From Lentisphaera araneosa HTCC2155 (lineage in GTDB: Bacteria > Verrucomicrobiota > Lentisphaeria > Lentisphaerales > Lentisphaeraceae): a DNA stretch of 64,000 bases. A program made the translations under genes and the position numbers. Below, in pieces: positions 1 to 64,000 of the stretch. Numbering within the stretch: the first letter of the stretch is position 1; the number at the start of each line of letters is the position of its first letter. The notes under the pieces were generated by a model. That model was not told where the DNA came from, ran no database searches, and saw only the letters and a list, made by a program, of their open reading frames with translations. The DNA lies in NCBI RefSeq assembly GCF_000170755.1, contig NZ_ABCK01000005.1:1-64000 (forward strand). The letters run 5' to 3'.

Positions 1-183
1 CCGAAATGAACCTAAGTCTTTTAAGTATAATAATTTATAAGGAAAATAAGTTGTGAGTTTTTCTAGAAAACAGTATTAAAGTACCCTATAAAACTTTTGT
101 TTAAATGTATAGTACTTCATCATAAACTACTATTTATCCAATAGGATACAGATAAAATAAAAGAATCCAAGGTGTCATATAGC

Positions 184-1665
184 ATGCGTAATTTTACAAG
201 TACACAAGCAGAATTAGGAGAAAACCCACTTCTCGGAGTCACGCCAATTGAACAAGTGAGACTCGACACATACTGCCGTGATGAAATAACCAAAACTCTT
301 CGTGGTTTACAAGAAATTTATCGAAACAAAGTTTTACTCAAAGAAATCCAAGATGTTTTGTCTGAATTAGTTCCTAAAGGAACATCCTGGAATGATGGAC
401 GTAAAGGAATGGATCTCTGGGTTATTTTTGTTTTAGGCACTTTGCGTTTGAGCTGTAATTGGGATTATGACAAGCTCAAAAGTTGCTATGATTATCATCA
501 CAAAATTCGGGAGATCTGTGGAGTTGATCTTTTTTGTGATGTCGACATAGTTACAGGACGCCAAACAATACACGATAACGTTAGCCTTTTTACAAAAAAA
601 ATTGCCAATAAAATTAGTAAACTCGTAGTTGCTTTCAGCCATGAATTACTTTTCCCAGAAGAACGAGAATTACATAGTCGTTGCGATTCTTTTGTTTTTG
701 AAACGAATGTTCATTTCCCCACTGATTTGAATCTATTAAAAGATTCTGTACGCAAAGTATTGAGCATCGGAGGCAAATTGGCTTCATCTTTGAAAATCAC
801 TGGCTGGCGTGAAGTAAAAAGCCAGCAAAAGAAATTCCATAGCCTTTATAATAAACTGAGCAAGATGCGTCACTCTAACTCGAAGAAAGAAGAGCGAAAG
901 GAAAAACGTCGCTTAGAAATAGAGGAGATAATTAAGGATTACCTTAGTGTGGCTCGAGCTCATTTACTCAAAGCAAGAACTCTCCAGAATTCTTTAGATG
1001 AAGAGTGTCCCAAGCTTCAGTTAAACATGGATTACACGGACTTATTCATTAAGCAAATAAGTCGTAGAGTTCTTAATGGAGAGACTATTTCACCCGATGA
1101 AAAGGTGTATTCGATTTTTGAACCTCACACAGAATGGATATGCAAAGGAAAAGCTGGGATTCGTCAGGAACTTGGCGTGAAGGTATGTGTAGTTGAAGAT
1201 CAGTTTGGCTTTATTCTCGACCATAGGATCATGAAGGGCGAGCAGGATAAAGACGTGGCGGTTGAAATGGTTCGTAAAAGTAAGGAGCTGTACCCTGGGC
1301 TGACATCGATGAGTTTTGATAAGGGTTTTTATTCAAAGGTAGATAAGGATGGTCAAAATAATCACTCCCGCATTGAAGCATTAGAGGTAAGAGCTCACCT
1401 CCCTGTAAAAGGTCGCCGAAATAAAGCTGCTCAAGAGCGTGAAAGTAAGGAGGCCTTTGTCGTCGCTCGCAAACAACACCCCGCAGTTGAATCAGCTATT
1501 AACGCTCTTGAAAGTCATGGTTTTGACCGATGCCCTGATAAGGGTACTCCTAATTTCGAACGTTATGCCGCTATGGCGATAAGTGCCAGTAATATCCATC
1601 ATCTTGGTGCTATCATCATGGCCAGAGAAATCAAAGTCCTACGTAGAAAAAGAAAAAGCGCTTAA
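184..1665 (+). CDS. ISNCY-type transposase
   Basis: About 493 residues. It resembles transposases grouped as ISNCY: a long Lys/Arg-rich coiled segment in the middle (about residues 210-265), then a DDE-like C-terminal half with the blocks EPHTEWICKGK, SFDKGFYS and HPAVESAINALE that I associate with this family. An in-frame GTG at 172 is possible, but the ATG at 184 has AAGGTG about ten bases upstream and is preferred. The frame is open throughout, so the gene may be intact. I could not define terminal inverted repeats; the left end may lie before position 1. It is followed by other IS debris, so this is an insertion hot-spot outside the tRNA islands. Confidence 0.75.
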   Translation: MRNFTSTQAELGENPLLGVTPIEQVRLDTYCRDEITKTLRGLQEIYRNKVLLKEIQDVLSELVPKGTSWNDGRKGMDLWVIFVLGTLRLSCNWDYDKLKSCYDYHHKIREICGVDLFCDVDIVTGRQTIHDNVSLFTKKIANKISKLVVAFSHELLFPEERELHSRCDSFVFETNVHFPTDLNLLKDSVRKVLSIGGKLASSLKITGWREVKSQQKKFHSLYNKLSKMRHSNSKKEERKEKRRLEIEEIIKDYLSVARAHLLKARTLQNSLDEECPKLQLNMDYTDLFIKQISRRVLNGETISPDEKVYSIFEPHTEWICKGKAGIRQELGVKVCVVEDQFGFILDHRIMKGEQDKDVAVEMVRKSKELYPGLTSMSFDKGFYSKVDKDGQNNHSRIEALEVRAHLPVKGRRNKAAQERESKEAFVVARKQHPAVESAINALESHGFDRCPDKGTPNFERYAAMAISASNIHHLGAIIMAREIKVLRRKRKSA

Positions 1666-1853
1666 AGCTCTTCATAATAATAAAAACGCCATTCACGGCG
1701 TACTTTCTCCTGCCTTGACTTAGTGAATAAATAGAAAAAAAGCCTTTGTTCTGACGCCTAGGCCTTAAAAAAATGATAATACTATGACTGCACGACACGT
1801 ATAACCATATTTTGAATTTTTATATTAACTTAAAATCATCAACAAACTCATAA

Positions 1854-2698
1854 ACACTGGGTTTTCGGTCACGCACTAACTATTTCAAGCTAAACTGGCA
1901 TACAATTAAAGCTGTTGAAAAAACATATTTAAGTAAGAAGTACAGTAAAATCTCTTTGAAACATATTAGTTCTATTGGCATCGATGAAATCCATATGGGA
2001 AAACGAATTGGCGACAAAGGCTATTTGACAATTGTGCGAGATCTAAAAAGCGGGGCGACTTTATTTGTAGGCAAAGGAAAAAAGGGGGAGTGCCTAGATG
2101 GTTTTATGAAAAAACTGAAATCCAGTAAAGCGAATATTGAGTTTGTCGCTGTGGATCTAGCTCCATCTTTTACAGCATGGATTAAGGCTAATTTGCCTCA
2201 TGCTATAATTGTTTATGATCACTTTCATGTCATCAAACTTATGAATGATAGGCTAAATAAAGTTCGAAGAAGAATTTCCAGAGAACTGGAAGATGAAGAC
2301 AAGGGTGAAATCAAAGGTCTGCGATGGAAGTTTAACAGAAACAATGAAGACCTTGAAGAAACCGCTCAAGCTGAAATAAAACAATGCTGCACCTTGTTTT
2401 CAGAACTGGGTATTACATACGCTTTAAAAGAAGCATTGAGAAGATTTATCGTATCAAAGATTTAGTTTCGTTGAAATGCATTGCATATTGGTTTGAAAAG
2501 CTGACTGTAGTAAGTCTGACTATTCTATGCAAAACATCGCAGCATGCAGCGGGATTTAGCTTTTGAAACAAAATACGTCAGCATATGAAGATTTATAATA
2601 GATCGCTGTACAAGCAGGCATATGGTTACCGAGATGAAGAATATCTCATACTCAAAATCTTTGATTTGCCTAATCTAAAAACTCGTCAGACTCTATGA
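1854..2698 (+). pseudogene. Decayed ISL3-family transposase
   Basis: The first open block (1854-2465) encodes SIGIDEIHMGK, LTIVRDLKSG, AVDLAPSF and YDHFHVIKLMN, typical of the ISL3 DDE domain. The N-terminal zinc-finger/HTH part is absent, since a stop lies at 1851. After about 2440 the reading frame shifts: residues like YRIKDLVSLKCIAYWFEK continue in another frame, and a third frame carries the C-terminal KQAYGYRDEEYLILKI block to a stop at 2698. At least two frameshifts plus the 5' truncation mean it cannot make a working transposase. A TTG at 1956 gives the longest nominal ORF but is not a credible start. Confidence 0.8.
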
Positions 2699-2723
2699 TC
2701 TTTTACAGATAAGTGCGAAGAGG

Positions 2724-2817
2724 CTTTTTTAGTACTAATAGATCTATGTTTATAGAAGTTTTGTCGACTCATTTTTAAATACTCACAGAGTTGCATAACA
2801 GTGAATGATTTGTTCAC
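2724..2817 (-). pseudogene. IS3 OrfB stub
   Basis: Immediately after orfA (TAGTG overlap) the frame reads FTVMQLCEYLKMSRQNFYKH, matching FTVKQLCNHLHMSRQNFYKN at the start of the intact OrfB (41307). It breaks off at the shared STKK. All DDE catalytic residues are missing. The sequence beyond 2724 is unrelated, marking the deletion or rearrangement junction. Confidence 0.75.
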
Positions 2818-3197
2818 TACTCTGACTCTCCAGACAGCTTCGCATCGACTTTTTTTTTGAATGCGACTTTATCTGAAACACCGAACTTATCACACGCTAT
2901 ATCAAAGTAAGCTTTATTCATAACATCACTTATAGCTAGTTCAGTTACTGTTTTCTCTAACTCAGCAATATGCTTTTTAAGAGCTTTAATCTCATCAATA
3001 TCATTTTCTGATTCCACTTCAATCACCTTTGGTAACAAGTCTGTTCTACCATACTTTTTGACCCAGGCTCTTACTGTACAAGAGCCTGATATCCCATACG
3101 CTTGGCTCGCTTCTCCACAGCTTATAAACTTACCTTTGGAGATTTCGTTTACCACTTTTTGTTTAAATGATTCACTATATCTTATTGTATCTTTCAT
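2817..3197 (-). CDS. IS3 OrfA (HTH subunit), truncated element
   Basis: 126 residues, near-identical to the OrfA at 40927-41310; differences cluster at the C-terminus (DAKLSGESE versus GVKRSKESDQ). The N-terminal half is the IS3 OrfA helix-turn-helix (SFKQKVVNEI, ISCGEASQAYGIS, TVRAWVKKYG). The C-terminal half is a leucine-zipper-like helix (IKALKKHIAELEKTVTELAI), which in this family dimerises and joins OrfB. Its OrfB partner here is only a stub. The product could interfere with transposition of the complete copy, but that is inference. Confidence 0.8.
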   Translation of the reverse strand: MKDTIRYSESFKQKVVNEISKGKFISCGEASQAYGISGSCTVRAWVKKYGRTDLLPKVIEVESENDIDEIKALKKHIAELEKTVTELAISDVMNKAYFDIACDKFGVSDKVAFKKKVDAKLSGESE

Positions 3198-3241
3198 GGG
3201 TTCTTCCTATTTTAGGTGACAACCTATATTAGGACAAGACA

Positions 3242-3505
3242 CTGTGGATAATGCCCTTCCCCCTGAAACCTGTGTCCTGTAACCCAAGCCGAAGGCGCAA
3301 TCCAAGGCAACTTGTTGCCGCCACCCAAGCGTCAGCGCAACCTGTCTATTCAATCCATGGTTAAACTATTTGTCTAAATGTGCAAACGATAACTTAGGAC
3401 TCAGTCCGTAAACTCAGCACTTTAGTGCGTCAACTCAGCCAACTAGTTTGGCGTTCCCTAAACGAGCGCAGCGATCAAAAAACTAGCACGCTAGTTTTTA
3501 CCAAA
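3242..3505. repeat. Hairpin mosaic, copy 1 (inverted orientation)
   Basis: Non-coding. On the minus strand it holds successive short palindromes joined by constant linkers: GGCAACaaGTTGCC, GCCttcGGC, GGACTgAGTCC, GCACTaaAGTGC, CCAAACTAGTTGG and AACTAGcgtgCTAGTT. Linkers resemble TTAGGTTGCG or TGAGTTGACG. The same modules recur at 40625, 42197, 43270 and 54590. Here they directly abut the IS3 left end, as they do at the complete IS3 copy. Confidence 0.7.
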
Positions 3506-3556
3506 TCCAACTTGAAAGCCCCATGAAAATAAGTATTGTCCTTTCGCTAATCACTT

Positions 3557-3638
3557 GCCGAAGTGGCGGAATTGGCAGACGCAGGGGATTCAAAATCCCC
3601 CGGCTTCGGTCGTGTGGGTTCAAGTCCCACCTTCGGTA
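3557..3638 (+). tRNA. tRNA-Leu (anticodon CAA)
   Basis: 82 nt without encoded CCA. Acceptor stem GCCGAAG pairs with CTTCGGT (first pair G-U), discriminator A at 3638. The anticodon stem-loop is GGGGA-TTCAAAA-TCCCC with anticodon CAA. There is a long class II variable arm (CGGCTTCGGTCG) and a T arm GTGGGTTCAAGTCCCAC. Together these identify a leucine tRNA reading UUG. Its 3' half is the integration site of the two downstream elements and is duplicated at 30466 and 37342, where the 5' half is absent. Confidence 0.96.
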
Positions 3639-3641
3639 CTA
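3589..3641 (+). other. att copy 1 (inside tRNA-Leu)
   Basis: 53 bases from the anticodon loop (TTCAAAATCC) to just past the gene (GGTACTA) are identical to 30466-30518 and 37342-37394. This is the usual target of tRNA-specific tyrosine integrases. This copy is the left junction of element 1, and the tRNA stays intact. Confidence 0.9.
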
Positions 3642-3645
3642 CACT

Positions 3646-3684
3646 AAGCCCTAACGACTTACGCAAGTTGTTAGGGCTTTTTCT
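3646..3684 (+). terminator. Terminator after tRNA-Leu
   Basis: AGCCCTAACgACTT and its complement AAGTtGTTAGGGCT form a long stem around ACGC, followed by TTTTTC. A hairpin of the same design but different stem sequence (AGCCTCAGTAACTT) follows the second att copy at 30523. Each element therefore probably supplied its own terminator for the restored tRNA. Confidence 0.85.
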
Positions 3685-3696
3685 TTGCCTCGTTTA

Positions 3697-3747
3697 AAAC
3701 GTTGACCAGAATAGACTGACCAGAATTGCCAAACGTTGACCAGAATT
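3697..3747. other. Arm-type repeats of integrase 1, left cluster
   Basis: Three copies of a TGACCAGAAT motif: AAACGTTGACCAGAAT at 3697, GACTGACCAGAATT at 3714 and AAACGTTGACCAGAATT at 3731. The last overlaps the integrase stop codon. A fourth copy, AAACGTTGACCAGAAA, lies at 30413, just inside the other end of element 1. Placement at both ends fits integrase arm-binding sites; this is inference. Confidence 0.6.
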
Positions 3748-5119
3748 AAGTATCTGAGGGCTTCTTTTTTGCCCTAATGACTTCTGACTTTTTAACTTCC
3801 TTAAGTTGAACCTTTACTTCATTTGATAACAATCTTGCGTAGTGAGCTCTAACGACTTCAGGGCTATTGCCCAATACAACCGCAACTTCTTCTACTGTAT
3901 AACCTGAGCGCAGCATAAGTGAGCCCATAGTATTTCGCAAGTTTTTTACTTTCATTCCATGAGCTGCTAAAATATCACGATTCGCATTACGTCCTATTTC
4001 ATCAGGCACCCATTTCTCATGATGAGTAATATTTATATCTCTTGTGATTTTATAATCACTTGGTAAGGCAAATAATATCTCGTCGCCCGCATGGTTGTCA
4101 TCAATGAACTTCAGGATACGTGGTAACAGATATTGTTTATCTACATTGACGGAGCGTTTACGATTATCTCGTTTTGTCCCTCGATGTTGATTAGCTTCAA
4201 TAAACAAAAAATACTCACCGTGGATTTCTTCAAAATCACTCCTAGTAATTCCTGACAACTCTTTGGGACCAATTCCCGTATAGGCCATAGTTGCTAAAAT
4301 CCCTGCCCAATAAGAATCACAAGAGTTTAAGACACGTTCTACTTGTGGTACATCATACCAAATTATATCGAGTTGATCTTTGCTGTATTTCTCCAAATCT
4401 TTAACCGGATTCGGTATTCTATACTTCTTGGCTGCCCAAGAAAAAAATCGAGATAATAAAGCACGAACTTTTACTTTTCGGTTATTTAGTGATTTGCCTT
4501 TTTGAACTAGCTTTGCATCCACTTCAATGAAATCATCAATATCGTCCCAGTTGTAATCTCCCACATTTTTCGTAGGGTACATTACCTGTATTTTTCTAGC
4601 GTAGCGCAAATAACCTTTAGCACTATGGGCTGTAACTTTATCTCGGATATACTTATCAAAATCATTGATGGCTATATCCATAGATACAACTTTTGCCGAT
4701 GCGATCTTGGCTAAGGTGGCTTTTTTCAAAGATTCATATTCAACTTCAATATGTTTTAACCTAGTAACTTCAGCTTCGAGATAAGCATTATGTTCTAGTA
4801 GTCCAGCGATGAATGCACAATCGCCTTCTTCCTTTGCTTGCTTCGCATAATCATGGATCTTATCAGGAACTGTATACGGTCGCTTCTCTCCGTAATACAG
4901 TTCATATACGACTGGATCTAATTCTTTATTACTTGAATCATTTATATGAAGTTTCGCTTTAGTTAAACGATCCAATTGGTTTCGACGATACTCAGCTTCA
5001 CTCTGATCTTTAGTTTTTAATGATTTATTACATCTGATATTATCAACATTATAAAACTTACAAAACCACGTTTGGCGCGGTTTATAGAGCGAAGCTTTTT
5101 TAGGTCTTCCCACACTCAT
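3746..5119 (-). CDS. Tyrosine integrase of element 1
   Basis: 457 residues. A basic N-terminus with a possible arm-binding part is followed by a SAM-like core-binding domain (about 145-235) and a C-terminal catalytic domain (about 250-440). The end NLRNTMGSLMLRSGYTVEE...VRAHYARL carries R395 and nucleophile Y427. The usual first arginine is replaced: TGIGPKEL has Gly284 where TG-x-R is expected. The usual histidines of HxxR and GH are Lys392 and Asn418. From memory, integrases with TGxGPKE exist, so this may be a subfamily rather than a dead enzyme. It reads towards the tRNA, starts with ATG, and follows the 79-residue gene by 2 bases. Confidence 0.85.
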   Translation of the reverse strand: MSVGRPKKASLYKPRQTWFCKFYNVDNIRCNKSLKTKDQSEAEYRRNQLDRLTKAKLHINDSSNKELDPVVYELYYGEKRPYTVPDKIHDYAKQAKEEGDCAFIAGLLEHNAYLEAEVTRLKHIEVEYESLKKATLAKIASAKVVSMDIAINDFDKYIRDKVTAHSAKGYLRYARKIQVMYPTKNVGDYNWDDIDDFIEVDAKLVQKGKSLNNRKVKVRALLSRFFSWAAKKYRIPNPVKDLEKYSKDQLDIIWYDVPQVERVLNSCDSYWAGILATMAYTGIGPKELSGITRSDFEEIHGEYFLFIEANQHRGTKRDNRKRSVNVDKQYLLPRILKFIDDNHAGDEILFALPSDYKITRDINITHHEKWVPDEIGRNANRDILAAHGMKVKNLRNTMGSLMLRSGYTVEEVAVVLGNSPEVVRAHYARLLSNEVKVQLKEVKKSEVIRAKKKPSDT

Positions 5120-5121
5120 GA

Positions 5122-5361
5122 CTAAACCTTTCTCTTACGTCCCTGACTTTTCTTTGTCGGGTAGATCAATTGACCTGGACTCCATGTCCCAAGCATCTTT
5201 GCTATAGACTGATCATCACTCTTTTCAGAAACTTGATCTATATCACATAGAGTGGTTATTTCGGTACATTGAGTAGAGTCACTAGTTATTCTAGCGTCAT
5301 CGGCCTTACTCATTTCATGAGTGTCATCGGTGGTTTTTTTATTGTTTTTGTCGGTATCCAT
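5122..5361 (-). CDS. Small acidic protein upstream of integrase 1
   Basis: 79 residues, not recognised. The start is well supported: AGGAG sits eight bases before the ATG. The first 60 residues are rich in Asp, Thr and Ser; the tail (KKSQGRKRKV) is strongly basic. It is two bases from the integrase start, so the two are almost certainly co-transcribed and translationally coupled. A directionality factor is one thought given the position, but no HTH is visible. Confidence 0.6.
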   Translation of the reverse strand: MDTDKNNKKTTDDTHEMSKADDARITSDSTQCTEITTLCDIDQVSEKSDDQSIAKMLGTWSPGQLIYPTKKSQGRKRKV

Positions 5362-5916
5362 AAGTAATCTCCTACTGGATTCTCAAGCTCAAAAAAGCTG
5401 CATCTGTTATTGAATAGGTTCCCGAAACTTCAGTTCAAATCACCAACGATTTTTTTAACGAGGATTCATTTTTTGGTCCAATGATCTTCAAAATATATCG
5501 AGTAATTTTACTGAGGGGGACAGAATTACTGCAAGAGTTGAATGAGGAATGATCCGTAAGGTTCACTACCGATCATCGCTAACTTCGCAGTGCTCTTTGT
5601 TAGAGATTTTAAAAACGTAGGGAGTAAATGGTGTTTTGTGCTCAACGCATCAAGTGAAAACTCATTAGGCCTAAGTCCTTTGTTAGAAATTCCAAAAAAG
5701 CAGGGAGTAAAAAATTTCGGCTTACCAAATCATTATAATTAATTTCGATTTGGCCAATGAAGAACAATCTCTAATTACTATGGATTTGTTCCTTACGCAG
5801 AAGAGTTACCTCCGGGGAAATTCAGGGCATATCAGGATAGATAATCGCTACCTTAAAAGGCACATATTCGTCTATATATATTCACTGGTAATATCAATAA
5901 CTATTGGAATGCCAGC
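5362..5916. other. Intergenic region before the symE-like gene
   Basis: About 550 bases without a credible gene. The notable content is an imperfect direct repeat of about 37 bases (5595-5630 and 5678-5714): both read CTTTGTTAGA then GGGAGTAAA, with changes between. The region separates divergent transcription units (integrase leftwards, symE-like rightwards) and must hold their promoters. I could not pick convincing -35/-10 pairs. Confidence 0.5.
5595..5714. repeat. Imperfect direct repeat pair
   Basis: Two copies 83 bases apart share CTTTGTTAGA-ATT, then AAA-G-AGGGAGTAAA. Substitutions fall mainly between these blocks. The role is unknown; candidates are binding sites upstream of the symE-like gene or a remnant duplication. 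Confidence 0.5.
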
Positions 5917-6105
5917 ATGAGTATAACTAAACGACTCAAGGTCGTATCTCAGCCCGGTCTTGGGCATTACTCCACACCGCGAATAAACTTCAGTGGAAAA
6001 TATCTTTCTGAATCGGGATTCACAGTGGGAGATGAATACAGCTTAAAGGTCACAAAAAATAAAATCACCATAACAAAAATAAAAAAGGAACAGCACCATG
6101 GCTAA
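5917..6105 (+). CDS. SymE-like type I toxin family protein
   Basis: 62 residues matching the SymE family: STPRINFSGKYLSESGFTVGDEYSLKVTKNKITITK aligns with the AbrB-like SymE fold (P-x-(I/L)-x-(L/F)-x-G-K-(W/Y)-L-x-x-(A/S)-G-F). In E. coli, SymE is an SOS-induced protein repressed by the cis-antisense RNA SymR; bioinformatic relatives are common on mobile elements. No LexA box or antisense promoter was identified here. The stop overlaps the next gene (CATGGCTAA), so the two are coupled. Family assignment is good; toxicity is not implied by sequence alone. Confidence 0.75.
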   Translation: MSITKRLKVVSQPGLGHYSTPRINFSGKYLSESGFTVGDEYSLKVTKNKITITKIKKEQHHG

Positions 6106-6454
6106 AGCAAACACAGAGAAAGTAAATGAAGAGCAAAATGAAATCTCAGTGAATGAAGACGTAGTTGTAACTCAGACTGAAGAAAAGAAGTACACCGAGA
6201 CGCAAACTCATCAGCGATGTAAGAATGTATGCACGATTTTGCGCTACCTTGATAATGATGGTAAAAAGCTAATTTCTTCAGAATTCTTCTGGTCCCAATA
6301 TGGTGATGAAGAAGGAAAAATGTTTGATGAGCTTTTAAATAATTTACTGGATGTAAAAGATAAAATCAGGGCTTACACCGTAAACTTAAAGTTATTAGAG
6401 ATCGAGAAACTAACTGGTGTTAAAATCGATCCATCTACTCTTCAAGTTAAATAA
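6098..6454 (+). CDS. Hypothetical protein coupled to symE-like gene
   Basis: 118 residues, not recognised. The first 45 residues are acidic and polar (Glu, Gln, Thr, Val), probably disordered. Residues 46-118 look helical (CKNVCTILRYLDNDGKKLISSEFFW...). The ATG lies inside the last codons of the symE-like gene, implying translational coupling. A terminator follows at 6478. It could be an accessory or neutralising partner of the SymE-like protein; this is only suggested by coupling. Confidence 0.6.
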   Translation: MAKANTEKVNEEQNEISVNEDVVVTQTEEKKYTETQTHQRCKNVCTILRYLDNDGKKLISSEFFWSQYGDEEGKMFDELLNNLLDVKDKIRAYTVNLKLLEIEKLTGVKIDPSTLQVK

Positions 6455-6477
6455 CCTCTCTCGATGATCTAACCACC

Positions 6478-6510
6478 AAGGGTGTCACTTATGTGATGCC
6501 CTTTTTTTGT
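6478..6510 (+). terminator. Terminator after the symE-like operon
   Basis: AGGGTGTCAC-TTAT-GTGATGCCCT forms a ten-pair stem (two G-U pairs) followed by seven T. It ends the two-gene unit 5917-6454. Confidence 0.85.
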
Positions 6511-6534
6511 CCAAATAAGTAAAAGGTATATCTA

Positions 6535-7011
6535 ATGAAAAAGAATAATCCGAATGAATTTTTTATTGTTTGTATAAGCCGTACCGAAATTGAGTCATCA
6601 TCAACTAGACGAATCATTAAGCTCTTTAAAGATATGACTTATAATCACGCTAAGCGTTTTATGAATAAAGTGGAATTAACAGTCTCAGGCTACGACAACG
6701 ATCCGCGTGAGTTATGTGAGGTTCAGGATGTACGTGATTTCATGGCTAAATTAAAAGTTGAATTCAACAGCTTCTTCTTCCTGCTAAACTTCCATACCCT
6801 AAGCCAACAATTTGTCATGTTCTCCACTTGTGACTGCGATAGTCAGGATGGTAAGATTTTTATATCCGAAGAAGAAATAGTTCGTTATATGCTAGATCAA
6901 TTCAATGAATTAAATATGTTGGAGTTCGAAGGCGTAATCACACCAGAAGATAATCAGCTCATATCAGGCTTAGCTGGCGATTACTTTTCGAATCCACCGC
7001 ATCTCTTTTAA
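6535..7011 (+). CDS. Hypothetical protein
   Basis: 158 residues, not recognised. It is soluble, with mixed helix and strand, an aromatic-rich stretch (FNSFFFLLNFH, about 83-93) and an acidic second half. The start ATG at 6535 follows an AAAAGG stretch. The stop overlaps the ATG of a 38-codon ORF (TAATG). No motif suggests function. Confidence 0.6.
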   Translation: MKKNNPNEFFIVCISRTEIESSSTRRIIKLFKDMTYNHAKRFMNKVELTVSGYDNDPRELCEVQDVRDFMAKLKVEFNSFFFLLNFHTLSQQFVMFSTCDCDSQDGKIFISEEEIVRYMLDQFNELNMLEFEGVITPEDNQLISGLAGDYFSNPPHLF

Positions 7012-7127
7012 TGAAGTGGAAAATTCCGAAGAGCAAGCAGGAAGTAGTTGTTCGTGTCGTCGTGATAGTTATTGAGGTGGCGTATGAAGCTGTAAAGAGT
7101 ATTCGGAGGAATAAACGGAAGAAGTAA
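7011..7127 (+). CDS. Tiny basic ORF coupled to previous gene
   Basis: 38 residues starting at the TAATG overlap with the preceding gene. The sequence is basic at both ends (MKWKIPKSKQ and RRNKRKK) with a hydrophobic stretch VVVRVVVIVIEVAYEAV in between. It might be a small membrane-associated or amphipathic peptide. Support is the stop-start overlap only. Confidence 0.4.
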   Translation: MKWKIPKSKQEVVVRVVVIVIEVAYEAVKSIRRNKRKK

Positions 7128-7176
7128 AAGCTTCTCCATCCATATAAAACTACTGTTTTTATTATTCATAATCATC

Positions 7177-7239
7177 AACGAAAACCCCCTCTTAATATGG
7201 ATACTACTGTCCACATTAATTCGCATAGGGGTTTTCGTT
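7177..7239. repeat. Nested inverted repeat before the serine recombinase
   Basis: Outer arms AACGAAAACCCC (7177-7188) and GGGGTTTTCGTT (7228-7239) are perfect 12-base complements. Inside, TAATATGGA and TCCACATTA form a second, imperfect inverted repeat around TACTACTG. It sits 28 bases before the recombinase start, as recombination sites of small serine recombinases often do. A hairpin attenuator is the alternative. Confidence 0.6.
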
Positions 7240-7266
7240 CACAATCAAAAAAATGAGGTATATAAA

Positions 7267-7878
7267 ATGGTCTATGCTTATTTAAGAAGATCGACTCTCA
7301 AACAAATTGAAAGTATAAATGCTCAAGAACTAGAGATCAGAAGATTCGCTGAAGCTAAAGGACTAACTATTGATTCTATCCTATCCGAAACGATCAGTGG
7401 TAAAAAGGCTGTAGACGAGAGAAAGCTCAAGGAACTGAATGATAAGCTAGTTTCTGGAGATACTATTATTGCTGCTGAGCTAAGTCGCTTAGGTCGTTCA
7501 ACTATTTCAGTTATTCAATTGATCCAAAGTCTTATCGATCGTAAAGTCCGTATTATTCTGGTCAAAGAAAATATTGATATCAATGGTGATCATGACATGT
7601 CGTCTAAGGTCTTGATTTGGGTCTTCTCAATGATTTCTGAGTTAGAGCGGACAATGTTGAGTGTGCGTATTAAAGAAAGTTTAAAGTACCGCCGCGAACA
7701 AGGTGTCGTACTTGGTCGCCCAAAAGGCTCCACGTCCAAATCCGTGCTCGATGGCAAAGAGTCCATTATCAAAGATTACCTGAACAAAGGGATCTCAATA
7801 AACTCAATGAGTCGTTTGCTAGAAGTTCACCCCGGCACCGTCTCCTCGTTTATAAAAAGCCGAAAGTTACGAGAGTAG
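7267..7878 (+). CDS. Small serine recombinase (resolvase/invertase)
   Basis: 203 residues, the usual size for this family. The N-terminal catalytic domain has nucleophile Ser9 in YLRRST, the conserved SRLGRS (73-78), and the long E-helix around ELERTMLSVRIKESL. A hinge GRPKGS is followed by a C-terminal HTH (INSMSRLLEVHPGTVSSFIKS). It should catalyse resolution or inversion between short sites; the 7177-7239 repeat is the natural candidate. RBS GAGGT lies about nine bases before the ATG. It is independent of the tyrosine integrase and may resolve element multimers. Confidence 0.9.
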   Translation: MVYAYLRRSTLKQIESINAQELEIRRFAEAKGLTIDSILSETISGKKAVDERKLKELNDKLVSGDTIIAAELSRLGRSTISVIQLIQSLIDRKVRIILVKENIDINGDHDMSSKVLIWVFSMISELERTMLSVRIKESLKYRREQGVVLGRPKGSTSKSVLDGKESIIKDYLNKGISINSMSRLLEVHPGTVSSFIKSRKLRE

Positions 7879-8023
7879 CTTTTATAAGAAGTATGGATGA
7901 TTTATTCTCTCCACTCTTCTTTTTATTGAACATTTTTAATTTTTATATGAAGTAATTATCATTCTGAAGCTTTTTATGAATAATATGATATTTGAATCTC
8001 ACCTTAATAAGGTAACTTAATGT

Positions 8024-9739
8024 ATGATTGATTACATTGATAAATACCGAATTGAAAAACTTTTAGGCAGAGGTGGAATGGGAGAAGTCTATCTTGCTGT
8101 AGACTTAGATTCAAACACTAATGTTGCGGTAAAAACTTTTCATGTTGACCTAGACGATACAAGCCAGCGTATTGATCAGGAGATCAAAGCACTATTCAAG
8201 CTTCGGCATCGCAACATAGTCAAAATGCTCGATTTTGGTAATGAGAGTGGTATGGATTATATAGTATTTGAGTATGCCTCTACAGGGACTTTAACTGATT
8301 TAATGAAAAATCATGGAGGAAAACTTCATCCTGAGAAGGCCGTGGAACTTATTTATCAAATTACGCTTGGACTTTGTTTTGCTCATGACAAAGGCATAAT
8401 TCATCGAGATATTAAACCTGAAAACATTTTGATTAATGATTTTGGCGATCCTGTACTTACTGATTTTGGAATTGTCAAATTTCAAAATCAAAGTTCAGTC
8501 TCCAGTGGCTTAACTGTCACAAATACAGCTTTAGGTTCACCGCATTATATTGCGCCAGAACAAGCGATGAATGCAAAAAATGTATCTAAGCAATCCGATA
8601 TTTACTCTCTAGGTGCATCATTCTATCATATACTTACTGGTTTCACTCCTTTCTCGAGTGAGGAATGTTCGCCTGTTCAAGTTATGCTAAAACATATACA
8701 GGAAAGGTTAATACCACCAAATAAACGTTATGAGGAGATAAGTCATTCTTTGAATAGTGTCATTTTAAAAATGATGGAGAAAAACCCAGAGAACAGATAC
8801 CGGAATTGCAGTGAACTTATATTAGATTTAGAATTACTTCGAGATGACCTCTATGCACAAGTCAATTGTTTACAGGATTATACTGAAAACACAAAAGCAC
8901 TTTCAAGCAACAAAACTAAATTGCTCATCTCATCTCTAATCGTTGCCATCGTCATACCTCTGTTATTTATACTATTCTCGGATAAACCAGCCCCACCTCA
9001 AAAACAATCTCCTGACGCTGTAAACAGAGTCTCTAAAGTAGGTATAACTACAGAAACTGAAAGCATAACTGAGCTCCCACCTACCAATAAAAAAACTAAA
9101 GAAGTAAGAAAAGATCCTGTATTGAGCGAAGAAGAACCTCCAGTTCAAAACAAACCAACTACATTTAGAAATAGAGTTACAAAGACAGACAACCCTGCTG
9201 AAATTAAAATAGGAAATGATAATAAGGCCTCCAGAACTCAGGGCTTGAATCGACCTATTAACAAAGCTAGGCAGCAAACACTTAAAAAGAAAACAAATTA
9301 TGTAAATAAAGATATTGCAGCTCAATCTAAGGATATTGATCAGCTTAGTAAATGGATGCCTTTTGACAGTGACTCACAAATCTTTACTAATCGTACCAAC
9401 CAGCATTGGAAGGATATACCTAATGGATTTAATGGCTGGTCATTTACTCAAAACATGGCTCATAGAGGCATATCTAATTTTCAAGTAAAAAATGAAGGAA
9501 CTGTCTATTTACTTGTAACAGACCGATGGGGTGGCGGTGGAAGTATTAATCCCCAACTCCGACAAGAAATGATTACTCAACGAGAATTCTTGAATTTAGG
9601 TTGGCAGGTAGAGCTCCCTGTAAATACCAAAGAGGGGCATACTACATTCACAGTTTATTCGAAATACTGTAAAGCAGGTGAGATATTGAAATACCGAACT
9701 GAAAAATATATTGCTCCGATGCTTTTAGAAAAAAAATGA
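8024..9739 (+). CDS. Hanks-type Ser/Thr kinase with external domain
   Basis: 571 residues. The kinase domain (about 8-275) has all key residues: GRGGMGEV glycine loop (15-22), K37 in VAVK, HRDIKPEN (127-134), DFG (147-149) and APE (177-179). One transmembrane helix follows at 300-318. A polar linker leads to a C-terminal extracytoplasmic domain (about 445-571, with WKDIPNGFNGWSFTQN and a TDRWGGGGS loop) that I do not recognise. The topology suits a receptor kinase sensing envelope signals. It directly precedes an ECF sigma factor and a zinc-finger protein; in PVC bacteria kinase and ECF genes often lie together. Island-borne signalling of this kind is unusual cargo. Confidence 0.93.
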   Translation: MIDYIDKYRIEKLLGRGGMGEVYLAVDLDSNTNVAVKTFHVDLDDTSQRIDQEIKALFKLRHRNIVKMLDFGNESGMDYIVFEYASTGTLTDLMKNHGGKLHPEKAVELIYQITLGLCFAHDKGIIHRDIKPENILINDFGDPVLTDFGIVKFQNQSSVSSGLTVTNTALGSPHYIAPEQAMNAKNVSKQSDIYSLGASFYHILTGFTPFSSEECSPVQVMLKHIQERLIPPNKRYEEISHSLNSVILKMMEKNPENRYRNCSELILDLELLRDDLYAQVNCLQDYTENTKALSSNKTKLLISSLIVAIVIPLLFILFSDKPAPPQKQSPDAVNRVSKVGITTETESITELPPTNKKTKEVRKDPVLSEEEPPVQNKPTTFRNRVTKTDNPAEIKIGNDNKASRTQGLNRPINKARQQTLKKKTNYVNKDIAAQSKDIDQLSKWMPFDSDSQIFTNRTNQHWKDIPNGFNGWSFTQNMAHRGISNFQVKNEGTVYLLVTDRWGGGGSINPQLRQEMITQREFLNLGWQVELPVNTKEGHTTFTVYSKYCKAGEILKYRTEKYIAPMLLEKK

Positions 9740-9809
9740 ACTTTTTTCTTAAAACTTTGCAAGATTTTAAAAAAATCTCCGAGATGGGTTAAAAACACAA
9801 GGAGATATC

Positions 9810-10388
9810 ATGTCGTTCACAACCCGTCATTCATTAATAGCCAAAGTCCTTAAAGGAGATGAAATTTCTTGGGAACAATTTGACCAAGACTACCGCCCTC
9901 TAATTATTATGCGTGGTCAAGATAGAGGTTTATCAAGTAAAGAGATTGATGATCTTATACAGGACACCCTACTTAGTCTTTTCAAATCCAAGGAAAAATT
10001 CATTTTTGATAAGAGCAGAGGCAAATTCCGAAACTATTTTAAAACTATTATTGATCGACGGGCATTTGATATTATGCGAAGGCGCCCTCCGATCGGCGAA
10101 GATTATCAAGATCACAAAGACTCTCTTATTTCTTCTGCAAATGATTTAGAAAATAGATGGGAATCTGCATGGCAAGAGATGGTTTTAAATGAAGCCATTG
10201 AACAAGTCAGAGTTCAGGTTAGTGAAGAAGCGTACCAAATCTTTGAGATGAGCGTTGTTAAAGGCTTTGAAGCAAAATATATCGCTAAAACATTATCAAT
10301 CTCAGTAGATGCTGTTTACCTCGCTAAACATCGCACTCTCAAAAAGGTTCAGCAGATAGTACAATCTCTAAAGGAGAATGAACTATGA
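9810..10388 (+). CDS. ECF-like RNA polymerase sigma factor
   Basis: 192 residues. Region 2 covers about 20-95 (FDQDYRPLI, IDDLIQDTLLSLFKSKEKF, GKFRNYFKTIIDRRAFDIMRRR). Region 4 covers about 125-185 and ends in an HTH (AKYIAKTLSISVDAVYLAKHRTLKKV). RBS GGAGAT is close to the ATG. The stop overlaps the next gene by ATGA, a typical sigma/anti-sigma coupling. It probably directs transcription of local or host genes in response to the upstream kinase or a lipoprotein signal; target promoters were not identified. Confidence 0.9.
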   Translation: MSFTTRHSLIAKVLKGDEISWEQFDQDYRPLIIMRGQDRGLSSKEIDDLIQDTLLSLFKSKEKFIFDKSRGKFRNYFKTIIDRRAFDIMRRRPPIGEDYQDHKDSLISSANDLENRWESAWQEMVLNEAIEQVRVQVSEEAYQIFEMSVVKGFEAKYIAKTLSISVDAVYLAKHRTLKKVQQIVQSLKENEL

Positions 10389-10555
10389 GACACATCACAT
10401 ATAAAGAACTCGAAGACCTAGCTTCAGGTAAATTTCTTTGGAACAAGTTCTTCCTTAAAAAACATATCAAGCGCTGCAAACAATGCTCAGCTGCTCTAGC
10501 TGAAACAGAAGCCAATATAGACCTGCAAAAACAGATTAACTTCCTCAAAAAGTAG
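10385..10555 (+). CDS. Mini zinc-finger (ZAS-like) anti-sigma candidate
   Basis: 56 residues with KKHIKRCKQCSAAL, an H-x3-C-x2-C motif as in zinc-binding anti-sigma domains. It starts within the sigma stop codon (ATGA) behind AAGGAG, so it is translated with it. It is far shorter than typical anti-sigma factors and has no transmembrane segment, so it would be a cytoplasmic inhibitor or co-factor. A matching pair, also with ATGA overlap, is at 63362-64000. Confidence 0.7.
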   Translation: MRHITYKELEDLASGKFLWNKFFLKKHIKRCKQCSAALAETEANIDLQKQINFLKK

Positions 10556-10699
10556 TTCATCCCTCCAAGTTTCAGCTTAATAATACAGGTGAAATGTATC
10601 CACAGAAAATCGTGGTTCCATTCACTTACTATGTGACTTATTAAATGAAAACATTCCTACTCTTCTAGGAACACGTAACAAAAAATTTAGGATTATCTA

Positions 10700-12232
10700 A
10701 TGACAAAATTAATTAATATATTTTTCATAGCCATAACTTCATCTATTATTACTGTATCATGTAGCTCTGAAAAGGAATTAACTGCTAAACAAAAAGTAGT
10801 TGATACTGAACAAAGAGTTAATGCTGTAGTTGAAGATATTCGTGATATTGACATTACAAATATCATGAAAAAGATTGAAAGTAAAACTAGTACGTTCATG
10901 AGATTTGATGAGATGATTAATCACTTTTCAACTCATTCAGATGCTCAGTACACTATTGTAAAAATGGTCAGTACTAAAGACCCATCAATTTATAGTATCT
11001 TTTTCGCTTTTAACAAAGATGGCAAACTCGAGGTTTTTGAAAACATCACTAATAGCTCTTTAATGATACTAACTAAGTACTATGGAAAATCTGAATATCT
11101 AAAACAGATTGAAAAAATTAATGATTTAACAAACTATCTAACTCCTATAGAATCTGAATATAGAGAAAATCAGACAGAGAAATATAAAATGGCTTCCTTG
11201 CCAGTAGATGTTTCAAAGTTTGATATTCAAAATTTACTAAAGTTAGATGAGAATAACCAGATAATTATGGAAGTTGTTAATAATCAAAAAGAACTCATCA
11301 CTAATGTCGAAAAAAGACATACTCAACATCTAATTGAAGTCAAACGTAAAAATGAAGAACGTATAACTAAATTAACACTCGAAAATACCAAGGCTAAAAT
11401 TCAATTTTTATCTACTGGAGCTAACGAACAGCTCGCACTTCGTAACTCATTAACAGCTTTTAATAAAAAAGAATCAGACGATTTCTGGGACTCTCTATAC
11501 ATTGATTACTCTTGTATATCAGCAAAGCAAGTTTTTTATACATCAACAAAATTAAAAGGGATAAGCCATGAGGAAATAAACCTTATTCGAAATACTTATG
11601 TAAATCTTTTAAAAATAAAAGACGATCAAAAACACTGGATCGAAACAATTCGAAAAGAAGGCAGTACTCACACTAAGAAATATAACCAACTTGTTCAAGA
11701 TTATAAAGATCTTAAGGCAATGAAGGAATTAGCACGTATTGAAGCAGTAAAAAATGCTCAAGATGATTTTAAAAAAGAGTTTATAAAAATCAACAAAATG
11801 CTTAAAGAAGGCGATAAAGTAGAAATACGTAACTATCGTTTTAAATATACTGGAACTCTTAGAGATATATCTACTACTTTCGTAAGAATTGGACCTCATT
11901 TATTATACAGAAGAGATATGCCCAAGGAGTATGAACTTAAAATTTATCAAGATACTTACGATAAGGCTATAGATAAATACTGTAGAATTCAAAGTATAAA
12001 TTTAAAAGAAGAACTCAAAAAGAAAGATGAGATTCTACTTAAAAGTCATAAGCTTACTCAATCCATAACTGATACTAAAAATGAATTAAAGTATCTTAGA
12101 GAGTGGTACAATAAATTAACCAGGTATAAACCAGAACCTTTTGATTTAAAATTAGAGACTATCACCGACTACGAGATAAAGCTAGGGTACAATTTTCTTA
12201 AAAATATCAAAGCTAAATCTGAGGATATATAA
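10700..12232 (+). CDS. Large coiled-coil lipoprotein, unknown function
   Basis: 510 residues. A lipoprotein signal (MTKLINIFFIAITSSIITVSC) puts the lipid-modified Cys at residue 21. The mature protein is very rich in Lys, Glu, Asn and Ile with long heptad-like helices (about 185-235 and 320-370). No known domain was recognised. It ends one base before the next membrane-protein gene, suggesting an operon, and follows the kinase/sigma genes in the same direction, so it may be part of the signalling module at the envelope. Confidence 0.75.
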   Translation: MTKLINIFFIAITSSIITVSCSSEKELTAKQKVVDTEQRVNAVVEDIRDIDITNIMKKIESKTSTFMRFDEMINHFSTHSDAQYTIVKMVSTKDPSIYSIFFAFNKDGKLEVFENITNSSLMILTKYYGKSEYLKQIEKINDLTNYLTPIESEYRENQTEKYKMASLPVDVSKFDIQNLLKLDENNQIIMEVVNNQKELITNVEKRHTQHLIEVKRKNEERITKLTLENTKAKIQFLSTGANEQLALRNSLTAFNKKESDDFWDSLYIDYSCISAKQVFYTSTKLKGISHEEINLIRNTYVNLLKIKDDQKHWIETIRKEGSTHTKKYNQLVQDYKDLKAMKELARIEAVKNAQDDFKKEFIKINKMLKEGDKVEIRNYRFKYTGTLRDISTTFVRIGPHLLYRRDMPKEYELKIYQDTYDKAIDKYCRIQSINLKEELKKKDEILLKSHKLTQSITDTKNELKYLREWYNKLTRYKPEPFDLKLETITDYEIKLGYNFLKNIKAKSEDI

Positions 12233-12233
12233 T

Positions 12234-12914
12234 ATGGACATCGCACAAAGTATCAACTTTAGAATAGTTAACATCTCAAAATGGCTTTTGTTGTTAATGT
12301 TCGTAGTATCTATGGGGTATGGTGGTTATTACCTTTATAAAATGTATGATCAAGAAAAATCATATATTAAGGATCATGCAAAGCCTTTCTTTGCAGAAGA
12401 CAGACCTGATTTGGTTATGCCTTTAAGAAACGATTATGAATCAGAAGAAGAATATGATTTAGACTTTAAAAGGTATCAGGAGGATACCATTTACATGATG
12501 AAAGATACTGCCAATTTAGAAAAGAAGATCGCAGAAACACAAAAAATAATTGATAATGAAGAAATAGAACTTAAGAAATTAATGAAATATCGGTCTACAT
12601 TTAAAATCAAAAGTAGACCACATGTTACGAGACAAAAAGAAGCTATAACCAAACTTGAATATTATGAAAAAAGTTTAGGCAACGCAGTTAATTATAACGA
12701 ACGGTTAATTGATGAATACAATGCTAAAATCACCGCTATAGAAAGTAAATATTTTACTTATACTTGGGCTTATGTCATCTCTTCAATTTTAACTTATTTT
12801 ATTTATGCTTGGTTATGCTCAATTCATTATATGGTTAATATGATAGTGCAAAATGGCATAAGGCCGCAACGATTGGCTGGGGATAGAAATCCAAGTATTT
12901 TAGGTAAACAATAA
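12234..12914 (+). CDS. Two-helix membrane protein with coiled coil
   Basis: 226 residues with transmembrane helices at about 17-35 and 178-198 and a charged periplasmic segment between them containing a coiled coil (NLEKKIAETQKIIDNEEIELKKL). Not recognised. It starts one base after the lipoprotein stop; both are likely made together and could form an envelope complex linked to the kinase and sigma factor upstream. A terminator follows at 13023. Confidence 0.7.
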   Translation: MDIAQSINFRIVNISKWLLLLMFVVSMGYGGYYLYKMYDQEKSYIKDHAKPFFAEDRPDLVMPLRNDYESEEEYDLDFKRYQEDTIYMMKDTANLEKKIAETQKIIDNEEIELKKLMKYRSTFKIKSRPHVTRQKEAITKLEYYEKSLGNAVNYNERLIDEYNAKITAIESKYFTYTWAYVISSILTYFIYAWLCSIHYMVNMIVQNGIRPQRLAGDRNPSILGKQ

Positions 12915-13022
12915 CTTAATCATATACAGAAGAAGGTTAGTATCGTTTTGTTGATGCTTCATGAGCCCTTATTCGTATCATTCATATAAAAACAATATTC
13001 TTACACATCTATTGTATTAAAA

Positions 13023-13057
13023 GAGAGAAGCCACATTGAGCTTCTCTCATTTTTTTT
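13023..13057 (+). terminator. Terminator after the lipoprotein operon
   Basis: GAGAGAAGC-CACATTGAG-CTTCTCTC stem followed by ATTTTTTTT. It points rightwards, closing the 10700-12914 unit, and also borders the convergent small gene ending at 13056. Confidence 0.85.
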
Positions 13058-13226
13058 AATCACGTCCAATAACTTCTCGCAGGTTAAGTTCCTTTTTCTT
13101 TTCTTCCTTAAGGAATTTCTCCACTGCTTCAGCGGTGATAGATTTCAAACTTTGGTTCCTTTCAATTCTCAAGCGATTAATCTTACAATATAAGTCGTCA
13201 GGTATAAGGGCGTATAGTCTTCTCAT
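13056..13226 (-). CDS. Small ribbon-helix-helix-like protein
   Basis: 56 residues from the ATG at 13226, which has GGAGAAGA immediately upstream; the 11 extra residues of the longest frame (start 13259) are unlikely. RRLYALIPDDLYCKINRLRIERNQSLKSITAEAVEKFLKEE has the strand then two-helix pattern of RHH DNA-binding proteins, as in antitoxins and copy-control proteins. No toxin-like partner is adjacent; the neighbour upstream is another RHH-like gene. Confidence 0.65.
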   Translation of the reverse strand: MRRLYALIPDDLYCKINRLRIERNQSLKSITAEAVEKFLKEEKKKELNLREVIGRD

Positions 13227-13265
13227 CTTCTTCTCCTTTATACATTTGTTCTCAATCATAAAAGC

Positions 13266-13490
13266 TTAATTCATCGATCTTAAAGTAATTTCTTCAATAA
13301 TCGGCAAATCACTTAATTGCCTCTGGTCTATTAAGTTTTTGCGTGTTTGATATTTAGCTCTAAATCCATCCACACCCAAAATCAATACCGCATCAGTTGC
13401 ATCCTGAATACTAATTTCTTGCTCCGCGGCAATGATCTTTATTTGTCTATGTATGTATTTATCACTTGATATTGTCACTCTTTTCTTCAT
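13266..13490 (-). CDS. Small ribbon-helix-helix-like protein
   Basis: 74 residues from the ATG at 13490 (GGAG about nine bases upstream; a GTG two codons earlier is too close to it). KKRVTISSDKYIHRQIKIIAAEQEISIQDATDAVLILGVDGF fits an RHH strand plus two helices. It lies 39 bases upstream of the second RHH-like gene, so the two are probably co-transcribed. A DNA-binding regulator of the element is the likely role. Confidence 0.65.
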   Translation of the reverse strand: MKKRVTISSDKYIHRQIKIIAAEQEISIQDATDAVLILGVDGFRAKYQTRKNLIDQRQLSDLPIIEEITLRSMN

Positions 13491-13496
13491 CTTCAC

Positions 13497-14315
13497 TTTC
13501 TCCGTTTTATAGTTTGTTCTCTACCAAAACGAAATCGTGATTGCGCACAATGAAGTAACGTTTTACATTCGCTAAAACTGCTACAAAAAAATAACGGAAT
13601 CGAGGTTTTCTATCCGATTTTTATTATATATAAATCGGACCCCAAAATTGAGCCCCATGAGAGTGAGTACATTAACGGATTTCTTTTGGAGTCCACCCCC
13701 TTCTAGTCTTTAGGACTTTATACATCATTTTTTTTCAGGATTTATTTATCCCTCCACCCTAAGTAAAATTTAAAACCATCATTTTAGATGAACTTAGAGC
13801 CAAATCGTATTGGGTCGCGTAATTGCGGTTTTATTCCCTTAGCTAGTTAAAGAACAGAAAAAATAGTTAATTGAACTTTTACGCAATCGTTTAGGTTTCA
13901 GACTTAAGCAAGAACTCAACTTTCGAGGAGCTAGTAAAATATTCAATATTAACATTTAATTCTTGTAAAATTCGTATCTGAAGAAATTTCTAATGACACC
14001 GAGAATTATTTTTTTAGTTAAATGAGAAGTGATCGAGATTTGGTTAAAAAAAGTAAGGGGGAGCTAATAAAAAGAATGTTTAAAAAAAAAGAGTATTAAA
14101 ATAAAGAGATCAGAAGATTAGGAACCAGCCTTCCTTGCCTGCGGCGAAGGCTCTGTCCTATTGAATATTACGCTGTTACATTTTATAGCTTAAAAAGATG
14201 CCTTAAACACCTCATAAACAGTACTTTGAATATAAAACAATCATCCTCTATTAAGGCGTCCTTAATTGCTTATGAACTTCAGGTCGGATTTTCGATATAT
14301 TTAACTAAAAAAATA
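13497..14315. other. AT-rich non-coding gap with an inverted repeat
   Basis: Over 800 bases without a supportable gene. It contains TCCGATTT (13613-13620) and AAATCGGA (13632-13639), perfect complements around an AT-only spacer, a plausible operator for the nearby RHH proteins. The rest is AT-rich and without obvious repeats. Lying between two small regulators and a polymerase gene, it could include an origin, but nothing seen proves that. Confidence 0.45.
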
Positions 14316-15947
14316 TCAAACTTCATCTATTGTCACTTGTTCCATATCCACAGGGATAACTCTTCCTGTGTACATCTTACTTGCTTTCTCCATCAATGCT
14401 TTAACCTTCAATGCCTGGTTTTCAGTACCCGGAAAACACCATCCATCATGAAGGGGGATACCTAAGCTTAAATCCATTCCATGAGGACTCACCGCACTAT
14501 CCAACGCATTGAAAAAGAATTTGGCGTTTATAGTTTTAAGAATATGTTTTGGATATGTCTTATCAGCATTTTTCAGAAACTTTAAATAATCACATTGAAA
14601 CAATGTACAAACACTGATGAGTAGATCCAAGTAAAATATATAGTTCCAACTTCTATTTATTTGGGGGATGTCTTTTTTAAATAAAATGCGCGATCTTGTG
14701 CGGCCGTGATTTATTGCCGAAATCCACTCTTTAACATAAGGTCGCTTAAGTTTATTTTTTAATGTTGAATTGATGATTTCATGAAGGCGTTTGGCGATTT
14801 CAGAGTGTGGCTGTTCGCTATTCCATAATTTTTCTATGACCTCCGGTACTTCCAACAACGCTATGTTTTGATATAAATAATCGGTATTATAACGAACTTC
14901 AAATAAATCATGAAGTGCCAGTATTATACTGAAGTATAAAAATTCTTCTGCTGATTTTGTAGATCGACCAGTATCTATAAGGTTATACATCGCTTCCCAA
15001 TTTTTTGTGGAAACAATTTCTGTAATACAAACTTTTACCTTATCAAGAGTTAAGCGTCGCTTAGATCTCTCAGCAACATGTTTAATCAAAGCTTGATAAA
15101 GATCACCATAAGGAATTACTTTAGATTCTAGCAGCGCTAAAAGAACATGAAATTCACATCCACTATAATCTAGGTACCATACGCAGTTTATAGAGTTAAC
15201 AGGTATCAAAGCAGTCCGTGCTTTTCTCGGAAGATTACAGACCGGACCACTAGAAGCAAAAACTCTTCCTGACAAGCTTTGATTATATGTATTTGCATGT
15301 ACAGGGATTAAATCAGAATTTGTATAATTACAGCCGATGGCACTAAAAGTACTTTGCATTAATCGGTATTTTTCGTAATCGCATTTTTCACGGTCTAATA
15401 TATTCAAAAAAAATTTAAAACTGAAAATAAGTCCAGTATCCCCTTGTTGATATTTTTTCATTAGTTGCCCTGTCCAACCCAAAGGAACACCTGATTCATT
15501 ATTTAATATAATCTGACATGAGAAGTCTCTTTTAACATACTTGTGAGTCTTCACCCCATTTAATGTTGTGCTGTGATATCCAAGCATAACTGCTTTATAT
15601 AATAAGACTTGAGGTAGGTACCTGTGTTTCTCCGGTGGTTTATTCTTAGCCTCTGACTTATAATGACATCTATTATCAACACATTCGATTAGCTTGGCCT
15701 CACACAATGCTTTGGCTACCTTACCAAAAATCCGCTTTCGATATGATGGTTTTTTATCAAAAAAAGCGCCCTTGGGTGTCGTGTGCAAGAGCCTGTTACA
15801 TATTTCAAAAGCTAGTTCCAATTCACTCGTGGTCCCTTTTACACCTGTATTAGCAAAAGTAGCTTTTATTGCTATATACAAATTCCTACTATACGTGAAT
15901 TGACCTGTACAATTCCCAGCTTCCAATGTATTGGCTTTTCTGCTCAT
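14316..15947 (-). CDS. Divergent family-A (Pol I-like) DNA polymerase
   Basis: 543 residues. Motifs of family-A polymerases appear in order with exact internal spacing. SGR (226-228) stands for TGR around Pol I R668. Motif A is LDYSGCEF with D260 and E265, spaced as D705/E710. The O-helix has R402, K406 and H414-G415, spaced as R754/K758/Y766-G767. Motif C is LHDG with H500-D501, as H881-D882. Both catalytic aspartates are kept. Position 410, matching F762, is Ser, and the Glu after motif C is Gly. No 5' nuclease or proofreading domain is seen; residues 1-200 are unrecognised. It is probably an element replication polymerase. RBS AAGGAAC supports the start. It is divergent from a CI-like repressor gene across a large palindrome. 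Confidence 0.65.
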   Translation of the reverse strand: MSRKANTLEAGNCTGQFTYSRNLYIAIKATFANTGVKGTTSELELAFEICNRLLHTTPKGAFFDKKPSYRKRIFGKVAKALCEAKLIECVDNRCHYKSEAKNKPPEKHRYLPQVLLYKAVMLGYHSTTLNGVKTHKYVKRDFSCQIILNNESGVPLGWTGQLMKKYQQGDTGLIFSFKFFLNILDREKCDYEKYRLMQSTFSAIGCNYTNSDLIPVHANTYNQSLSGRVFASSGPVCNLPRKARTALIPVNSINCVWYLDYSGCEFHVLLALLESKVIPYGDLYQALIKHVAERSKRRLTLDKVKVCITEIVSTKNWEAMYNLIDTGRSTKSAEEFLYFSIILALHDLFEVRYNTDYLYQNIALLEVPEVIEKLWNSEQPHSEIAKRLHEIINSTLKNKLKRPYVKEWISAINHGRTRSRILFKKDIPQINRSWNYIFYLDLLISVCTLFQCDYLKFLKNADKTYPKHILKTINAKFFFNALDSAVSPHGMDLSLGIPLHDGWCFPGTENQALKVKALMEKASKMYTGRVIPVDMEQVTIDEV

Positions 15948-16049
15948 ATTTTTGTTCCTTCGATTTCAGCTTGATTCTCTTTCTTATTTCAGTTACTTTT
16001 TTATCTGATTTAGGAAATTGATGATCTTTTTATTCTTCTCCCCTTGATT

Positions 16050-16087
16050 ATTCGTTTATTATACTTTAGTTTAAGTATATAACGAAT
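16050..16087. promoter_or_regulatory. Double-palindrome operator
   Basis: Between the divergent polymerase and repressor genes: ATTCGTT (16050-16056) pairs with AACGAAT (16081-16087), and inside them TATACTT (16060-16066) pairs with AAGTATA (16073-16079). The centre of symmetry is shared within one or two bases. The location fits autoregulation by the XRE repressor and control of the polymerase. Confidence 0.7.
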
Positions 16088-16113
16088 ACGTCTTAAAATC
16101 AAGGAACCTAAAA

Positions 16114-16671
16114 ATGAAAATAACAACTCCACTCATTGCCGCGATCAAAATCTACATGGATAAAGAAGAAATCAGCCAAAATCAACTGGCTCAATTAGTC
16201 GGAGTTTCGCAGCCTCAGATAGCTCGATGGTTAAATGGGACTGCCTCGTCAATGCGAGATAGCACTTATAAAAAAATTCAGCCTCTTATAGCGCATGAGC
16301 TTCGGGTGCATGAGCTTATTACTATACTTAAGAACGAAGATTCAATAAAGGACTTAACTCGTATTGAGTCTTCCGCACAGATGGATCTTATACATAATAT
16401 ATCTCACCCCGATTGCGTTTTTTATAAAACGAACAAAGTACTTAATGAATCAAGTATTGTATCCGGCGATCTCATCATCGCGAAAGATGTAAAATTGCTG
16501 CAGGAGCAAGACTTAATTATTATTGAACTCAAGGACAGTACTTTATTACTTGGCCTCTATAGCTATGATCCCAACTACATCTACTTAACCGCCAATAGTG
16601 AAACGCAAAGATACCGGCGCGGTGAGATTGCCGCAAAGAAAAAATGTGTCGGTGTGGTCAGGTCTTTTTAA
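16114..16671 (+). CDS. CI-like repressor (XRE HTH plus LexA-like fold)
   Basis: 185 residues. An XRE helix-turn-helix occupies about 7-45 (ISQNQLAQLVGVSQPQIARWLNG). The C-terminal half (about 110-185) follows the S24/LexA barrel (SIVSGDLIIAKD, ending CVGVVRSF). The cleavage nucleophile context DSM and the catalytic Lys are not evident (ESSIVSGD; LLLGLYS), so self-cleavage is doubtful. It probably represses the divergent polymerase gene and itself through the palindrome at 16050. AAGGAA supports the ATG. Confidence 0.8.
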   Translation: MKITTPLIAAIKIYMDKEEISQNQLAQLVGVSQPQIARWLNGTASSMRDSTYKKIQPLIAHELRVHELITILKNEDSIKDLTRIESSAQMDLIHNISHPDCVFYKTNKVLNESSIVSGDLIIAKDVKLLQEQDLIIIELKDSTLLLGLYSYDPNYIYLTANSETQRYRRGEIAAKKKCVGVVRSF

Positions 16672-16723
16672 GGAAAATGAAAAGCTTGACTACCATAGAT
16701 TTAACTAGAATGTTCGCATTCAT

Positions 16724-16850
16724 AATTATAACTAGCCCCAATCAGTAAGGCCGAACCAAGGGTTCAATTATAAGTAGATTTCTCGAACTCCACTCGGGAT
16801 AAATTATAAGATAACTATATACCCAGGATGTAAGGGTTAATTATCAACAA
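16724..16850. repeat. Iteron-like repeats
   Basis: AATTATAA occurs at 16724, 16766 and 16803 and a variant AATTATCA at 16840, spaced 42, 37 and 37 bases. Three carry a preceding GGGTT/GGGAT-like block. The array fills the gap upstream of the 16977 gene. Regular spacing near a replication-type gene suggests iterons or stacked operator sites; no function is proven. Confidence 0.5.
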
Positions 16851-16976
16851 GCATCTTAGACTTCTCTTTGAGATCAAATTAGTTATTGACTCGTATCTAT
16901 TACAGAGTCCCCCCCTATTAAAAATCATGCTTACCACAGTTTTTATAAAAAAATAACTTTAAATCAAGGATTAATA

Positions 16977-17621
16977 ATGAATTACGCAACACTAATACAA
17001 CAAACACTGAATGCGCTGGGTGTGCCTTCATCCATCGCAAAAGCAATCGTGAAATTCGAGACTACTCAATGGAAAAACAAAACAACCACAAACATCATTG
17101 AGCACTTTGGAAAAATGTTAATAAGGTGGCAGGCAGACAAACGACTTACACACATTACTCATGGCAAGCTCGCCATCCTTCATTATTACTTGATTTATCA
17201 AGCTATTCACTTCGGAAAGTATAAGCAATTCCGAACATTTGAGGATTTTCTGCTACCGCAAATTAATCTAATTAATTACCTTGCTGAAGAAAGTTATGCT
17301 TCCGGTTGCCATCATATCCGTTGTAAACATTTAACTATATGGGCTAACCTTTGCAAGCTCAATTATCGTGACCCATATTACAAAGCTGCAAATTATCAGA
17401 ATATCGCTGAGCTTATTATCTGTAGCAACGATTTTTTGCCGGTGTATCAGACACTCCGTGATATTTGTCCACACCATTTCCCAGTTGAGCCGTCAGTTCT
17501 GCTGATGCGGTGCCTGATGGATTACCATAAAAAACGTTTAACATATTGTGAAGATATACTGGAAGACCTTCATTATCTGAAGATGAATCATTCTTCAAGT
17601 GAGGACGAATGTAGTCATTAA
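16977..17621 (+). CDS. Hypothetical protein of the replication-like block
   Basis: 214 residues, not recognised. Mostly helical, with many aromatic and His/Cys residues (SGCHHIRCKHLTIWANLCKL, about 109-128) that could bind metal but match no motif I know. The start is backed by AAGGATTAATA before ATG, the same upstream pattern (ATCAAGGA) as the repressor gene. It follows the iteron-like array and precedes another unknown gene in the same direction. Confidence 0.6.
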   Translation: MNYATLIQQTLNALGVPSSIAKAIVKFETTQWKNKTTTNIIEHFGKMLIRWQADKRLTHITHGKLAILHYYLIYQAIHFGKYKQFRTFEDFLLPQINLINYLAEESYASGCHHIRCKHLTIWANLCKLNYRDPYYKAANYQNIAELIICSNDFLPVYQTLRDICPHHFPVEPSVLLMRCLMDYHKKRLTYCEDILEDLHYLKMNHSSSEDECSH

Positions 17622-17706
17622 AAACCTGATTATAATCCAGCTATTTTCATGAGTGGCTGGATTCTCTCACACCTCATTGAATCAATTCACATTACGGAAC
17701 TTAAAT

Positions 17707-18591
17707 ATGAAAAATAACACTACTATTATTCAAAGTGAGAATGAATTAATCAAAGAAATTCTAAATGACCTTTGGTTTACGACGGATCTCAAAACCATTA
17801 GTTCCTATCAAAAAAGCAAAATGTATAAACAATCTATTTTGGAGAAGTTAAAAACTGTTTTAAAAAATGAATGTGCTACTGATTTTGATGACTTTCCACA
17901 AGCTCTTAAATTTAAGTTGATACTGATTTGCGAATTTTATAGAATCGCTTTCCAGAATCACAAAAAACTGCATTATTCATCATTTGATAACAGCGTGATC
18001 CATATGCTTTGGTGGCTAATAAATTCCCATATGCATGTACATAATATCTCAGACAAAAATTGTATTTTACTATGGGAGACGATTCAGCCAATTTTAAATA
18101 CGGTTGACGTATTAGAAATCACTGATTACGCATCTCTATGGACATGGAAAAAATTATTTTGGATTCTAGATGATCTCATCGAGTTTTTTAATTTCTCGTA
18201 TTTGGTCCACTATACAAAATATTTTTTACTTATGAAACCCTTGCCACACATTCCATATAATGACCAATATCATTTACCCAATATATTAAGAGAAGTCATT
18301 CCCAACTATGGAGATTTCCATGGTGATTATTGGATCGATAATTTGATGGTTGACGCTCTTGATGTTCCAATCTCAAGTGATCAAGAACGAGTAGACTTTA
18401 TAGACTTAGCAAGAGATACATTCATAGGCCATATTCCAGATGAAATAGTTGCTAAAAAAATGGTTTCAGAACTCTCACACTATATTTGTCCTGATCGAGA
18501 TAAAATCACTTTTTACACTGATGAGAATGCTGGTGACTTAGAAGATCTACTTGATGAGTGGGAAGAGGAAATGGATGATTACGGGATATAA
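17707..18591 (+). CDS. Hypothetical protein with acidic tail
   Basis: 294 residues from the ATG at 17707; the longer frame from 17653 lacks a good RBS. Not recognised. It is helix-rich and Trp-rich in the middle (WWLINSHMH, DYASLWTWKKLFWILDDL) and ends with a very acidic tail (AGDLEDLLDEWEEEMDDYG). Downstream of the 16977 gene, closed by a terminator at 18631. The acidic tail may serve protein binding. Confidence 0.6.
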   Translation: MKNNTTIIQSENELIKEILNDLWFTTDLKTISSYQKSKMYKQSILEKLKTVLKNECATDFDDFPQALKFKLILICEFYRIAFQNHKKLHYSSFDNSVIHMLWWLINSHMHVHNISDKNCILLWETIQPILNTVDVLEITDYASLWTWKKLFWILDDLIEFFNFSYLVHYTKYFLLMKPLPHIPYNDQYHLPNILREVIPNYGDFHGDYWIDNLMVDALDVPISSDQERVDFIDLARDTFIGHIPDEIVAKKMVSELSHYICPDRDKITFYTDENAGDLEDLLDEWEEEMDDYGI

Positions 18592-18630
18592 AGATCAAAT
18601 TTGACTAGAGGCTAAAGTCAAAAATAGCCA

Positions 18631-18668
18631 GTCCACTTATACTGCCAAGTTTAAGTGGGCTTTTTTGT
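18631..18668 (+). terminator. Terminator closing the replication-like block
   Basis: CCACTTA (18633-18639) pairs with TAAGTGG (18652-18658), then GC and six T. The following 250 bases to 18926 hold no recognisable feature. Confidence 0.75.
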
Positions 18669-18926
18669 CTCTAACTCAATTTTTACACGCATTTTTCAAC
18701 GCTACTTTTTATTTGAGTTAGCTTCGATTTACATAAGCCTTTGATTAGCCTTGTAATATAGTTAAAACACACCGAGGCATCGCCATTACGCCATTGTCTA
18801 AAAAATCGTCAAGGCTTGTATTTGAGCTCAATTTTGAAACAAGTCGTTTTATTTCATAACCAACTCTTACGTATACGTTCTTGCTGCCACCTTAATCAAG
18901 AGGCCTTAGGCGCGCCTAGATGAGCT

Positions 18927-19403
18927 TTAAACGGCTTTGGGTGCGCTGAGTTTAGGCTTGATGGTTTTGAGGTAGTGCCTCATCTTTTTGTGATCAAAGT
19001 CTTTTACCCACGTTCGCTTTTGCGTGCCATCTTTGAACCAGAAAATGACTTCGTTCCAGAAGACTTCATCACCATTGCCTTCGCCCTTATAGAGTACGGT
19101 CACGAATTCTTTGACTCCATCATTATTGACATCTTCTTGGAAGATCTGGGCTACACCGCCGCCACCAGTTCCAACAAACTTGGCATAGTCTTGGACTTCA
19201 TTTGACCAACCTTCAGTTTGGAACTGAATTGACCAAGTTTTGTTTTCGCAAGTGACTCGGACTTTGGCTTCTGAGCCCTCATAATTCTCAACACAAGTAA
19301 ACTCAGGTTGATGACTAAAATCACCTCCTACGTCTTTCAGTTCTTCTGCACAGACCAATGAAGACAGGCTCATAAACAAAACTAAATTCCTGATAATACT
19401 CAT
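18927..19403 (-). CDS. Small exported protein with calcium-loop motif
   Basis: 158 residues. A signal peptide (MSIIRNLVLFMSLSSLVCAEE) would be cut near residue 19. The mature part includes EDVNNDGVKEFVTVLY, a DxNxDG loop like EF-hand or FG-GAP calcium sites. Likely periplasmic. It precedes no obvious partner; the next genes leftwards are on the other strand. Function unknown. Confidence 0.65.
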   Translation of the reverse strand: MSIIRNLVLFMSLSSLVCAEELKDVGGDFSHQPEFTCVENYEGSEAKVRVTCENKTWSIQFQTEGWSNEVQDYAKFVGTGGGGVAQIFQEDVNNDGVKEFVTVLYKGEGNGDEVFWNEVIFWFKDGTQKRTWVKDFDHKKMRHYLKTIKPKLSAPKAV

Positions 19404-19449
19404 AAAGTTTTCCTTCTCTTAAATTTTATATAATTCTATTAACATGTGT

Positions 19450-20097
19450 TTATCTCACTGGTGGATATGGGAGCGAGCCGAGGTTCACGTCTGAGCCCTC
19501 GTGAACTAGGATATCGATAATGCAGTTTAGGAAGGGTTGTAGGACGAAAAGGCATAGCATGAGCGTGTGACGATTCATTTTAGACCCATAAGTCGCGCCA
19601 CCATGAACAAGTTGATTTCGCATTAGGTAGATTCTCAATAAGACTTGTTTGAGTACGACATCTTCCCCCTTACGGCGAAAGAAACTAAAGCTATCTTTAA
19701 ATGTGCTTGAACTCTGATCTTCACCGAGGTCACGCCAAAAGCTCTGTTGAAGGAATTTACATTGAAGCAATTGCTCCATTTGCCATTTACTTTCACCGAG
19801 GAATTGCTTGATCTTATTCTGTCGATCAATGCGTAAAACCTGTTGAAGAAACTCAGTCATGCTCTCTTTCTCAGGAAGGAACTGGTTTGTGTTAGCATCT
19901 ATACGAGCAAACAGGCTATTGAAGGCTAACCACGCGGATAAAAACGCTTCATCTAGCGAATCATTACCTTGATGAGGCTCAATTCTTGCCGCCCAAGAAA
20001 AGCAACGATGTAAGCGTATACGAAGGTTTTCTTCAATCTCGTAATCCGCACAGACCTCTTCCCAATCACTTCGACACTTTTCTATTGCTCTATCCAT
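19450..20097 (-). CDS. HEPN-domain protein
   Basis: 215 residues, all helical. The key block is RIYLMRNQLVHGGATYGS with R160-N161 and H165: an R-N-x3-H motif of HEPN RNases and the wider Apea-like family. The N-terminal half (AFLSAWLAFNSLFAR) matches the W-x-A-F-N-S-L-F pattern of such proteins. Four bases separate it from the upstream phosphatase gene, so they form an operon. In defence islands HEPN proteins usually act as RNases or regulators of one. Its position near Kiwa and type I restriction supports a defence role; specific activity is inference. Confidence 0.75.
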   Translation of the reverse strand: MDRAIEKCRSDWEEVCADYEIEENLRIRLHRCFSWAARIEPHQGNDSLDEAFLSAWLAFNSLFARIDANTNQFLPEKESMTEFLQQVLRIDRQNKIKQFLGESKWQMEQLLQCKFLQQSFWRDLGEDQSSSTFKDSFSFFRRKGEDVVLKQVLLRIYLMRNQLVHGGATYGSKMNRHTLMLCLFVLQPFLNCIIDILVHEGSDVNLGSLPYPPVR

Positions 20098-20101
20098 TCG
20101 C

Positions 20102-21055
20102 TTACACCATGGTAAAATTTTCTTTTAATAGAGTGGGTTCACCGCTCCAGCTATAGGCCATCAGCGCCTTGGCTCCGCTATAATCTAGACAAGCAATTCG
20201 TTCATTAATCGGTGCTGCCTCATTTTTAAAAGTGTAATGCCCCACAAGAGTCAAACCCGTATTAGGTAAACCTATAAAACCCTCTTTCATTTGTCCAAAA
20301 TCAAATTCAACATCTTGAAGTGATGCTTGAGATACCTCAGGCACTGTGAGTGCTATCTCCATGGAACTCTTTACATCGATTAAATCTGGCTTACTAAGCC
20401 ACCACTGAGTACGGATTCTCGAACGTTCATTATTTCCTTTATCCAAGAAACACTTCCCTTCTGGTAAACCAACTTCTTTGCCCTTAAGTAAGTTTTCAAT
20501 GGCATTGTATTCCTTACTATTCTTTATCGCGGAAGCGTAAAGGAATTCATCGTCTTTCAGGGCGTGTGCACCATAATTATTTTGTTGGTTTTCTAAGAAG
20601 CCTATATACTTTTCATCCCAACAGGCATGAACAATATTAAGTCCTTCTAAGTTCAAGTAGATCGGCAAAGATCGAAACCATTTTAAGTACGTCTTCCATT
20701 CGGACTCATGTTCTTTAAAAGCCAGTAGTGTTTCTTGATGTTGGGTGAGATTATTACCCTCATTGGCGCGCAAAGGAGACAAACCTGAACGATCCATAGT
20801 ATGATAACAAATCGCATTGTACTCATGGTTCCCTAGCACCGCCAGAGCGGTTCCTTCATCACACATCGACTTGGCTATTTCTAAAACTTGGCGAATCTTT
20901 GGACCCTTATCAATAAGATCACCAATAAAAATCACTTGCCGTCCTTGTGGGTGACGATACACTCCTGAAATTTTCTGATAACCTAACTTCTTCAGCAGTA
21001 CTTCCAGTTCATCCGCATAACCATGAACATCGCCAATAACATCGTATTTATTCAT
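20102..21055 (-). CDS. ApaH/PrpE-like metallophosphoesterase
   Basis: 317 residues. Calcineurin-like motifs: GDVHG (8-12), GDLIDKGP (45-52), GNHEYN (75-80) and later histidines (HACWDEK, GHYTF). This is the PPP/ApaH-like family that cleaves dinucleoside polyphosphates or phosphoproteins. It is first in a two-gene unit with the HEPN gene. ApaH-like enzymes act on nucleotide caps and alarmones, so pairing with a candidate RNase hints at an RNA- or nucleotide-based defence pair. The start at 21055 is conventional (MNKYDVIGDVHG). Confidence 0.85.
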   Translation of the reverse strand: MNKYDVIGDVHGYADELEVLLKKLGYQKISGVYRHPQGRQVIFIGDLIDKGPKIRQVLEIAKSMCDEGTALAVLGNHEYNAICYHTMDRSGLSPLRANEGNNLTQHQETLLAFKEHESEWKTYLKWFRSLPIYLNLEGLNIVHACWDEKYIGFLENQQNNYGAHALKDDEFLYASAIKNSKEYNAIENLLKGKEVGLPEGKCFLDKGNNERSRIRTQWWLSKPDLIDVKSSMEIALTVPEVSQASLQDVEFDFGQMKEGFIGLPNTGLTLVGHYTFKNEAAPINERIACLDYSGAKALMAYSWSGEPTLLKENFTMV

Positions 21056-21235
21056 TGTTTCTCTTTGATTTGATTTCTCTAGGTTAAAACTAACTGTTAA
21101 ACTATTTCTTTCCTAGTAAATAGCTTCTACTTTGAATACAGATATCGAAAAAACTTAACTAAAGAATAGGTTTACACTTCCTTTATAGGTATACGCCATT
21201 CGGCCAAAATACAAAAATGAGTAATGGAACGTATT

Positions 21236-21658
21236 ATGACTAAAGAACAGCACATCGAAAACTATCTTAAAGCCGAATATCAGGTTTTTGATAAAGAACT
21301 TACAACATCGATAAAAATAGGTATTAATAACCCCCAGTTAAATTCTTTTCTAAAGGCTTCTAATCATAACACTTGGGCCTTTATAACTGCGTGGAATCCT
21401 TATTCTCTAAATGAAACAACCGATACCGAGAATCACAGTCGTAATCAAACGCTATTAGAGGATTTAAACGTACAAGATATACAGGTTATATCAGGAAAAG
21501 GTATAGATCCCTCTGGAGAGTATTCCGGTGAAGATAGTTTTTTAATTACTGGAATATCTCGTGACGATGCTATTCAACTTGGCCAGAAATACCAACAAAA
21601 TGCTATTGTCTTTGGGGAGATATATAAAAATCCTGAGCTCATTTGGACTCGAGATTAA
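21236..21658 (+). CDS. DUF3293 family protein
   Basis: 140 residues from the ATG at 21236 (a second ATG lies four codons upstream at 21224). It matches the DUF3293 pattern: AFITAWNPYS, then N-x-x-L-x-x-L, GEDSFLITGISRDDAIQLG, and YQQNAIVFGE. The function of the family is unknown to me. It stands alone between the HEPN operon and the Kiwa/restriction block. Confidence 0.75.
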   Translation: MTKEQHIENYLKAEYQVFDKELTTSIKIGINNPQLNSFLKASNHNTWAFITAWNPYSLNETTDTENHSRNQTLLEDLNVQDIQVISGKGIDPSGEYSGEDSFLITGISRDDAIQLGQKYQQNAIVFGEIYKNPELIWTRD

Positions 21659-21797
21659 TCAAGATATATAAAAAGTTGTCAAACGATAAAAAGCACAAAG
21701 ACTCGTTTCGCATCTTTATTTATACTTGATCGTCTCCATTAACATGATACCTTTTTTCTTTATGATCTAATTTGGATATCAACTTGGGAGAAAACTT

Positions 21798-21929
21798 GTG
21801 GAAGATCGCTGGCTAGCTTCTGATGAAAAAAAGATGCCAGGCCACAAAGTTGGACGTCACTGGAAATTCAAAAAGGACGCAGTGGATCAATGGATTAAGG
21901 CCGGTGGAGCCTCAGAAGGAGGTAAGTGA
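21798..21929 (+). CDS. Shortened excisionase-type HTH protein
   Basis: 43 residues from a GTG with GGGAG eight bases upstream. KMPGHKVGRHWKFKKDAVDQWIKAGGA is the C-terminal half of the excisionase/MerR-like HTH proteins often placed before restriction operons. The N-terminal residues (VEDRWLAS) also fit that family, but the intervening HTH helix region of about 20 residues is missing, as if removed by an in-frame deletion. It is directly upstream of kwaA and probably co-transcribed. Either a deleted relic or a mini-regulator. Confidence 0.6.
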   Translation: MEDRWLASDEKKMPGHKVGRHWKFKKDAVDQWIKAGGASEGGK

Positions 21930-21947
21930 AATTTATGGGAGGGATTT

Positions 21948-22469
21948 ATGAATACTTTTGCTAAGTTGCTGCTAATAGCAACATCATTGTCCCCTTTGCT
22001 CGGGGCCGTGGCCATCAATAAATGGGCGACTAAACAAGCTTATTGGCAATGGCTAGTTATAGCGTTATTGCTTATTTTGATCTGTTGGGGGCTATTAACT
22101 TATTTAAGAACTAAGGGACCAGGAATCAATACTTTTACAATCAAAGAATTTGAAAGTAAAGACAAAGAAATGCTGGCATTTTTATTAACCTATCTACTAC
22201 CGTTTATTTCTTCCGATAAGCTTTCTTTTACAGGCGAGTGGTTTACCGGCGCGTATATCATTGGCGTTATTTTCTTTACCCTTGCCCATGCAAATGCTTT
22301 TCACTTCAATCCTGTAATGGGCTTTCTGGGTTTTCATTTTTACAGTGTCAAAAGCGATGATGGACTAAGTTATTTACTTATTACAAAAAATGAAGTAAGA
22401 ACGCCAAATTCTAATATAGATACAGTTGAGATTGCGCATAATATCCGAATAGAAGTTGAGGGAAAATAA
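21948..22469 (+). CDS. kwaA: Kiwa defence membrane protein KwaA-like
   Basis: 173 residues with about four membrane helices (near 5-24, 33-52, 73-92, 99-118), then a short soluble tail. The segment AFHFNPVMGFLGFHFYSVKSDDGLSYLLI resembles the NP-x-x-x-x-x-G-(Y/F)-x-(I/F)-Y block of KwaA. The neighbour one base downstream is KwaB-like, which supports the call. In Kiwa, KwaA senses phage infection at the inner membrane and KwaB acts with it to stop phage DNA replication. It is placed before a type I restriction operon. Confidence 0.72.
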   Translation: MNTFAKLLLIATSLSPLLGAVAINKWATKQAYWQWLVIALLLILICWGLLTYLRTKGPGINTFTIKEFESKDKEMLAFLLTYLLPFISSDKLSFTGEWFTGAYIIGVIFFTLAHANAFHFNPVMGFLGFHFYSVKSDDGLSYLLITKNEVRTPNSNIDTVEIAHNIRIEVEGK

Positions 22470-23360
22470 ATGTTACGTAACTTACAGTTAACCACTTATA
22501 TAAAAAGAAATAATGAAGAGTCACTATTACGTATCCCAATTCACAGGGATTTACAAGAAAGCTTAGAAGTCTTGTGGACTGAACAATACCTTGCTTTTAC
22601 CTCGGAGACACAGGAGGTTGTTTTTTCTGCTGGTTACACCCCTAATGATGATGAACGTTTTGTGATTAATGACTTTGAGCTCCTCGAACACTTAAATATT
22701 AGCCGCGAGCACACTCGTAATTTAACCTCAATAGCCTCCTGCGCTGACCAGCTCAATTCTGTAAAAGCGATAATAGCTTTTGCTCAAGATGAAGAAGGTA
22801 ATGAGTTGATGCTTTTTCAAAAATTCATGAAGTCTCATATTATTCAACCAGGAAGATCTTTGTTCCTGGCAAGTGACACTTATACAAGCTCCAATAAACC
22901 AGGCTTAACTTTAGGGAATAAATTAGATGCGGTTGTCTTTAAAGATGAGCTAAAGCTTCTTTTTCAAAACTTCCGAACAACTAACGTTTTCTTGCCTTTA
23001 GGTGACTTCTATAGAGAAGTGACTGAGACTCAAATTATTGAAATTTTACAACATGATAATATTTCTATCGATAGACCTGAAGCTTTAGCACATAAAGCTA
23101 GTCAGTGGTTCAAAACCCGTTTTTCCATGCTTAAAGACTCTGGCGTTTTGGATAGCTACACACCTAGCCAAATAAGAGGTGATGCAAGTGGTTATGAGGT
23201 AGAAATCGAAATTGATACATCTGCGGGACATGAGCAAATAATATTCCCAACCGATAAAACCAAAGCTAAGAAGCTTTTACAGTTTTTGAATGAAGAGATT
23301 TATAAGGGTGCCATTACCCAAAAACTTTACGAAACAAACTCAAAGCGTGATGCTGAGTGA
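22470..23360 (+). CDS. kwaB: Kiwa defence protein KwaB-like (DUF4868)
   Basis: 296 residues, near the usual KwaB length. The middle part LDAVVFKDELKLLFQNFRTTNVFLPLGDFYREVT resembles DUF4868, the family of KwaB. The ATG follows the kwaA stop directly, so the pair is coupled. KwaB binds DNA and works with KwaA in the membrane complex. Assignment rests on remembered family patterns plus gene order. Confidence 0.7.
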   Translation: MLRNLQLTTYIKRNNEESLLRIPIHRDLQESLEVLWTEQYLAFTSETQEVVFSAGYTPNDDERFVINDFELLEHLNISREHTRNLTSIASCADQLNSVKAIIAFAQDEEGNELMLFQKFMKSHIIQPGRSLFLASDTYTSSNKPGLTLGNKLDAVVFKDELKLLFQNFRTTNVFLPLGDFYREVTETQIIEILQHDNISIDRPEALAHKASQWFKTRFSMLKDSGVLDSYTPSQIRGDASGYEVEIEIDTSAGHEQIIFPTDKTKAKKLLQFLNEEIYKGAITQKLYETNSKRDAE

Positions 23361-23394
23361 TTTACTAAAATTTTACTAGGAAAAAAGACCACAC

Positions 23395-25983
23395 ATGAAT
23401 AAACAAGAGTTAGCAGCAAAAATCTGGGAGTCTGCGAACCAGATGCGATCTAAGATCGAAGCGAATGAGTATAAAGATTATATCCTGGGCTTTATCTTCT
23501 ATAAATATCTTTCCGTTCAGCTCACCAATTTTGCCCTTGAGCAAGGAATGACAGAGGAAGATATTGAGGGGTTAAATGAAGAGGATGAGGCTACAGTAGA
23601 TTACTTTAAGCAAGAACTTGGCTACTTCATTTCTTACGATGATTTGTTTTCTACTTGGTTGAAACCTGAAACGGAATTTACTGTTGCGAATGTGCGTGAT
23701 GCCTTATCTGCTTTTGGGCGTTTGATTCACCCCAATCATAAAAAGCTTTTTGATGGAATTTTTAATACTCTGGAGACGGGTTTAAGTAAACTTGGTGAAA
23801 GTGCTCAGAAGCAAACGAAAGCGATTAATGACCTTTTACACCTCATTAAGAATATTCCCATGGACGGTCAACAAGGCTATGATGTTCTTGGTTTTATCTA
23901 TGAATACCTAATCGAAAAATTTGCCGCTAATGCAGGTAAGAAAGCAGGCGAATTTTATACTCCGCATGAAGTCTCTTTACTTATGTCCGAAATTACGGCT
24001 CACCACCTCAAAGGAAATGAAACAATCGAGATCTACGACCCTACAAGTGGTTCAGGTTCTCTATTGATAAATATCGGTACTTCGGTAGCTAAATACATCG
24101 AGAATAAAGACAGTATTAAATATTATGCCCAGGAATTAAAAGGAAATACTTATAACTTAACCCGTATGAACCTCATTATGCGTGGTATCCTTCCCAATAA
24201 TATTGAAGTTCGAAATGGTGATACCTTAGAAGAAGATTGGCCTTACTTCGATGACAATGATCCACATGGTTCTTACCGGCACCTTCGTGTCGATGCGGTT
24301 GTCTCCAACCCGCCTTATTCACAAAAGTGGGACTCGGTTAATAAAGAAACCGACCCACGTTATGCGCGTTTTGGATTAGCCCCGAAAACGAAGGCAGATT
24401 TTGCTTTCCTACTTCACGACCTGTATCACGTCAAGCCAGATGGCATTATGAGTATTGTCTTGCCTCATGGGGTTCTTTTCCGCGTTGGGGAAGAAGGCGA
24501 GATCCGTAAACAACTCATTGAAAATAATCACATCGAAACGATTATCGGCTTACCTGCAAATATCTTCTTTGGCACAGGGATCCCGACAATCATTTTAGTT
24601 CTAAGACAAAAAAGACAAGGTGATGATGTCTTAATAGTTGATGCTTCTAAGCACTTTATCAAAGAAGGTAAAAGTAATAAGCTTCAAGCCTCAGACATCA
24701 AACGAGTTGTTGATACGGTGATTAATCGAGATGATAGAGATAAATTCTCTAGACTTGTTAAAAAATCTGAGATTCGTGAGAATGAATATAACCTGAATAT
24801 CCCTCGTTATGTAGATTCATCCGAAGATGCTGAAAACTGGGATCTCCACGCTACGATGTTAGGGGGCATTCCCAATAGTGAAATAGATCAATTAAAATCC
24901 TATTGGTCAGCTTTCTCTGACTTACGAAAAACCTTATTTAGCCCGAAAAATGAAGCTTATTCCAACTTGGCCGTGGAATCGAGCCTCGTTAGGCAGAGCA
25001 TCACCGAGCATTCTGATTTGGTGAATTTCAAAAAGTCTTACCAAGAAACTTTTACCGGCTTTGATGAATCACTTGAAAATCAGCTAATTACAAATTGGCA
25101 AAGCATAAATCGCGATCGCCATGAAGCGACTTTGGCGGAAGAACTTTTTGATCGCTTGAGTTCAGTTGAATTAGTGGATCGTTATGCGGCTTATCAGATT
25201 CTCAATAATTATTGGCAAGTCATATCAAACGATTTGGAAATGATGCAGACCGAAGGCTTTGAAGCGACTAAGCAAGTTGATGCCAATATGGTGACCAAAA
25301 AGAAAAGTGGTAAAGATGTCACGGTGCAAGACGGCTGGGCAGGTCATATCTTGCCATTTACTCTTGTGCAGGAGACACTTCTTGCCGATGACTTAGAGGC
25401 TTTACGAGCGCAAGAAAATCGCCTCGCAGAAATATCGGGATGTCTTGAAGAGATTTTGGATTCACTCTCCGAAGAAGATAAAGAAGGCGAAAGCATCAAA
25501 GAAAGTCAGGATGGTTTTGTAAATACCATAGTGGCTAAAGAAGCTAAGCAGTTCAAAGCGGAGGCTAAAAAGCAAGGAGCTTTCCCCGAAGAAAGTTACG
25601 AAGCTAAAATTATCCAAGTCGCCGATTTAATTGCAGAAGAGAAGAAAGTCAAAAAAGCCCTTAAAGAGGCTGAGCTGGCTCTTCACTCAAAAACGAAAGA
25701 TACTATCGAAAATCTTTCTGATGAAGGCGTCAATGAGCTTCTGAAACTCAAGTGGATCTGTCCCTTAGTCCAAGAAATCGACGAATTATCTGACTCGCTT
25801 ATTTCTAATTTGGCTAATCAAGTTCAAATCTTGGCCGATAAGTATGCGGTGACTTATGGAGAAGTTGAGAGTAAGATTAGAGAAACAGAGCAGTCTCTCC
25901 TTGGCTTGATGAGTGAACTTACTGGGAATGAATTCGACCTTGAAGGAATGACTGAGCTACAAAAACTATTTGAAGGTTCTTGA
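23395..25983 (+). CDS. hsdM: Type I restriction-modification, M subunit
   Basis: 862 residues. An N-terminal HsdM helical domain (about 1-140), then an N6-adenine methylase with GEFYTP (185-190), DPTSGSGSLL (215-224, SAM motif I) and NPPYSQ (305-310, catalytic motif IV). Residues after about 520 form a long helical, acidic extension (coiled coil around 655-760) not found in the roughly 500-residue classical HsdM. Methylates the HsdS-specified sequence and, with HsdR, restricts unmodified DNA. Thirty-four bases after kwaB; the stop is one base before hsdS. Confidence 0.95.
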   Translation: MNKQELAAKIWESANQMRSKIEANEYKDYILGFIFYKYLSVQLTNFALEQGMTEEDIEGLNEEDEATVDYFKQELGYFISYDDLFSTWLKPETEFTVANVRDALSAFGRLIHPNHKKLFDGIFNTLETGLSKLGESAQKQTKAINDLLHLIKNIPMDGQQGYDVLGFIYEYLIEKFAANAGKKAGEFYTPHEVSLLMSEITAHHLKGNETIEIYDPTSGSGSLLINIGTSVAKYIENKDSIKYYAQELKGNTYNLTRMNLIMRGILPNNIEVRNGDTLEEDWPYFDDNDPHGSYRHLRVDAVVSNPPYSQKWDSVNKETDPRYARFGLAPKTKADFAFLLHDLYHVKPDGIMSIVLPHGVLFRVGEEGEIRKQLIENNHIETIIGLPANIFFGTGIPTIILVLRQKRQGDDVLIVDASKHFIKEGKSNKLQASDIKRVVDTVINRDDRDKFSRLVKKSEIRENEYNLNIPRYVDSSEDAENWDLHATMLGGIPNSEIDQLKSYWSAFSDLRKTLFSPKNEAYSNLAVESSLVRQSITEHSDLVNFKKSYQETFTGFDESLENQLITNWQSINRDRHEATLAEELFDRLSSVELVDRYAAYQILNNYWQVISNDLEMMQTEGFEATKQVDANMVTKKKSGKDVTVQDGWAGHILPFTLVQETLLADDLEALRAQENRLAEISGCLEEILDSLSEEDKEGESIKESQDGFVNTIVAKEAKQFKAEAKKQGAFPEESYEAKIIQVADLIAEEKKVKKALKEAELALHSKTKDTIENLSDEGVNELLKLKWICPLVQEIDELSDSLISNLANQVQILADKYAVTYGEVESKIRETEQSLLGLMSELTGNEFDLEGMTELQKLFEGS

Positions 25984-25984
25984 T

Positions 25985-27202
25985 ATGCATAATAATTCTG
26001 TAGAACCAGTTTTAAGATTTAAAGGATTAAATGGATGTTGGAAAGAAAGCCCATTGATGGAAGTTGCAGATATAATTGATGGAGATCGAGGTAGTAACTA
26101 TCCCAGTGGAGATGACTTGAACACAAGTGGACATACCCTTTTTCTAAATGCATCCAATGTTACTAAAAGCGGTTTTATATTTAATACTAATCAATATATA
26201 ATAAAGAAAAAATCCGATGCGATGGGTAACGGCATGTTATCTCTTGATGATATTATCATAACATCAAGAGGTTCAGTCGGGAATGTTGCTTGGTATAGTG
26301 GTGAGATTCATCAAGAAATACCATTTGCACGCATTAATTCGGGAATGTTAATTATTCGTTGTAAAAATATGCTGACCCCTACTTTTATAACCTGTTTATT
26401 GATGTCGCCACTTGGCAGGAGACAAATTAGTACCATTACATTCGGTAGCGCTCAGCCTCAACTGACTAAAAAGGATGTCTCAATCTTTACCGTTTCATTT
26501 CCTGTGGATAAACAAGAACAAGCCAAAATCGGTAAGTACTTTCAGCAAGTCGATAAGTTGATTAATAATCATCAAGAAAAGCATAAGAAGCTCCAAAATA
26601 TTAAAAAAGCGATGCTCAAAAAGATGTTCCCACAAGCGGGGCAGTCAGTGCCAGAAATTCGTTTCAAAGGTTTTAGTGGTGATTGGGAATTTCAAACTTT
26701 AGACGAAGTTGCTACTAAACACGATAACTCTAGGGTTCCTATAACAGCAAAAGATAGAATAGCTGGTGTGACACCATATTACGGGGCTAATGGTATTCAA
26801 GATTATGTTGAAGGCTTCACTCATGAAGGCGAATATGTCTTATTAGCAGAGGACGGTGCTAATGATCTGAAAAATTATCCCATCAATTATGTTACTGGAA
26901 AAATATGGGTTAATAATCATGCACATGTTCTTCAGGGGAAAAACTACAAGACCTCCACCCTGTATCTTAAGTATGCCATTTCACAAATAGATATTGAACC
27001 GTTTTTAGTTGGAGGCGGACGAGCTAAACTTAATGCATCAGTCATGATGAATTTGGGATTGAGCCTACCGGAGAAAATCCAAGAACAAGAAAAAATTGGT
27101 TCTTACTTTAAATCTCTCGACAATTTAATAAGCCAGCACGATCAACAAATTCAAAAACTTCAGAACATTAAACAAGCTTGCTTGAGCAAGATGTTTGTAT
27201 AG
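25985..27202 (+). CDS. hsdS: Type I restriction-modification, S subunit
   Basis: About 405 residues from the ATG at 25985; a TTG frame starts at 25970. There are two target-recognition domains (about 1-180 and 215-365), each followed by the conserved helix (IGKYFQQVDKLINNHQEKHKKLQNIKKAMLKKMFP and IGSYFKSLDNLISQHDQQIQKLQNIKQACLSKMF, split here into named repeats). FKGF-W motifs open each domain. It sets DNA specificity, here a bipartite site that cannot be read from sequence. It ends 10 bases before the hsdR ATG, and the longer hsdR frame overlaps it. Confidence 0.93.
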   Translation: MHNNSVEPVLRFKGLNGCWKESPLMEVADIIDGDRGSNYPSGDDLNTSGHTLFLNASNVTKSGFIFNTNQYIIKKKSDAMGNGMLSLDDIIITSRGSVGNVAWYSGEIHQEIPFARINSGMLIIRCKNMLTPTFITCLLMSPLGRRQISTITFGSAQPQLTKKDVSIFTVSFPVDKQEQAKIGKYFQQVDKLINNHQEKHKKLQNIKKAMLKKMFPQAGQSVPEIRFKGFSGDWEFQTLDEVATKHDNSRVPITAKDRIAGVTPYYGANGIQDYVEGFTHEGEYVLLAEDGANDLKNYPINYVTGKIWVNNHAHVLQGKNYKTSTLYLKYAISQIDIEPFLVGGGRAKLNASVMMNLGLSLPEKIQEQEKIGSYFKSLDNLISQHDQQIQKLQNIKQACLSKMFV

Positions 27203-27212
27203 GGGGAATGGT

Positions 27213-30200
27213 ATGAGCACATTTAAAACAGAAGCAGAATTTGAAGAAGCCCTTATCGCAGTACTGAAAGATAAAGGTTGGGAAAATGAAGTTATCAAGA
27301 ACCCAAGGGAAGAAGATTTACTAAAAAACTGGGCGAATATTCTATTTGAGAATAATCGGGATATTGATCGCCTCAATGATGTGCCACTTACAGGTGGTGA
27401 GATGCAGCAGATCATCGAGCAAATTACTGAATTAAAGACTCCTTTGAAACTCAATAACTTTATTAATGGGAAAACAGTTTCCATAAAGCGCGATAATCCA
27501 GAGGACAAACTTCACTTAGGCAAAGAAGTGAGCTTAAAGATATATGACCGTCAGGAAATTGCTGCGGGTCAAAGTCGCTACCAAATTGTTCAGCAACCCA
27601 AATTCAAACGAGGGTCGAAACTCTTTAATGATCGCCGTGGTGATTTGATGCTGCTGATCAATGGTATGCCAGTGATTCATTTGGAGCTTAAGCGCAGTGG
27701 GATCTCAGTTAATCAAGCGAGTAATCAAATCCAGAAGTACTCCGCCGAAGGAATTTTTACAGGTCTCTTTTCCTTAGTACAAGTTTTTGTCGCCATGACT
27801 CCTGAAGAGACTAAGTATTTTGCGAATACAGGAAGCGATGGGAAGTTCAATAGCGATTATTTCTTTAATTGGGCGGATTTTAATAATGAGCCCATGAATG
27901 ATTGGAAAAAAATTGCAGAGACGCTCATTTCTATTCCCATGGCTCACGAGTTAATAGGTTACTATACAGTGGCAGATAATAGTGATGGCATTTTGAAAGT
28001 CATGCGCAGTTATCAATACAATGCAGCTAAGGAGATATCATCTGCAGTAGCAAAACATAAGTGGCATGAGAATGGATCACACAGTGATAGTTTAGGCGGT
28101 TTTATCTGGCACACCACTGGCTCGGGAAAAACGATGACGAGCTTTAAATCTGCTCAATTGATTGCTCAGTCTAACAATGCGGATAAAGTGGTTTTCTTAA
28201 TGGATCGCATAGAGTTAGGAACTCAGTCTTTAGAGCAGTACGAAAACTTTGCTGATGATAAGGATGACGTACAAGCGACTGATAATACCGATATGTTGGT
28301 CGATAAGCTCAAAAATGCTAAAGATATACTTATTGTTAGCTCAATTCAAAAAATGAGTAATGTCTTTGAAGATGTAGATGACATTAGTAAAGCGACAAAT
28401 AGTGAAGATATAAGGTTAATTCGCGAAAAAAGAGTCGTTTTTATTATTGATGAAGCTCATCGCTCAACGTTTGGTGATATGCTAAGCGTTATTAAAAAGA
28501 CATTTTCGGAAGCTCTCTTCTTTGGTTTTACAGGTACGCCCATTGATGAAGAAAATAAGAAAAACAATAGCACGACAAGCGATATCTTTGGTAATGAATT
28601 ACATCGCTACACCATTGCGGATGGTATCCGAGATAAAAACGTATTGGGTTTTGATCCTTATAAGGTTTCTACTTTTAAAGATAAGGATTTACGCAGAGCG
28701 ATTGCTTTAGAAAAAGCCAAGGCTGGCTCGGAAGAAGAAGTCTTTGCGGATGAGAAAAAGACAGAAGTTTATAATCACTACATGAATAATGTGCCGATGG
28801 CTGGTTATAAAGATGAATTGGGCAAATGGGTTAAAGGCATTGAAGATTATATTCCTAAAGCGCAATATTTGGGAGATGAGCATCCGCAGGCGGTAGTCGA
28901 TGATATTGTGAGTAACTGGACACAATATAGTCAGGGCAATAAGTTCCATGCCATTTTTGCCACCAGTAGTATTTCTGAAGCTATTCAGTATTACCGTCGT
29001 TTTAAAGTGGCTAAGCCAGACTTGAAAATTTCGGCTTTATTTGACCCTAATATTGATAATGACGATACGAACAATGGTGATGTCTTATTTAAGCAGAAGG
29101 GCTTAGAGGAAATCATGACTGACTATAATACTTTGTATAATCAAAAATTTGATTTTGCGAGGCATGCTAAGTTTAAAAAAGATTTATCAAACCGCCTAGC
29201 ACATAAAGAAAGCTATAAGAGATTGGAGAACGATCAGCAGTTGGATTTACTGATAGTGGTTAATCAAATGCTTACTGGATTCGATTCAAAGTGGCTAAAT
29301 ACGCTCTACATAGATAAGCTTTTAGAATATGAGAATATCATCCAGGCTTTCTCGCGTACCAATCGTTTGTTTGGTCCGAATAAGCCATTTGGGACTATTC
29401 GTTATTATCGTTACCCACATACAATGGAACGCAATATTGATGATGCGGTGAAAGCCTACTCGGGCGACAAGAAGATTGGCCTTTTTGTTGATCCTCTTGA
29501 AAAGAATCTCGAAAAGATGAATGCGCTTTATTCAGAAATTGAGGAGCTCTTTGAGAATGCCGAGATAAAGGAGTTTGAAAAGCTTCCTTCGGACTCGTCT
29601 GTTTGTGCTCAATTCGCTAAATTGTTTAAGGATTTTAATGATCATTTAGATGCCGCTAATATTCAGGGCTTTGATTGGGATAAGACGGTTTATACTTTTG
29701 AAAAATCTACGATTGAACTCGCGTTTGATGAGCCCATCTACCATGCTCTTGTTCAACGTTATAAAGAACTTTTTGAGAGTGGAACAGGTGAAGGTGCTGG
29801 ATCAGGTGCTCCTGCAATTCCCTATGATGTCTATTCGCACATTACGGAAATTGATACGGGTAAAATTGATACGGACTATATGAATAGTCGTTTTGAAAAG
29901 TACTTAAGAGTCTTAAAGCAAGAAGCCTCTTCCCCTGAGGAAGTCGAGCAGACACAAAATGAACTTCATAAGTCATTTGCATCTCTTTCTCAGGAAGAGC
30001 AGAAATATGCCAATATACTGCTTCATGAAATCCAGAAAGGGGCACTGCAAATTCAACCTGGAAGAAATTTTAGAGATTACATAACAGAGTATCAAACTCA
30101 GGTCGAAGCAGAGCAGATCAAAGCTATCGTTAAGGCTTTTAACTTAGATGAAGCAAAGCTAGTCGAACTTATGACGATTGGAGTGAATGAGAAGACTATT

Positions 30201-30374
30201 AACGAATACGGTCGCTTAGATGATTTAAAAAACTCTGTTGATAAAGCTTTAGCGAAATCATATTTCGAAGCTAGAGACGGAAACTCCTTATCAATTATCA
30301 AGATGAATATTGAAGTCGATAAGTTGTTGCGCCGCTTCATTCTGGATGGTGGTTTTGAACTTAAGGCTCCTTGA
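27213..30374 (+). CDS. hsdR: Type I restriction-modification, R subunit
   Basis: 1053 residues from the ATG at 27213, which has AGGGGG nine bases upstream. The PD-(D/E)xK nuclease has D144 (GDLMLL) and ELK (158-160). The SF2 motor has Walker A TTGSGKT (301-307), DEAH in VVFIIDEAHRSTFGD, FTGTP, and a QAFSRTNR motif VI. EcoR124-like (type IC). Translocates and cleaves unmethylated DNA. Last gene of the block that starts with the shortened HTH at 21798; the element end (att) follows 90 bases later. Confidence 0.95.
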   Translation: MSTFKTEAEFEEALIAVLKDKGWENEVIKNPREEDLLKNWANILFENNRDIDRLNDVPLTGGEMQQIIEQITELKTPLKLNNFINGKTVSIKRDNPEDKLHLGKEVSLKIYDRQEIAAGQSRYQIVQQPKFKRGSKLFNDRRGDLMLLINGMPVIHLELKRSGISVNQASNQIQKYSAEGIFTGLFSLVQVFVAMTPEETKYFANTGSDGKFNSDYFFNWADFNNEPMNDWKKIAETLISIPMAHELIGYYTVADNSDGILKVMRSYQYNAAKEISSAVAKHKWHENGSHSDSLGGFIWHTTGSGKTMTSFKSAQLIAQSNNADKVVFLMDRIELGTQSLEQYENFADDKDDVQATDNTDMLVDKLKNAKDILIVSSIQKMSNVFEDVDDISKATNSEDIRLIREKRVVFIIDEAHRSTFGDMLSVIKKTFSEALFFGFTGTPIDEENKKNNSTTSDIFGNELHRYTIADGIRDKNVLGFDPYKVSTFKDKDLRRAIALEKAKAGSEEEVFADEKKTEVYNHYMNNVPMAGYKDELGKWVKGIEDYIPKAQYLGDEHPQAVVDDIVSNWTQYSQGNKFHAIFATSSISEAIQYYRRFKVAKPDLKISALFDPNIDNDDTNNGDVLFKQKGLEEIMTDYNTLYNQKFDFARHAKFKKDLSNRLAHKESYKRLENDQQLDLLIVVNQMLTGFDSKWLNTLYIDKLLEYENIIQAFSRTNRLFGPNKPFGTIRYYRYPHTMERNIDDAVKAYSGDKKIGLFVDPLEKNLEKMNALYSEIEELFENAEIKEFEKLPSDSSVCAQFAKLFKDFNDHLDAANIQGFDWDKTVYTFEKSTIELAFDEPIYHALVQRYKELFESGTGEGAGSGAPAIPYDVYSHITEIDTGKIDTDYMNSRFEKYLRVLKQEASSPEEVEQTQNELHKSFASLSQEEQKYANILLHEIQKGALQIQPGRNFRDYITEYQTQVEAEQIKAIVKAFNLDEAKLVELMTIGVNEKTINEYGRLDDLKNSVDKALAKSYFEARDGNSLSIIKMNIEVDKLLRRFILDGGFELKAP

Positions 30375-30412
30375 AATTAAGTGGGTACCCTAAGGTTTTA
30401 GGCTACATTAAA

Positions 30413-30428
30413 AAACGTTGACCAGAAA
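30413..30428. other. Arm-type repeat of integrase 1, right end
   Basis: AAACGTTGACCAGAAA matches the triple repeat beside integrase 1 (3697-3747). It lies 37 bases inside the right att copy, as expected for an integrase arm site at the distal end of element 1. Confidence 0.55.
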
Positions 30429-30465
30429 GACTTTTAGAAAAAGTGATTTGTGCTTATGCTATGGC

Positions 30466-30518
30466 TTCAAAATCCCCCGGCTTCGGTCGTGTGGGTTCAA
30501 GTCCCACCTTCGGTACTA
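30466..30518 (+). other. att copy 2 (junction of elements 1 and 2)
   Basis: 53 bases identical to the 3' half of tRNA-Leu(CAA). No D arm or acceptor 5' strand precedes it (the sequence there reads TGCTATGGC), so it is not a tRNA gene. It is followed by its own terminator hairpin (30523-30560). Confidence 0.9.
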
Positions 30519-30522
30519 CGCT

Positions 30523-30560
30523 AAGCCTCAGTAACTTACACAAGTTACTGAGGCTTTTTC
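30523..30560 (+). terminator. tRNA-type terminator carried by element 2
   Basis: AGCCTCAGTAACTT pairs with AAGTTACTGAGGCT around ACAC, then five T. Same layout as the terminator behind tRNA-Leu but with a different stem, suggesting element 2 brought it when it first restored the tRNA end. Confidence 0.8.
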
Positions 30561-30579
30561 TTTGCCGAAATAATTCATT

Positions 30580-30611
30580 TTGTAGCACTTATGTAGCACT
30601 TTGCTTTTTTT
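30580..30611. other. Arm-type repeats of integrase 2, left end
   Basis: GTAGCACTT twice (30582 and 30593), followed by TGCTTTTTT. The same double repeat occurs at 37217 and 37228 near the far end of element 2, and nowhere near element 1's left end. Confidence 0.6.
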
Positions 30612-30668
30612 TGTAGTAAACTTATGATCAGAGTAGAACTGATATGAATGGAGCTGAAGTAAATAATT

Positions 30669-31862
30669 ATGGCACGCGCAAAAGGTCAAGGAAACATATT
30701 TAAACGAGGTGATACCTACTACCTTCGTTTCTCAGTAAACGGCAAGAAAAAGACAGTCTCACGTAAAACAAAAAATAAACTTGAAGCTGATAAAAAAGCC
30801 AAAGATCTCTTAGCTCCCTCAAAAGCTAACAGTGAATTAGAAGCCGCAGAGTTTATTGCTAAAGCTAAAGGCTTGGTTTCCGACAAGCGGATTCCTATAA
30901 AAGATGGTTGGTCGATTTACAACAAATCAAAAAAACGTCTCGATAGCGGTGACTTAACTTTGGTACGCTATTCACAATATTGGTCCAAATTAGTAAAATT
31001 CTTAGAGAAACATTATTCTAACCTGGAATATGTCGATGAAATCAACGCTGCCATGGCAGATGAATTCTTAGAAAATTTAACCGTGGCTTCTGGCACCTAT
31101 AACAAATATAATAACTTCTTGAAACGTTACTTTATGACTGTGGGCAAAGAATGTGGTGTTCACATTAACCCTTTCGATGGCTTCGCTACTAAGCGCCAAC
31201 AAAAAAAATCATGGCGTGAACTAAATAGTGAAGAAATTGATTTATTAAAAAATCTCCCGAAGTCTGATGACTGGGCTCTATGCAATATAGGAATTTACAC
31301 TGGCATGCGCCTTAAAGATGCAGCCTTATTAAAGTGGGCTGATATCGACCTAGATCGAGATATACTCACTTTTATGCCGTCCAAAACTGCTAAACAAGAA
31401 AAAGTCATTCAGCTCCCTATTCTCAGCGAGCTCAAAAAAATCTTTTTATGGATCAAGCAAAAAGGTAAACCAAGTGTATATCTTTTACCTCAAATGGCTG
31501 CACTCTACTCACGTGACCAATATAGTCTCAGCCGCTATATCCAGGACCTCTTCACTGATCTAAAAATAACAGATGGAAAAGTTGGCTTCCATTCTTTTCG
31601 CCATACCTTTGTTAGTGAATGCGCTAAGAATGGTGTACCCCAATCCATCGTCCAAGCCATCGTCGGGCATGGTTCTCCTGCCATGACCCGCCACTACACC
31701 CACATCGACGTCGAATCTACTCGTAAATGGCTTGAACCAACTAGCACTAAAAAACAGCACCTGAATACCGATCATTTGCTGTCTCTGTTAGAATCAATGG
31801 ATGATTCTAATTGGCGTCAAAACCGTAAAAGCCTTATATCAATTCTAAGATCTGATACATGA
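30669..31862 (+). CDS. Tyrosine integrase of element 2
   Basis: 397 residues with a complete catalytic set: R214 (TGMRLKDAALL), H308-x-x-R311 (HSFRHTF), H334 (GHGSPAMTRHYTH) and Y343. The N-terminal 1-60 is basic (AP2-like arm-binding type). A core-binding domain lies at about 75-175. It sits 150 bases from att copy 2 and reads away from it. Unlike integrase 1 it should be active. It would recombine the tRNA-Leu 3' end. Confidence 0.92.
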   Translation: MARAKGQGNIFKRGDTYYLRFSVNGKKKTVSRKTKNKLEADKKAKDLLAPSKANSELEAAEFIAKAKGLVSDKRIPIKDGWSIYNKSKKRLDSGDLTLVRYSQYWSKLVKFLEKHYSNLEYVDEINAAMADEFLENLTVASGTYNKYNNFLKRYFMTVGKECGVHINPFDGFATKRQQKKSWRELNSEEIDLLKNLPKSDDWALCNIGIYTGMRLKDAALLKWADIDLDRDILTFMPSKTAKQEKVIQLPILSELKKIFLWIKQKGKPSVYLLPQMAALYSRDQYSLSRYIQDLFTDLKITDGKVGFHSFRHTFVSECAKNGVPQSIVQAIVGHGSPAMTRHYTHIDVESTRKWLEPTSTKKQHLNTDHLLSLLESMDDSNWRQNRKSLISILRSDT

Positions 31863-32138
31863 CGTTTTCTATGTGAAACTTTGCATTGAGTTCTCCTCTA
31901 TTCATCTCAGTTCATAACAATGCACTCCGAAGCCGTAGGTCAATTATTTACTTTCACTCACTTGACTTATAATAAAGTATTTACGCCTCAAAAACACTAG
32001 GCTACAGCCCCCTCGTGAAAATTGTGTTTTTCTGTGCCTCTTAGAGGTATAATCCGGGGCAATATCAATGTGAAACAAAAGCATAAAAACCGCCCTTATC
32101 ATAAGGCTTGAGTCTTACCCAAAAGGCTACTTAAAAAC

Positions 32139-32894
32139 TTAATCAGGCATTTCGAAATCTATGTCAAAGAGCTTGGATAATTGCTTATCTTTAAGTTTGA
32201 GCTGACGTTCTTTATTCGCTTTTTTGGCGCGGCTTATGAGGTCGTCCTTGTGGCTTTCGACAACAGCACTCACTAGTTCGCTTGAATCAATACCACGCAG
32301 GGTGAAGATGAGTTCAGGCTTATGATCAAAACGAGCACCGATACCATAAAGTGTCGCGGCAAGGTGTTTGCACAAACTGGCGTAGTCGGGGCAATCACAA
32401 GATTTTTTAATTTCGCTAGATGCGGGAAAAAGGCCATCACTCTTGGCGGCGAAGAGCTCCTGCATTTCCTTGGGGAATTTTCCGGACAGTAATTCACCTA
32501 TAGAAGCGATGCTACCGGAGCTTTGTTTTTTAATGATTTGCCAGGTTTTTTCTGAGAGTGGACTTATATCGACGCGGCATTTATAGATACTGGAACCCGA
32601 TCCCATGATCTGAGCTGTGATATAACCGGCGTGAATTTGCAGATCGAGAATCGAGCCGTTGCGGACATAACTGCGTCCACGTTCGAGGCGGTTACTAAGA
32701 TCGGAGTATTTCTCTAAGTTAGCATTCCAAGCTTTGCCCCACCAGGTTCTAGCAAGTAGGCGTCCCTCGATGAGGATGGGTTCGATATCTGGATTTTTCT
32801 TTTTGAGGGCGGCAATCTTCTTTTTTGATTTAGCGAGTTTTTGAGCCTTACTTTCGTATTCACCAAAACCACCGTAGTTACCGTAGCGACTCAT
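32139..32894 (-). CDS. SWIM zinc-finger protein
   Basis: 251 residues. SWIM motif C-x-C-x6-C-x-H at C166, C168, C175 and H177 (SCDCPDYASLCKH). The N-terminal block RTWWGKAWNANLE is typical of SWIM proteins paired with SNF2 helicases, as in Bacillus ywqB-ywqA. Overlaps the end of the helicase gene by four bases (ATGA) and is its translational partner. Probable DNA/nucleoprotein-binding helper. Confidence 0.9.
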   Translation of the reverse strand: MSRYGNYGGFGEYESKAQKLAKSKKKIAALKKKNPDIEPILIEGRLLARTWWGKAWNANLEKYSDLSNRLERGRSYVRNGSILDLQIHAGYITAQIMGSGSSIYKCRVDISPLSEKTWQIIKKQSSGSIASIGELLSGKFPKEMQELFAAKSDGLFPASSEIKKSCDCPDYASLCKHLAATLYGIGARFDHKPELIFTLRGIDSSELVSAVVESHKDDLISRAKKANKERQLKLKDKQLSKLFDIDFEMPD

Positions 32895-35533
32895 GACGGC
32901 TCTCCGCTGAGGCTAAAGAGTTCAATGAGCTCATCGTTCTCCATTTCGGTAATGAAGGCGGCTTCACCACTAGAGCTGAGGACTTCGTCGGAGATTTTTT
33001 GCTTATCTTCGAGCATGGTGGAGATTTTTTCTTCGATTGTACCCTTACAAACAAACTTATGAACCATGACGTTCTTTTTCTGGCCGATACGGAAGGCACG
33101 GTCGGTCGCCTGATTCTCTACCGCAGGGTTCCACCAACGGTCGAAGTGAACGACATGATTTGCAGCGGTTAAGTTCAAACCCGTCCCCCCTGCTTTGATG
33201 GATAAGATGAAGAAAGGCACGTATTCATCGCTCTGAAAACGAGCTACCATTTCTTTACGTTTTTTGACTGAAATCGAGCCGTGTAAAACGAGTCCTGAAT
33301 GGCCAAAATAGCTCTCCATGAATTTGGCTAATTCCTCGGTAATTTCTTTAAACTGCGTGAAGACAAGAACTTTCTCACGTTTTTCTTTGATGGTTTCACA
33401 AATTTCCATGAGGCGTTGGAACTTACCACTCTCGGTGGTCTTGTAGGGGCCTCCGCCAAGAAATTGATCGGGGTGATTACAAATCTGCTTGAACTTCATG
33501 AGTGAGGATAAAACGAGACCCTTACGCTGAATGCCCTCGCTATCTGCGATTGCTTCGCGTAGCTTATCAACTTCGGATTTATAGTGTACCAGTTGCTCTT
33601 TACTCAATTCGGCAAAGCTATTGATTTCCACTTTGTCAGGCAAGTCCACTATAATAGATTTATCAGTTTTTAAACGGCGTAGGATATAGGGACTAATGAC
33701 CTGACGTATGCGAGATAGGTCTTTTGATTTTGCTAAGCGGGTGAACTCTTTTTTATTGCCCAGTAAACCGGGGTTGAGGAAGTCGAATAAAGACCAGAGA
33801 TCACCCAGGGAGTTTTCTATAGGCGTACCAGTGAGTGCCAAGCGATTTTTACTTTGAAGAGCCTTAACCGCCTTAGTTTGTGCTGTGCCGGCATTTTTAA
33901 TAGCTTGGGCTTCATCCAAGATAACGTAATGCCAGAGCTGTTCCTTGAGTCGCTTATCACGTTTCACTAAACCATAAGTTGTGATAATGAGATTGAAATC
34001 CTCAATATTTTCATCTTTGCCTAAGAGGAAGTCACCTCCGCCGGGGTGAGCAATAGCAAATTTAATCTTGGGGGCAAATTTCAATAATTCACCCGCCCAG
34101 TTGTGAATCAACGAAGCGGGCACGACTAAAAGTGAAGTACTGCTAGTTTTTTTACGACGAAGACCATTGAGCAAGGCGATGACTTGAACCGTTTTTCCGA
34201 GTCCCATATCATCGGCTAAGCAAGCACCGAACTGTAGCGAATCGAGCACAGTTAGCCAATTTAGGCCGAGTTGCTGATAAGGTCGCAGGGTGGCTTGAAA
34301 GTCCTTGTGAACCTTAGCTTCTTTGAGAAGCTCTGGAGAACGCATTTTCTCTAATACTTCATTGAGCCAGGTTCCACAGGAGACCTCGACTTCTTCGTCC
34401 GCAACTGTGGCGCCAAGTAAATTATCGCCATTGGAAAGAACTAAGCGAAGCGCATCGCCCAAGCGAAGATCGCCATCCATGAGTTCGTTTGCATCCTGCC
34501 AATTTTGCAGGGCTTTACTGAGCTTATCGTGATCTACGGTTACCCATTTACCTTTGATGAAAGATAAACCTTGTGAGCTCTTTAAGATCTCCTGCGCTTC
34601 TTCAAGTGTGAGTTCCAGACCATCGAGATGAATCGAGGCATGGAAGTCGATGAGTGATTCAATTCCAACAAGCGATTTTTTCTTCTCGCCAAAGCTGACA
34701 TTTAAGGAGGCTCCCTTCTGACCGCTGCGCCACCAATTGGGCACGCGGCATTGAATACCCTGAGCTTCGTAGAGTGGGATCTCGCTTAGGAAGGTAAAGC
34801 AATCTTCTGGACTGAGTCCCAATGGATAAAAGAGTTCGCCAGACTCGAGAACTGTCTTTAGATAAGGACTTTCTTCAGCTGCGTTTTGAACCGTGCTCAA
34901 AAGCTCGATAAGTTTCTCCTGATCTTTCTCATATTCAGTTAAAGCGTAACTCAAAGGCCGGTGGCGCACCGTGCCCTGATCATTGAGACCCGCAGAATAA
35001 GTCGCCATGAAGGCAAAGGGGCTAGCGCCTTTTTTATTCTCCACGAGGTGAAAATAGATTTTGCCAATGAGATGAATATCGGGGTTGAATTGCTGAAAGA
35101 ACTCGGAACAGCTGCCTTTGAATTTTTTGATCTTGTCGGAGAAATAATTGTTGAGGGCTTGCCAGTGAAATTCTAAGCAGTCGGAATTCAGATATTCGGA
35201 ACCACTAAAAAAAGGCGCGCTATCAATGAGCTTGCTGAGTTGCGTCTGATCAGGCGCGATGACTTGTTTGTCACGGAACTCTTCGAGGGAAGGAGTCATA
35301 CGTAGAGTCTCGACAAAATAAAGTGCAAAGCGTCGCCAAAAATGAAGATTACTAGATAGCTGACTAAACTCGTCCACAAAAGCTAAATGGAATAAGGCTT
35401 CTTGAGGTGATAAATCGAAATGAGTGTTTGTTTTTTGCTGAAGTTCTTCCTGAGCTTTACCAAGGCGTTTGCTTGGCTTGCGCCAATCAGTCTGCAAGTG
35501 CTGATTAGCTAATAAAATAAAATCGAGTTCCAT
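32891..35533 (-). CDS. SNF2-family helicase
   Basis: About 880 residues from the ATG at 35533 (AGGA eight bases upstream); the frame extends nine codons further. A long N-terminal region (about 1-400) is followed by the SNF2 motor: LADDMGLGKTVQ (motif I), DEAQ (II), LTGTPIENSLGDLWSLFDFL (III) and, in the second lobe, GGTGLNL and QATDRAFRIGQ (V/VI). A double-stranded-DNA translocase. Operon with the SWIM protein; together the main cargo of element 2. A defence role is possible but this pair is also found outside defence loci. Confidence 0.92.
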   Translation of the reverse strand: MELDFILLANQHLQTDWRKPSKRLGKAQEELQQKTNTHFDLSPQEALFHLAFVDEFSQLSSNLHFWRRFALYFVETLRMTPSLEEFRDKQVIAPDQTQLSKLIDSAPFFSGSEYLNSDCLEFHWQALNNYFSDKIKKFKGSCSEFFQQFNPDIHLIGKIYFHLVENKKGASPFAFMATYSAGLNDQGTVRHRPLSYALTEYEKDQEKLIELLSTVQNAAEESPYLKTVLESGELFYPLGLSPEDCFTFLSEIPLYEAQGIQCRVPNWWRSGQKGASLNVSFGEKKKSLVGIESLIDFHASIHLDGLELTLEEAQEILKSSQGLSFIKGKWVTVDHDKLSKALQNWQDANELMDGDLRLGDALRLVLSNGDNLLGATVADEEVEVSCGTWLNEVLEKMRSPELLKEAKVHKDFQATLRPYQQLGLNWLTVLDSLQFGACLADDMGLGKTVQVIALLNGLRRKKTSSTSLLVVPASLIHNWAGELLKFAPKIKFAIAHPGGGDFLLGKDENIEDFNLIITTYGLVKRDKRLKEQLWHYVILDEAQAIKNAGTAQTKAVKALQSKNRLALTGTPIENSLGDLWSLFDFLNPGLLGNKKEFTRLAKSKDLSRIRQVISPYILRRLKTDKSIIVDLPDKVEINSFAELSKEQLVHYKSEVDKLREAIADSEGIQRKGLVLSSLMKFKQICNHPDQFLGGGPYKTTESGKFQRLMEICETIKEKREKVLVFTQFKEITEELAKFMESYFGHSGLVLHGSISVKKRKEMVARFQSDEYVPFFILSIKAGGTGLNLTAANHVVHFDRWWNPAVENQATDRAFRIGQKKNVMVHKFVCKGTIEEKISTMLEDKQKISDEVLSSSGEAAFITEMENDELIELFSLSGEPS

Positions 35534-35690
35534 AGAGCATCCTATAATTAATGAAATCAATATGACGCATAGATCGAAAAGATAAAGAATGGAGACTTAT
35601 TTTTCCTGTCTCCAAAAGAGGTGATTTACTTGAATTCCCTGGCTGAATGCTCCAAGGGATTAAAAAGATAAAAATATTCATTTCAATTTC

Positions 35691-35755
35691 AATGATAATT
35701 GAGACAACTTAAGATTATGGGTGTATTGTTATTTCAAAATGAATGATAATTGAGA
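35691..35755. promoter_or_regulatory. Repeated operator candidate before fic
   Basis: AATGATAATTGAGA occurs at 35691 and 35742. The first is part of the palindrome TCAATgataATTGA. The second ends nine bases before the Fic start codon, covering the ribosome-binding area. Suggests autoregulation. Confidence 0.5.
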
Positions 35756-35763
35756 TATAAACA

Positions 35764-37119
35764 ATGAAGTTTCCTCCAAAGACAAGAGTTCAAAATCCAT
35801 TTAACTGTATCTCCGAAGATTCCCCGGATCTGCTGGGACAGTATCTGGAGTTATTTTCGCCTGTAGATAGTAAAGGACGCTACCTACCTTTTGATGAAAT
35901 AACCTATCGAATCCCCAAGGGCTTAGATGAAGATCTAGTTTGGTCAGTTATTAAAAGTGCCAGAGAGAAACAATTGAAGAAGCTTATCGAAATCGGTGAG
36001 CCTGTGCAGGCCTGTCATTATTATTTAACCCCTACAATTCAAAAGGCCATGTCTGAAACGGATCGAAATACAACGACGGCCTCTCTAGAATGGATGTGTA
36101 GTAAAATTGGCGAAGAAAAGCATCTGGAATATCTTCTGAATGACTTGATTGAAGATGAGGCTATAAGTAGTAGTCAATTAGAGGGTGCTGCTACGACGAC
36201 CAAAATTGCTAAAGATATGCTTAAACGCAAAAGAAAACCTAGAACGCCTGATGAAAAAATGATTCTAGGTAATTTTAAGATGATGCAATTTACTTGGCAG
36301 AATAGGCACAAGGAATTATCGCTAGACTTGATTTTAGAGATTCACAAAGTTGGTGTTGAAGACATAGATGACGATCATTACTTTCCGGGTGTTCTTAGAA
36401 ACTCGGACGACGTTGAAGTCGTGGATGCTGATGGGAACACTGTGCACACGCCTCCGCCAGCGGAAGGGCTGGAGCAACGATTGGAAAAACTTACAGAATG
36501 GACGAATCAAGCTCATGACGATATCAACAGCGACAGTTATCTGCATCCTCTGTTAAAGGCGATAACCTTACATTTTTCTATCGGCTATGAACATCCGTTT
36601 AGAGACGGTAATGGTCGAGTCGCTAGGGCCCTTTTTTATTGGTACCTGTTTAAAAATGATTTTTCGGCCTTTAGATATATTGCTATTAGTCTTTTATTAA
36701 AGCAGGCCCCGGTCAAGTATGGGAAAAGTTACCTTTATACTGAAACCGATGATATGGATTTAACTTATTTCTTAGATTATCAAAGTGATATAGTTTTTAG
36801 AGCTATAAATGAGTTTAAAAATTCATACCAAAAAACTCTCAAGCAAGAAGCTCAATTCAATAATTGGTTATGGGCATCGGGTTTATTTGGTAAACTCAAC
36901 GAAAAGCAAAAAACGGTCTTCCAGGTGGCTAAGAATAAAGGGGCACTAACATTTACAGCTATGAACGTAAAAGACAACCTCAATTGTTCCTATAACACTG
37001 CAGCTAGCGTACTCAATGATTTAGTGGCTTTGGGCCTCTTTGAAAAGAAGAAGCTAGGAAGAGAATGGGTGTTTAGTATTCGTAGTCAAGAGAAAATCAT
37101 TGAGTCATGGGAAAGCTAA
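35764..37119 (+). CDS. Fic family AMP-transferase
   Basis: 451 residues. The catalytic motif HPFRDGNGRVAR (277-288) is complete. An N-terminal inhibitory helix SSSQLEG (135-141) matches (S/T)-x3-E-(G/N), so this is a self-inhibited class II Fic. The C-terminal 80 residues form a winged HTH (FTAMNVKDNLNCSYNTAASVLNDLVALGLFEKKK), common in Fic-DNA-binding regulators. Probably AMPylates a protein target and represses its own promoter via the repeats upstream. Cargo of element 2, last gene before the right att. Confidence 0.92.
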   Translation: MKFPPKTRVQNPFNCISEDSPDLLGQYLELFSPVDSKGRYLPFDEITYRIPKGLDEDLVWSVIKSAREKQLKKLIEIGEPVQACHYYLTPTIQKAMSETDRNTTTASLEWMCSKIGEEKHLEYLLNDLIEDEAISSSQLEGAATTTKIAKDMLKRKRKPRTPDEKMILGNFKMMQFTWQNRHKELSLDLILEIHKVGVEDIDDDHYFPGVLRNSDDVEVVDADGNTVHTPPPAEGLEQRLEKLTEWTNQAHDDINSDSYLHPLLKAITLHFSIGYEHPFRDGNGRVARALFYWYLFKNDFSAFRYIAISLLLKQAPVKYGKSYLYTETDDMDLTYFLDYQSDIVFRAINEFKNSYQKTLKQEAQFNNWLWASGLFGKLNEKQKTVFQVAKNKGALTFTAMNVKDNLNCSYNTAASVLNDLVALGLFEKKKLGREWVFSIRSQEKIIESWES

Positions 37120-37214
37120 CTCAAAGTCAGTTTCGAATGATGATTAAGTCTAGAAATAGAGTGTCTTTCGCGTTTCGGAGAATTGTCAAAAACACGAGTG
37201 TAGAGAATTTGGTT

Positions 37215-37246
37215 TTGTAGCACTTTTGTAGCACTTTGCTTTTTTA
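37215..37246. other. Arm-type repeats of integrase 2, right end
   Basis: GTAGCACTT twice (37217, 37228) followed by TGCTTTTTT, the same pattern as at 30580. Defines the distal end of element 2 together with att copy 3. Confidence 0.6.
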
Positions 37247-37341
37247 TGCACTGAAATGAACCATTATGAACTGAGTACTATTTAAGTACGAAACATTCGA
37301 TAAGTGTAATAAAAGTACTTCTTTTTTTACCCATAAGTAGA

Positions 37342-37394
37342 TTCAAAATCCCCCGGCTTCGGTCGTGTGGGTTCAAGTCCCACCTTCGGTACTA
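37342..37394 (+). other. att copy 3 (right end of element 2)
   Basis: 53 bases identical to the tRNA-Leu 3' half, again without a 5' half. It is followed by AAATAAGGGT and an imperfect hairpin ending in ACCCT, likely the original chromosomal tRNA terminator. It marks the return to pre-island chromosome. Confidence 0.9.
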
Positions 37395-37450
37395 AAATAA
37401 GGGTCTATGCCCGCAAGGGAACATACCCTGTAGTTGATTTTAGCTCTTAA

Positions 37451-38236
37451 TCAGCCTTCTGTCTCCTCCTGTGGTTTATTTTCAATTAGATCTATATACT
37501 CCTGAGTCAAAGATTTCGATAATCCTGTAGCGGCAGCTATTTTTTCGACTTTCCAACCTTCCTTTAAGCAAGTCTGAACTCTTTTGAAATCATTGGTATA
37601 TCGCGTAACAGCTCGAACTGAGTGTGTTGTTTCCCGAGCGGTTTGTTCAATAGACTTTCCTTCATAACAATGTTTTATACAAATAATACGCTTATGAGTC
37701 AGCGTGGGACCAAGATCATGAATTGTACCTCGCCGAGGGACCAATCTGTTATGTTCTTTTTCATATTCTCTTAGATATGAAGAGATTGTACTTGGAGAAA
37801 GCCCCATGATGGAGCCAGCATCAGCAAGGGTTAAGACGCCTCCCTGTTGATAAGTTTGATCAAAGATTCGAACAACCTTCGTTATATTGCGTTTACGTTT
37901 CTTCTCCTTGGCTAAATACGCTTCAATATCATCATCGTGAATCATATCTAAAACAACAGGAACGAGCTTACATCGTTCAAGGGCTTTGCCATAACCGGCT
38001 GTTTCTGCGGCATCAACTGCGTACCACAAAGCTTGTCCCATTTTCATTCTTTCTGTTGCGGGATAATAGGTTTCAATAGTTTTAATGAGCTCTAAAACAA
38101 GACGTTCTACTAAGAGCTCGCCACCGAGCTGCGGACAATGCTGAAGAAAGAAATTCATGAGTACAGCTTTAAAATCCTTTTTAGTCCAGGCTGGCTCAGG
38201 TTTCGACTCTTTTTTATTAACGAGTTTATCTTTCAT
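37451..38236 (-). CDS. DUF1670-like protein 1
   Basis: 261 residues. It has two HTH-like parts: TLADAGSIMGLSPSTISSYL (about 136-155) and KVEKIAAATGLSKSLTQEYI near the end. The block VPRRGTIHDLGPTLTHK and HSVRAVTRYTNDFKRV fits my memory of DUF1670. The function of the family is unknown; it looks DNA-binding. Two bases after the second DUF1670 gene. No catalytic motif. Confidence 0.65.
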   Translation of the reverse strand: MKDKLVNKKESKPEPAWTKKDFKAVLMNFFLQHCPQLGGELLVERLVLELIKTIETYYPATERMKMGQALWYAVDAAETAGYGKALERCKLVPVVLDMIHDDDIEAYLAKEKKRKRNITKVVRIFDQTYQQGGVLTLADAGSIMGLSPSTISSYLREYEKEHNRLVPRRGTIHDLGPTLTHKRIICIKHCYEGKSIEQTARETTHSVRAVTRYTNDFKRVQTCLKEGWKVEKIAAATGLSKSLTQEYIDLIENKPQEETEG

Positions 38237-38238
38237 GT

Positions 38239-39084
38239 CTATTGCCCAGCCTTTTTTTTAGAGTCTACACTTTCCCAAAAACGGGTGCCCATAGTCTGTA
38301 TTTCTTCCAAGCGCTCACGGTACGCAGCTGTTTTCATATACTGATCTCGAAGGTCAAGGCATTTGTTGGTCAAAGCTAATGAACAACCTACGATCAAGGA
38401 TGTTTTCAAAGTATCAGAAACTTCGCTTTGACAATGGACTATACGACAAAAAGATGTGATATAACGCTCTATAGCCCTGAGAGAATGTTGCATATTACGG
38501 GCTATATCCTCGGGACATTCACCTTGGATAAACTTCTCTATGGCTTTTGTTCTGTGGGTAATACCTGGGCCGATATCTTTTTTGTTTCCCCGGGTTGGAA
38601 CAAGGCATTCATGTTTCTTTTGATAATCACGAATGTCATTGCGCACCGTTTTTACATCACAATCCAGTATGCAAGCTAAATCTTCCTGAGTCAGTAAACA
38701 CTCCTGATCATAGCATTCCTCACACATCCGAACAATTTGATTGGCTCGCTTGGCTGAGCGGCCATACTTCAAATACACTTCTTGATCATCCTCAAGCTGG
38801 TGAACCGTAAGGGTGATGATTTTGAATTGACAAGCTGCTAGAGGTTTTCCCGCAGGTTCCAAAGCACTTATTGCCTTCCATTTCATTTGACCTGGCTGCA
38901 GTTCGGCGTCTGGACTATATGGGCCGATGCCAAATACCTCCACTGCTTTGTCGGCTATGACTTCTGATTCAAAGCGTGAGCAACTGGTTCCCTCAACAAT
39001 GACATTAACCAGGGTTGAGGTATTACTTCTGAGCGCAAGTCGTTTGCTACTGCCTTCTTTACGATTTATTGTATCTGATATCAT
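38239..39084 (-). CDS. DUF1670-like protein 2
   Basis: 281 residues, paralogous to the downstream gene: LTQEDLACILDCDVKTVRNDI, VPTRGNKKDIGPGITHR and HSLRAIERYITSF align block by block. It is first in the two-gene unit, with AAGGAG before the ATG. Two unequal paralogues in tandem suggest a heteromeric DNA-binding complex. Flanked by the island end and by an IS110 remnant. Confidence 0.65.
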   Translation of the reverse strand: MISDTINRKEGSSKRLALRSNTSTLVNVIVEGTSCSRFESEVIADKAVEVFGIGPYSPDAELQPGQMKWKAISALEPAGKPLAACQFKIITLTVHQLEDDQEVYLKYGRSAKRANQIVRMCEECYDQECLLTQEDLACILDCDVKTVRNDIRDYQKKHECLVPTRGNKKDIGPGITHRTKAIEKFIQGECPEDIARNMQHSLRAIERYITSFCRIVHCQSEVSDTLKTSLIVGCSLALTNKCLDLRDQYMKTAAYRERLEEIQTMGTRFWESVDSKKKAGQ

Positions 39085-39182
39085 GGGATACTCCTTATTG
39101 TTTTTGCTTTTTCACAATTAATATAAGGGATGTCCCATGCTATTTTTAGAGCCCTAAATCTTTAGCGGGTATACGCCCGTAT

Positions 39183-40073
39183 CGGAATAAAGTTAATAAA
39201 GCTGACTCTTCCTTCTCAAAGGGAAGTCTGAAAAAGTTAACTCTTCGCAGAAGAAATTTAGTGGATGATCGAACAAGTTTAACTAATCAATTAACTGCGT
39301 TGCTTAAAATTTATTATCCACAAGCCCTTAAAGTAGTTGGCAACCATCTGTACGCAGAAATATTTATGGAATTCCTAGATAAGTATCCAAGTCCGCAGTC
39401 GATTCTTAATGCCCATCAAATTGGGATCACGAAATTTTTTAATAAGAGAAGTACCAGTAGTAAAAAAACAAAAGAAAGAGTTAAAGCCTTACGTAGTTCT
39501 ATTGTTGTTGTACACGATAAAGATGAGTTAGACTGTTATGTATTCGTAGCTCGACAATTCTGTGTGCGAATCAAAAGCTTGAATGAAGTTATTAAAGCTT
39601 ATGAGAAAAAGATTTTGAAGATCTATACAGAACATGAGGACTATGAACTATTTCATTCCTTTCCAGGAGCAGGACCAAGTATTGGACCTCGACTCATGGC
39701 TTTCTTTGGAGATGATAGAGAACGTTTTCAATCAGTAGAAGAAGTCTTAAAGACTAGTGAAGTAGCACCTGTAACAATTCAGAGTGGAAAGATGAATATT
39801 GTGAGAAGGAGGCTTTTGTGTGATAGATTCACTCAGCTTAGCTTTGTGGAATTTGCTAACAATTCAATCCGATCATCTATCTGGGCTCATGAATTTTATT
39901 ATCACAAAAAAGCTCTCAATATGCCTCATTTTTGCATCTTAAGAGCTTTAGCATACAAATGGATAAGAATTATGTACCGATGCTGGAAAACGAGGACTAA
40001 CTACTGTGAAAAAACCTATTTGCAGGTTTTAGAAAAAAGAAAACCAGCGTGGTATCAAAAAGTTATGAATTAA
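39183..40073 (+). pseudogene. IS110-family transposase, 5'-truncated
   Basis: The open frame runs from about 39183 without a proper start; the nominal GTG is at 39261. The C-terminal Tnp_20-type domain is clear: LFHSFPGAGPSIGPRLMAFFGDD, IQSGKMNIVRRR and the C-terminal YKWIRIMYRCW. The N-terminal DEDD (RuvC-like) catalytic domain is missing, so it cannot recombine DNA. Remaining length about 297 codons. Confidence 0.8.
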
Positions 40074-40129
40074 GACAAAAACCTACTTGCAAGTGCACTC
40101 AGAAAAGCCCAGCTTTTAACCGATAACTG

Positions 40130-40220
40130 CCCCCCTTCTAGCTAACTCTCTTGACTCTTTCAGCGTAGCGGTCTTGCAGTGACTGAAATGAACGATCTTT
40201 GAGCTTGGTGGTCCCAAGGA
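40130..40220. repeat. Fragment of the GATCT/GCCAAGCT repeat family
   Basis: Reads GCGGTCTTGCAGTGACTGAA, then GAACGATCTTTGAGC and TGGTGGTCCCAAGG, a degenerate version of the roughly 100-base repeat at 42287, 42370 and 43615. Confidence 0.55.
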
Positions 40221-40235
40221 AGCGGTCTTCCACTC

Positions 40236-40502
40236 CTAGCCATTCGTTGCTGTTTCTAGGCTTTCTAAAAGCTTCAAAGCTTCGCTATTGCTATCTCCGC
40301 AATATTCCCGTGAAGCCTGATAGCTATTACAAACTTTGGGCCTCAGAGGATTATCCCAGAGCAAGCAGAGATTATCTTCATCGAGCTGAGGACATCGTTG
40401 ACCCGCTAGCTTCACCCCATTAACTCCAGGGATAGCCGCAGAAATACTAATGGCAGTACAACAAGCGCCACAACCCGGACGACAAGAAAATTCTTCTTTC
40501 AT
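40236..40502 (-). CDS. YkgJ-type cysteine-cluster protein
   Basis: 88 residues. CRPGCGACC (C7, C11, C14, C15) then C at RCPQL and LRPKVCNSY match the UPF0153/YkgJ cysteine cluster thought to bind zinc or Fe-S. Shorter than many members. Its 3' flank (40130-40235) carries fragments of the 100-base hairpin repeat. Confidence 0.75.
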   Translation of the reverse strand: MKEEFSCRPGCGACCTAISISAAIPGVNGVKLAGQRCPQLDEDNLCLLWDNPLRPKVCNSYQASREYCGDSNSEALKLLESLETATNG

Positions 40503-40624
40503 TGACAGTCCTTACAAATAAATTGCGAAAAGTATTGATGGGGGATAGAAAGTCCTAATTACTCCACTAGGTCATGCCAAATGATAAAAGAAAGCTCCAA
40601 GCCCAAGCAATCCACAAGACAGAG

Positions 40625-40870
40625 TAAACTCACGGGAGGATCGCTACGCTCAAGGAGGCGGAGCAGAGATCCTTAGGTTGCGCTCGTACCGAGCTTGGGG
40701 TGCGGCAACAAGTTGCCTTAGGTTGCGCCTTCGGCTTAGGTAATGAAGCTAAGCTTCTGAGTTGACGCGCTAAAGCGCTGAATTCACGGACTGAGTCCTA
40801 AGATTACGGAACGAAGTTCCTGAGTTGACGTTTCCACAGTTAGACAATTACAAGGTTTCAGGAATCAGGT
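40625..40870. repeat. Hairpin mosaic, copy 2
   Basis: Successive stems: GGCAACaaGTTGCC, GCCttcGGC, GAAGCTaAGCTTC, GCGCTaaAGCGC, GGACTgAGTCC and GGAACgaaGTTCC. They are joined by TTAGGTTGCG, TGAGTTGACG, TGAATTCACG and TAAGATTACG. Ends next to the IS3 left terminus, as at 3242. No coding capacity. Confidence 0.75.
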
Positions 40871-40926
40871 AGCAGGAGGTGCTGTCTTGTCCTGATATAG
40901 GTTGTCATCTAAAATAGGAAAAACCT

Positions 40927-41310
40927 ATGAAAGATACAATAAGATATAGTGAATCATTTAAACAAAAAGTGGTAAACGAGATCTCCAAAGGTAAATTTAT
41001 AAGCTGTGGAGAAGCGAGCCAAGCTTATGGGATATCAGGCTCTTGTACAGTAAGAGCCTGGGTCAAAAAGTATGGTAGAACAGACTTATTACCAAAGGTG
41101 ATTAAAGTGGAAACAGAAAATGATATTGATGAGATTAAAGCTCTTAAAAAGCATATTGCTGAGTTAGAGAAAACAGTAACCGAACTAGCGATAAGTGATG
41201 TTATGAATAAAGCTTACTTTGATATAGCTTGTGATGAGTTCGGCGTATCTGATAAAGAAGCCTTCAAAAAAAAAGTCGGTGTGAAGCGGTCAAAAGAGTC
41301 AGATCAATGA
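40927..41310 (+). CDS. IS3 OrfA (HTH subunit)
   Basis: 127 residues. N-terminal HTH (SFKQKVVNEI, ISCGEASQAYGIS, TVRAWVKKYG) for end binding and a C-terminal zipper helix (IKALKKHIAELEKTVTELAI). In IS3 elements OrfA and a frameshifted OrfAB cooperate; OrfA alone can repress. Starts 44 bases from the left end. Confidence 0.92.
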   Translation: MKDTIRYSESFKQKVVNEISKGKFISCGEASQAYGISGSCTVRAWVKKYGRTDLLPKVIKVETENDIDEIKALKKHIAELEKTVTELAISDVMNKAYFDIACDEFGVSDKEAFKKKVGVKRSKESDQ

Positions 41311-42143
41311 ATAGCCACTTTACTGTTAAACAACTTTGTAATCACCTCCATATGAGTCGGCAAAATTTCTATAAAAATAAATCTTTAAGCACCAAAAAAG
41401 AAGTAGATAGAAAACTTGTGATCGATCTTATTAAAGAACAACGTTGCATTCAATCTGAGCTCGGAATTCGAAAGCTGCAGAATATGTTAGTAGATAACTT
41501 CAAAGAGAATTCTATACAGATAGGACGAGATCGCTTATTCGATATAGCTCGCGAAGAACGCCTATTAATCAAAAGAAAGAGGAAGTACTGTCGAACTACT
41601 GACTCTAGGCATCGTTTTAAAGTCTACAAAAATCTAATAAAGGATAAGGTGTTAACCGCACCTAACCAGGTGTGGGTTTGTGATATAACCTACATCAGAG
41701 TTGCAAAAAGCTTTGTTTATCTAGCGTTAATCACAGATGCCTTCTCTAGAAAAATTATTGCTTATAATGTGGGAGAGAGTTTAGAAGCTGTAGGATGTAT
41801 CAAAGCATTAAAGATGGCTTTAAAAAGTCTCCCAAAAGGGTCATACCCCATCCATCACTCTGACCGTGGGTCTCAGTACTGCTGTCACGATTACATTGAA
41901 ATCTTGACGAATAGAAATCTTCCTGTCAGTATGACTGAAGAAAACCATTGCTATGAAAATTCAAAAGCTGAAAGAGTCAACGGAATACTGAAGTATGAAT
42001 ATCATTTACGCGAAACATTTAAGAACTTTAAAGATGCTAAAAAAGCAATTAAGCAGGCTATTTACTTATACAATAATTGTCGCCCTCATACAGCTTTGGA
42101 ATATTCATTTCCAAGTGTTGTTCATGAAACACAATGTGCATAA
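41307..42143 (+). CDS. IS3 OrfB transposase (DDE)
   Basis: 278 residues with the DDE triad in context: WVCDITYI (D), HHSDRGSQYC (D) and ENSKAERVNG (E), the last spaced as in D-D-35-E. The N-terminal HTH_21-like region (RCIQSELGIRKLQNML) is present. The ATG lies inside the orfA stop; an A-rich stretch at 41267-41275 could serve ribosomal frameshifting to give OrfAB. The gene looks intact, so the element may be active. Confidence 0.93.
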   Translation: MNSHFTVKQLCNHLHMSRQNFYKNKSLSTKKEVDRKLVIDLIKEQRCIQSELGIRKLQNMLVDNFKENSIQIGRDRLFDIAREERLLIKRKRKYCRTTDSRHRFKVYKNLIKDKVLTAPNQVWVCDITYIRVAKSFVYLALITDAFSRKIIAYNVGESLEAVGCIKALKMALKSLPKGSYPIHHSDRGSQYCCHDYIEILTNRNLPVSMTEENHCYENSKAERVNGILKYEYHLRETFKNFKDAKKAIKQAIYLYNNCRPHTALEYSFPSVVHETQCA

Positions 42144-42196
42144 ATATTAGTCAATTAACATAAACAAAAGTGACAACTATTTTTCAGGACTTGACA

Positions 42197-42480
42197 GCTC
42201 GTTCCGAGCTTAGGTAACGAAGCAAAGCTTCTTGGTGGCGCCTTCGGCTTAGGTGACAGGTTTTTAACTGATGACTGAAGGGCGAAGTCCGATCTGCAGT
42301 GAATGAAATGAGCGATCTGCAGTGAGCAACGCGAACGATCTTGCAGCGAAGAGATCTTTGAGCGTAGTGGTTTTTTATTCGCAATTGCCAAGCTGGAGCT
42401 TGGCGGTCCCAAGTGCAGCGAAGTGGTTTTTTATTCGCAATTGCCAAGCTGGAGCTTGGCGATCCCAAGTGCAGCGCTCT
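42197..42480. repeat. Hairpin mosaic copy 3 plus tandem 85-base repeat
   Basis: First part: GCTCGttcCGAGC, GAAGCaaaGCTTC and GCCttcGGC with TTAGGT linkers. Second part: a unit with GGTTTTTTATTCGCAATT, the hairpin GCCAAGCTggAGCTTGGC and a CGGTCCCAAGTGCAGCG tail occurs twice (about 42370 and 42425). Apparent ORFs on the minus strand here are by-products of the repeats. Confidence 0.75.
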
Positions 42481-42584
42481 AATCAAATTATTTCCATTTA
42501 AGAATTTTAAAGATTAAAGAATAGGACTTATGTTCATCTCTTTAGTATTAATTTTTTGGTTTTGGTCGATAAGGGAGGTTTTTC

Positions 42585-43265
42585 ATGTGGTTGAATCATG
42601 AGCGAACAAGCAATTCTGCTGTAGTGACCTACCGCGAATCTTTGTTAAATTCCTGCCCAAACCACCTTGTGATCGATAAGTTATTTAATGAAGATCAACT
42701 CGATGCCGTCGTAAAGATTTTACAGCAAGAACATTATTGGAAAAGTCAAAGGCATAGCTACTCCTCTTTATATGTCGATCAGGATGAATGGCAAAAAACC
42801 AGCTATGATCAACGTTTTGTTCAGCGCGATCTTTGGCAAGGAAAAATGCTCAAACCCAGTTTAGCTCAAGACTTTTTATTCTTTTTACGTGGGGGTGAAT
42901 TCATGTCCTTCTTATCAGGTATTTTCAATGTACACTTAACTGATAAGACGGTTGCTGATCCAGAAATTAATACGAACTATTTTCGCTTAGGTCCTGACGA
43001 CTTTGTTGAGCAACACGCTGATGATTCACCCGGAAGAGAAGTCTGCATGCTGCTCTACTTAAATAAAAGTTGGAACTATCATTCTGGAGGTGAGCTCACT
43101 TTTAAAAGTAGCGGCGATGATCCTCTAATGATTAGCCCTCTTTATAATCGCTGCATCTTATTTGACCCGTCCTCAAAAGGATCCGAACACTGGGTCGAAA
43201 AATTTAAAGCTAATCCTTCAGTGCAACACCGCTATAACGTCACTAGTTGGTACTGGTCGAAATAA
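42585..43265 (+). CDS. 2OG-Fe(II) dioxygenase
   Basis: 226 residues. Iron ligands H144-x-D146 (EQHADDSPG) and H202 (SEHWVEKF), with R216 in HRYNVTSWYW placed to bind 2-oxoglutarate. The strand REVCMLLYLNKSW...GGELTF is typical of prolyl-4-hydroxylase-like folds. Substrate unknown. The ATG at 42585 follows GGGAGG. It stands between two repeat tracts as an isolated gene. Confidence 0.85.
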   Translation: MWLNHERTSNSAVVTYRESLLNSCPNHLVIDKLFNEDQLDAVVKILQQEHYWKSQRHSYSSLYVDQDEWQKTSYDQRFVQRDLWQGKMLKPSLAQDFLFFLRGGEFMSFLSGIFNVHLTDKTVADPEINTNYFRLGPDDFVEQHADDSPGREVCMLLYLNKSWNYHSGGELTFKSSGDDPLMISPLYNRCILFDPSSKGSEHWVEKFKANPSVQHRYNVTSWYWSK

Positions 43266-43269
43266 GAGC

Positions 43270-43765
43270 AGGAGGCGCACTTCGTGCTTAGGGGGCGGAG
43301 CGATAATTTTTAATTGAAGGGAACGCCTTCGGCTTGAGTTGCACTCGCTTCGCTCGTTTAGGTTTAATCTTTTTGTCATTTGCAAGCGCCATTGGTCTGA
43401 GTGTGCAATGACACAAAAGTTAAAAGGACTGACGCTTAGGTGGCAGGTGGTAGGGGGACCGAGTAAACGAAGCGGAGCTTCTGAGTTGACGCGCTAAAGC
43501 ACTGAATTGACGGAACGAAGTAGTTGAGATTACGCCCGATGGCCTGAGTTGACGATTCCACAGTTAGAAAAATCTACGATTGGACAATTTAAAACTAACA
43601 ACTGCAGGGCGAAGCCCGATCTGCAGTGAATGTAATGAGCGATCTTTGAACGTAGTGGTTTTTTATCCGCAATTGCCAAGCTGGAGCTTGGCGGTCCCAG
43701 GTGCAGCGATCTTTTTATTCGTAATTGCCAAGCTGGAGCTTAGCGGTCCCAAGTGAAGCGATCTA
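43270..43765. repeat. Hairpin mosaic, copy 4
   Basis: About 500 bases. Stems GCACttcGTGC, GAAGCggaGCTTC, GCGCTaaAGCAC (one mismatch) with GAGTTGACG linkers. Then the GATCTGCAGTGA...GAGCGATCT unit and two more copies of the GCCAAGCTggAGCTTGGC unit (about 43674 and 43729, the second with one change). It runs to the stop codon of the 43768 gene. Confidence 0.75.
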
Positions 43766-43767
43766 AA

Positions 43768-44016
43768 TTATTTAAGAATGAGGATGTAGAAGATGACGGC
43801 GACGAGAAGGAAAGTGAAGACGCGGGAGATTTTTTTAAAACGGACTTCTTTTGCGGCAATTTCGCGATCGATTTTGGCTAGGGCTTCGGGATTATGTTGT
43901 CTTAAGATTTTTGCTTGCTGAGCACTACTCATGTTCATAAAATCTTTTTTAGCTTGCTCTTTGCGTTGCTGCAAGGTGCTTTCAGTGGATGGCTTTTCTT
44001 CAGCGTGGTAATCCAT
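43768..44016 (-). CDS. Small single-helix membrane protein
   Basis: 82 residues. A polar helical N-terminus (QQRKEQAKKDFMNMSSAQQAKILRQHNPEALAKID) is followed by one transmembrane helix at the C-terminus (about 63-82, VFTFLLVAVIFYILIL). A tail-anchored topology. Function unknown. Confidence 0.6.
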   Translation of the reverse strand: MDYHAEEKPSTESTLQQRKEQAKKDFMNMSSAQQAKILRQHNPEALAKIDREIAAKEVRFKKISRVFTFLLVAVIFYILILK

Positions 44017-44205
44017 ATAAACTCATTGTGATTAATTTTTACTAAAATAGAGCTCATTTTGATATTTTATCATGGTCCATTTTATATTTCATTCAGCTTA
44101 TTGGATTCTTTTTGATTAAGTTGATGAGAAATTCAAGTTCTTGAGTGATGCATTTGTTTTTATTGATTTTGGCATTTATTCAAAATAAAAATCAAAGTCA
44201 CCTTT

Positions 44206-44664
44206 ATGTATAAACTCTATCGTCAGATCAAGCTAAAAGTCAGTAAAGAGCAATGTTGGGATTTTTTCTCTGCCCCCGAAAACCTAAAAGTCATTACACC
44301 CGATTACATGGGTTTTGATATTATTGAGGGAGGAGGTAAAGAGATGTATGAAGGGCAAATCATCGCCTACACAGTGAGCCCGCTCTTTAATTTTAAAGTC
44401 AAGTGGGTCACCGAAATAACGCATGTGCGCCAAGGTGAATTTTTTGTGGATGAGCAGCGCTTTGGGCCCTATAAATTTTGGCACCATAAACACTTTTTTG
44501 AAGAAATAGCTGGTGGTGTTTTATGTACGGATGAAATTCACTATATGCCCCCCTTCAAACTGATTGCCCCCCTACTGAATAAATTAACGATTGAGAGCAA
44601 ACTCAAAGAAATTTTTGACTATCGGGAAAAGGTTCTTGTTGAACGTTTTGACCGTATCGACTGA
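44206..44664 (+). CDS. SRPBCC-fold ligand-binding protein
   Basis: 152 residues of START/SRPBCC type: LYRQIKLKVSKEQCWDFFSAPENLKVITPDYMGF at the N-terminus and the late DEQRFGPYKFWHHKHFFEE and C-terminal helix (ESKLKEIFDYREKVL). Members of this group bind hydrophobic ligands; the one here has no specific assignment. Isolated gene. Confidence 0.85.
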   Translation: MYKLYRQIKLKVSKEQCWDFFSAPENLKVITPDYMGFDIIEGGGKEMYEGQIIAYTVSPLFNFKVKWVTEITHVRQGEFFVDEQRFGPYKFWHHKHFFEEIAGGVLCTDEIHYMPPFKLIAPLLNKLTIESKLKEIFDYREKVLVERFDRID

Positions 44665-44677
44665 AAAATTCAATCCA

Positions 44678-44890
44678 TTAATCACGTACACAGGTGCAGT
44701 AGCGTTTTGAGCAGAAAAAAAGTTTTTTAATAAAAGCTTTTACAGGGCTCTTTTCTGAGTAAATCCAATTTTCGCTGCATAAACTGCAATCTTTTGCTAA
44801 GACCCGCTTAGTCTTTAAAATTTTTAGACTTGTAATTCTAGGTTCACTCGGTTCATTTACCCATTTAACTGCGGTATGATTAAGTTTCAT
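44678..44890 (-). CDS. Small Cys-containing protein
   Basis: 70 residues behind a strong RBS (GAGGTGATAAA-ATG). It carries CSLC (55 bp-scale centre of the chain) and CSKRYCTC at the C-terminus, five cysteines that could bind metal. Not recognised. It is last of three tiny same-strand ORFs (44678-45394). Confidence 0.5.
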   Translation of the reverse strand: MKLNHTAVKWVNEPSEPRITSLKILKTKRVLAKDCSLCSENWIYSEKSPVKAFIKKLFFCSKRYCTCVRD

Positions 44891-44904
44891 TTTATCACCT
44901 CAAT

Positions 44905-45042
44905 CTAAAAGATTCGACTACGACCAGACCATCCCATTTTAAACACAAAGTAAGAGATCTTCTGGAGTACAGGGTTCTTTTTATATTTTTTTGTTTCACT
45001 AAAAAAGCTTGAACTTACAAGTGAGGTTTGGCTAAGTTTCAT
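44905..45042 (-). CDS. Tiny basic ORF
   Basis: 45 residues (MKLSQTSLVSSSFFSETKKY...). AAGGAG lies nine bases before the ATG, a strong translation signal. It starts with MKL like the next gene, 14 bases downstream. No known family; too short for ordinary gene callers. Confidence 0.45.
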   Translation of the reverse strand: MKLSQTSLVSSSFFSETKKYKKNPVLQKISYFVFKMGWSGRSRIF

Positions 45043-45247
45043 TATTCTATCTCCTTATTAAAGTTATAAAAAGATAAGTAGCATAAACTGGAACAACAAT
45101 CATAAAAAAATACACAAACTCATGATAAATAGAACTTTATATTAATGAACAGAGATGGATTAGTATACGAAATCAGTCATTATTCTACCAGTGTGTGGAA
45201 ATAATCACTTATATATTGAGGGATTTTCACACTTAGATCCCTTCTAA

Positions 45248-45394
45248 TTATGAAAGTAGCCGAGACGTTTTAATTGTTTTCAGGTCTTTACTCAGCTTCT
45301 TTACCACTAGTTTTTTAACAAGCACTGATTTTTTACTCTTTTTTAATACTTTATGACTCACTGGTGAAGGGCTACTATTAATAACTTTTTTCAC
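45248..45394 (-). CDS. Tiny Lys-rich ORF
   Basis: 48 residues from GTG, with GAGG nine bases upstream (MKKVINSSPSPVSHKVLKKS...). About one third Lys, with Val/Leu in between. It could be a basic nucleic-acid- or membrane-binding peptide. VLKKSKKSVLVKKL is loosely similar to ILKTKRVLAKDC in the 70-residue protein. Weak support. Confidence 0.35.
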   Translation of the reverse strand: MKKVINSSPSPVSHKVLKKSKKSVLVKKLVVKKLSKDLKTIKTSRLLS

Positions 45395-45544
45395 GGCAAA
45401 GCCTCATATACTAATTTGTTTAATAATCTATGGTCTGATTAATGATTTACTCAATTTTGAGTTTAAAAAAAATTCAATCAGTCATTTTAAATTAAAATAA
45501 TATTAACATTAGAATTAACAAGCCATACTTTGTCTACTTAGGCC

Positions 45545-47018
45545 TTACTGAATGACTCGTCTTTTGAGATGCTCACCCTGGCTAATGATACTTATAAAGT
45601 TAAGAAAATGTTCTAATAGCTGCTTATAATATTGGCCAAAAAGTGATAAAAAGGCTAATGCCTTGTCCAAGTTCATCACCATGAATATTAAAGCAATAAG
45701 TGTTTCAGACGACGCTTTAATTTTCGTGAAAATGCGATCGAGTTTATAGCGTCTTTTGGCTACACCAAAACAGCCTTCTACTTGGTTTCTTATAGCTTCA
45801 TCTTGGCGTTGTATATCCTTTTGTTCTTTACGTAATTTTTCATCTTTGGGAGGCCTTCCAAGACTGGGACCACTTATCCTTATCCCATGCTTTTTACAAT
45901 GTGCTCGATTTTCTTTGTTTCGGTAGATTTTGTCAGCATGTGTTGATTCGGGATAATAACCGAATCGTTCTTTGTATTTTTCAATTTGTGAAATCAGTTC
46001 GGTCCCTTCATTATAAGAGTCAAAGCTAATCGTATCGGTAAAGGTCCAGCCATCGACCACACTGATAGATATTTTTGCTCCGAATTCCGTATGAGCTCCC
46101 GCCTTCCCCCGAACTATGGGACGGATATGTGGTTGATGAATACTTACGATGCGATCATCTACGCTTGTTACTTTGTTATCGTACATGTATTGCTGTTGCT
46201 GATAAAGTGTCCCGATCACCAGAAGTTCACGATATAAACTAGGCTTCAATAGAGTAAGATCGGCATACTTTTTGAGTTCATCTATACTGGCGAGGTTCCT
46301 CCTTACGCAATGGAGTTGTCTGTTAATCACCTCACGTCTTTTCTTTTTCGAAACACGTTTTTTTAGAACAATACTTAAAAAGCTTTTCCTGCCATCTTCA
46401 CGATAAGTTCGAGGCTTAACTTTATCTTCTGTATTTGAGCGATGACACCAAAGGATATCGATTACTTCCTCAGTTTTTCACGGGCTTTATTTAGCAACCC
46501 AAGGTCAGTTGGGTAGTGAATATCAGCAGGAACACACTGGCATCAACAATTAAAGACCCTTATTTGATGGAGGATCATTGTCTGAATCATCATAGATCCT
46601 CTTCTTTTTTACGTGTCGCTGTATGCAGGAGTTCGTCAATGTCTTTAATGTCCTGAGCGCCAAAACGCTTTCGAAAATGAGTCATCATGCTCGAATCAAA
46701 AGGTGCTTCCTGTTTATATCTTTCAAAGCCCAAGAAATATTGAAGATAGGGATTTTCAGAAATCATTTCTACCGTTTCTTCATCAGTTAAACTTAGCTTT
46801 ACTTGAATGATAAGGGAACCAAATGCAGTTCTTGCAGGAAGAGCTTTGGGCCCAGTATGACTGGTGAAATTTAGTGCATAAATTTCTTCGACATCTGTCC
46901 AAGGTATTATTGCCGCTAACTTGACCCAGCGATTATTGATATTGAGTGTACCATCTAGAAAATAAGGTAAATTGGCCATTTTGGGCTCTGAGCCCGTATT
47001 TTTATACATCTTATGCAA
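45545..47018 (-). pseudogene. Broken IS5-type transposase
   Basis: An N-terminal piece (47018-46590: ILRR-like DUF772 domain with SSMMTHFRKRFG) and a C-terminal DDE piece (46330-45545: VRGKAGAHTEFGAKI, ADKIYRNKENR, VEGCFGVAKRRYKLDR) belong to one IS5-family gene. Between them, IVDASVFPADIHYPTDLGLL reads in another frame and is cut by an internal stop. At least one frameshift and one stop, so non-functional. Confidence 0.82.
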
Positions 47019-47396
47019 ACCTAATGACTGTTTTGAGGGGTTTTGTTTACATATAACATAGCATGAATTACACTTATCTCATTGTATATAAGTCATTTAT
47101 ATCTTAATCAGTGAGCCCTACTTATTAAAAATCAAATGTGCACTAAAGATAACTTTGTTGACATTTCTAGAAATAGAGGCATTTAAAGCCTCAGTATTGA
47201 CTAATTTATCAATCAATTATGATTGCGATTTTAGGACTCCATGAAAAAAATTGCAAATTTATAAATCTATCTAATCAAGGGTTTAGTGAAAGATAGCGCT
47301 CAGAGTTGGATGGAGTTTTTAGAGCTCACATTTGTTTTTAAGAAAAATCTTAAGTTATTTATTATTATAAACTTATAAATAAGGAGAAGTTGAAAA
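47019..47396. other. AT-rich gap
   Basis: No gene, repeat or hairpin of note. It should hold the promoter of the 47397 gene (RBS AAGGAGAAG before its ATG). Confidence 0.5.
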
Positions 47397-47819
47397 ATGA
47401 AAGATTATACCCAATACCCAAAGAAGTATGTCGCTTATGAAGTGAATCGAATTTCCTGTGATTTTGAATCCGAACAAGACTTTCTAGAAACCCTAGAGGA
47501 ACTCAAGCAAGAGGGTTTAGATTCAAGTAAATTTTATATTCTAAATGGTCCCTCAGGAATTAAAGCCTTTGACCCTACGGGAGTGGAACATGGTGTGTGG
47601 TCAATGATTTCCCGTAAAATCCACCGCATCGTGAGTGAGGCAGAAGAAAAAGCTATTGATGATCTCTGGCAGGATTTGCAACGGGGCATGATTCACTTAA
47701 GTATTCCCGCTAAGAAAACGATGCTACGCAAGCGCATTCATCGAATTATGGATAGCCATCATGGCTGCAATGCTAAGTACACGGATCGGTTTTTTGTGGA
47801 GACCTACGCTTCGGCTTAA
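47397..47819 (+). CDS. Hypothetical protein
   Basis: 140 residues with a strong RBS (AAGGAGAAGTTGAAA-ATG). YEVNRISCDFESEQDFLETLEELKQEGLDSSKFYILNGPSGIKAFD suggests a ferredoxin-like start seen in proteins that modulate stress responses; the C-terminus is helical and basic with HHGCNAKYTDRFFVE. I do not recognise the family. Seven bases before the SDR gene, likely operon. Confidence 0.6.
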   Translation: MKDYTQYPKKYVAYEVNRISCDFESEQDFLETLEELKQEGLDSSKFYILNGPSGIKAFDPTGVEHGVWSMISRKIHRIVSEAEEKAIDDLWQDLQRGMIHLSIPAKKTMLRKRIHRIMDSHHGCNAKYTDRFFVETYASA

Positions 47820-47826
47820 TTAGTGT

Positions 47827-48534
47827 ATGAACACACGAAAAAATATACTCATTGCCGGGGCTGACGGCGCTCTAGGTAAAGCCTTAAGGATCCACTTTGA
47901 GAAAGAGAATTATTATGTATGGAGCTTGAGCCGAAGTGCTAAGTCAGCAAATGAACAACAATTTTGTGTTGATTTACTCAATGAAGAAAGTTATGAGTCT
48001 TTCAAAATCCAATTAGACGAACAAAAACTCAATTTTCATGGGGTGATCCAATGTGCGGGCATCCTGCATAATGGGGAGAATATGCCTGAAAAACAATTGA
48101 GTGAAATTAGCGCTAAATGGCTGCAACATAGCATGAATGTAAATGTTTTATCTCACATAAAGTTAGCTCAAGCACTGGAAAATCACATTGAAGGTAAAGA
48201 AAGTTTTTTCTGGGCTTCATTGTCGGCAATGGTGGGAAGCATCGGTGATAATTCCCTAGGTGGTTGGTACTCGTATCGCATGAGTAAGGCTGCACTGAAT
48301 ATGTTCATCCACAACCTCTCGATAGAATGGAAACGTAAAAATCGTCAAGCCTGTATTGTTTCTATTCATCCAGGAACAACTGATTCCGCCATGTCAAAAC
48401 CCTTCAAGGTACGCCCCGACAAACTCTATAGTCCTGAGCTCAGTGCTCAAAGAATTTATTCAGTTCTCACTAAGATAACACCCGAACAAAATGGTCAATT
48501 TTTAAATTGGGATGGGACTTCTATTGTATGGTAG
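47827..48534 (+). CDS. Short-chain dehydrogenase/reductase
   Basis: 235 residues. Nucleotide-binding GADGALGKAL at the N-terminus, NVLSHIKLAQ and the catalytic SYxxxK (WYSYRMSKAALNMF). The C-terminal HPGTTDSAMSKPF is typical of the C-factor/CsgA-like branch. NAD(P)-dependent oxidoreductase of unknown substrate. Confidence 0.9.
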   Translation: MNTRKNILIAGADGALGKALRIHFEKENYYVWSLSRSAKSANEQQFCVDLLNEESYESFKIQLDEQKLNFHGVIQCAGILHNGENMPEKQLSEISAKWLQHSMNVNVLSHIKLAQALENHIEGKESFFWASLSAMVGSIGDNSLGGWYSYRMSKAALNMFIHNLSIEWKRKNRQACIVSIHPGTTDSAMSKPFKVRPDKLYSPELSAQRIYSVLTKITPEQNGQFLNWDGTSIVW

Positions 48535-48639
48535 TTATAACTTTGGAAGCCCGCGCTCGTAGATAGCATGAACTTTGAGGCTACTGAAAGTGACTCGTGA
48601 TGAATGTAGAGTCAAGTTCCGATTGACTTGTAACAACTT

Positions 48640-49734
48640 TTAAAGCGTGATGTTATTCTCGCCTTCACCCGCGAAGATATGAATTCTCTCCATGTCGGGA
48701 AGTAAATACACATCATCTCCCGCTTCAATATCAAAATGTGCCTCTGCCGATGCCGTAACTGATTGCTCCCCTACTTTTAAGAATACTTGTTGAGTATCAC
48801 CTAATTTCTCAATGAATTCGACTTTACCAGAGAAAGAGAGTCCCTCGGGTTTGTCTTTAGTGATTGTCAGTTTTTCTGGACGCACACCGAAGGTAGCTTT
48901 GCCGAGGTAAGATTGACATTTATCGGCTTTGTCACTCGGAAGCTCAATACGTGTATGGTCACTGGTAAAGAATGTTTTCTGCCCTTCCACAAGTAATTCA
49001 CCTTCTAGGAAATTCATTGTGGGTGTTCCAATAAAACCCGCCACAAATTTATTGACTGGGTAATCATAGACATCTAAGGGTTTACCCACCTGTTGAATAT
49101 AACCGTGACTCATGACACAAATGCGGTTACCGAGTGTCATTGCTTCAACTTGGTCGTGCGTTACATAAATCATCGTGGTTTGCAGGCGTTGGTGAAGTAG
49201 CTTGAGTTCCTTACGCATACTTACACGCATTTTAGCATCTAGGTTTGAAAGTGGTTCATCTAATAAGAAAACTGCGGGGTCACGCACAATGGCACGCCCT
49301 AATGCCACACGCTGACGTTGGCCACCAGATAGAGCTTTAGGCTTACGTTTAAGGTATTCGCTGAGTTCGAGTGATTCCGCTGCATCACGAACACGTTTAT
49401 CAATTTCCGCTTTAGGCGTTTTTCTTAGCTTGAGGCCAAAAGCCATATTATCATAGACCGTCATGTGGGGGTAAAGAGCGTAGTTTTGAAAAACCATGGC
49501 AATATCGCGATCTTTAGGTGGAACATCATTGACCAGGCGCTCACCAATTTTGAGCTCGCCACCCGAGATTTCCTCTAGGCCCGCAATCATACGCAAGGTC
49601 GTTGATTTACCACAGCCTGATGGACCCACTAAAACCATAAATTCTTTGTCTTCAATATGAAGATCTGATTCGTGAACGGCAATAACTCCACCATCGTAGA
49701 CTTTCTTAAGCTTGTTTAGATTAACTTCGGCCAT
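48640..49734 (-). CDS. MalK/UgpC-type ABC transporter ATPase
   Basis: 364 residues. Walker A GPSGCGKSTT, Q-loop, signature LSGGQRQRVALGRA, Walker B VFLLDEP and H-loop VTHDQVEAM, then the C-terminal OB-type regulatory region (about 240-364) of sugar importers. No permease or binding-protein genes are nearby, so it may be a shared ATPase serving several carbohydrate systems, like MsmX. Confidence 0.93.
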   Translation of the reverse strand: MAEVNLNKLKKVYDGGVIAVHESDLHIEDKEFMVLVGPSGCGKSTTLRMIAGLEEISGGELKIGERLVNDVPPKDRDIAMVFQNYALYPHMTVYDNMAFGLKLRKTPKAEIDKRVRDAAESLELSEYLKRKPKALSGGQRQRVALGRAIVRDPAVFLLDEPLSNLDAKMRVSMRKELKLLHQRLQTTMIYVTHDQVEAMTLGNRICVMSHGYIQQVGKPLDVYDYPVNKFVAGFIGTPTMNFLEGELLVEGQKTFFTSDHTRIELPSDKADKCQSYLGKATFGVRPEKLTITKDKPEGLSFSGKVEFIEKLGDTQQVFLKVGEQSVTASAEAHFDIEAGDDVYLLPDMERIHIFAGEGENNITL

Positions 49735-49863
49735 GATAAAACTCCTGATTATTAGATAAGATTGTTAAATAGTAACGACAAAGAAGATAATTACAACAAA
49801 TAAACAAATATTTTTGTTTAAAAATTTCAATTGACTTCTTTAGGGTCTCAAGTAGATTGCATA

Positions 49864-50541
49864 ATGAAAAGCTTTTCCACAGATATTAAAGACCTCAGTA
49901 CTGGCCACTTACTCATACTTTTAGAAGGTGAGCTAGTCATTATGTGTGAAGGTGAGAATCGGGCTAGGTCAGTTGGCGATCTTGAATTGATTAAAGAGAA
50001 TCAATTTGAGTGTAAGCAAGTTAGCGAGAGTCACAAAGTGTTGATGATTCAGGCCAATAGTGACGCTCTTTATATAGAGGAAGCCGATGAGTTGAGTCTA
50101 GCACTCATTTACGAAGACTTTTTTTTACAGCAGAAGTCACAAAGTTATCTGGAAAAGTCCGCTCAATATATTTTGGAAAGATTAACACTTTCGTCTGATC
50201 AGACTCAATCCAGCCTAAGCATCATTGAACAAATTACACAGTACATCCAAAATAACCTCGATGATAAATTGAGTATTGAAGTCATTTGTGAAGAGTTTGA
50301 ACTGAATAAAACGAAGTTAATCAAACTCTTTAAAGACAATGATTTAGGTTCCGTTATGACCTATGTTAAAAGTTTGCGCTTTCAAAAGGCAAAATCACTC
50401 TTGGAGAATAGCGAGCAATCCATTTCACTGATTGCTGCTAGTTGTGGGTTTGTTGACTGTGCGAGTTTCAGCCACTTCTTTAAAAAGCATGCGGACAAAT
50501 CCCCGAGTCAAATTCGCAAGGAACGCGACTGGCTCATGTAG
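49864..50541 (+). CDS. AraC-family regulator
   Basis: About 225 residues from the ATG at 49864; the frame is open from 49831. The N-terminal part (LLILLEGELVIMCEGE...VGDLELI) looks like a cupin or cNMP-type barrel. The C-terminal 100 residues are an AraC double HTH (LSIEVICEEFELNKTKLIKLFK and SISLIAASCGFVDCASFSHFFKKHADKSPSQIRK). Divergent from the MalK-type gene, which it might control. Confidence 0.85.
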   Translation: MKSFSTDIKDLSTGHLLILLEGELVIMCEGENRARSVGDLELIKENQFECKQVSESHKVLMIQANSDALYIEEADELSLALIYEDFFLQQKSQSYLEKSAQYILERLTLSSDQTQSSLSIIEQITQYIQNNLDDKLSIEVICEEFELNKTKLIKLFKDNDLGSVMTYVKSLRFQKAKSLLENSEQSISLIAASCGFVDCASFSHFFKKHADKSPSQIRKERDWLM

Positions 50542-50602
50542 GAAATACTGAAATCCAATGTGGATCATTCAGACATATTTTTGAGGGAGGGGGATAAAAA
50601 AG

Positions 50603-50658
50603 GGTGACTGCCTGAAATGGAGGGGAGGTATGGAGGAAAGGAGGATCAGACAGCCACC
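50603..50658 (+). ncRNA. Hairpin with GGAGG-rich purine loop (candidate RNA)
   Basis: GGTGACTGCCTG (50603-50614) and CAGACAGCCACC (50647-50658) are complementary with two G-U-type exceptions. The 32-base loop is almost all purine with repeated GGA/GGAGG. It lies in a 300-base gap. It could be an sRNA or leader with ribosome- or CsrA-binding features; evidence is structural only. Confidence 0.35.
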
Positions 50659-50791
50659 GTTATAAACATATTGATTTAAAATAATATTTCAACAAGTAGC
50701 TTAAAAAAAATGCCAATTATTATTGGCATCAATTAGAACGACAAATGTTTATAAAAGACATAAAACCATTGATTTCAGTCAAATACAAAGA

Positions 50792-50814
50792 AAAGCTCTA
50801 TTAAATAGAGCTTT
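50792..50814. terminator. Terminator hairpin after secG
   Basis: AAAGCTCTA-TTAAA-TAGAGCTTT. Self-complementary with A/T-rich flanks, 29 bases past the secG stop on the minus strand. Confidence 0.65.
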
Positions 50815-50842
50815 AAAAGAATCTTATTTTTAAAGAAATATT

Positions 50843-51190
50843 TTATTCAGCTTTTGCTGGAGCTGCTTCTTCAGCTTTTGCTGGAGCTGCTTCTTCAGCT
50901 TTTGCTGGAACCGTTAGTTCGAGAGCCGATTTAGTGTTCCTCTCTTGAAGTTTTTCCGCATTTTCAGTTGCTTTCATTTTTCCGAAGAAAAGGCAAGCCA
51001 CAACAAAAATACCGAACATCCACCAAGTTGCCTTAGCTAAAAAGTCATTTGAGCTAGCACCCAAAACATCAGACGTCATGCCCGAGGCTAAACCGCCAAG
51101 TCCACCGTCGGCTTTCGAGGGTTGCATCAACACTGATACGATGATCAAAACAGCAAGCAAAACAACAATTGCGAGTAATACTGAACTCAT
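50843..51190 (-). CDS. secG: Preprotein translocase subunit SecG
   Basis: 115 residues. Two membrane helices (about 3-22 and 55-73) around the conserved GLGGLASGMTSDVLGASSNDFLAKATW. The C-terminal tail repeats AKAEEAAP; the DNA there is a tandem 24-base repeat of about 2.5 units, prone to length variation. Part of the SecYEG channel in the inner membrane. Downstream of tpiA, a common order. Confidence 0.93.
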   Translation of the reverse strand: MSSVLLAIVVLLAVLIIVSVLMQPSKADGGLGGLASGMTSDVLGASSNDFLAKATWWMFGIFVVACLFFGKMKATENAEKLQERNTKSALELTVPAKAEEAAPAKAEEAAPAKAE

Positions 51191-51255
51191 TAAATTTCTC
51201 CGTGTAATAATTATAGGGCAGACATTAAAGCCGACCCTATAATTTACAAGCTCAA

Positions 51256-52026
51256 TTAGCTAAGAGCTGCAGCGTTTAAAATGAGAGCTGAAAAATCATC
51301 GGCTTTGAGACTTGCGCCACCAACTAATGCACCGTCGATGTCTTCGCAAGACATGAGCTCAGCAACGTTAGCAGGCTTCACTGAACCACCGTACTGAATG
51401 ATCACTTTGTCAGCCACTTCTTGACCGTAAAGTGCCGCGAATTCGCTACGGATGTAAGCGTGAGTGTCTTGTGCTTGCTCTGGACTTGCCGTAACACCTG
51501 TACCGATTGCCCATACTGGCTCGTAAGCCACAACGAGGTTAGTCATTTGCTCAGCAGTGATATCTGCAAAACCTTCAACGATCTGAGCTTTAAGAACAGA
51601 CTCCATGTTTCCGCCTTCGCGCTCTTCAAGAGTTTCACCGATACATACGAAAGGCTTGATGCCAGCAGCTAAAGCCGCTTTTGTACGGAGGTTAACTGTC
51701 TCGTTAGTTTCGCCGAAGTACTGACGACGCTCAGAGTGACCAATGATAACGAGCTCAATACCCGCTTCTTTGAGCATAGCAGCTGAAAGCTCACCCGTGT
51801 AAGCACCTGATTCAGCAAAGTGAACGTTCTGTGCGCCGATACCGATGGGAGAACCTGCAGCAGCAGCTTGGCCCGCAGCAATTGAGAGGAATGGAGGAAA
51901 TAAAGCTACGTCGAGCGAACCGTTAAAGTCAGCGAGTTTAGCTTTGAGGTCAGCTACTGTCTCAGTGGTTTCAGCAGCAGTTTTATTTAACTTCCAGTTA
52001 CCTGCAATAAATAAACGTCTTTTCAT
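51256..52026 (-). CDS. tpiA: Triosephosphate isomerase
   Basis: 256 residues, standard length. GNWKLNKT with Lys12, IIGHSERRQYFGE with the catalytic His, VVAYEPVWAIGTG with the catalytic Glu, and the phosphate loop IQYGGSVKPAN. Interconverts DHAP and glyceraldehyde-3-phosphate. 15 bases downstream of the hydrolase gene, 65 bases before secG. Confidence 0.98.
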   Translation of the reverse strand: MKRRLFIAGNWKLNKTAAETTETVADLKAKLADFNGSLDVALFPPFLSIAAGQAAAAGSPIGIGAQNVHFAESGAYTGELSAAMLKEAGIELVIIGHSERRQYFGETNETVNLRTKAALAAGIKPFVCIGETLEEREGGNMESVLKAQIVEGFADITAEQMTNLVVAYEPVWAIGTGVTASPEQAQDTHAYIRSEFAALYGQEVADKVIIQYGGSVKPANVAELMSCEDIDGALVGGASLKADDFSALILNAAALS

Positions 52027-52041
52027 GTTATTTTCCTTAGT

Positions 52042-52914
52042 CTAGTTTTTGTTAATAAATTCTTTTATGATTTCAATGATTTCTTCGCCTTTATCTTCAA
52101 AGAGATAATGACCCGCTTCCATTTCGTGAACTTTGGCTTTTGGGAAAAACTCTTTCCACTTAGCGAGGAAAGTCATATCAAAGCACCAATCATATTTTCC
52201 CCAAATAATGGTCATGGGAACATCTTTCAGCTGGCTCAAGCCCTCTTCTACTGCCAATAAAGTTTTGTAGGAGCGGTGATTTTCACTGAGTGGGATATCG
52301 AGAACAAATTCGTGGGTGGCAATGCGATTTTCCCAATTGTTGTAAGGCAACAAGAAGCCGTGCTTCACTTCATCAGTCAAAGGCTTAACTGTGGTCATAA
52401 AAGTTGCGGAACCCGCAAAAGCATTGAAGGCTCTTACAGCCACTTTGCCAAAGAATGGAACACGGCAGAGTGCGATACGTTTGGGAATATTTTGCGAACG
52501 GAAAGCCGCTGTATTGAAAACGATAATATTTTTAATTCTATCCGGGTGACGCGTGGCCATACCCGTGCCAATAGCTCCGCCCCAGTCGTGAACACAAAGC
52601 GTAATATCTTTTAAATCGAGGGCTAAGACTAATTTTTCTAAATTCGAAATATGATTTTCTAAAGTGTAATCATAGTCTTGTGGCTTGTCAGAAGTGCCAC
52701 AACCAATATTATCGAGAGCCACGGTTCGGTGAGTTTTTGAAAACTCATTAATAAGATCTCGGTAAAAGAATGACCATGTAGGATTGCCGTGAACCATGAG
52801 CATCACTTGTCCTTCACCTTCATCTACATAAGAAAGGCGGTGCTGGCCTTCTACTTTTAAGTCTTTAGGCTCAAAGGGGTATAAATCTTTGATTTCCTGC
52901 AATTTTTCTTTCAT
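52042..52914 (-). CDS. Haloalkane dehalogenase-like hydrolase
   Basis: 290 residues, alpha/beta hydrolase. Oxyanion block HGNPTWSFFYR, nucleophile elbow VHDWGGAIG with Asp (not Ser), acid near YDWCFD and final AGHYLFED with the catalytic His. Similar to haloalkane dehalogenases and OleB-like lactone decarboxylases; the substrate cannot be chosen. No ole genes nearby. Confidence 0.85.
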   Translation of the reverse strand: MKEKLQEIKDLYPFEPKDLKVEGQHRLSYVDEGEGQVMLMVHGNPTWSFFYRDLINEFSKTHRTVALDNIGCGTSDKPQDYDYTLENHISNLEKLVLALDLKDITLCVHDWGGAIGTGMATRHPDRIKNIIVFNTAAFRSQNIPKRIALCRVPFFGKVAVRAFNAFAGSATFMTTVKPLTDEVKHGFLLPYNNWENRIATHEFVLDIPLSENHRSYKTLLAVEEGLSQLKDVPMTIIWGKYDWCFDMTFLAKWKEFFPKAKVHEMEAGHYLFEDKGEEIIEIIKEFINKN

Positions 52915-53045
52915 TCAAAACCAAAATTTTAATATTCAATAATCAAGAATGGAAAGTAATTGCATTTCATATTAATTCTGCCTTGAGATAGCCTTTTTTT
53001 GTGGCTTTCTCATGAGAACTTCTGTCATAGAAGGCAAAGGCTCGC

Positions 53046-53396
53046 TTAGAGATCCTTTATTTTCTTATTGAGCATCTCAACAAAGAGTGACCATTGACCT
53101 ATATGCGGATGAACAACAAAGTTAATATGTGGAGCTTCTTTCTTTAAATCTGCAGTAATCTCTGGGATATCTTCTCGCACATGACGACCTTCCAATACAA
53201 ATAGCGGAAGGATATGGACTTCGTCATCGTCTTTACAATGCTCGAGGACATGACTGAAAGAAGGTTCCTGCAATTCGAGGTAGGCAATATGTGATCGCAT
53301 GCCCTCTTCGAGTTCTAGTGATTCAATAATACCTTCAATTTCGCCCTGTTTGGGCTTACGGCTTCCGTGAAGAAGAAAAATACAGCTTTTTTTCAA
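53046..53396 (-). CDS. CbiX-type chelatase-like protein
   Basis: 117 residues from TTG at 53396, preceded by AAGGAG; starting further out at 53465 would overlap the divergent gene. FLLHGSRKPKQGE and ILPLFVLEGRHVREDIPE hold the metal-chelatase histidines of the CbiX/SirB family. It inserts cobalt or iron (or nickel, for CfbA) into sirohydrochlorin; a single-domain short form. No cobalamin genes are adjacent. Confidence 0.85.
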   Translation of the reverse strand: MKKSCIFLLHGSRKPKQGEIEGIIESLELEEGMRSHIAYLELQEPSFSHVLEHCKDDDEVHILPLFVLEGRHVREDIPEITADLKKEAPHINFVVHPHIGQWSLFVEMLNKKIKDL

Positions 53397-53453
53397 AGGA
53401 GCTCCTTTTTTAATTATAGCTAAATCTGCTAAGTTGCACAAAATAAAAATTAT

Positions 53454-54584
53454 ATGGAAGAACATATGTTCGGCTTAGAGCAATTTTCAAACACACAAAA
53501 AGTTATTCGCGAAGGTATCGAAGCAAATCTGCATTTTGGTGCCCAAGTATACATTTCACAAGACTCCGAAAAACTTGCGGACTTCGCAATTGGCAAGAGT
53601 CACCCGGACTCAATTGATGAGAAAAAAATGCTCAGTCCCGATACAGTTTTACCGTGGATGTCCTGTTCAAAAATGCTCACAGCAGTCGCCATTGCCATTT
53701 TACATGAACGGCGCTCACTCACTTATGATCAGCTGGTGGGAAATATCCTCCCCTCTTTTGCCTGCCATGGTAAAGAAAGCATTACAATTAAACATCTACT
53801 CACACATACTTCCGGCATTCGCCTACTGCCATTGCAGTGGGATAAACTGACTTGGGAAGAAACTGTTGCGGCCATCGCAAAAATGCCTATCGAGAGCGAC
53901 TGGACTCCTGGAGAAAAAGCCGGTTACCACATTGGCACGAGTTGGTTAATCCTTGGCGAAATCGTCAGAATTCTAGACGGTCGCCCTCTGGACCAATTCC
54001 TCCAAGAAGAGATCTTGCTTCCTCTCGGTATGAAGCACAGTGGAATCAGCATGACAAAAGATCTGTACCTCAATTCAGGCCTCGATATTTCAGGTCTCTA
54101 TCGAACCGACACTCAAACCCCCTACTCTTCACTAGAAAAATACTTTGATAGCGTCAACTTAGTCCGTCCCGGCGCTTCTGGTCGAGGCCCCATGAAAGAG
54201 TTAGCCACATTTATGGAAATGTTACTCTATAAAGGAAGTTACGAAGGCAAACGCCTGATGAGCGAACGCACGGTTGAAGAACTCGTAACTCGCCAACGCG
54301 AAGGTTTGCTCGATCTCACTTTTAACAAGACGATTGACTGGGGCCTAGGTTTCATGATCGATTCAAAATGCCACAACCGTTCCTACCCCTATAGCTTTGG
54401 TAGCTACTGCTCGGAAGAGACTTTTGGGCATAATGGTAATCAATCTTCTGCTGCCTACGTGGACCCAGAGCACGATTTAGTGGTTTGCTTTGTCTTTAAT
54501 GGCATGCCGGGTGAATATGAGCACAACAAAAGGCTCAAAGCTATGAATGATGCGATCTACACGGATTTAGATTTGGATTTTTAG
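53454..54584 (+). CDS. Class C beta-lactamase-like serine hydrolase
   Basis: 376 residues; a second start four codons later is also possible. SxxK motif SCSK (Ser nucleophile, in PWMSCSKMLTAVAI), YHIGTSW in place of YxN, and the late HNGNQSS for the KTG/HxG position. No clear signal peptide, so probably an intracellular esterase or peptidase of the EstB type rather than a lactamase. Confidence 0.88.
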   Translation: MEEHMFGLEQFSNTQKVIREGIEANLHFGAQVYISQDSEKLADFAIGKSHPDSIDEKKMLSPDTVLPWMSCSKMLTAVAIAILHERRSLTYDQLVGNILPSFACHGKESITIKHLLTHTSGIRLLPLQWDKLTWEETVAAIAKMPIESDWTPGEKAGYHIGTSWLILGEIVRILDGRPLDQFLQEEILLPLGMKHSGISMTKDLYLNSGLDISGLYRTDTQTPYSSLEKYFDSVNLVRPGASGRGPMKELATFMEMLLYKGSYEGKRLMSERTVEELVTRQREGLLDLTFNKTIDWGLGFMIDSKCHNRSYPYSFGSYCSEETFGHNGNQSSAAYVDPEHDLVVCFVFNGMPGEYEHNKRLKAMNDAIYTDLDLDF

Positions 54585-54589
54585 TCTGA

Positions 54590-54768
54590 GGGGGAGCGCC
54601 TTCGGCTTAGGCTGCGCTCGTTTAGGAGGCGCACTTCGTCCTTAGGTGGCGCTGGCGCTCGCGCTTAGGTTGCGGCAACAAGTTGCCTTAGGTTGCACTC
54701 GCTGCGCTCGTTTAGGTTTAAGGTAAAAAGTTTTTGACTGAATATGCAGTGATCTACTGCGAACGGGC
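54590..54768. repeat. Hairpin mosaic, copy 5
   Basis: GCCttcGGC, GCACttcGT(C), GGCGCtgGCGCT(C), GGCAACaaGTTGCC and CGAGcgcagcGAG-type stems with TTAGGT linkers. Sits between two convergent genes in otherwise ordinary chromosome, so the family is not confined to the islands. Confidence 0.7.
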
Positions 54769-55353
54769 CTATTCTTTCAGTACCATGTCGATGCACATAA
54801 CTGCTGCCATAATTAACTTGCGAACAGGGGCTTCTGTTGCGACATCATCCGCAATATTCAAAACATAATTGTCGGCACTGGTAAACATTTCTTTGCCGAG
54901 GCCGGCCCATTCTTTTGACACTTGAGCGAGCTGACGTTCACCTGCTAAGAAACGAAAATCCCAGCCAGTCCAGTTGCCTTTCAAATTACAGAGTGTTTTT
55001 CCTGAGGGATCTTGCACATCAAACTTACCACCGATAGAGAAAAACTTTTGTTTAAAGCCACCTAAGAGCTTTCCTTCACCATCATGAACTTTGACATCAG
55101 AGAGAAAAATCGAAACACCACGACTGACGGTAAGTAATAAATTTCCTTGAGCATCGCTAATCTCAACGTTAAAGGGCGTCATTCTTTTGTAATCACTAAA
55201 ACGCAATAACTTAGTAAAAAACCCTAGAGTATTCTCACGACATTCCATGATCATCTCTCCCGTATCAGGGTCGTAAATATCATAATTATTAGCCGATTTA
55301 AACATCCCCACATGTTCTTTGACTAAAAATAGATTTTTAGCTAATACACTCAT
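54769..55353 (-). CDS. LURP-one/scramblase-like protein
   Basis: 194 residues with the repeated beta-hairpin pattern of the phospholipid-scramblase/LURP-one fold: NYDIYDPDTGEMIMECRE, NVEISDAQGNLLLTVSRG, KVHDGEGKLLGGFKQKFF, KFDVQDPSGKTLCNLKG. Ends with a hydrophobic C-terminal helix. Probably membrane-associated. The role in bacteria is unclear. Confidence 0.82.
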   Translation of the reverse strand: MSVLAKNLFLVKEHVGMFKSANNYDIYDPDTGEMIMECRENTLGFFTKLLRFSDYKRMTPFNVEISDAQGNLLLTVSRGVSIFLSDVKVHDGEGKLLGGFKQKFFSIGGKFDVQDPSGKTLCNLKGNWTGWDFRFLAGERQLAQVSKEWAGLGKEMFTSADNYVLNIADDVATEAPVRKLIMAAVMCIDMVLKE

Positions 55354-55378
55354 CCTTCACTCCTCTCCATTTGTTGAT

Positions 55379-56401
55379 TTATTCGATCTCTTCTGGTATT
55401 TCTAATTCTTCTTCAATTTCTTCTACCTCTTCAAGAGGGACACCAGAGACTTGACTGCGAATTGATTTAATCGTATTCTTCAAGTCCTCATCACTTAGAC
55501 TATAAGTAACTGAGAGCTTATTGGAGCCCCCACTAATTTCGAGCTTACCATGCTGAATGGCTTCTTGTTGCTGATTACGCAATTGCTTGACTTTTGTTTC
55601 GAAAGCTTTTCTCGCATCAATTGAGAAAAAACTTAAATTTAAACTGAGCTTGTGACCCGTTTCTTTTTTGTAGTCTGCATTAAACATTAAGCCAAGTAAA
55701 GATTCCATATCCAAACCCTGCGCGACAGGGTTAATCGCAAGAGCTTGGCCCGCTGTTGTACTGAGGAAGTTTTCGAAACTAAAAGCAACAAATAATAAGG
55801 CGGGCTCATCATCCATAATTTTCATCATTTGTGATGACGACGTGATATTGAGCATTTTATCAAACTTAACCGTACTCAAGACTTCTTTAAGTGATTTTTT
55901 GGTTCCCACCAAGAGCGTGTCTTCAGACAAGTTACTCAAGTAGATATCCTTTACTGGCATTGCGGGAGTCGCAGCCACAGGATCTTGGGACATCTGTGAT
56001 GTTTCCACGAGGTAGACTGGGTGATTATTAAACTTGGTTTCTTTCGCCTTCATGCCCTCTTGCTTATTGAAGAATGAGTGTAAAACTTTCTCAGCGTGAA
56101 GAGCGGCATTACCTTTGAGGAGCATGAAGCCCGATTCATTATTGGGGTTGGCAAAATCACCACTGCCCGCAATTATCAATGAACTGAGCTGACTGGGTTC
56201 GATTCCCATAAAATCTTTGAAGGTCTCAATTTGTTCATCAGCCTCAGTAAGGCCAAACTTATTTTGCAGAGCAATGATGGCTTCGAGGTCAAGTCCAACA
56301 ACTAAATTATTGTTGATGGGAACATTTTTGAGAAAGAGTTTGGGGTTTTCAGCATGAGCGTTAAAAACAAATAAGATCAGGGCTAGAGCGAAGAGCCTCA
56401 T
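55379..56401 (-). CDS. Exported protein, paralogue pair member 1
   Basis: 340 residues. A signal peptide (MRLFALALILFVFNAHAEN) predicts cleavage after AHA. Mature protein unknown; several blocks (V-x-x-x-x-x-LVVGLDL, HSFFNKQEG...NNHPVYLVE, EDTLLVGTKKSLKEVL) parallel the next gene. The C-terminus is acidic (EEVEEIEEELEIPEEIE). Likely periplasmic. Confidence 0.75.
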   Translation of the reverse strand: MRLFALALILFVFNAHAENPKLFLKNVPINNNLVVGLDLEAIIALQNKFGLTEADEQIETFKDFMGIEPSQLSSLIIAGSGDFANPNNESGFMLLKGNAALHAEKVLHSFFNKQEGMKAKETKFNNHPVYLVETSQMSQDPVAATPAMPVKDIYLSNLSEDTLLVGTKKSLKEVLSTVKFDKMLNITSSSQMMKIMDDEPALLFVAFSFENFLSTTAGQALAINPVAQGLDMESLLGLMFNADYKKETGHKLSLNLSFFSIDARKAFETKVKQLRNQQQEAIQHGKLEISGGSNKLSVTYSLSDEDLKNTIKSIRSQVSGVPLEEVEEIEEELEIPEEIE

Positions 56402-56442
56402 AAATTTGGGTCCTAATTAAAATCACAAGTATCGTATACAAT

Positions 56443-56474
56443 AATGGCAAGATGAAATAGGTCATCTTGCCATT
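56443..56474. terminator. Hairpin between the exported-protein genes
   Basis: AATGGCAAGATG (56443-56454) and CATCTTGCCATT (56463-56474) are perfect 12-base complements. Downstream of the 56500 gene on the minus strand, suggesting attenuation or termination before the second gene. A second, short stem AAGCCTA/TAGGCTT lies at 56479. Confidence 0.7.
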
Positions 56475-56499
56475 AATCTAAGCCTATGTTTTTTTAGGC

Positions 56500-57480
56500 T
56501 TATTTGAGGGGATTCTGCCCAATCGGTGCTTGATTGGCACTCGCACCCAAACTTTGTGCTTGTTTCATTGCTTCAACTTGTTTTTGAATCTCAACTAAAC
56601 GAGCTTTTGTTAAATGAAGCTGAACTTTCACCATGCTCTTGTCGGCAACGGCAGTTAACTCGTTCGCTTTAATTGGCGACTGAGGGCTACTCAAGTTTGG
56701 AACCACCATCATGTTGTACATGAACATGAGGCCTGCAGCTTGATCTGCTTGGAAGCATTCAGCATTTAAGTTAACAAACAGGTCACCTTCTTTCATGTCG
56801 CCACTTAAAGCTATGCCTTTAACGCTTGCTAAGGGGCTAGGCTGTTGACCGGGAACTGGCGCTGCCTGCTCGGAAGTATCAACTGCAAGAGTAAAAACAC
56901 CCGCATTACCTTTTAAAAGCTTCATGAGGTTGGCGTTGCTCGTCAAATTATTCGAACTTTGAGCACCTAATTGCGATTTAACCGCACCTGGAGCACCAAC
57001 AGCTAAAAGCTTATCTTGAACAAGCGCCATGCCTAATTCGTTCATACCTGGTGTCGCCATTTCTTTATTCTCTAAGAGATAGAAACTTTTACCGTTTACA
57101 TCCTGTTTTTGGAATTTTACTGCTGCGTTATTTTTCATTCCAGCAGCAATGATTTTGTCTAGATCAACTGATTTGTTGAGTTCAACTAACATAATTGCCG
57201 AGGCTTCGTTTGGCTGACCAGTGCTTACATTCAAATCCATGCTCATAGCTAACTTTTTGCAATCTTTGATGCTAAAGCCAGTCGCTTTAATAAACTGTTG
57301 AACTTGAGGATCTTGGTTTGCAGCGTCAAGACCTTCTGCAATTAAAGGAATTTGTAAACTTCTGCTAATATCAAAAAGCATTACGAGTTTATTTGTTGCT
57401 GGCATCAACTTAAGCATTTCTTGAGAAGCGTTTAAGCTTGTCACCACCATCAATGCGCAGAGCATTGCTAATTTTTTCAT
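56500..57480 (-). CDS. Exported protein, paralogue pair member 2
   Basis: 326 residues. Signal peptide MKKLAMLCALMVVTSLNAS. Shares order of blocks with the 55379 gene (NKLVMLFDIS, MLVELNKSVDLDKII...VNGKSFYLLE, QDKLLAVGAPGAVKSQL), so the two are paralogues. RBS AGGAGAG. Function unknown. Confidence 0.75.
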   Translation of the reverse strand: MKKLAMLCALMVVTSLNASQEMLKLMPATNKLVMLFDISRSLQIPLIAEGLDAANQDPQVQQFIKATGFSIKDCKKLAMSMDLNVSTGQPNEASAIMLVELNKSVDLDKIIAAGMKNNAAVKFQKQDVNGKSFYLLENKEMATPGMNELGMALVQDKLLAVGAPGAVKSQLGAQSSNNLTSNANLMKLLKGNAGVFTLAVDTSEQAAPVPGQQPSPLASVKGIALSGDMKEGDLFVNLNAECFQADQAAGLMFMYNMMVVPNLSSPQSPIKANELTAVADKSMVKVQLHLTKARLVEIQKQVEAMKQAQSLGASANQAPIGQNPLK

Positions 57481-57504
57481 CTTTCTCTCCTAGTTTAGTA
57501 AAAA

Positions 57505-57524
57505 GCTCGCTCTAATGAGCGAGC
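57505..57524. terminator. Terminator after rho
   Basis: GCTCGCTC-TAAT-GAGCGAGC with A-rich and T-rich flanks, between the rho stop (57537) and the upstream end of the exported-protein gene. Confidence 0.85.
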
Positions 57525-57536
57525 AAATAAAATATT

Positions 57537-59378
57537 TTATATATTCATCGTCATTAAGAATTCAACATTGGACTTTGTCTTCTTAACACCATTGAGAATA
57601 ATTTTCATACCTTCAGTTGTAGGCATTGAAATAGCCGCACGCCTCAACTTCCACATGAGTTCTTTCTCTTTTGGATCGAGCAATAGTTCCTCTTTACGAG
57701 CTCCTGATTTCTCGATATTAATGGCAGGGAAGATACGCTTATCAATCATTCCTCTATCGAGGCAGATTTCCATGTTACCTGTACCTTTAAATTCCTCGAA
57801 AATAACTTCGTCCATTTTCGAACCCGTGTCAACGAGTGCTGTTGCTAGAATTGTTAAGCTACCGCCTTCTTGAATTCGACGTGCTGCACCAAAGAATCTT
57901 TTGGGTTTGTGAAGTGCATTAGCATCTACACCACCCGAAAGGATTTTACCTGAGTGAGGCTGAACCGTATTATATGCACGAGCCAAACGAGTGATACTAT
58001 CGAGAAGTACGACCACATTTTTACCGTGCTCAACCATACGTTTAGCTTTTTCAATAACCATTTCTGCAACTTGTACGTGGCGTGTAGGCGGCTCATCGAA
58101 AGTTGAACTGATCACTTCACCCTTCACATTGCGCTTCATGTCCGTTACTTCCTCTGGACGTTCATCAATTAAGAGAACAATAAGGTGGAAGTCTGGATTA
58201 TTTGTCGCAATTGAATTGGCAATACTCTGCATTAAAACAGTTTTACCTGTACGAGGTGGAGCTACAATGAGACCACGCTGACCCGCGCCAACAGGAACAA
58301 CTAAGTCCAAGACACGCATACTATGATTTGTAGGTTCCGTTTCCATGTGCATACGGTATTCAGGGAAATCTGGAGTCAAAGATTCAAAAGGAATTTTATT
58401 CTTTTTCTCTTTGGGGTCTTCACCATTAATCGCATCAACTTTGATCATCGCAAAGAAACGTTCTTGATCTTGAGCTGCACGTACCGCACCCATTACCGTA
58501 TCACCTGTACGGAGAGAGAAACGTCTCACCTGTTTGGGACTTAAGTAAATATCCTCAGGGCTCGGCATGTAGCTGTATTCTGAAGAACGCAAAAAGCCGT
58601 AGCCTTCTTTAAAAACTTCTAAAACACCGCCACCATAGAGAATACCTTGGTCAGACGCTTGTGCCTGAAGAATCTCATAAACGAGCTGTTGCTTACCAAT
58701 TGAACCAACACCTTCAACTTCTAGGGCGTTAGCTAACTCATTGAGTTCAGCCATAGATTTCTGCTGAATTTCTGAGAGGTTAGCCCCTGGAATCCCACCT
58801 TCGAATGCCGCTTCCTCTTCTTCAATCATCAAATCTTGTTCATGATAAGGACTGCGCTTTCTACTGCGATTGCGGTTCTTATTATTGTTATTATTCTTCC
58901 AGTTTTTATTGCGATTATTCTGGTTATTACGGTTATTATTGTTGTTGTGACGATTATTATTGTTATGGCGATTGTTATTGTTCTGATTATTCTGGTTGTT
59001 TTGACCAGAATTCTGTTTTGAATCAGAGTTCTCTTTAGAAGAATCGCTTTTATTCACCTGCGTAGATTCGCCTTGCTGATCTTTTGACTCTACGGCTTTG
59101 TCTGAACTTTTATTATTATCTGAGCTGTGTGCTTTTTCTTCGGTCGCGGGCTTGGGATTAGCCGGTGCTGAATCATCTTTAGCTTTAGCGGGACGGCCAG
59201 CTTTTTTTTCTGGAGCAGTTGCTGCTGCACTTGCTGTATTTTCTTCTTTAGCTTTTGCCGGGCGGCCTCGTTTTTTTGGAGCTGCTGCAGCCTCTGTACT
59301 TGTTGCTTCTGCTTTGGCCTTGGGCGGACGCCCTCTTTTCTTTGGAGCTGCTGCTTGTTCAGCGTTTTCTTCAGACAT
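57537..59378 (-). CDS. rho: Transcription terminator Rho with long disordered arm
   Basis: 613 residues versus about 420 in E. coli. The C-terminal part is canonical: CSD-type RNA-binding domain (about 200-330), P-loop APPRTGKT (373-380), LLDSITRLARAYN, and the Q/R-loop region GGVDANALHKPKRFFGAARRIQEGGSLTILATAL. The first 190 residues are not: three KKRGRPPKAK-like AT-hook repeats (12-66), an acidic Ser-rich linker, then an Asn-rich tract (about 125-172) ending in RNRSRKRS. Such insertions occur in Bacteroidota and others; in Bacteroides thetaiotaomicron the disordered arm drives phase separation. Confidence 0.97.
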   Translation of the reverse strand: MSEENAEQAAAPKKRGRPPKAKAEATSTEAAAAPKKRGRPAKAKEENTASAAATAPEKKAGRPAKAKDDSAPANPKPATEEKAHSSDNNKSSDKAVESKDQQGESTQVNKSDSSKENSDSKQNSGQNNQNNQNNNNRHNNNNRHNNNNNRNNQNNRNKNWKNNNNNKNRNRSRKRSPYHEQDLMIEEEEAAFEGGIPGANLSEIQQKSMAELNELANALEVEGVGSIGKQQLVYEILQAQASDQGILYGGGVLEVFKEGYGFLRSSEYSYMPSPEDIYLSPKQVRRFSLRTGDTVMGAVRAAQDQERFFAMIKVDAINGEDPKEKKNKIPFESLTPDFPEYRMHMETEPTNHSMRVLDLVVPVGAGQRGLIVAPPRTGKTVLMQSIANSIATNNPDFHLIVLLIDERPEEVTDMKRNVKGEVISSTFDEPPTRHVQVAEMVIEKAKRMVEHGKNVVVLLDSITRLARAYNTVQPHSGKILSGGVDANALHKPKRFFGAARRIQEGGSLTILATALVDTGSKMDEVIFEEFKGTGNMEICLDRGMIDKRIFPAINIEKSGARKEELLLDPKEKELMWKLRRAAISMPTTEGMKIILNGVKKTKSNVEFLMTMNI

Positions 59379-59386
59379 ATATATCC

Positions 59387-59971
59387 TTATTTCTTATCTA
59401 TACTTTTAAATTTTTTACTAAGCTCTAAACACTGAGCTCTTAAATTGTTTATATCAAAATCATTAATAATTGCGAAGTTTGATCGTTCCATTTTTTCATC
59501 TTGCGACATTTGTGCGTCAATACGTGCTTGACTTTGCTGTGGTGAGAATCCTCTTTGCTTTAAACGTTCGACACGAGTTGTATGGGGACACCATACGCAA
59601 ACCGTTGAATCGAAACTCTTGTCCCAGCCTGCTTCGTGTAATAAAGGGACGGCTACTATGTTGATTTTATCTTCTTGGTAATTGTTTTTAACTTCATCCC
59701 TTACTCGTTGATGAAGTTGTGAATTTAGCCATTGTCGTTCTTTTTCATCTTCAAAAACTATTTTAGCTATCTTCTTTTTATCTATTTTTCCTTCGCTTAA
59801 TATTCGCTCGCCAAAACGAGTCAATAAATTCATTCTAAAATCTTCACATGAGCGATAAATTTCGGCCACAACATCATCACAATCCTGCACATTGAAACCA
59901 AATTCTTCAAAAAAACTTAAAGCAGTACTTTTCCCGGAGCCGATGCCACCGGTAAGCCCGATTTTTATCAC
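59387..59971 (-). CDS. coaE: Dephospho-CoA kinase
   Basis: About 194 residues from GTG at 59971 (AGAGAT upstream); a longer TTG frame starts at 60001. P-loop GLTGGIGSGKST, DCDDVVAEIY and VAVPLLHEAGWDKSFD are CoaE hallmarks. Last step of coenzyme A synthesis. Upstream of rho by nine bases and transcribed with it. Confidence 0.95.
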   Translation of the reverse strand: MIKIGLTGGIGSGKSTALSFFEEFGFNVQDCDDVVAEIYRSCEDFRMNLLTRFGERILSEGKIDKKKIAKIVFEDEKERQWLNSQLHQRVRDEVKNNYQEDKINIVAVPLLHEAGWDKSFDSTVCVWCPHTTRVERLKQRGFSPQQSQARIDAQMSQDEKMERSNFAIINDFDINNLRAQCLELSKKFKSIDKK

Positions 59972-60032
59972 ATTAAATCTCTCATGATTGGGGGAGAACA
60001 AAAACAGTTGTTTGTTTCAACTAAAGATAACG

Positions 60033-60077
60033 ACAAAAGCCGTATAACATTAAATAATAATATTACACGGCTTTTGT
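60033..60077. terminator. Terminator after tyrS
   Basis: ACAAAAGCCG (60033-60042) pairs with CGGCTTTTGT (60068-60077) across an AT-rich loop. Follows the tyrS stop on the minus strand. Confidence 0.75.
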
Positions 60078-60109
60078 TTTGCAAGCGTTAGATAAAGAAT
60101 TTCTAGGAG

Positions 60110-61384
60110 CTAAGTAAACTTTATTACCGAAAAATCCTTCTTACCCTTTCTCAAAACTAAATAAGTTTGATGGATAAGATCTTCTTGTACAGGCTTGTAC
60201 CTGAAGTCTTTTACCTTTTCATTATTCAAGCTAATGCCATTTCCTTGAACCATTTTGCGAGCTTCGCCAGATGATTTACATAAGCCACTCGCCGTCAAGA
60301 GCGAGAGAATCCCTTCAACTTCATCGAGTGAAGAAAAACTTGGAGCTTCGGTTGCATTGTGAAGTGCATCCATAGTGATTGCATCGACTTCTCTAATGTC
60401 TTCACGCCCGAAAAGTGCGGCAGCCGCAAAAATAGCTTTTTTCGCTTCTTCTTCGCCGTGGATCATCGTGGTCATTTCCCAAGCGAGCTTCTTTTGCGCT
60501 TCGCGCAAATGAGGTTCTTGTTCAACGGAAGCTTGTAGTGCTTCTACGACATCCTGAGGAAGGAAGGTAAAGAACTTAATAAAACGAATCACATCGGCAT
60601 CGGCCACATTAAACCAGTACTGATAGAAGTCGTAGGGGCAAGTTTGCTTAGGATCTAACCAAACTGATCCACCCGCAGTCTTACCAAACTTTGTTCCGTC
60701 AGATTTCATGATGAGTGGTACTGTCATGCAGAAAGAGCGCTTACCATTGCTTCGGCGAATCAAATCCATACCCGAAGTCATGTTGCCCCACTGATCACTA
60801 CCACCAATCTGAAGTGTACAATTATGTTCGCGATTGAGGTGAAGGAAGTCATAGCCCTGAAGAACCATGTAACTAAATTCTGTGTAAGAAAGCCCAGCTT
60901 CTTTACCTTCGAGACGAGAAGAAACTGAATCGCGGTTCATCATCACGTTAACAGAAAAGTTTTTACCAATATCTCTGAGGTATTCAATAATATTAATCTT
61001 AGAGATCCAGTCAAAGTTATTCACCAAAGTTGCTGAGTCACCACTAAAATCAATAATTTGTTTTAGCTGAGACTTAATACTTTCCACATTATGAGCAATA
61101 TCATCTGAACTCAAAAGATTACGTTCTTGGCTTTTCCCACTGGGGTCACCAATCATGCCCGTAGCACCGCCAGCCAAAGGTAAAACACTATGACCATACT
61201 CTTGGAAACGACGCAGCGTGATAAGTGGCACTAAGTGACCAATGTGTAAGCTATCTGCCGTGGGATCAAAACCACAATAGACGCTGATTTTTTCGTCACT
61301 TAGATATGAACGTAGCTCATCCTGACCTGATTCTTGAAAAATAAGTCCACGCCACTTGAGCTCATCGTAAATATTGTCAGCCAT
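60110..61384 (-). CDS. tyrS: Tyrosyl-tRNA synthetase
   Basis: 424 residues. Class I: HIGH at 47-50 (SLHIGHLVPL), tyrosine pocket YTEFSYMVLQGYDFLHL and GGSDQWGNMTSG, KMSKS equivalent KFGKT, and a C-terminal S4 domain (SSGEARKMVQGNGISLNNEKV). One base after asd, so same operon. Confidence 0.98.
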   Translation of the reverse strand: MADNIYDELKWRGLIFQESGQDELRSYLSDEKISVYCGFDPTADSLHIGHLVPLITLRRFQEYGHSVLPLAGGATGMIGDPSGKSQERNLLSSDDIAHNVESIKSQLKQIIDFSGDSATLVNNFDWISKINIIEYLRDIGKNFSVNVMMNRDSVSSRLEGKEAGLSYTEFSYMVLQGYDFLHLNREHNCTLQIGGSDQWGNMTSGMDLIRRSNGKRSFCMTVPLIMKSDGTKFGKTAGGSVWLDPKQTCPYDFYQYWFNVADADVIRFIKFFTFLPQDVVEALQASVEQEPHLREAQKKLAWEMTTMIHGEEEAKKAIFAAAALFGREDIREVDAITMDALHNATEAPSFSSLDEVEGILSLLTASGLCKSSGEARKMVQGNGISLNNEKVKDFRYKPVQEDLIHQTYLVLRKGKKDFSVIKFT

Positions 61385-61385
61385 T

Positions 61386-62390
61386 CTAGCCCTCTAGAAG
61401 AAGCTCAGCAATTTGAACTGCATTTAAAGCAGCGCCTTTGCGAACCTGATCACCAACTAACCATAACTCAAGACCATTATCAAGAGTCACATCGCGACGG
61501 AGGCGACCTACGTAAACTGGGTCTTTACCGGAAACATCTAAAGGAGTTGCCCAAAGGTTTTCTTCGCGGTTTTCAAATACTTCAACACCAGGAGCAGATC
61601 TGAGAACTTCATAAGCTTCTTCGATTGTGTAAGCATTATCGAATTCGATATTCAAACTCTCTGAGTGAGCACGCATAATAGGTACACGTACGCAAGTGGC
61701 TGTTACTTTTGAATCTTCATGAAAGATTTTGCTCGTTTCATTCATCATCTTCAACTCTTCTTCCACGTAACCATTCTCTTTCATCGGAGAGTTGTGTGGA
61801 AATAAGTTAAATGCGTAAGGCTGATTGATCACTGTATTCTCAAAGTCTTCACCTTGCAATTTAGCCGCAGTCTCTTGTTCGAGTTCCTGCATAGCTAATG
61901 CACCTGCACCAGATGCCGCTTGATAAGTTGAACATACAGTTCTCTTCACACCAAACTTCTTGTGAAGCGGCCATAGAGCGAGCACCATCAAAATTGTTGA
62001 ACAGTTCGGGTTGGCAATAATACCCTTGTTCCATTTGATGTCTTCAGGATTGATCTCTGGCACAACGAGTGGAACTTCTGGGTCCATTCTGTAGTGCGAT
62101 GTATTATCAACAACCACTGCACCAGCTTTTACCGCTGAAGGAGCGTATTCTTTTGAAAGTGAACCACCAGCAGAAGCAAGAACAATATCTACGCCTTCAA
62201 AACAGTCGTGAGTCAATTCTTCTACAGTGATGTCTTCACCACGGAAATTGATCTTTTTGCCTGCTGAACGAGCAGAAGCAAGAAGTTTAAGTGAGTTGAG
62301 CGGAAAATTGCGCTCTTCGAGTAATTCTAAAAGTTCGGCACCCACTGCACCAGTGGCACCCATAATTGCAACATTAGGTTTATTCATCAT
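61386..62390 (-). CDS. asd: Aspartate-semialdehyde dehydrogenase
   Basis: About 334 residues from ATG at 62390 (TAATG overlap with fabI); the frame extends further upstream inside fabI. NADP-binding GATGAVGAELLELLEER, catalytic Cys in IANPNCSTIL, and late RVPIMRAHS. Branch point of lysine, threonine and methionine biosynthesis. The start-stop overlap indicates coupling with fabI. Confidence 0.97.
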   Translation of the reverse strand: MMNKPNVAIMGATGAVGAELLELLEERNFPLNSLKLLASARSAGKKINFRGEDITVEELTHDCFEGVDIVLASAGGSLSKEYAPSAVKAGAVVVDNTSHYRMDPEVPLVVPEINPEDIKWNKGIIANPNCSTILMVLALWPLHKKFGVKRTVCSTYQAASGAGALAMQELEQETAAKLQGEDFENTVINQPYAFNLFPHNSPMKENGYVEEELKMMNETSKIFHEDSKVTATCVRVPIMRAHSESLNIEFDNAYTIEEAYEVLRSAPGVEVFENREENLWATPLDVSGKDPVYVGRLRRDVTLDNGLELWLVGDQVRKGAALNAVQIAELLLEG

Positions 62391-63190
62391 TATTTTTCCA
62401 GATTGTAAGCTTCCATGGGGCCCACGCCAACATTGCTGAACCCGCAATCAACATGAATGACTTCTGAAGTGATACCACGACTTAAGTCAGAACATAGGAA
62501 CATCGCTGCATCACCAATCTCGTCGATTGTGTTTACACGACGTAGAGGAGAGATTTTCTCTTGAATGGTCAACATCTTTGTGAAGCCGGCGATACCACGA
62601 GCGGCAAGAGTATTCACTGGACCGGCAGAAATTGAGTTCACACGAACGCCTTGAGGACCGAGGTCATTAGCTAAGTAACGCGTGCTACATTCTAAACCTG
62701 CTTTCGCAACGCCCATAACATTGTAGTTAGTACAAATTCTTTCTGAACCGAGGTAAGTCAAACTCACAATACTCGCACTCTCACTGAGGTAAGGCTGAGC
62801 CGCTTTAGAGATAGCCACTAAAGAGAAAGAACTTACTTCACCCGCCATCGCGTAACCTTCGCGACTGGTGTTGTAAAACTCACCTTCAAGCTCAGATTTG
62901 TCAGCAAAAGCCAAACAGTGTACGACAAAATCAATTTCGCCATGTTTTTCGCCAAGTGCTTTGAAAGTTGAATCGATGGTTTCTTGATTAGTTACATCAC
63001 ATTCGAGTAGTTCTACATCATTGATATCGAATTTTTTAAAGAGTTTTTCAACTCCATCTTTCATACGATCATTCATGTAGGTCAAAGTGATATCTGCACC
63101 TTGATTTCTAAGGGACTCAAAAATGCCCCATGCAATTGATCTGTGATTTGCTACACCAAGGATAACACCTTTTTTGCCTTTCATTAACAT
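62390..63190 (-). CDS. fabI: Enoyl-ACP reductase (FabI)
   Basis: 266 residues (an alternative start is at codon 3). GVANHRSIAWGI is the FabI NADH site, and YNVMGVAKAGLE has the catalytic Tyr-x6-Lys with SAGPVNTLAA later. Final reduction of fatty-acid elongation. First gene of fabI-asd-tyrS. Confidence 0.97.
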   Translation of the reverse strand: MLMKGKKGVILGVANHRSIAWGIFESLRNQGADITLTYMNDRMKDGVEKLFKKFDINDVELLECDVTNQETIDSTFKALGEKHGEIDFVVHCLAFADKSELEGEFYNTSREGYAMAGEVSSFSLVAISKAAQPYLSESASIVSLTYLGSERICTNYNVMGVAKAGLECSTRYLANDLGPQGVRVNSISAGPVNTLAARGIAGFTKMLTIQEKISPLRRVNTIDEIGDAAMFLCSDLSRGITSEVIHVDCGFSNVGVGPMEAYNLEK

Positions 63191-63361
63191 GGCTAAACTC
63201 CGTAAGTTGTTGGGATTTTATATTTTAAACTCGCAGATAGTAGCACAATTCAAGAGAAAAAAAAGATTAAAAAAATCTTTTTCATCACAGGATCAAGTGA
63301 AAGCATTATTTAAGGAAAGATTATGACAACAAAAGCAATTTTTATTTTGAAACAAAAAGAT

Positions 63362-63622
63362 CTATTTCTCTTCTTTTTGTGATTGCCGAACTTGAGCTTT
63401 GAGCTTTTCTTTGAAGTCTGAGTTTAATTTCTTTTGGCACCCTTCTTCGAACTCCGCAAACTTACTTTCTGCATGCTGAAATTTTTCGGCATCGCGCTGA
63501 TAGGAACCACATACCACGCACATTTTTATATGAAGCTTTATCCACCAACGCTGCATGGGCGAAGCTTTATGAAGTTTTTGGTCAGCCATTTTTCTAGCAA
63601 TCTGTTTACAAGTTAAAATCAT
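63362..63622 (-). CDS. Zinc-finger anti-sigma-like protein
   Basis: 86 residues from ATG at 63622, inside the sigma stop (ATGA). WWIKLHIKMCVVCGSYQRD has H-x3-C-x2-C, the ZAS pattern. The longer frame to 63640 is less likely. No membrane helix; C-terminal helix is charged. Pair with the sigma gene above mirrors 9810-10555. Confidence 0.8.
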   Translation of the reverse strand: MILTCKQIARKMADQKLHKASPMQRWWIKLHIKMCVVCGSYQRDAEKFQHAESKFAEFEEGCQKKLNSDFKEKLKAQVRQSQKEEK

Positions 63623-64000
63623 TTGTACGTATCGCCCCAATTCTTATTCAAGCAGACTTTCATCGACTTTCTGACTCGGTGTGTGATCACCCATAAATTT
63701 GCATGGCTAATATTAAATTCTTCGCAAATTTGCTTTGCATCAATTCCGTCAATCTCTTTCATCATGTATATACTTCTCAAAGGCTCATTCATTTTTTCTA
63801 AACATGCTTTAAAGATCTGCCAAAACTCTTCTTTCTCAAATGATTGGAAAGGATCAAAGTCCCAATCGGCAACTTTTCGAGAGAAAACACCTGCCGTTTT
63901 AAAGATTTTACTATTGACTTCAGGGAAGGAATTGAGTTCACTTTCATTCAATTCTCTTAAATCGCGCTTAATGCTATCGATAATTTTATTTTTCATTATT
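63619..64000 (-). CDS. ECF sigma factor, C-terminal part (edge of window)
   Basis: About 126 codons are visible, and the frame stays open past the window edge; the ATG at 63996 is internal (region 2 should precede IMKNKIIDSI). Residues 60-125 are region 4: EPLRSIYMMKEIDGIDAKQICEEFNISHANLWVITHRVRKSM, an HTH. Overlaps its anti-sigma partner by ATGA. Confidence 0.85.
   Translation of the reverse strand, partial: IMKNKIIDSIKRDLRELNESELNSFPEVNSKIFKTAGVFSRKVADWDFDPFQSFEKEEFWQIFKACLEKMNEPLRSIYMMKEIDGIDAKQICEEFNISHANLWVITHRVRKSMKVCLNKNWGDTYK

Follow-up and report, generated by a model that had tools for sequence, protein, structure and literature searches.

Superfamily A DNA polymerases of mobile elements have been grouped as transposon-virus polymerases (TV-Pols; Iyer, Abhiman & Aravind 2008, PMC2579912), which are A-family enzymes of 400–600 residues that carry no nuclease domains, possess in a subset an N-terminal all-helical domain, and have been proposed to be primase-polymerases. 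Their genes lie in integration hot spots beside a resolvase, a phage-type integrase or a transposase, often together with restriction-modification operons, and only in a subset is a D5-like helicase linked or fused to the polymerase (PMC2579912).

Two other groups of A-family enzymes come from comparable surroundings. The CcPol/PolA-SSB primases of SCCmec and Bacillota islands are recognisable A-family polymerases that adjoin an OB-fold SSB and a helicase (PMC10061031), and for one of them, the mobile-island enzyme CcPol-MP, de novo priming has been shown (Rice 2023, PMC10061031). The RT-associated PolA of defence loci (RTasPolA) has a reverse transcriptase as its partner.

Here we analyse a gene from the marine bacterium Lentisphaera araneosa HTCC2155, whose genome assembly holds 6,023,180 bases in 81 contigs; the window is the 64,000-nucleotide stretch at positions 1 to 64,000 of contig NZ_ABCK01000005.1, and all coordinates refer to it.

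Gene and protein

The gene occupies 14316–15947 on the minus strand as an open reading frame with an ATG start, an upstream AAGGA resembling a ribosome-binding site, and a frame that is intact across 543 codons. Just past its stop codon lies a perfect 17-nt inverted repeat (14007–14023 and 14299–14315), the two arms being 275 nt apart. Translation of the minus-strand frame confirms R228, D260, E265, R402, K406, S410, H414-G415 and H500-D501-G502 by position in the 543-residue product (P0001), as given in the initial annotation, which was also right that the spacings D-x4-E in motif A and R-x3-K-x7-[aromatic/H]-G in the R402/K406 helix are those of Pol I. It had further described the protein as lacking an exonuclease domain, and family searches detect none.

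P0001 has no family match in Pfam, NCBIfam or PHROGs, and no close homologue in 388 genomes of the phylum and 198 of the class. At the sensitivity used, the whole protein finds no homologue in collections of viral and genome contigs, nor do its N-terminus and motif block find one among viral contigs. Searches of phages and plasmids by tblastn returned no homologue, with one plasmid match at E=10, and a PDB sequence search gave chance-level matches only. Fixed-spacing DNA patterns matched a single locus (L049), which was judged a chance match and not a polymerase; a second pattern search matched none.

Homology to superfamily A polymerases

The best database profile match of P0001 is to the PADLOC RTasPolA profile (residues 209–298, E=5.8e-4), which we read as a superfamily signal because the same profile also matches ordinary Pol I. 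HMMs built from the polymerase domains of phage and bacterial PolA give E values of 7e-6 (above 2000/2000 shuffles) and 1e-5 (above 3000/3000), with the signal always on the block that holds the Arg hairpin (R228) and motif A (D260-Y-S-G-C264-E265). This block, residues 219–274 (15126–15293, minus strand), is the strongest in the protein: it outscores all composition-preserving shuffles with the PolA HMM at E values of 2e-6 to 1e-5 (best 2.2e-6), reaches 5.4e-6 with a TV-Pol HMM, and gives 1.3e-4 to 1.5e-4 in hhalign. Significant homology spans residues ~209–298 by three profiles (RTasPolA, PolA HMM and TV-Pol HMM). Motif C alone is weak by the PolA profile (rank 43/1001), D260 and H500-D501 nonetheless standing in the right order.

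These sequence comparisons speak for homology between P0001 and the DNA polymerases of superfamily A. The family-A assignment of the initial annotation is upheld by three independent profiles, and a structure model, biased as it is (see below), is compatible with it. With classical family A (Pol I and phage PolA; PF00476) P0001 has in common a TGR-like hairpin, N-[LI]-P-R, a motif A of the form DYS-x-x-E and a possible R-x3-K-x7-x-G helix; it differs in having no Pfam match, HDG in place of HDE, Ser at the position of F762, no clear Q849, no exonuclease and a large insert.

Comparison with TV-Pols

A BFVD fold search listed virophage polymerases, which pointed to the TV-Pol family. We collected TV-Pols and homologues from Microcystis phage Ma-LMM01 (MAP_030, assigned as a TV-Pol by its adjoining transposases and its motifs), two Polaromonas plasmids, a Calothrix plasmid, a congener of the host and a viral contig (L128). 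In the congener (genome G001), the locus L126 6838–10539 comprises a clear TV-Pol of 452 residues with HDG and D-x3-C together with the adjoining genes for a phage-type integrase and an HTH protein. The homologues on the small Polaromonas glacier plasmids (L123, 2287–3792; L125, 37–1653) had gone unrecognised; one is annotated 'Clp protease N-terminal domain' and one adjoins RepA.

In an alignment of four TV-Pols, the invariant columns include the hairpin Arg, D-x3-C in motif A, K-x8-G in the fingers and H-D-G in motif C. D-x3-C and HDG are both present in all four (4/4) and in the viral L128, and are absent from classical PolAs (D-x3-C 0/28, HDG 0/38). P0001 carries both, as D260-x3-C264 and as H500-D501-G502, the latter in the motif C segment P-L-H500-D501-G502-W (residues 498–506; 14430–14456, minus strand). 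This pair of motifs, a criterion derived in the present analysis from the TV-Pols collected, separates those TV-Pols from classical PolAs and places P0001 with the former.

Profile scores are less generous. An HMM of six TV-Pol sequences matches P0001 at E=8.5e-7, above 4000/4000 shuffles, but with 14 bits, as against 40–168 bits for true TV-Pols when each is left out in turn; TV-Pol membership is less secure because P0001 scores so far below the others. With an earlier five-sequence HMM, 1/3000 shuffles scored marginally above P0001, and 114/200,000 shuffles (0.06%) satisfy a loose TV-Pol signature of ordered motifs, which is missing from 1/5 complete TV-Pols (L128). Outside residues 217–340 no significant block was found with the TV-Pol profiles, the N-terminal and motif-C sub-profiles failing. 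The TV-Pols collected have an N-terminal extension of ~200 residues, as P0001 does, and an N-terminal TV-Pol HMM does not match that of P0001. In the latter, single-sequence AF2 suggests a winged-helix-like H-H-H-E-E segment (residues 20–96; 15660–15890, minus strand) at a low pLDDT of 45–59.

P0001 shares with TV-Pols a standalone form of 400–600 residues with a superfamily A core, the two metal-ligand Asp, the Arg hairpin, HDG and D-x3-C, together with the lack of an exonuclease, an extra N-terminal domain, and a mobile element with resolvase/integrase and a restriction system. It differs from them in a longer segment between motifs A and C, in a Pol I-like Glu at +5 of motif A, and in that no D5-like helicase was seen among the island ORFs scanned. 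On balance P0001 is probably a nucleic-acid polymerase of superfamily A that belongs to the TV-Pol type and has diverged extremely far. The suggestion in the initial annotation of a possible new family-A branch needs revising, as HDG, the missing exonuclease, the N-terminal domain and the mobile setting are all common to TV-Pols; by its sequence P0001 looks most like an extreme member of the kind described in 2008, and not like a new kind of enzyme. A third superfamily A branch, apart from Pol I and TV-Pol, with a mixed motif A (D-Y-S-G-C-E), unusual fingers or insert and an N-terminal DNA-binding domain of its own, serving a tRNA-island replicon, is possible but rather doubtful.

Placement of the fingers helix and structure models

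The initial annotation had assigned R402, K406 and H414-G415 to the fingers O-helix. The candidate helix RPYVKEWISAINHG (residues 402–415; 14703–14744, minus strand) has K406-x8-G415 (K+9=G), a spacing found also in TV-Pols and PolA, and 0.4% of shuffles of the region contain a string of the form R-x3-K-x7-[YFHW]G. PSSMs of Pol I helix N and the O-helix score highest in P0001 at 377 and 402, respectively, which matches the Pol I order and spacing (joint p=0.0027). This placement implies that ~90 residues are inserted behind motif A. When P0001 is aligned to TV-Pols by MAFFT or HMM, the fingers instead come shortly behind motif A, with two rival placements, LTLDKVKVCITEIVS / TKNWEAMYNLIDTG (residues 299–327; 14967–15053, minus strand), and not at 402–415, and MAFFT with PolA rows mostly puts them elsewhere, every row falling on R402 in only 2/150 random row sets. 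The PSSM result speaks for the assignment and the TV-Pol profiles for ~299–327; R402/K406 is a plausible candidate for the O-helix.

Single-sequence AF2 of the whole of P0001 (pLDDT 33) is unusable save for the weak N-terminal helical, winged-helix-like hint. Residues 215–543 were also modelled with 12 viral PolA rows, a row set picked for aligning R402 and both Asp and hence biased; the model has a mean pLDDT of 56, a pTM of 0.51 and a palm at 74–86 around D260 and D501. In a fold search with it, each of the PDB matches listed belongs to family A, the best having a Z of 9.9 across 221 residues. Because the rows were selected for motif alignment, we take the model as a sign of compatibility only.

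The fingers bear directly on whether P0001 is a truncated, fast-evolving phage polymerase of the Pol I type which has lost its exonuclease and has its O-helix at R402/K406 behind the ~90-residue insert, and is not a TV-Pol. The joint PSSM result, with Pol I order and spacing, would fit such an origin, as would E265 at the position of E710 and PolA HMM scores nearly equal to the TV-Pol scores. The classical PolAs tested lack both HDG and D-x3-C, Q849, invariant in the PolA set, has no clear counterpart in P0001, no exonuclease remnant was found, and a large insertion plus a deletion of ~24 residues would be required; a Pol I-type origin is therefore unlikely.

Genomic setting

The polymerase gene lies inside a 26.9-kb island at a tRNA-Leu gene, with a tandem 6.9-kb island that has its own integrase next to it. 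The repeats that bound the islands, all on the plus strand, are the 3' end of tRNA-Leu (att copy 1, 3586–3640), att copy 2 at the right end of the 26.9-kb island (30463–30517) and att copy 3 at the right end of the tandem island (37340–37393). Beside attL is a tyrosine-recombinase-like integrase gene (3746–5119, minus strand), recognised by eye from a C-terminal motif; it has no Pfam match at 1e-4, and its 3' part is 73% identical, at the DNA level, to sequence that a congener carries at this tRNA. A serine recombinase/resolvase follows (7267–7878, plus strand; Pfam Resolvase, 1.4e-27). The mobile island proposed in the initial annotation is borne out by the tRNA-Leu 3'-end repeats, the integrase and the resolvase. 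The second, tandem element has its integrase at 30669–31862 (plus strand; Pfam Phage_integrase, 1.6e-20). A similar tandem layout is seen at this tRNA in a congener. Congener G001 has three att copies, and its site also holds a relative of 35764–37119 and a gene akin to the left integrase; in congener G002 there is a single att copy within the 16 kb examined.

Downstream of the polymerase gene are two minus-strand ORFs of 67 (13056–13259) and 76 residues (13266–13496), which by eye resemble small DNA-binding proteins. A Cro/CI-type HTH regulator (16114–16671, plus strand; Pfam HTH_3, 6.2e-7) is transcribed divergently, followed on the same strand by two orphan ORFs of 214 (16977–17621; no family above cut-off) and 312 residues (17653–18591; no family), neither with a match in 60 relatives. 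The cargo includes a type I restriction-modification operon (hsdM, hsdS and hsdR by Pfam; 23395–30374, plus strand). Between 8024 and 10388 the island also holds a Ser/Thr kinase gene, then a sigma-70 region 2 (ECF-like) gene, then two membrane/lipoprotein-like ORFs. Among the island ORFs scanned, none was recognised by family match as a helicase or an SSB that could partner the polymerase. An integration hot spot that holds resolvase/integrase and restriction genes fits the description of TV-Pols.

The defence cargo, the RT-associated PolA of a defence system as nearest database profile, the very high divergence, the Ser at F762, the missing clear Q849 and the orphan status of the gene could all be accommodated by a degenerate or repurposed polymerase fold, such as a regulator or defence protein of the restriction island, in which the motif was kept and DNA synthesis lost. 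Against this, P0001 retains the two catalytic Asp, the Arg and one or more candidates for the fingers Lys, its 543-codon frame is intact, and no reverse transcriptase ORF was seen nearby; we hold such a loss of function to be improbable. An RT-linked defence PolA, as at L007, was likewise considered, and no RT was seen near P0001. The L007 locus itself (33–4277, in another Verrucomicrobiota genome, G108) comprises three consecutive ORFs, RT-like, PolA (539 residues) and HsdS-like, and is of the RTasPolA type.

Discussion

Two further explanations carry little weight. The resemblance of P0001, as an unrelated protein, to superfamily A could be due to chance in that no database family is matched at its curated cut-off and the significant block covers only ~60 residues, but three independent profiles place the same block above all or nearly all shuffles and the motifs are in order, which makes chance very improbable. 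A relative of T7-like single-subunit RNA polymerases, a class that has R-x3-K-x7-YG and HD motifs in common with P0001, is rejected as scarcely credible, since an HMM of seven phage RNAPs does not match (a set gathered by using a short piece of the T7 palm as bait; P0001 ranks 382 among the 1359 sequences reported, shuffles included), the R228-to-D260 spacing (32) is DNAP-like and E265 is at the steric-gate position.

As a TV-Pol-type enzyme, P0001 most likely synthesises DNA on a template and so replicates the island once it has been excised, an activity predicted from its sequence. The palm with R228, D260 and D501 and a fingers Lys, either K406 or a nearer one, would carry out two-metal DNA synthesis, while the N-terminal helical, winged-helix-like part may bind the element's own DNA or a partner. 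On the circular form of the island it would prime and/or extend synthesis, as has been proposed for TV-Pols, and the divergent CI-type regulator may control the polymerase. We consider priming because it is established for CcPol-MP, and by that analogy P0001 is perhaps also a primase. The CcPol/PolA-SSB systems have in common with this locus an A-family polymerase, an integrating island, and recombinase and restriction genes, whereas neither their SSB nor their helicase partner is recognised by family match near P0001; with no helicase recognised in the island, the polymerase would need a host helicase or an unrecognised one. RTasPolA differs in its RT partner, no reverse transcriptase ORF being seen near P0001.

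Few polymerases of mobile elements are as poorly characterised as the TV-Pols. Work on PolA-SSB has established that A-family enzymes can act as primases (PMC10061031). Polymerase genes such as this one stay unannotated, P0001 being recognised by no general family library. As an orphan that has both TV-Pol and Pol I motif features, P0001 could help to establish what the minimal superfamily core is, and it could serve as a test of autonomous replication by such tRNA islands.
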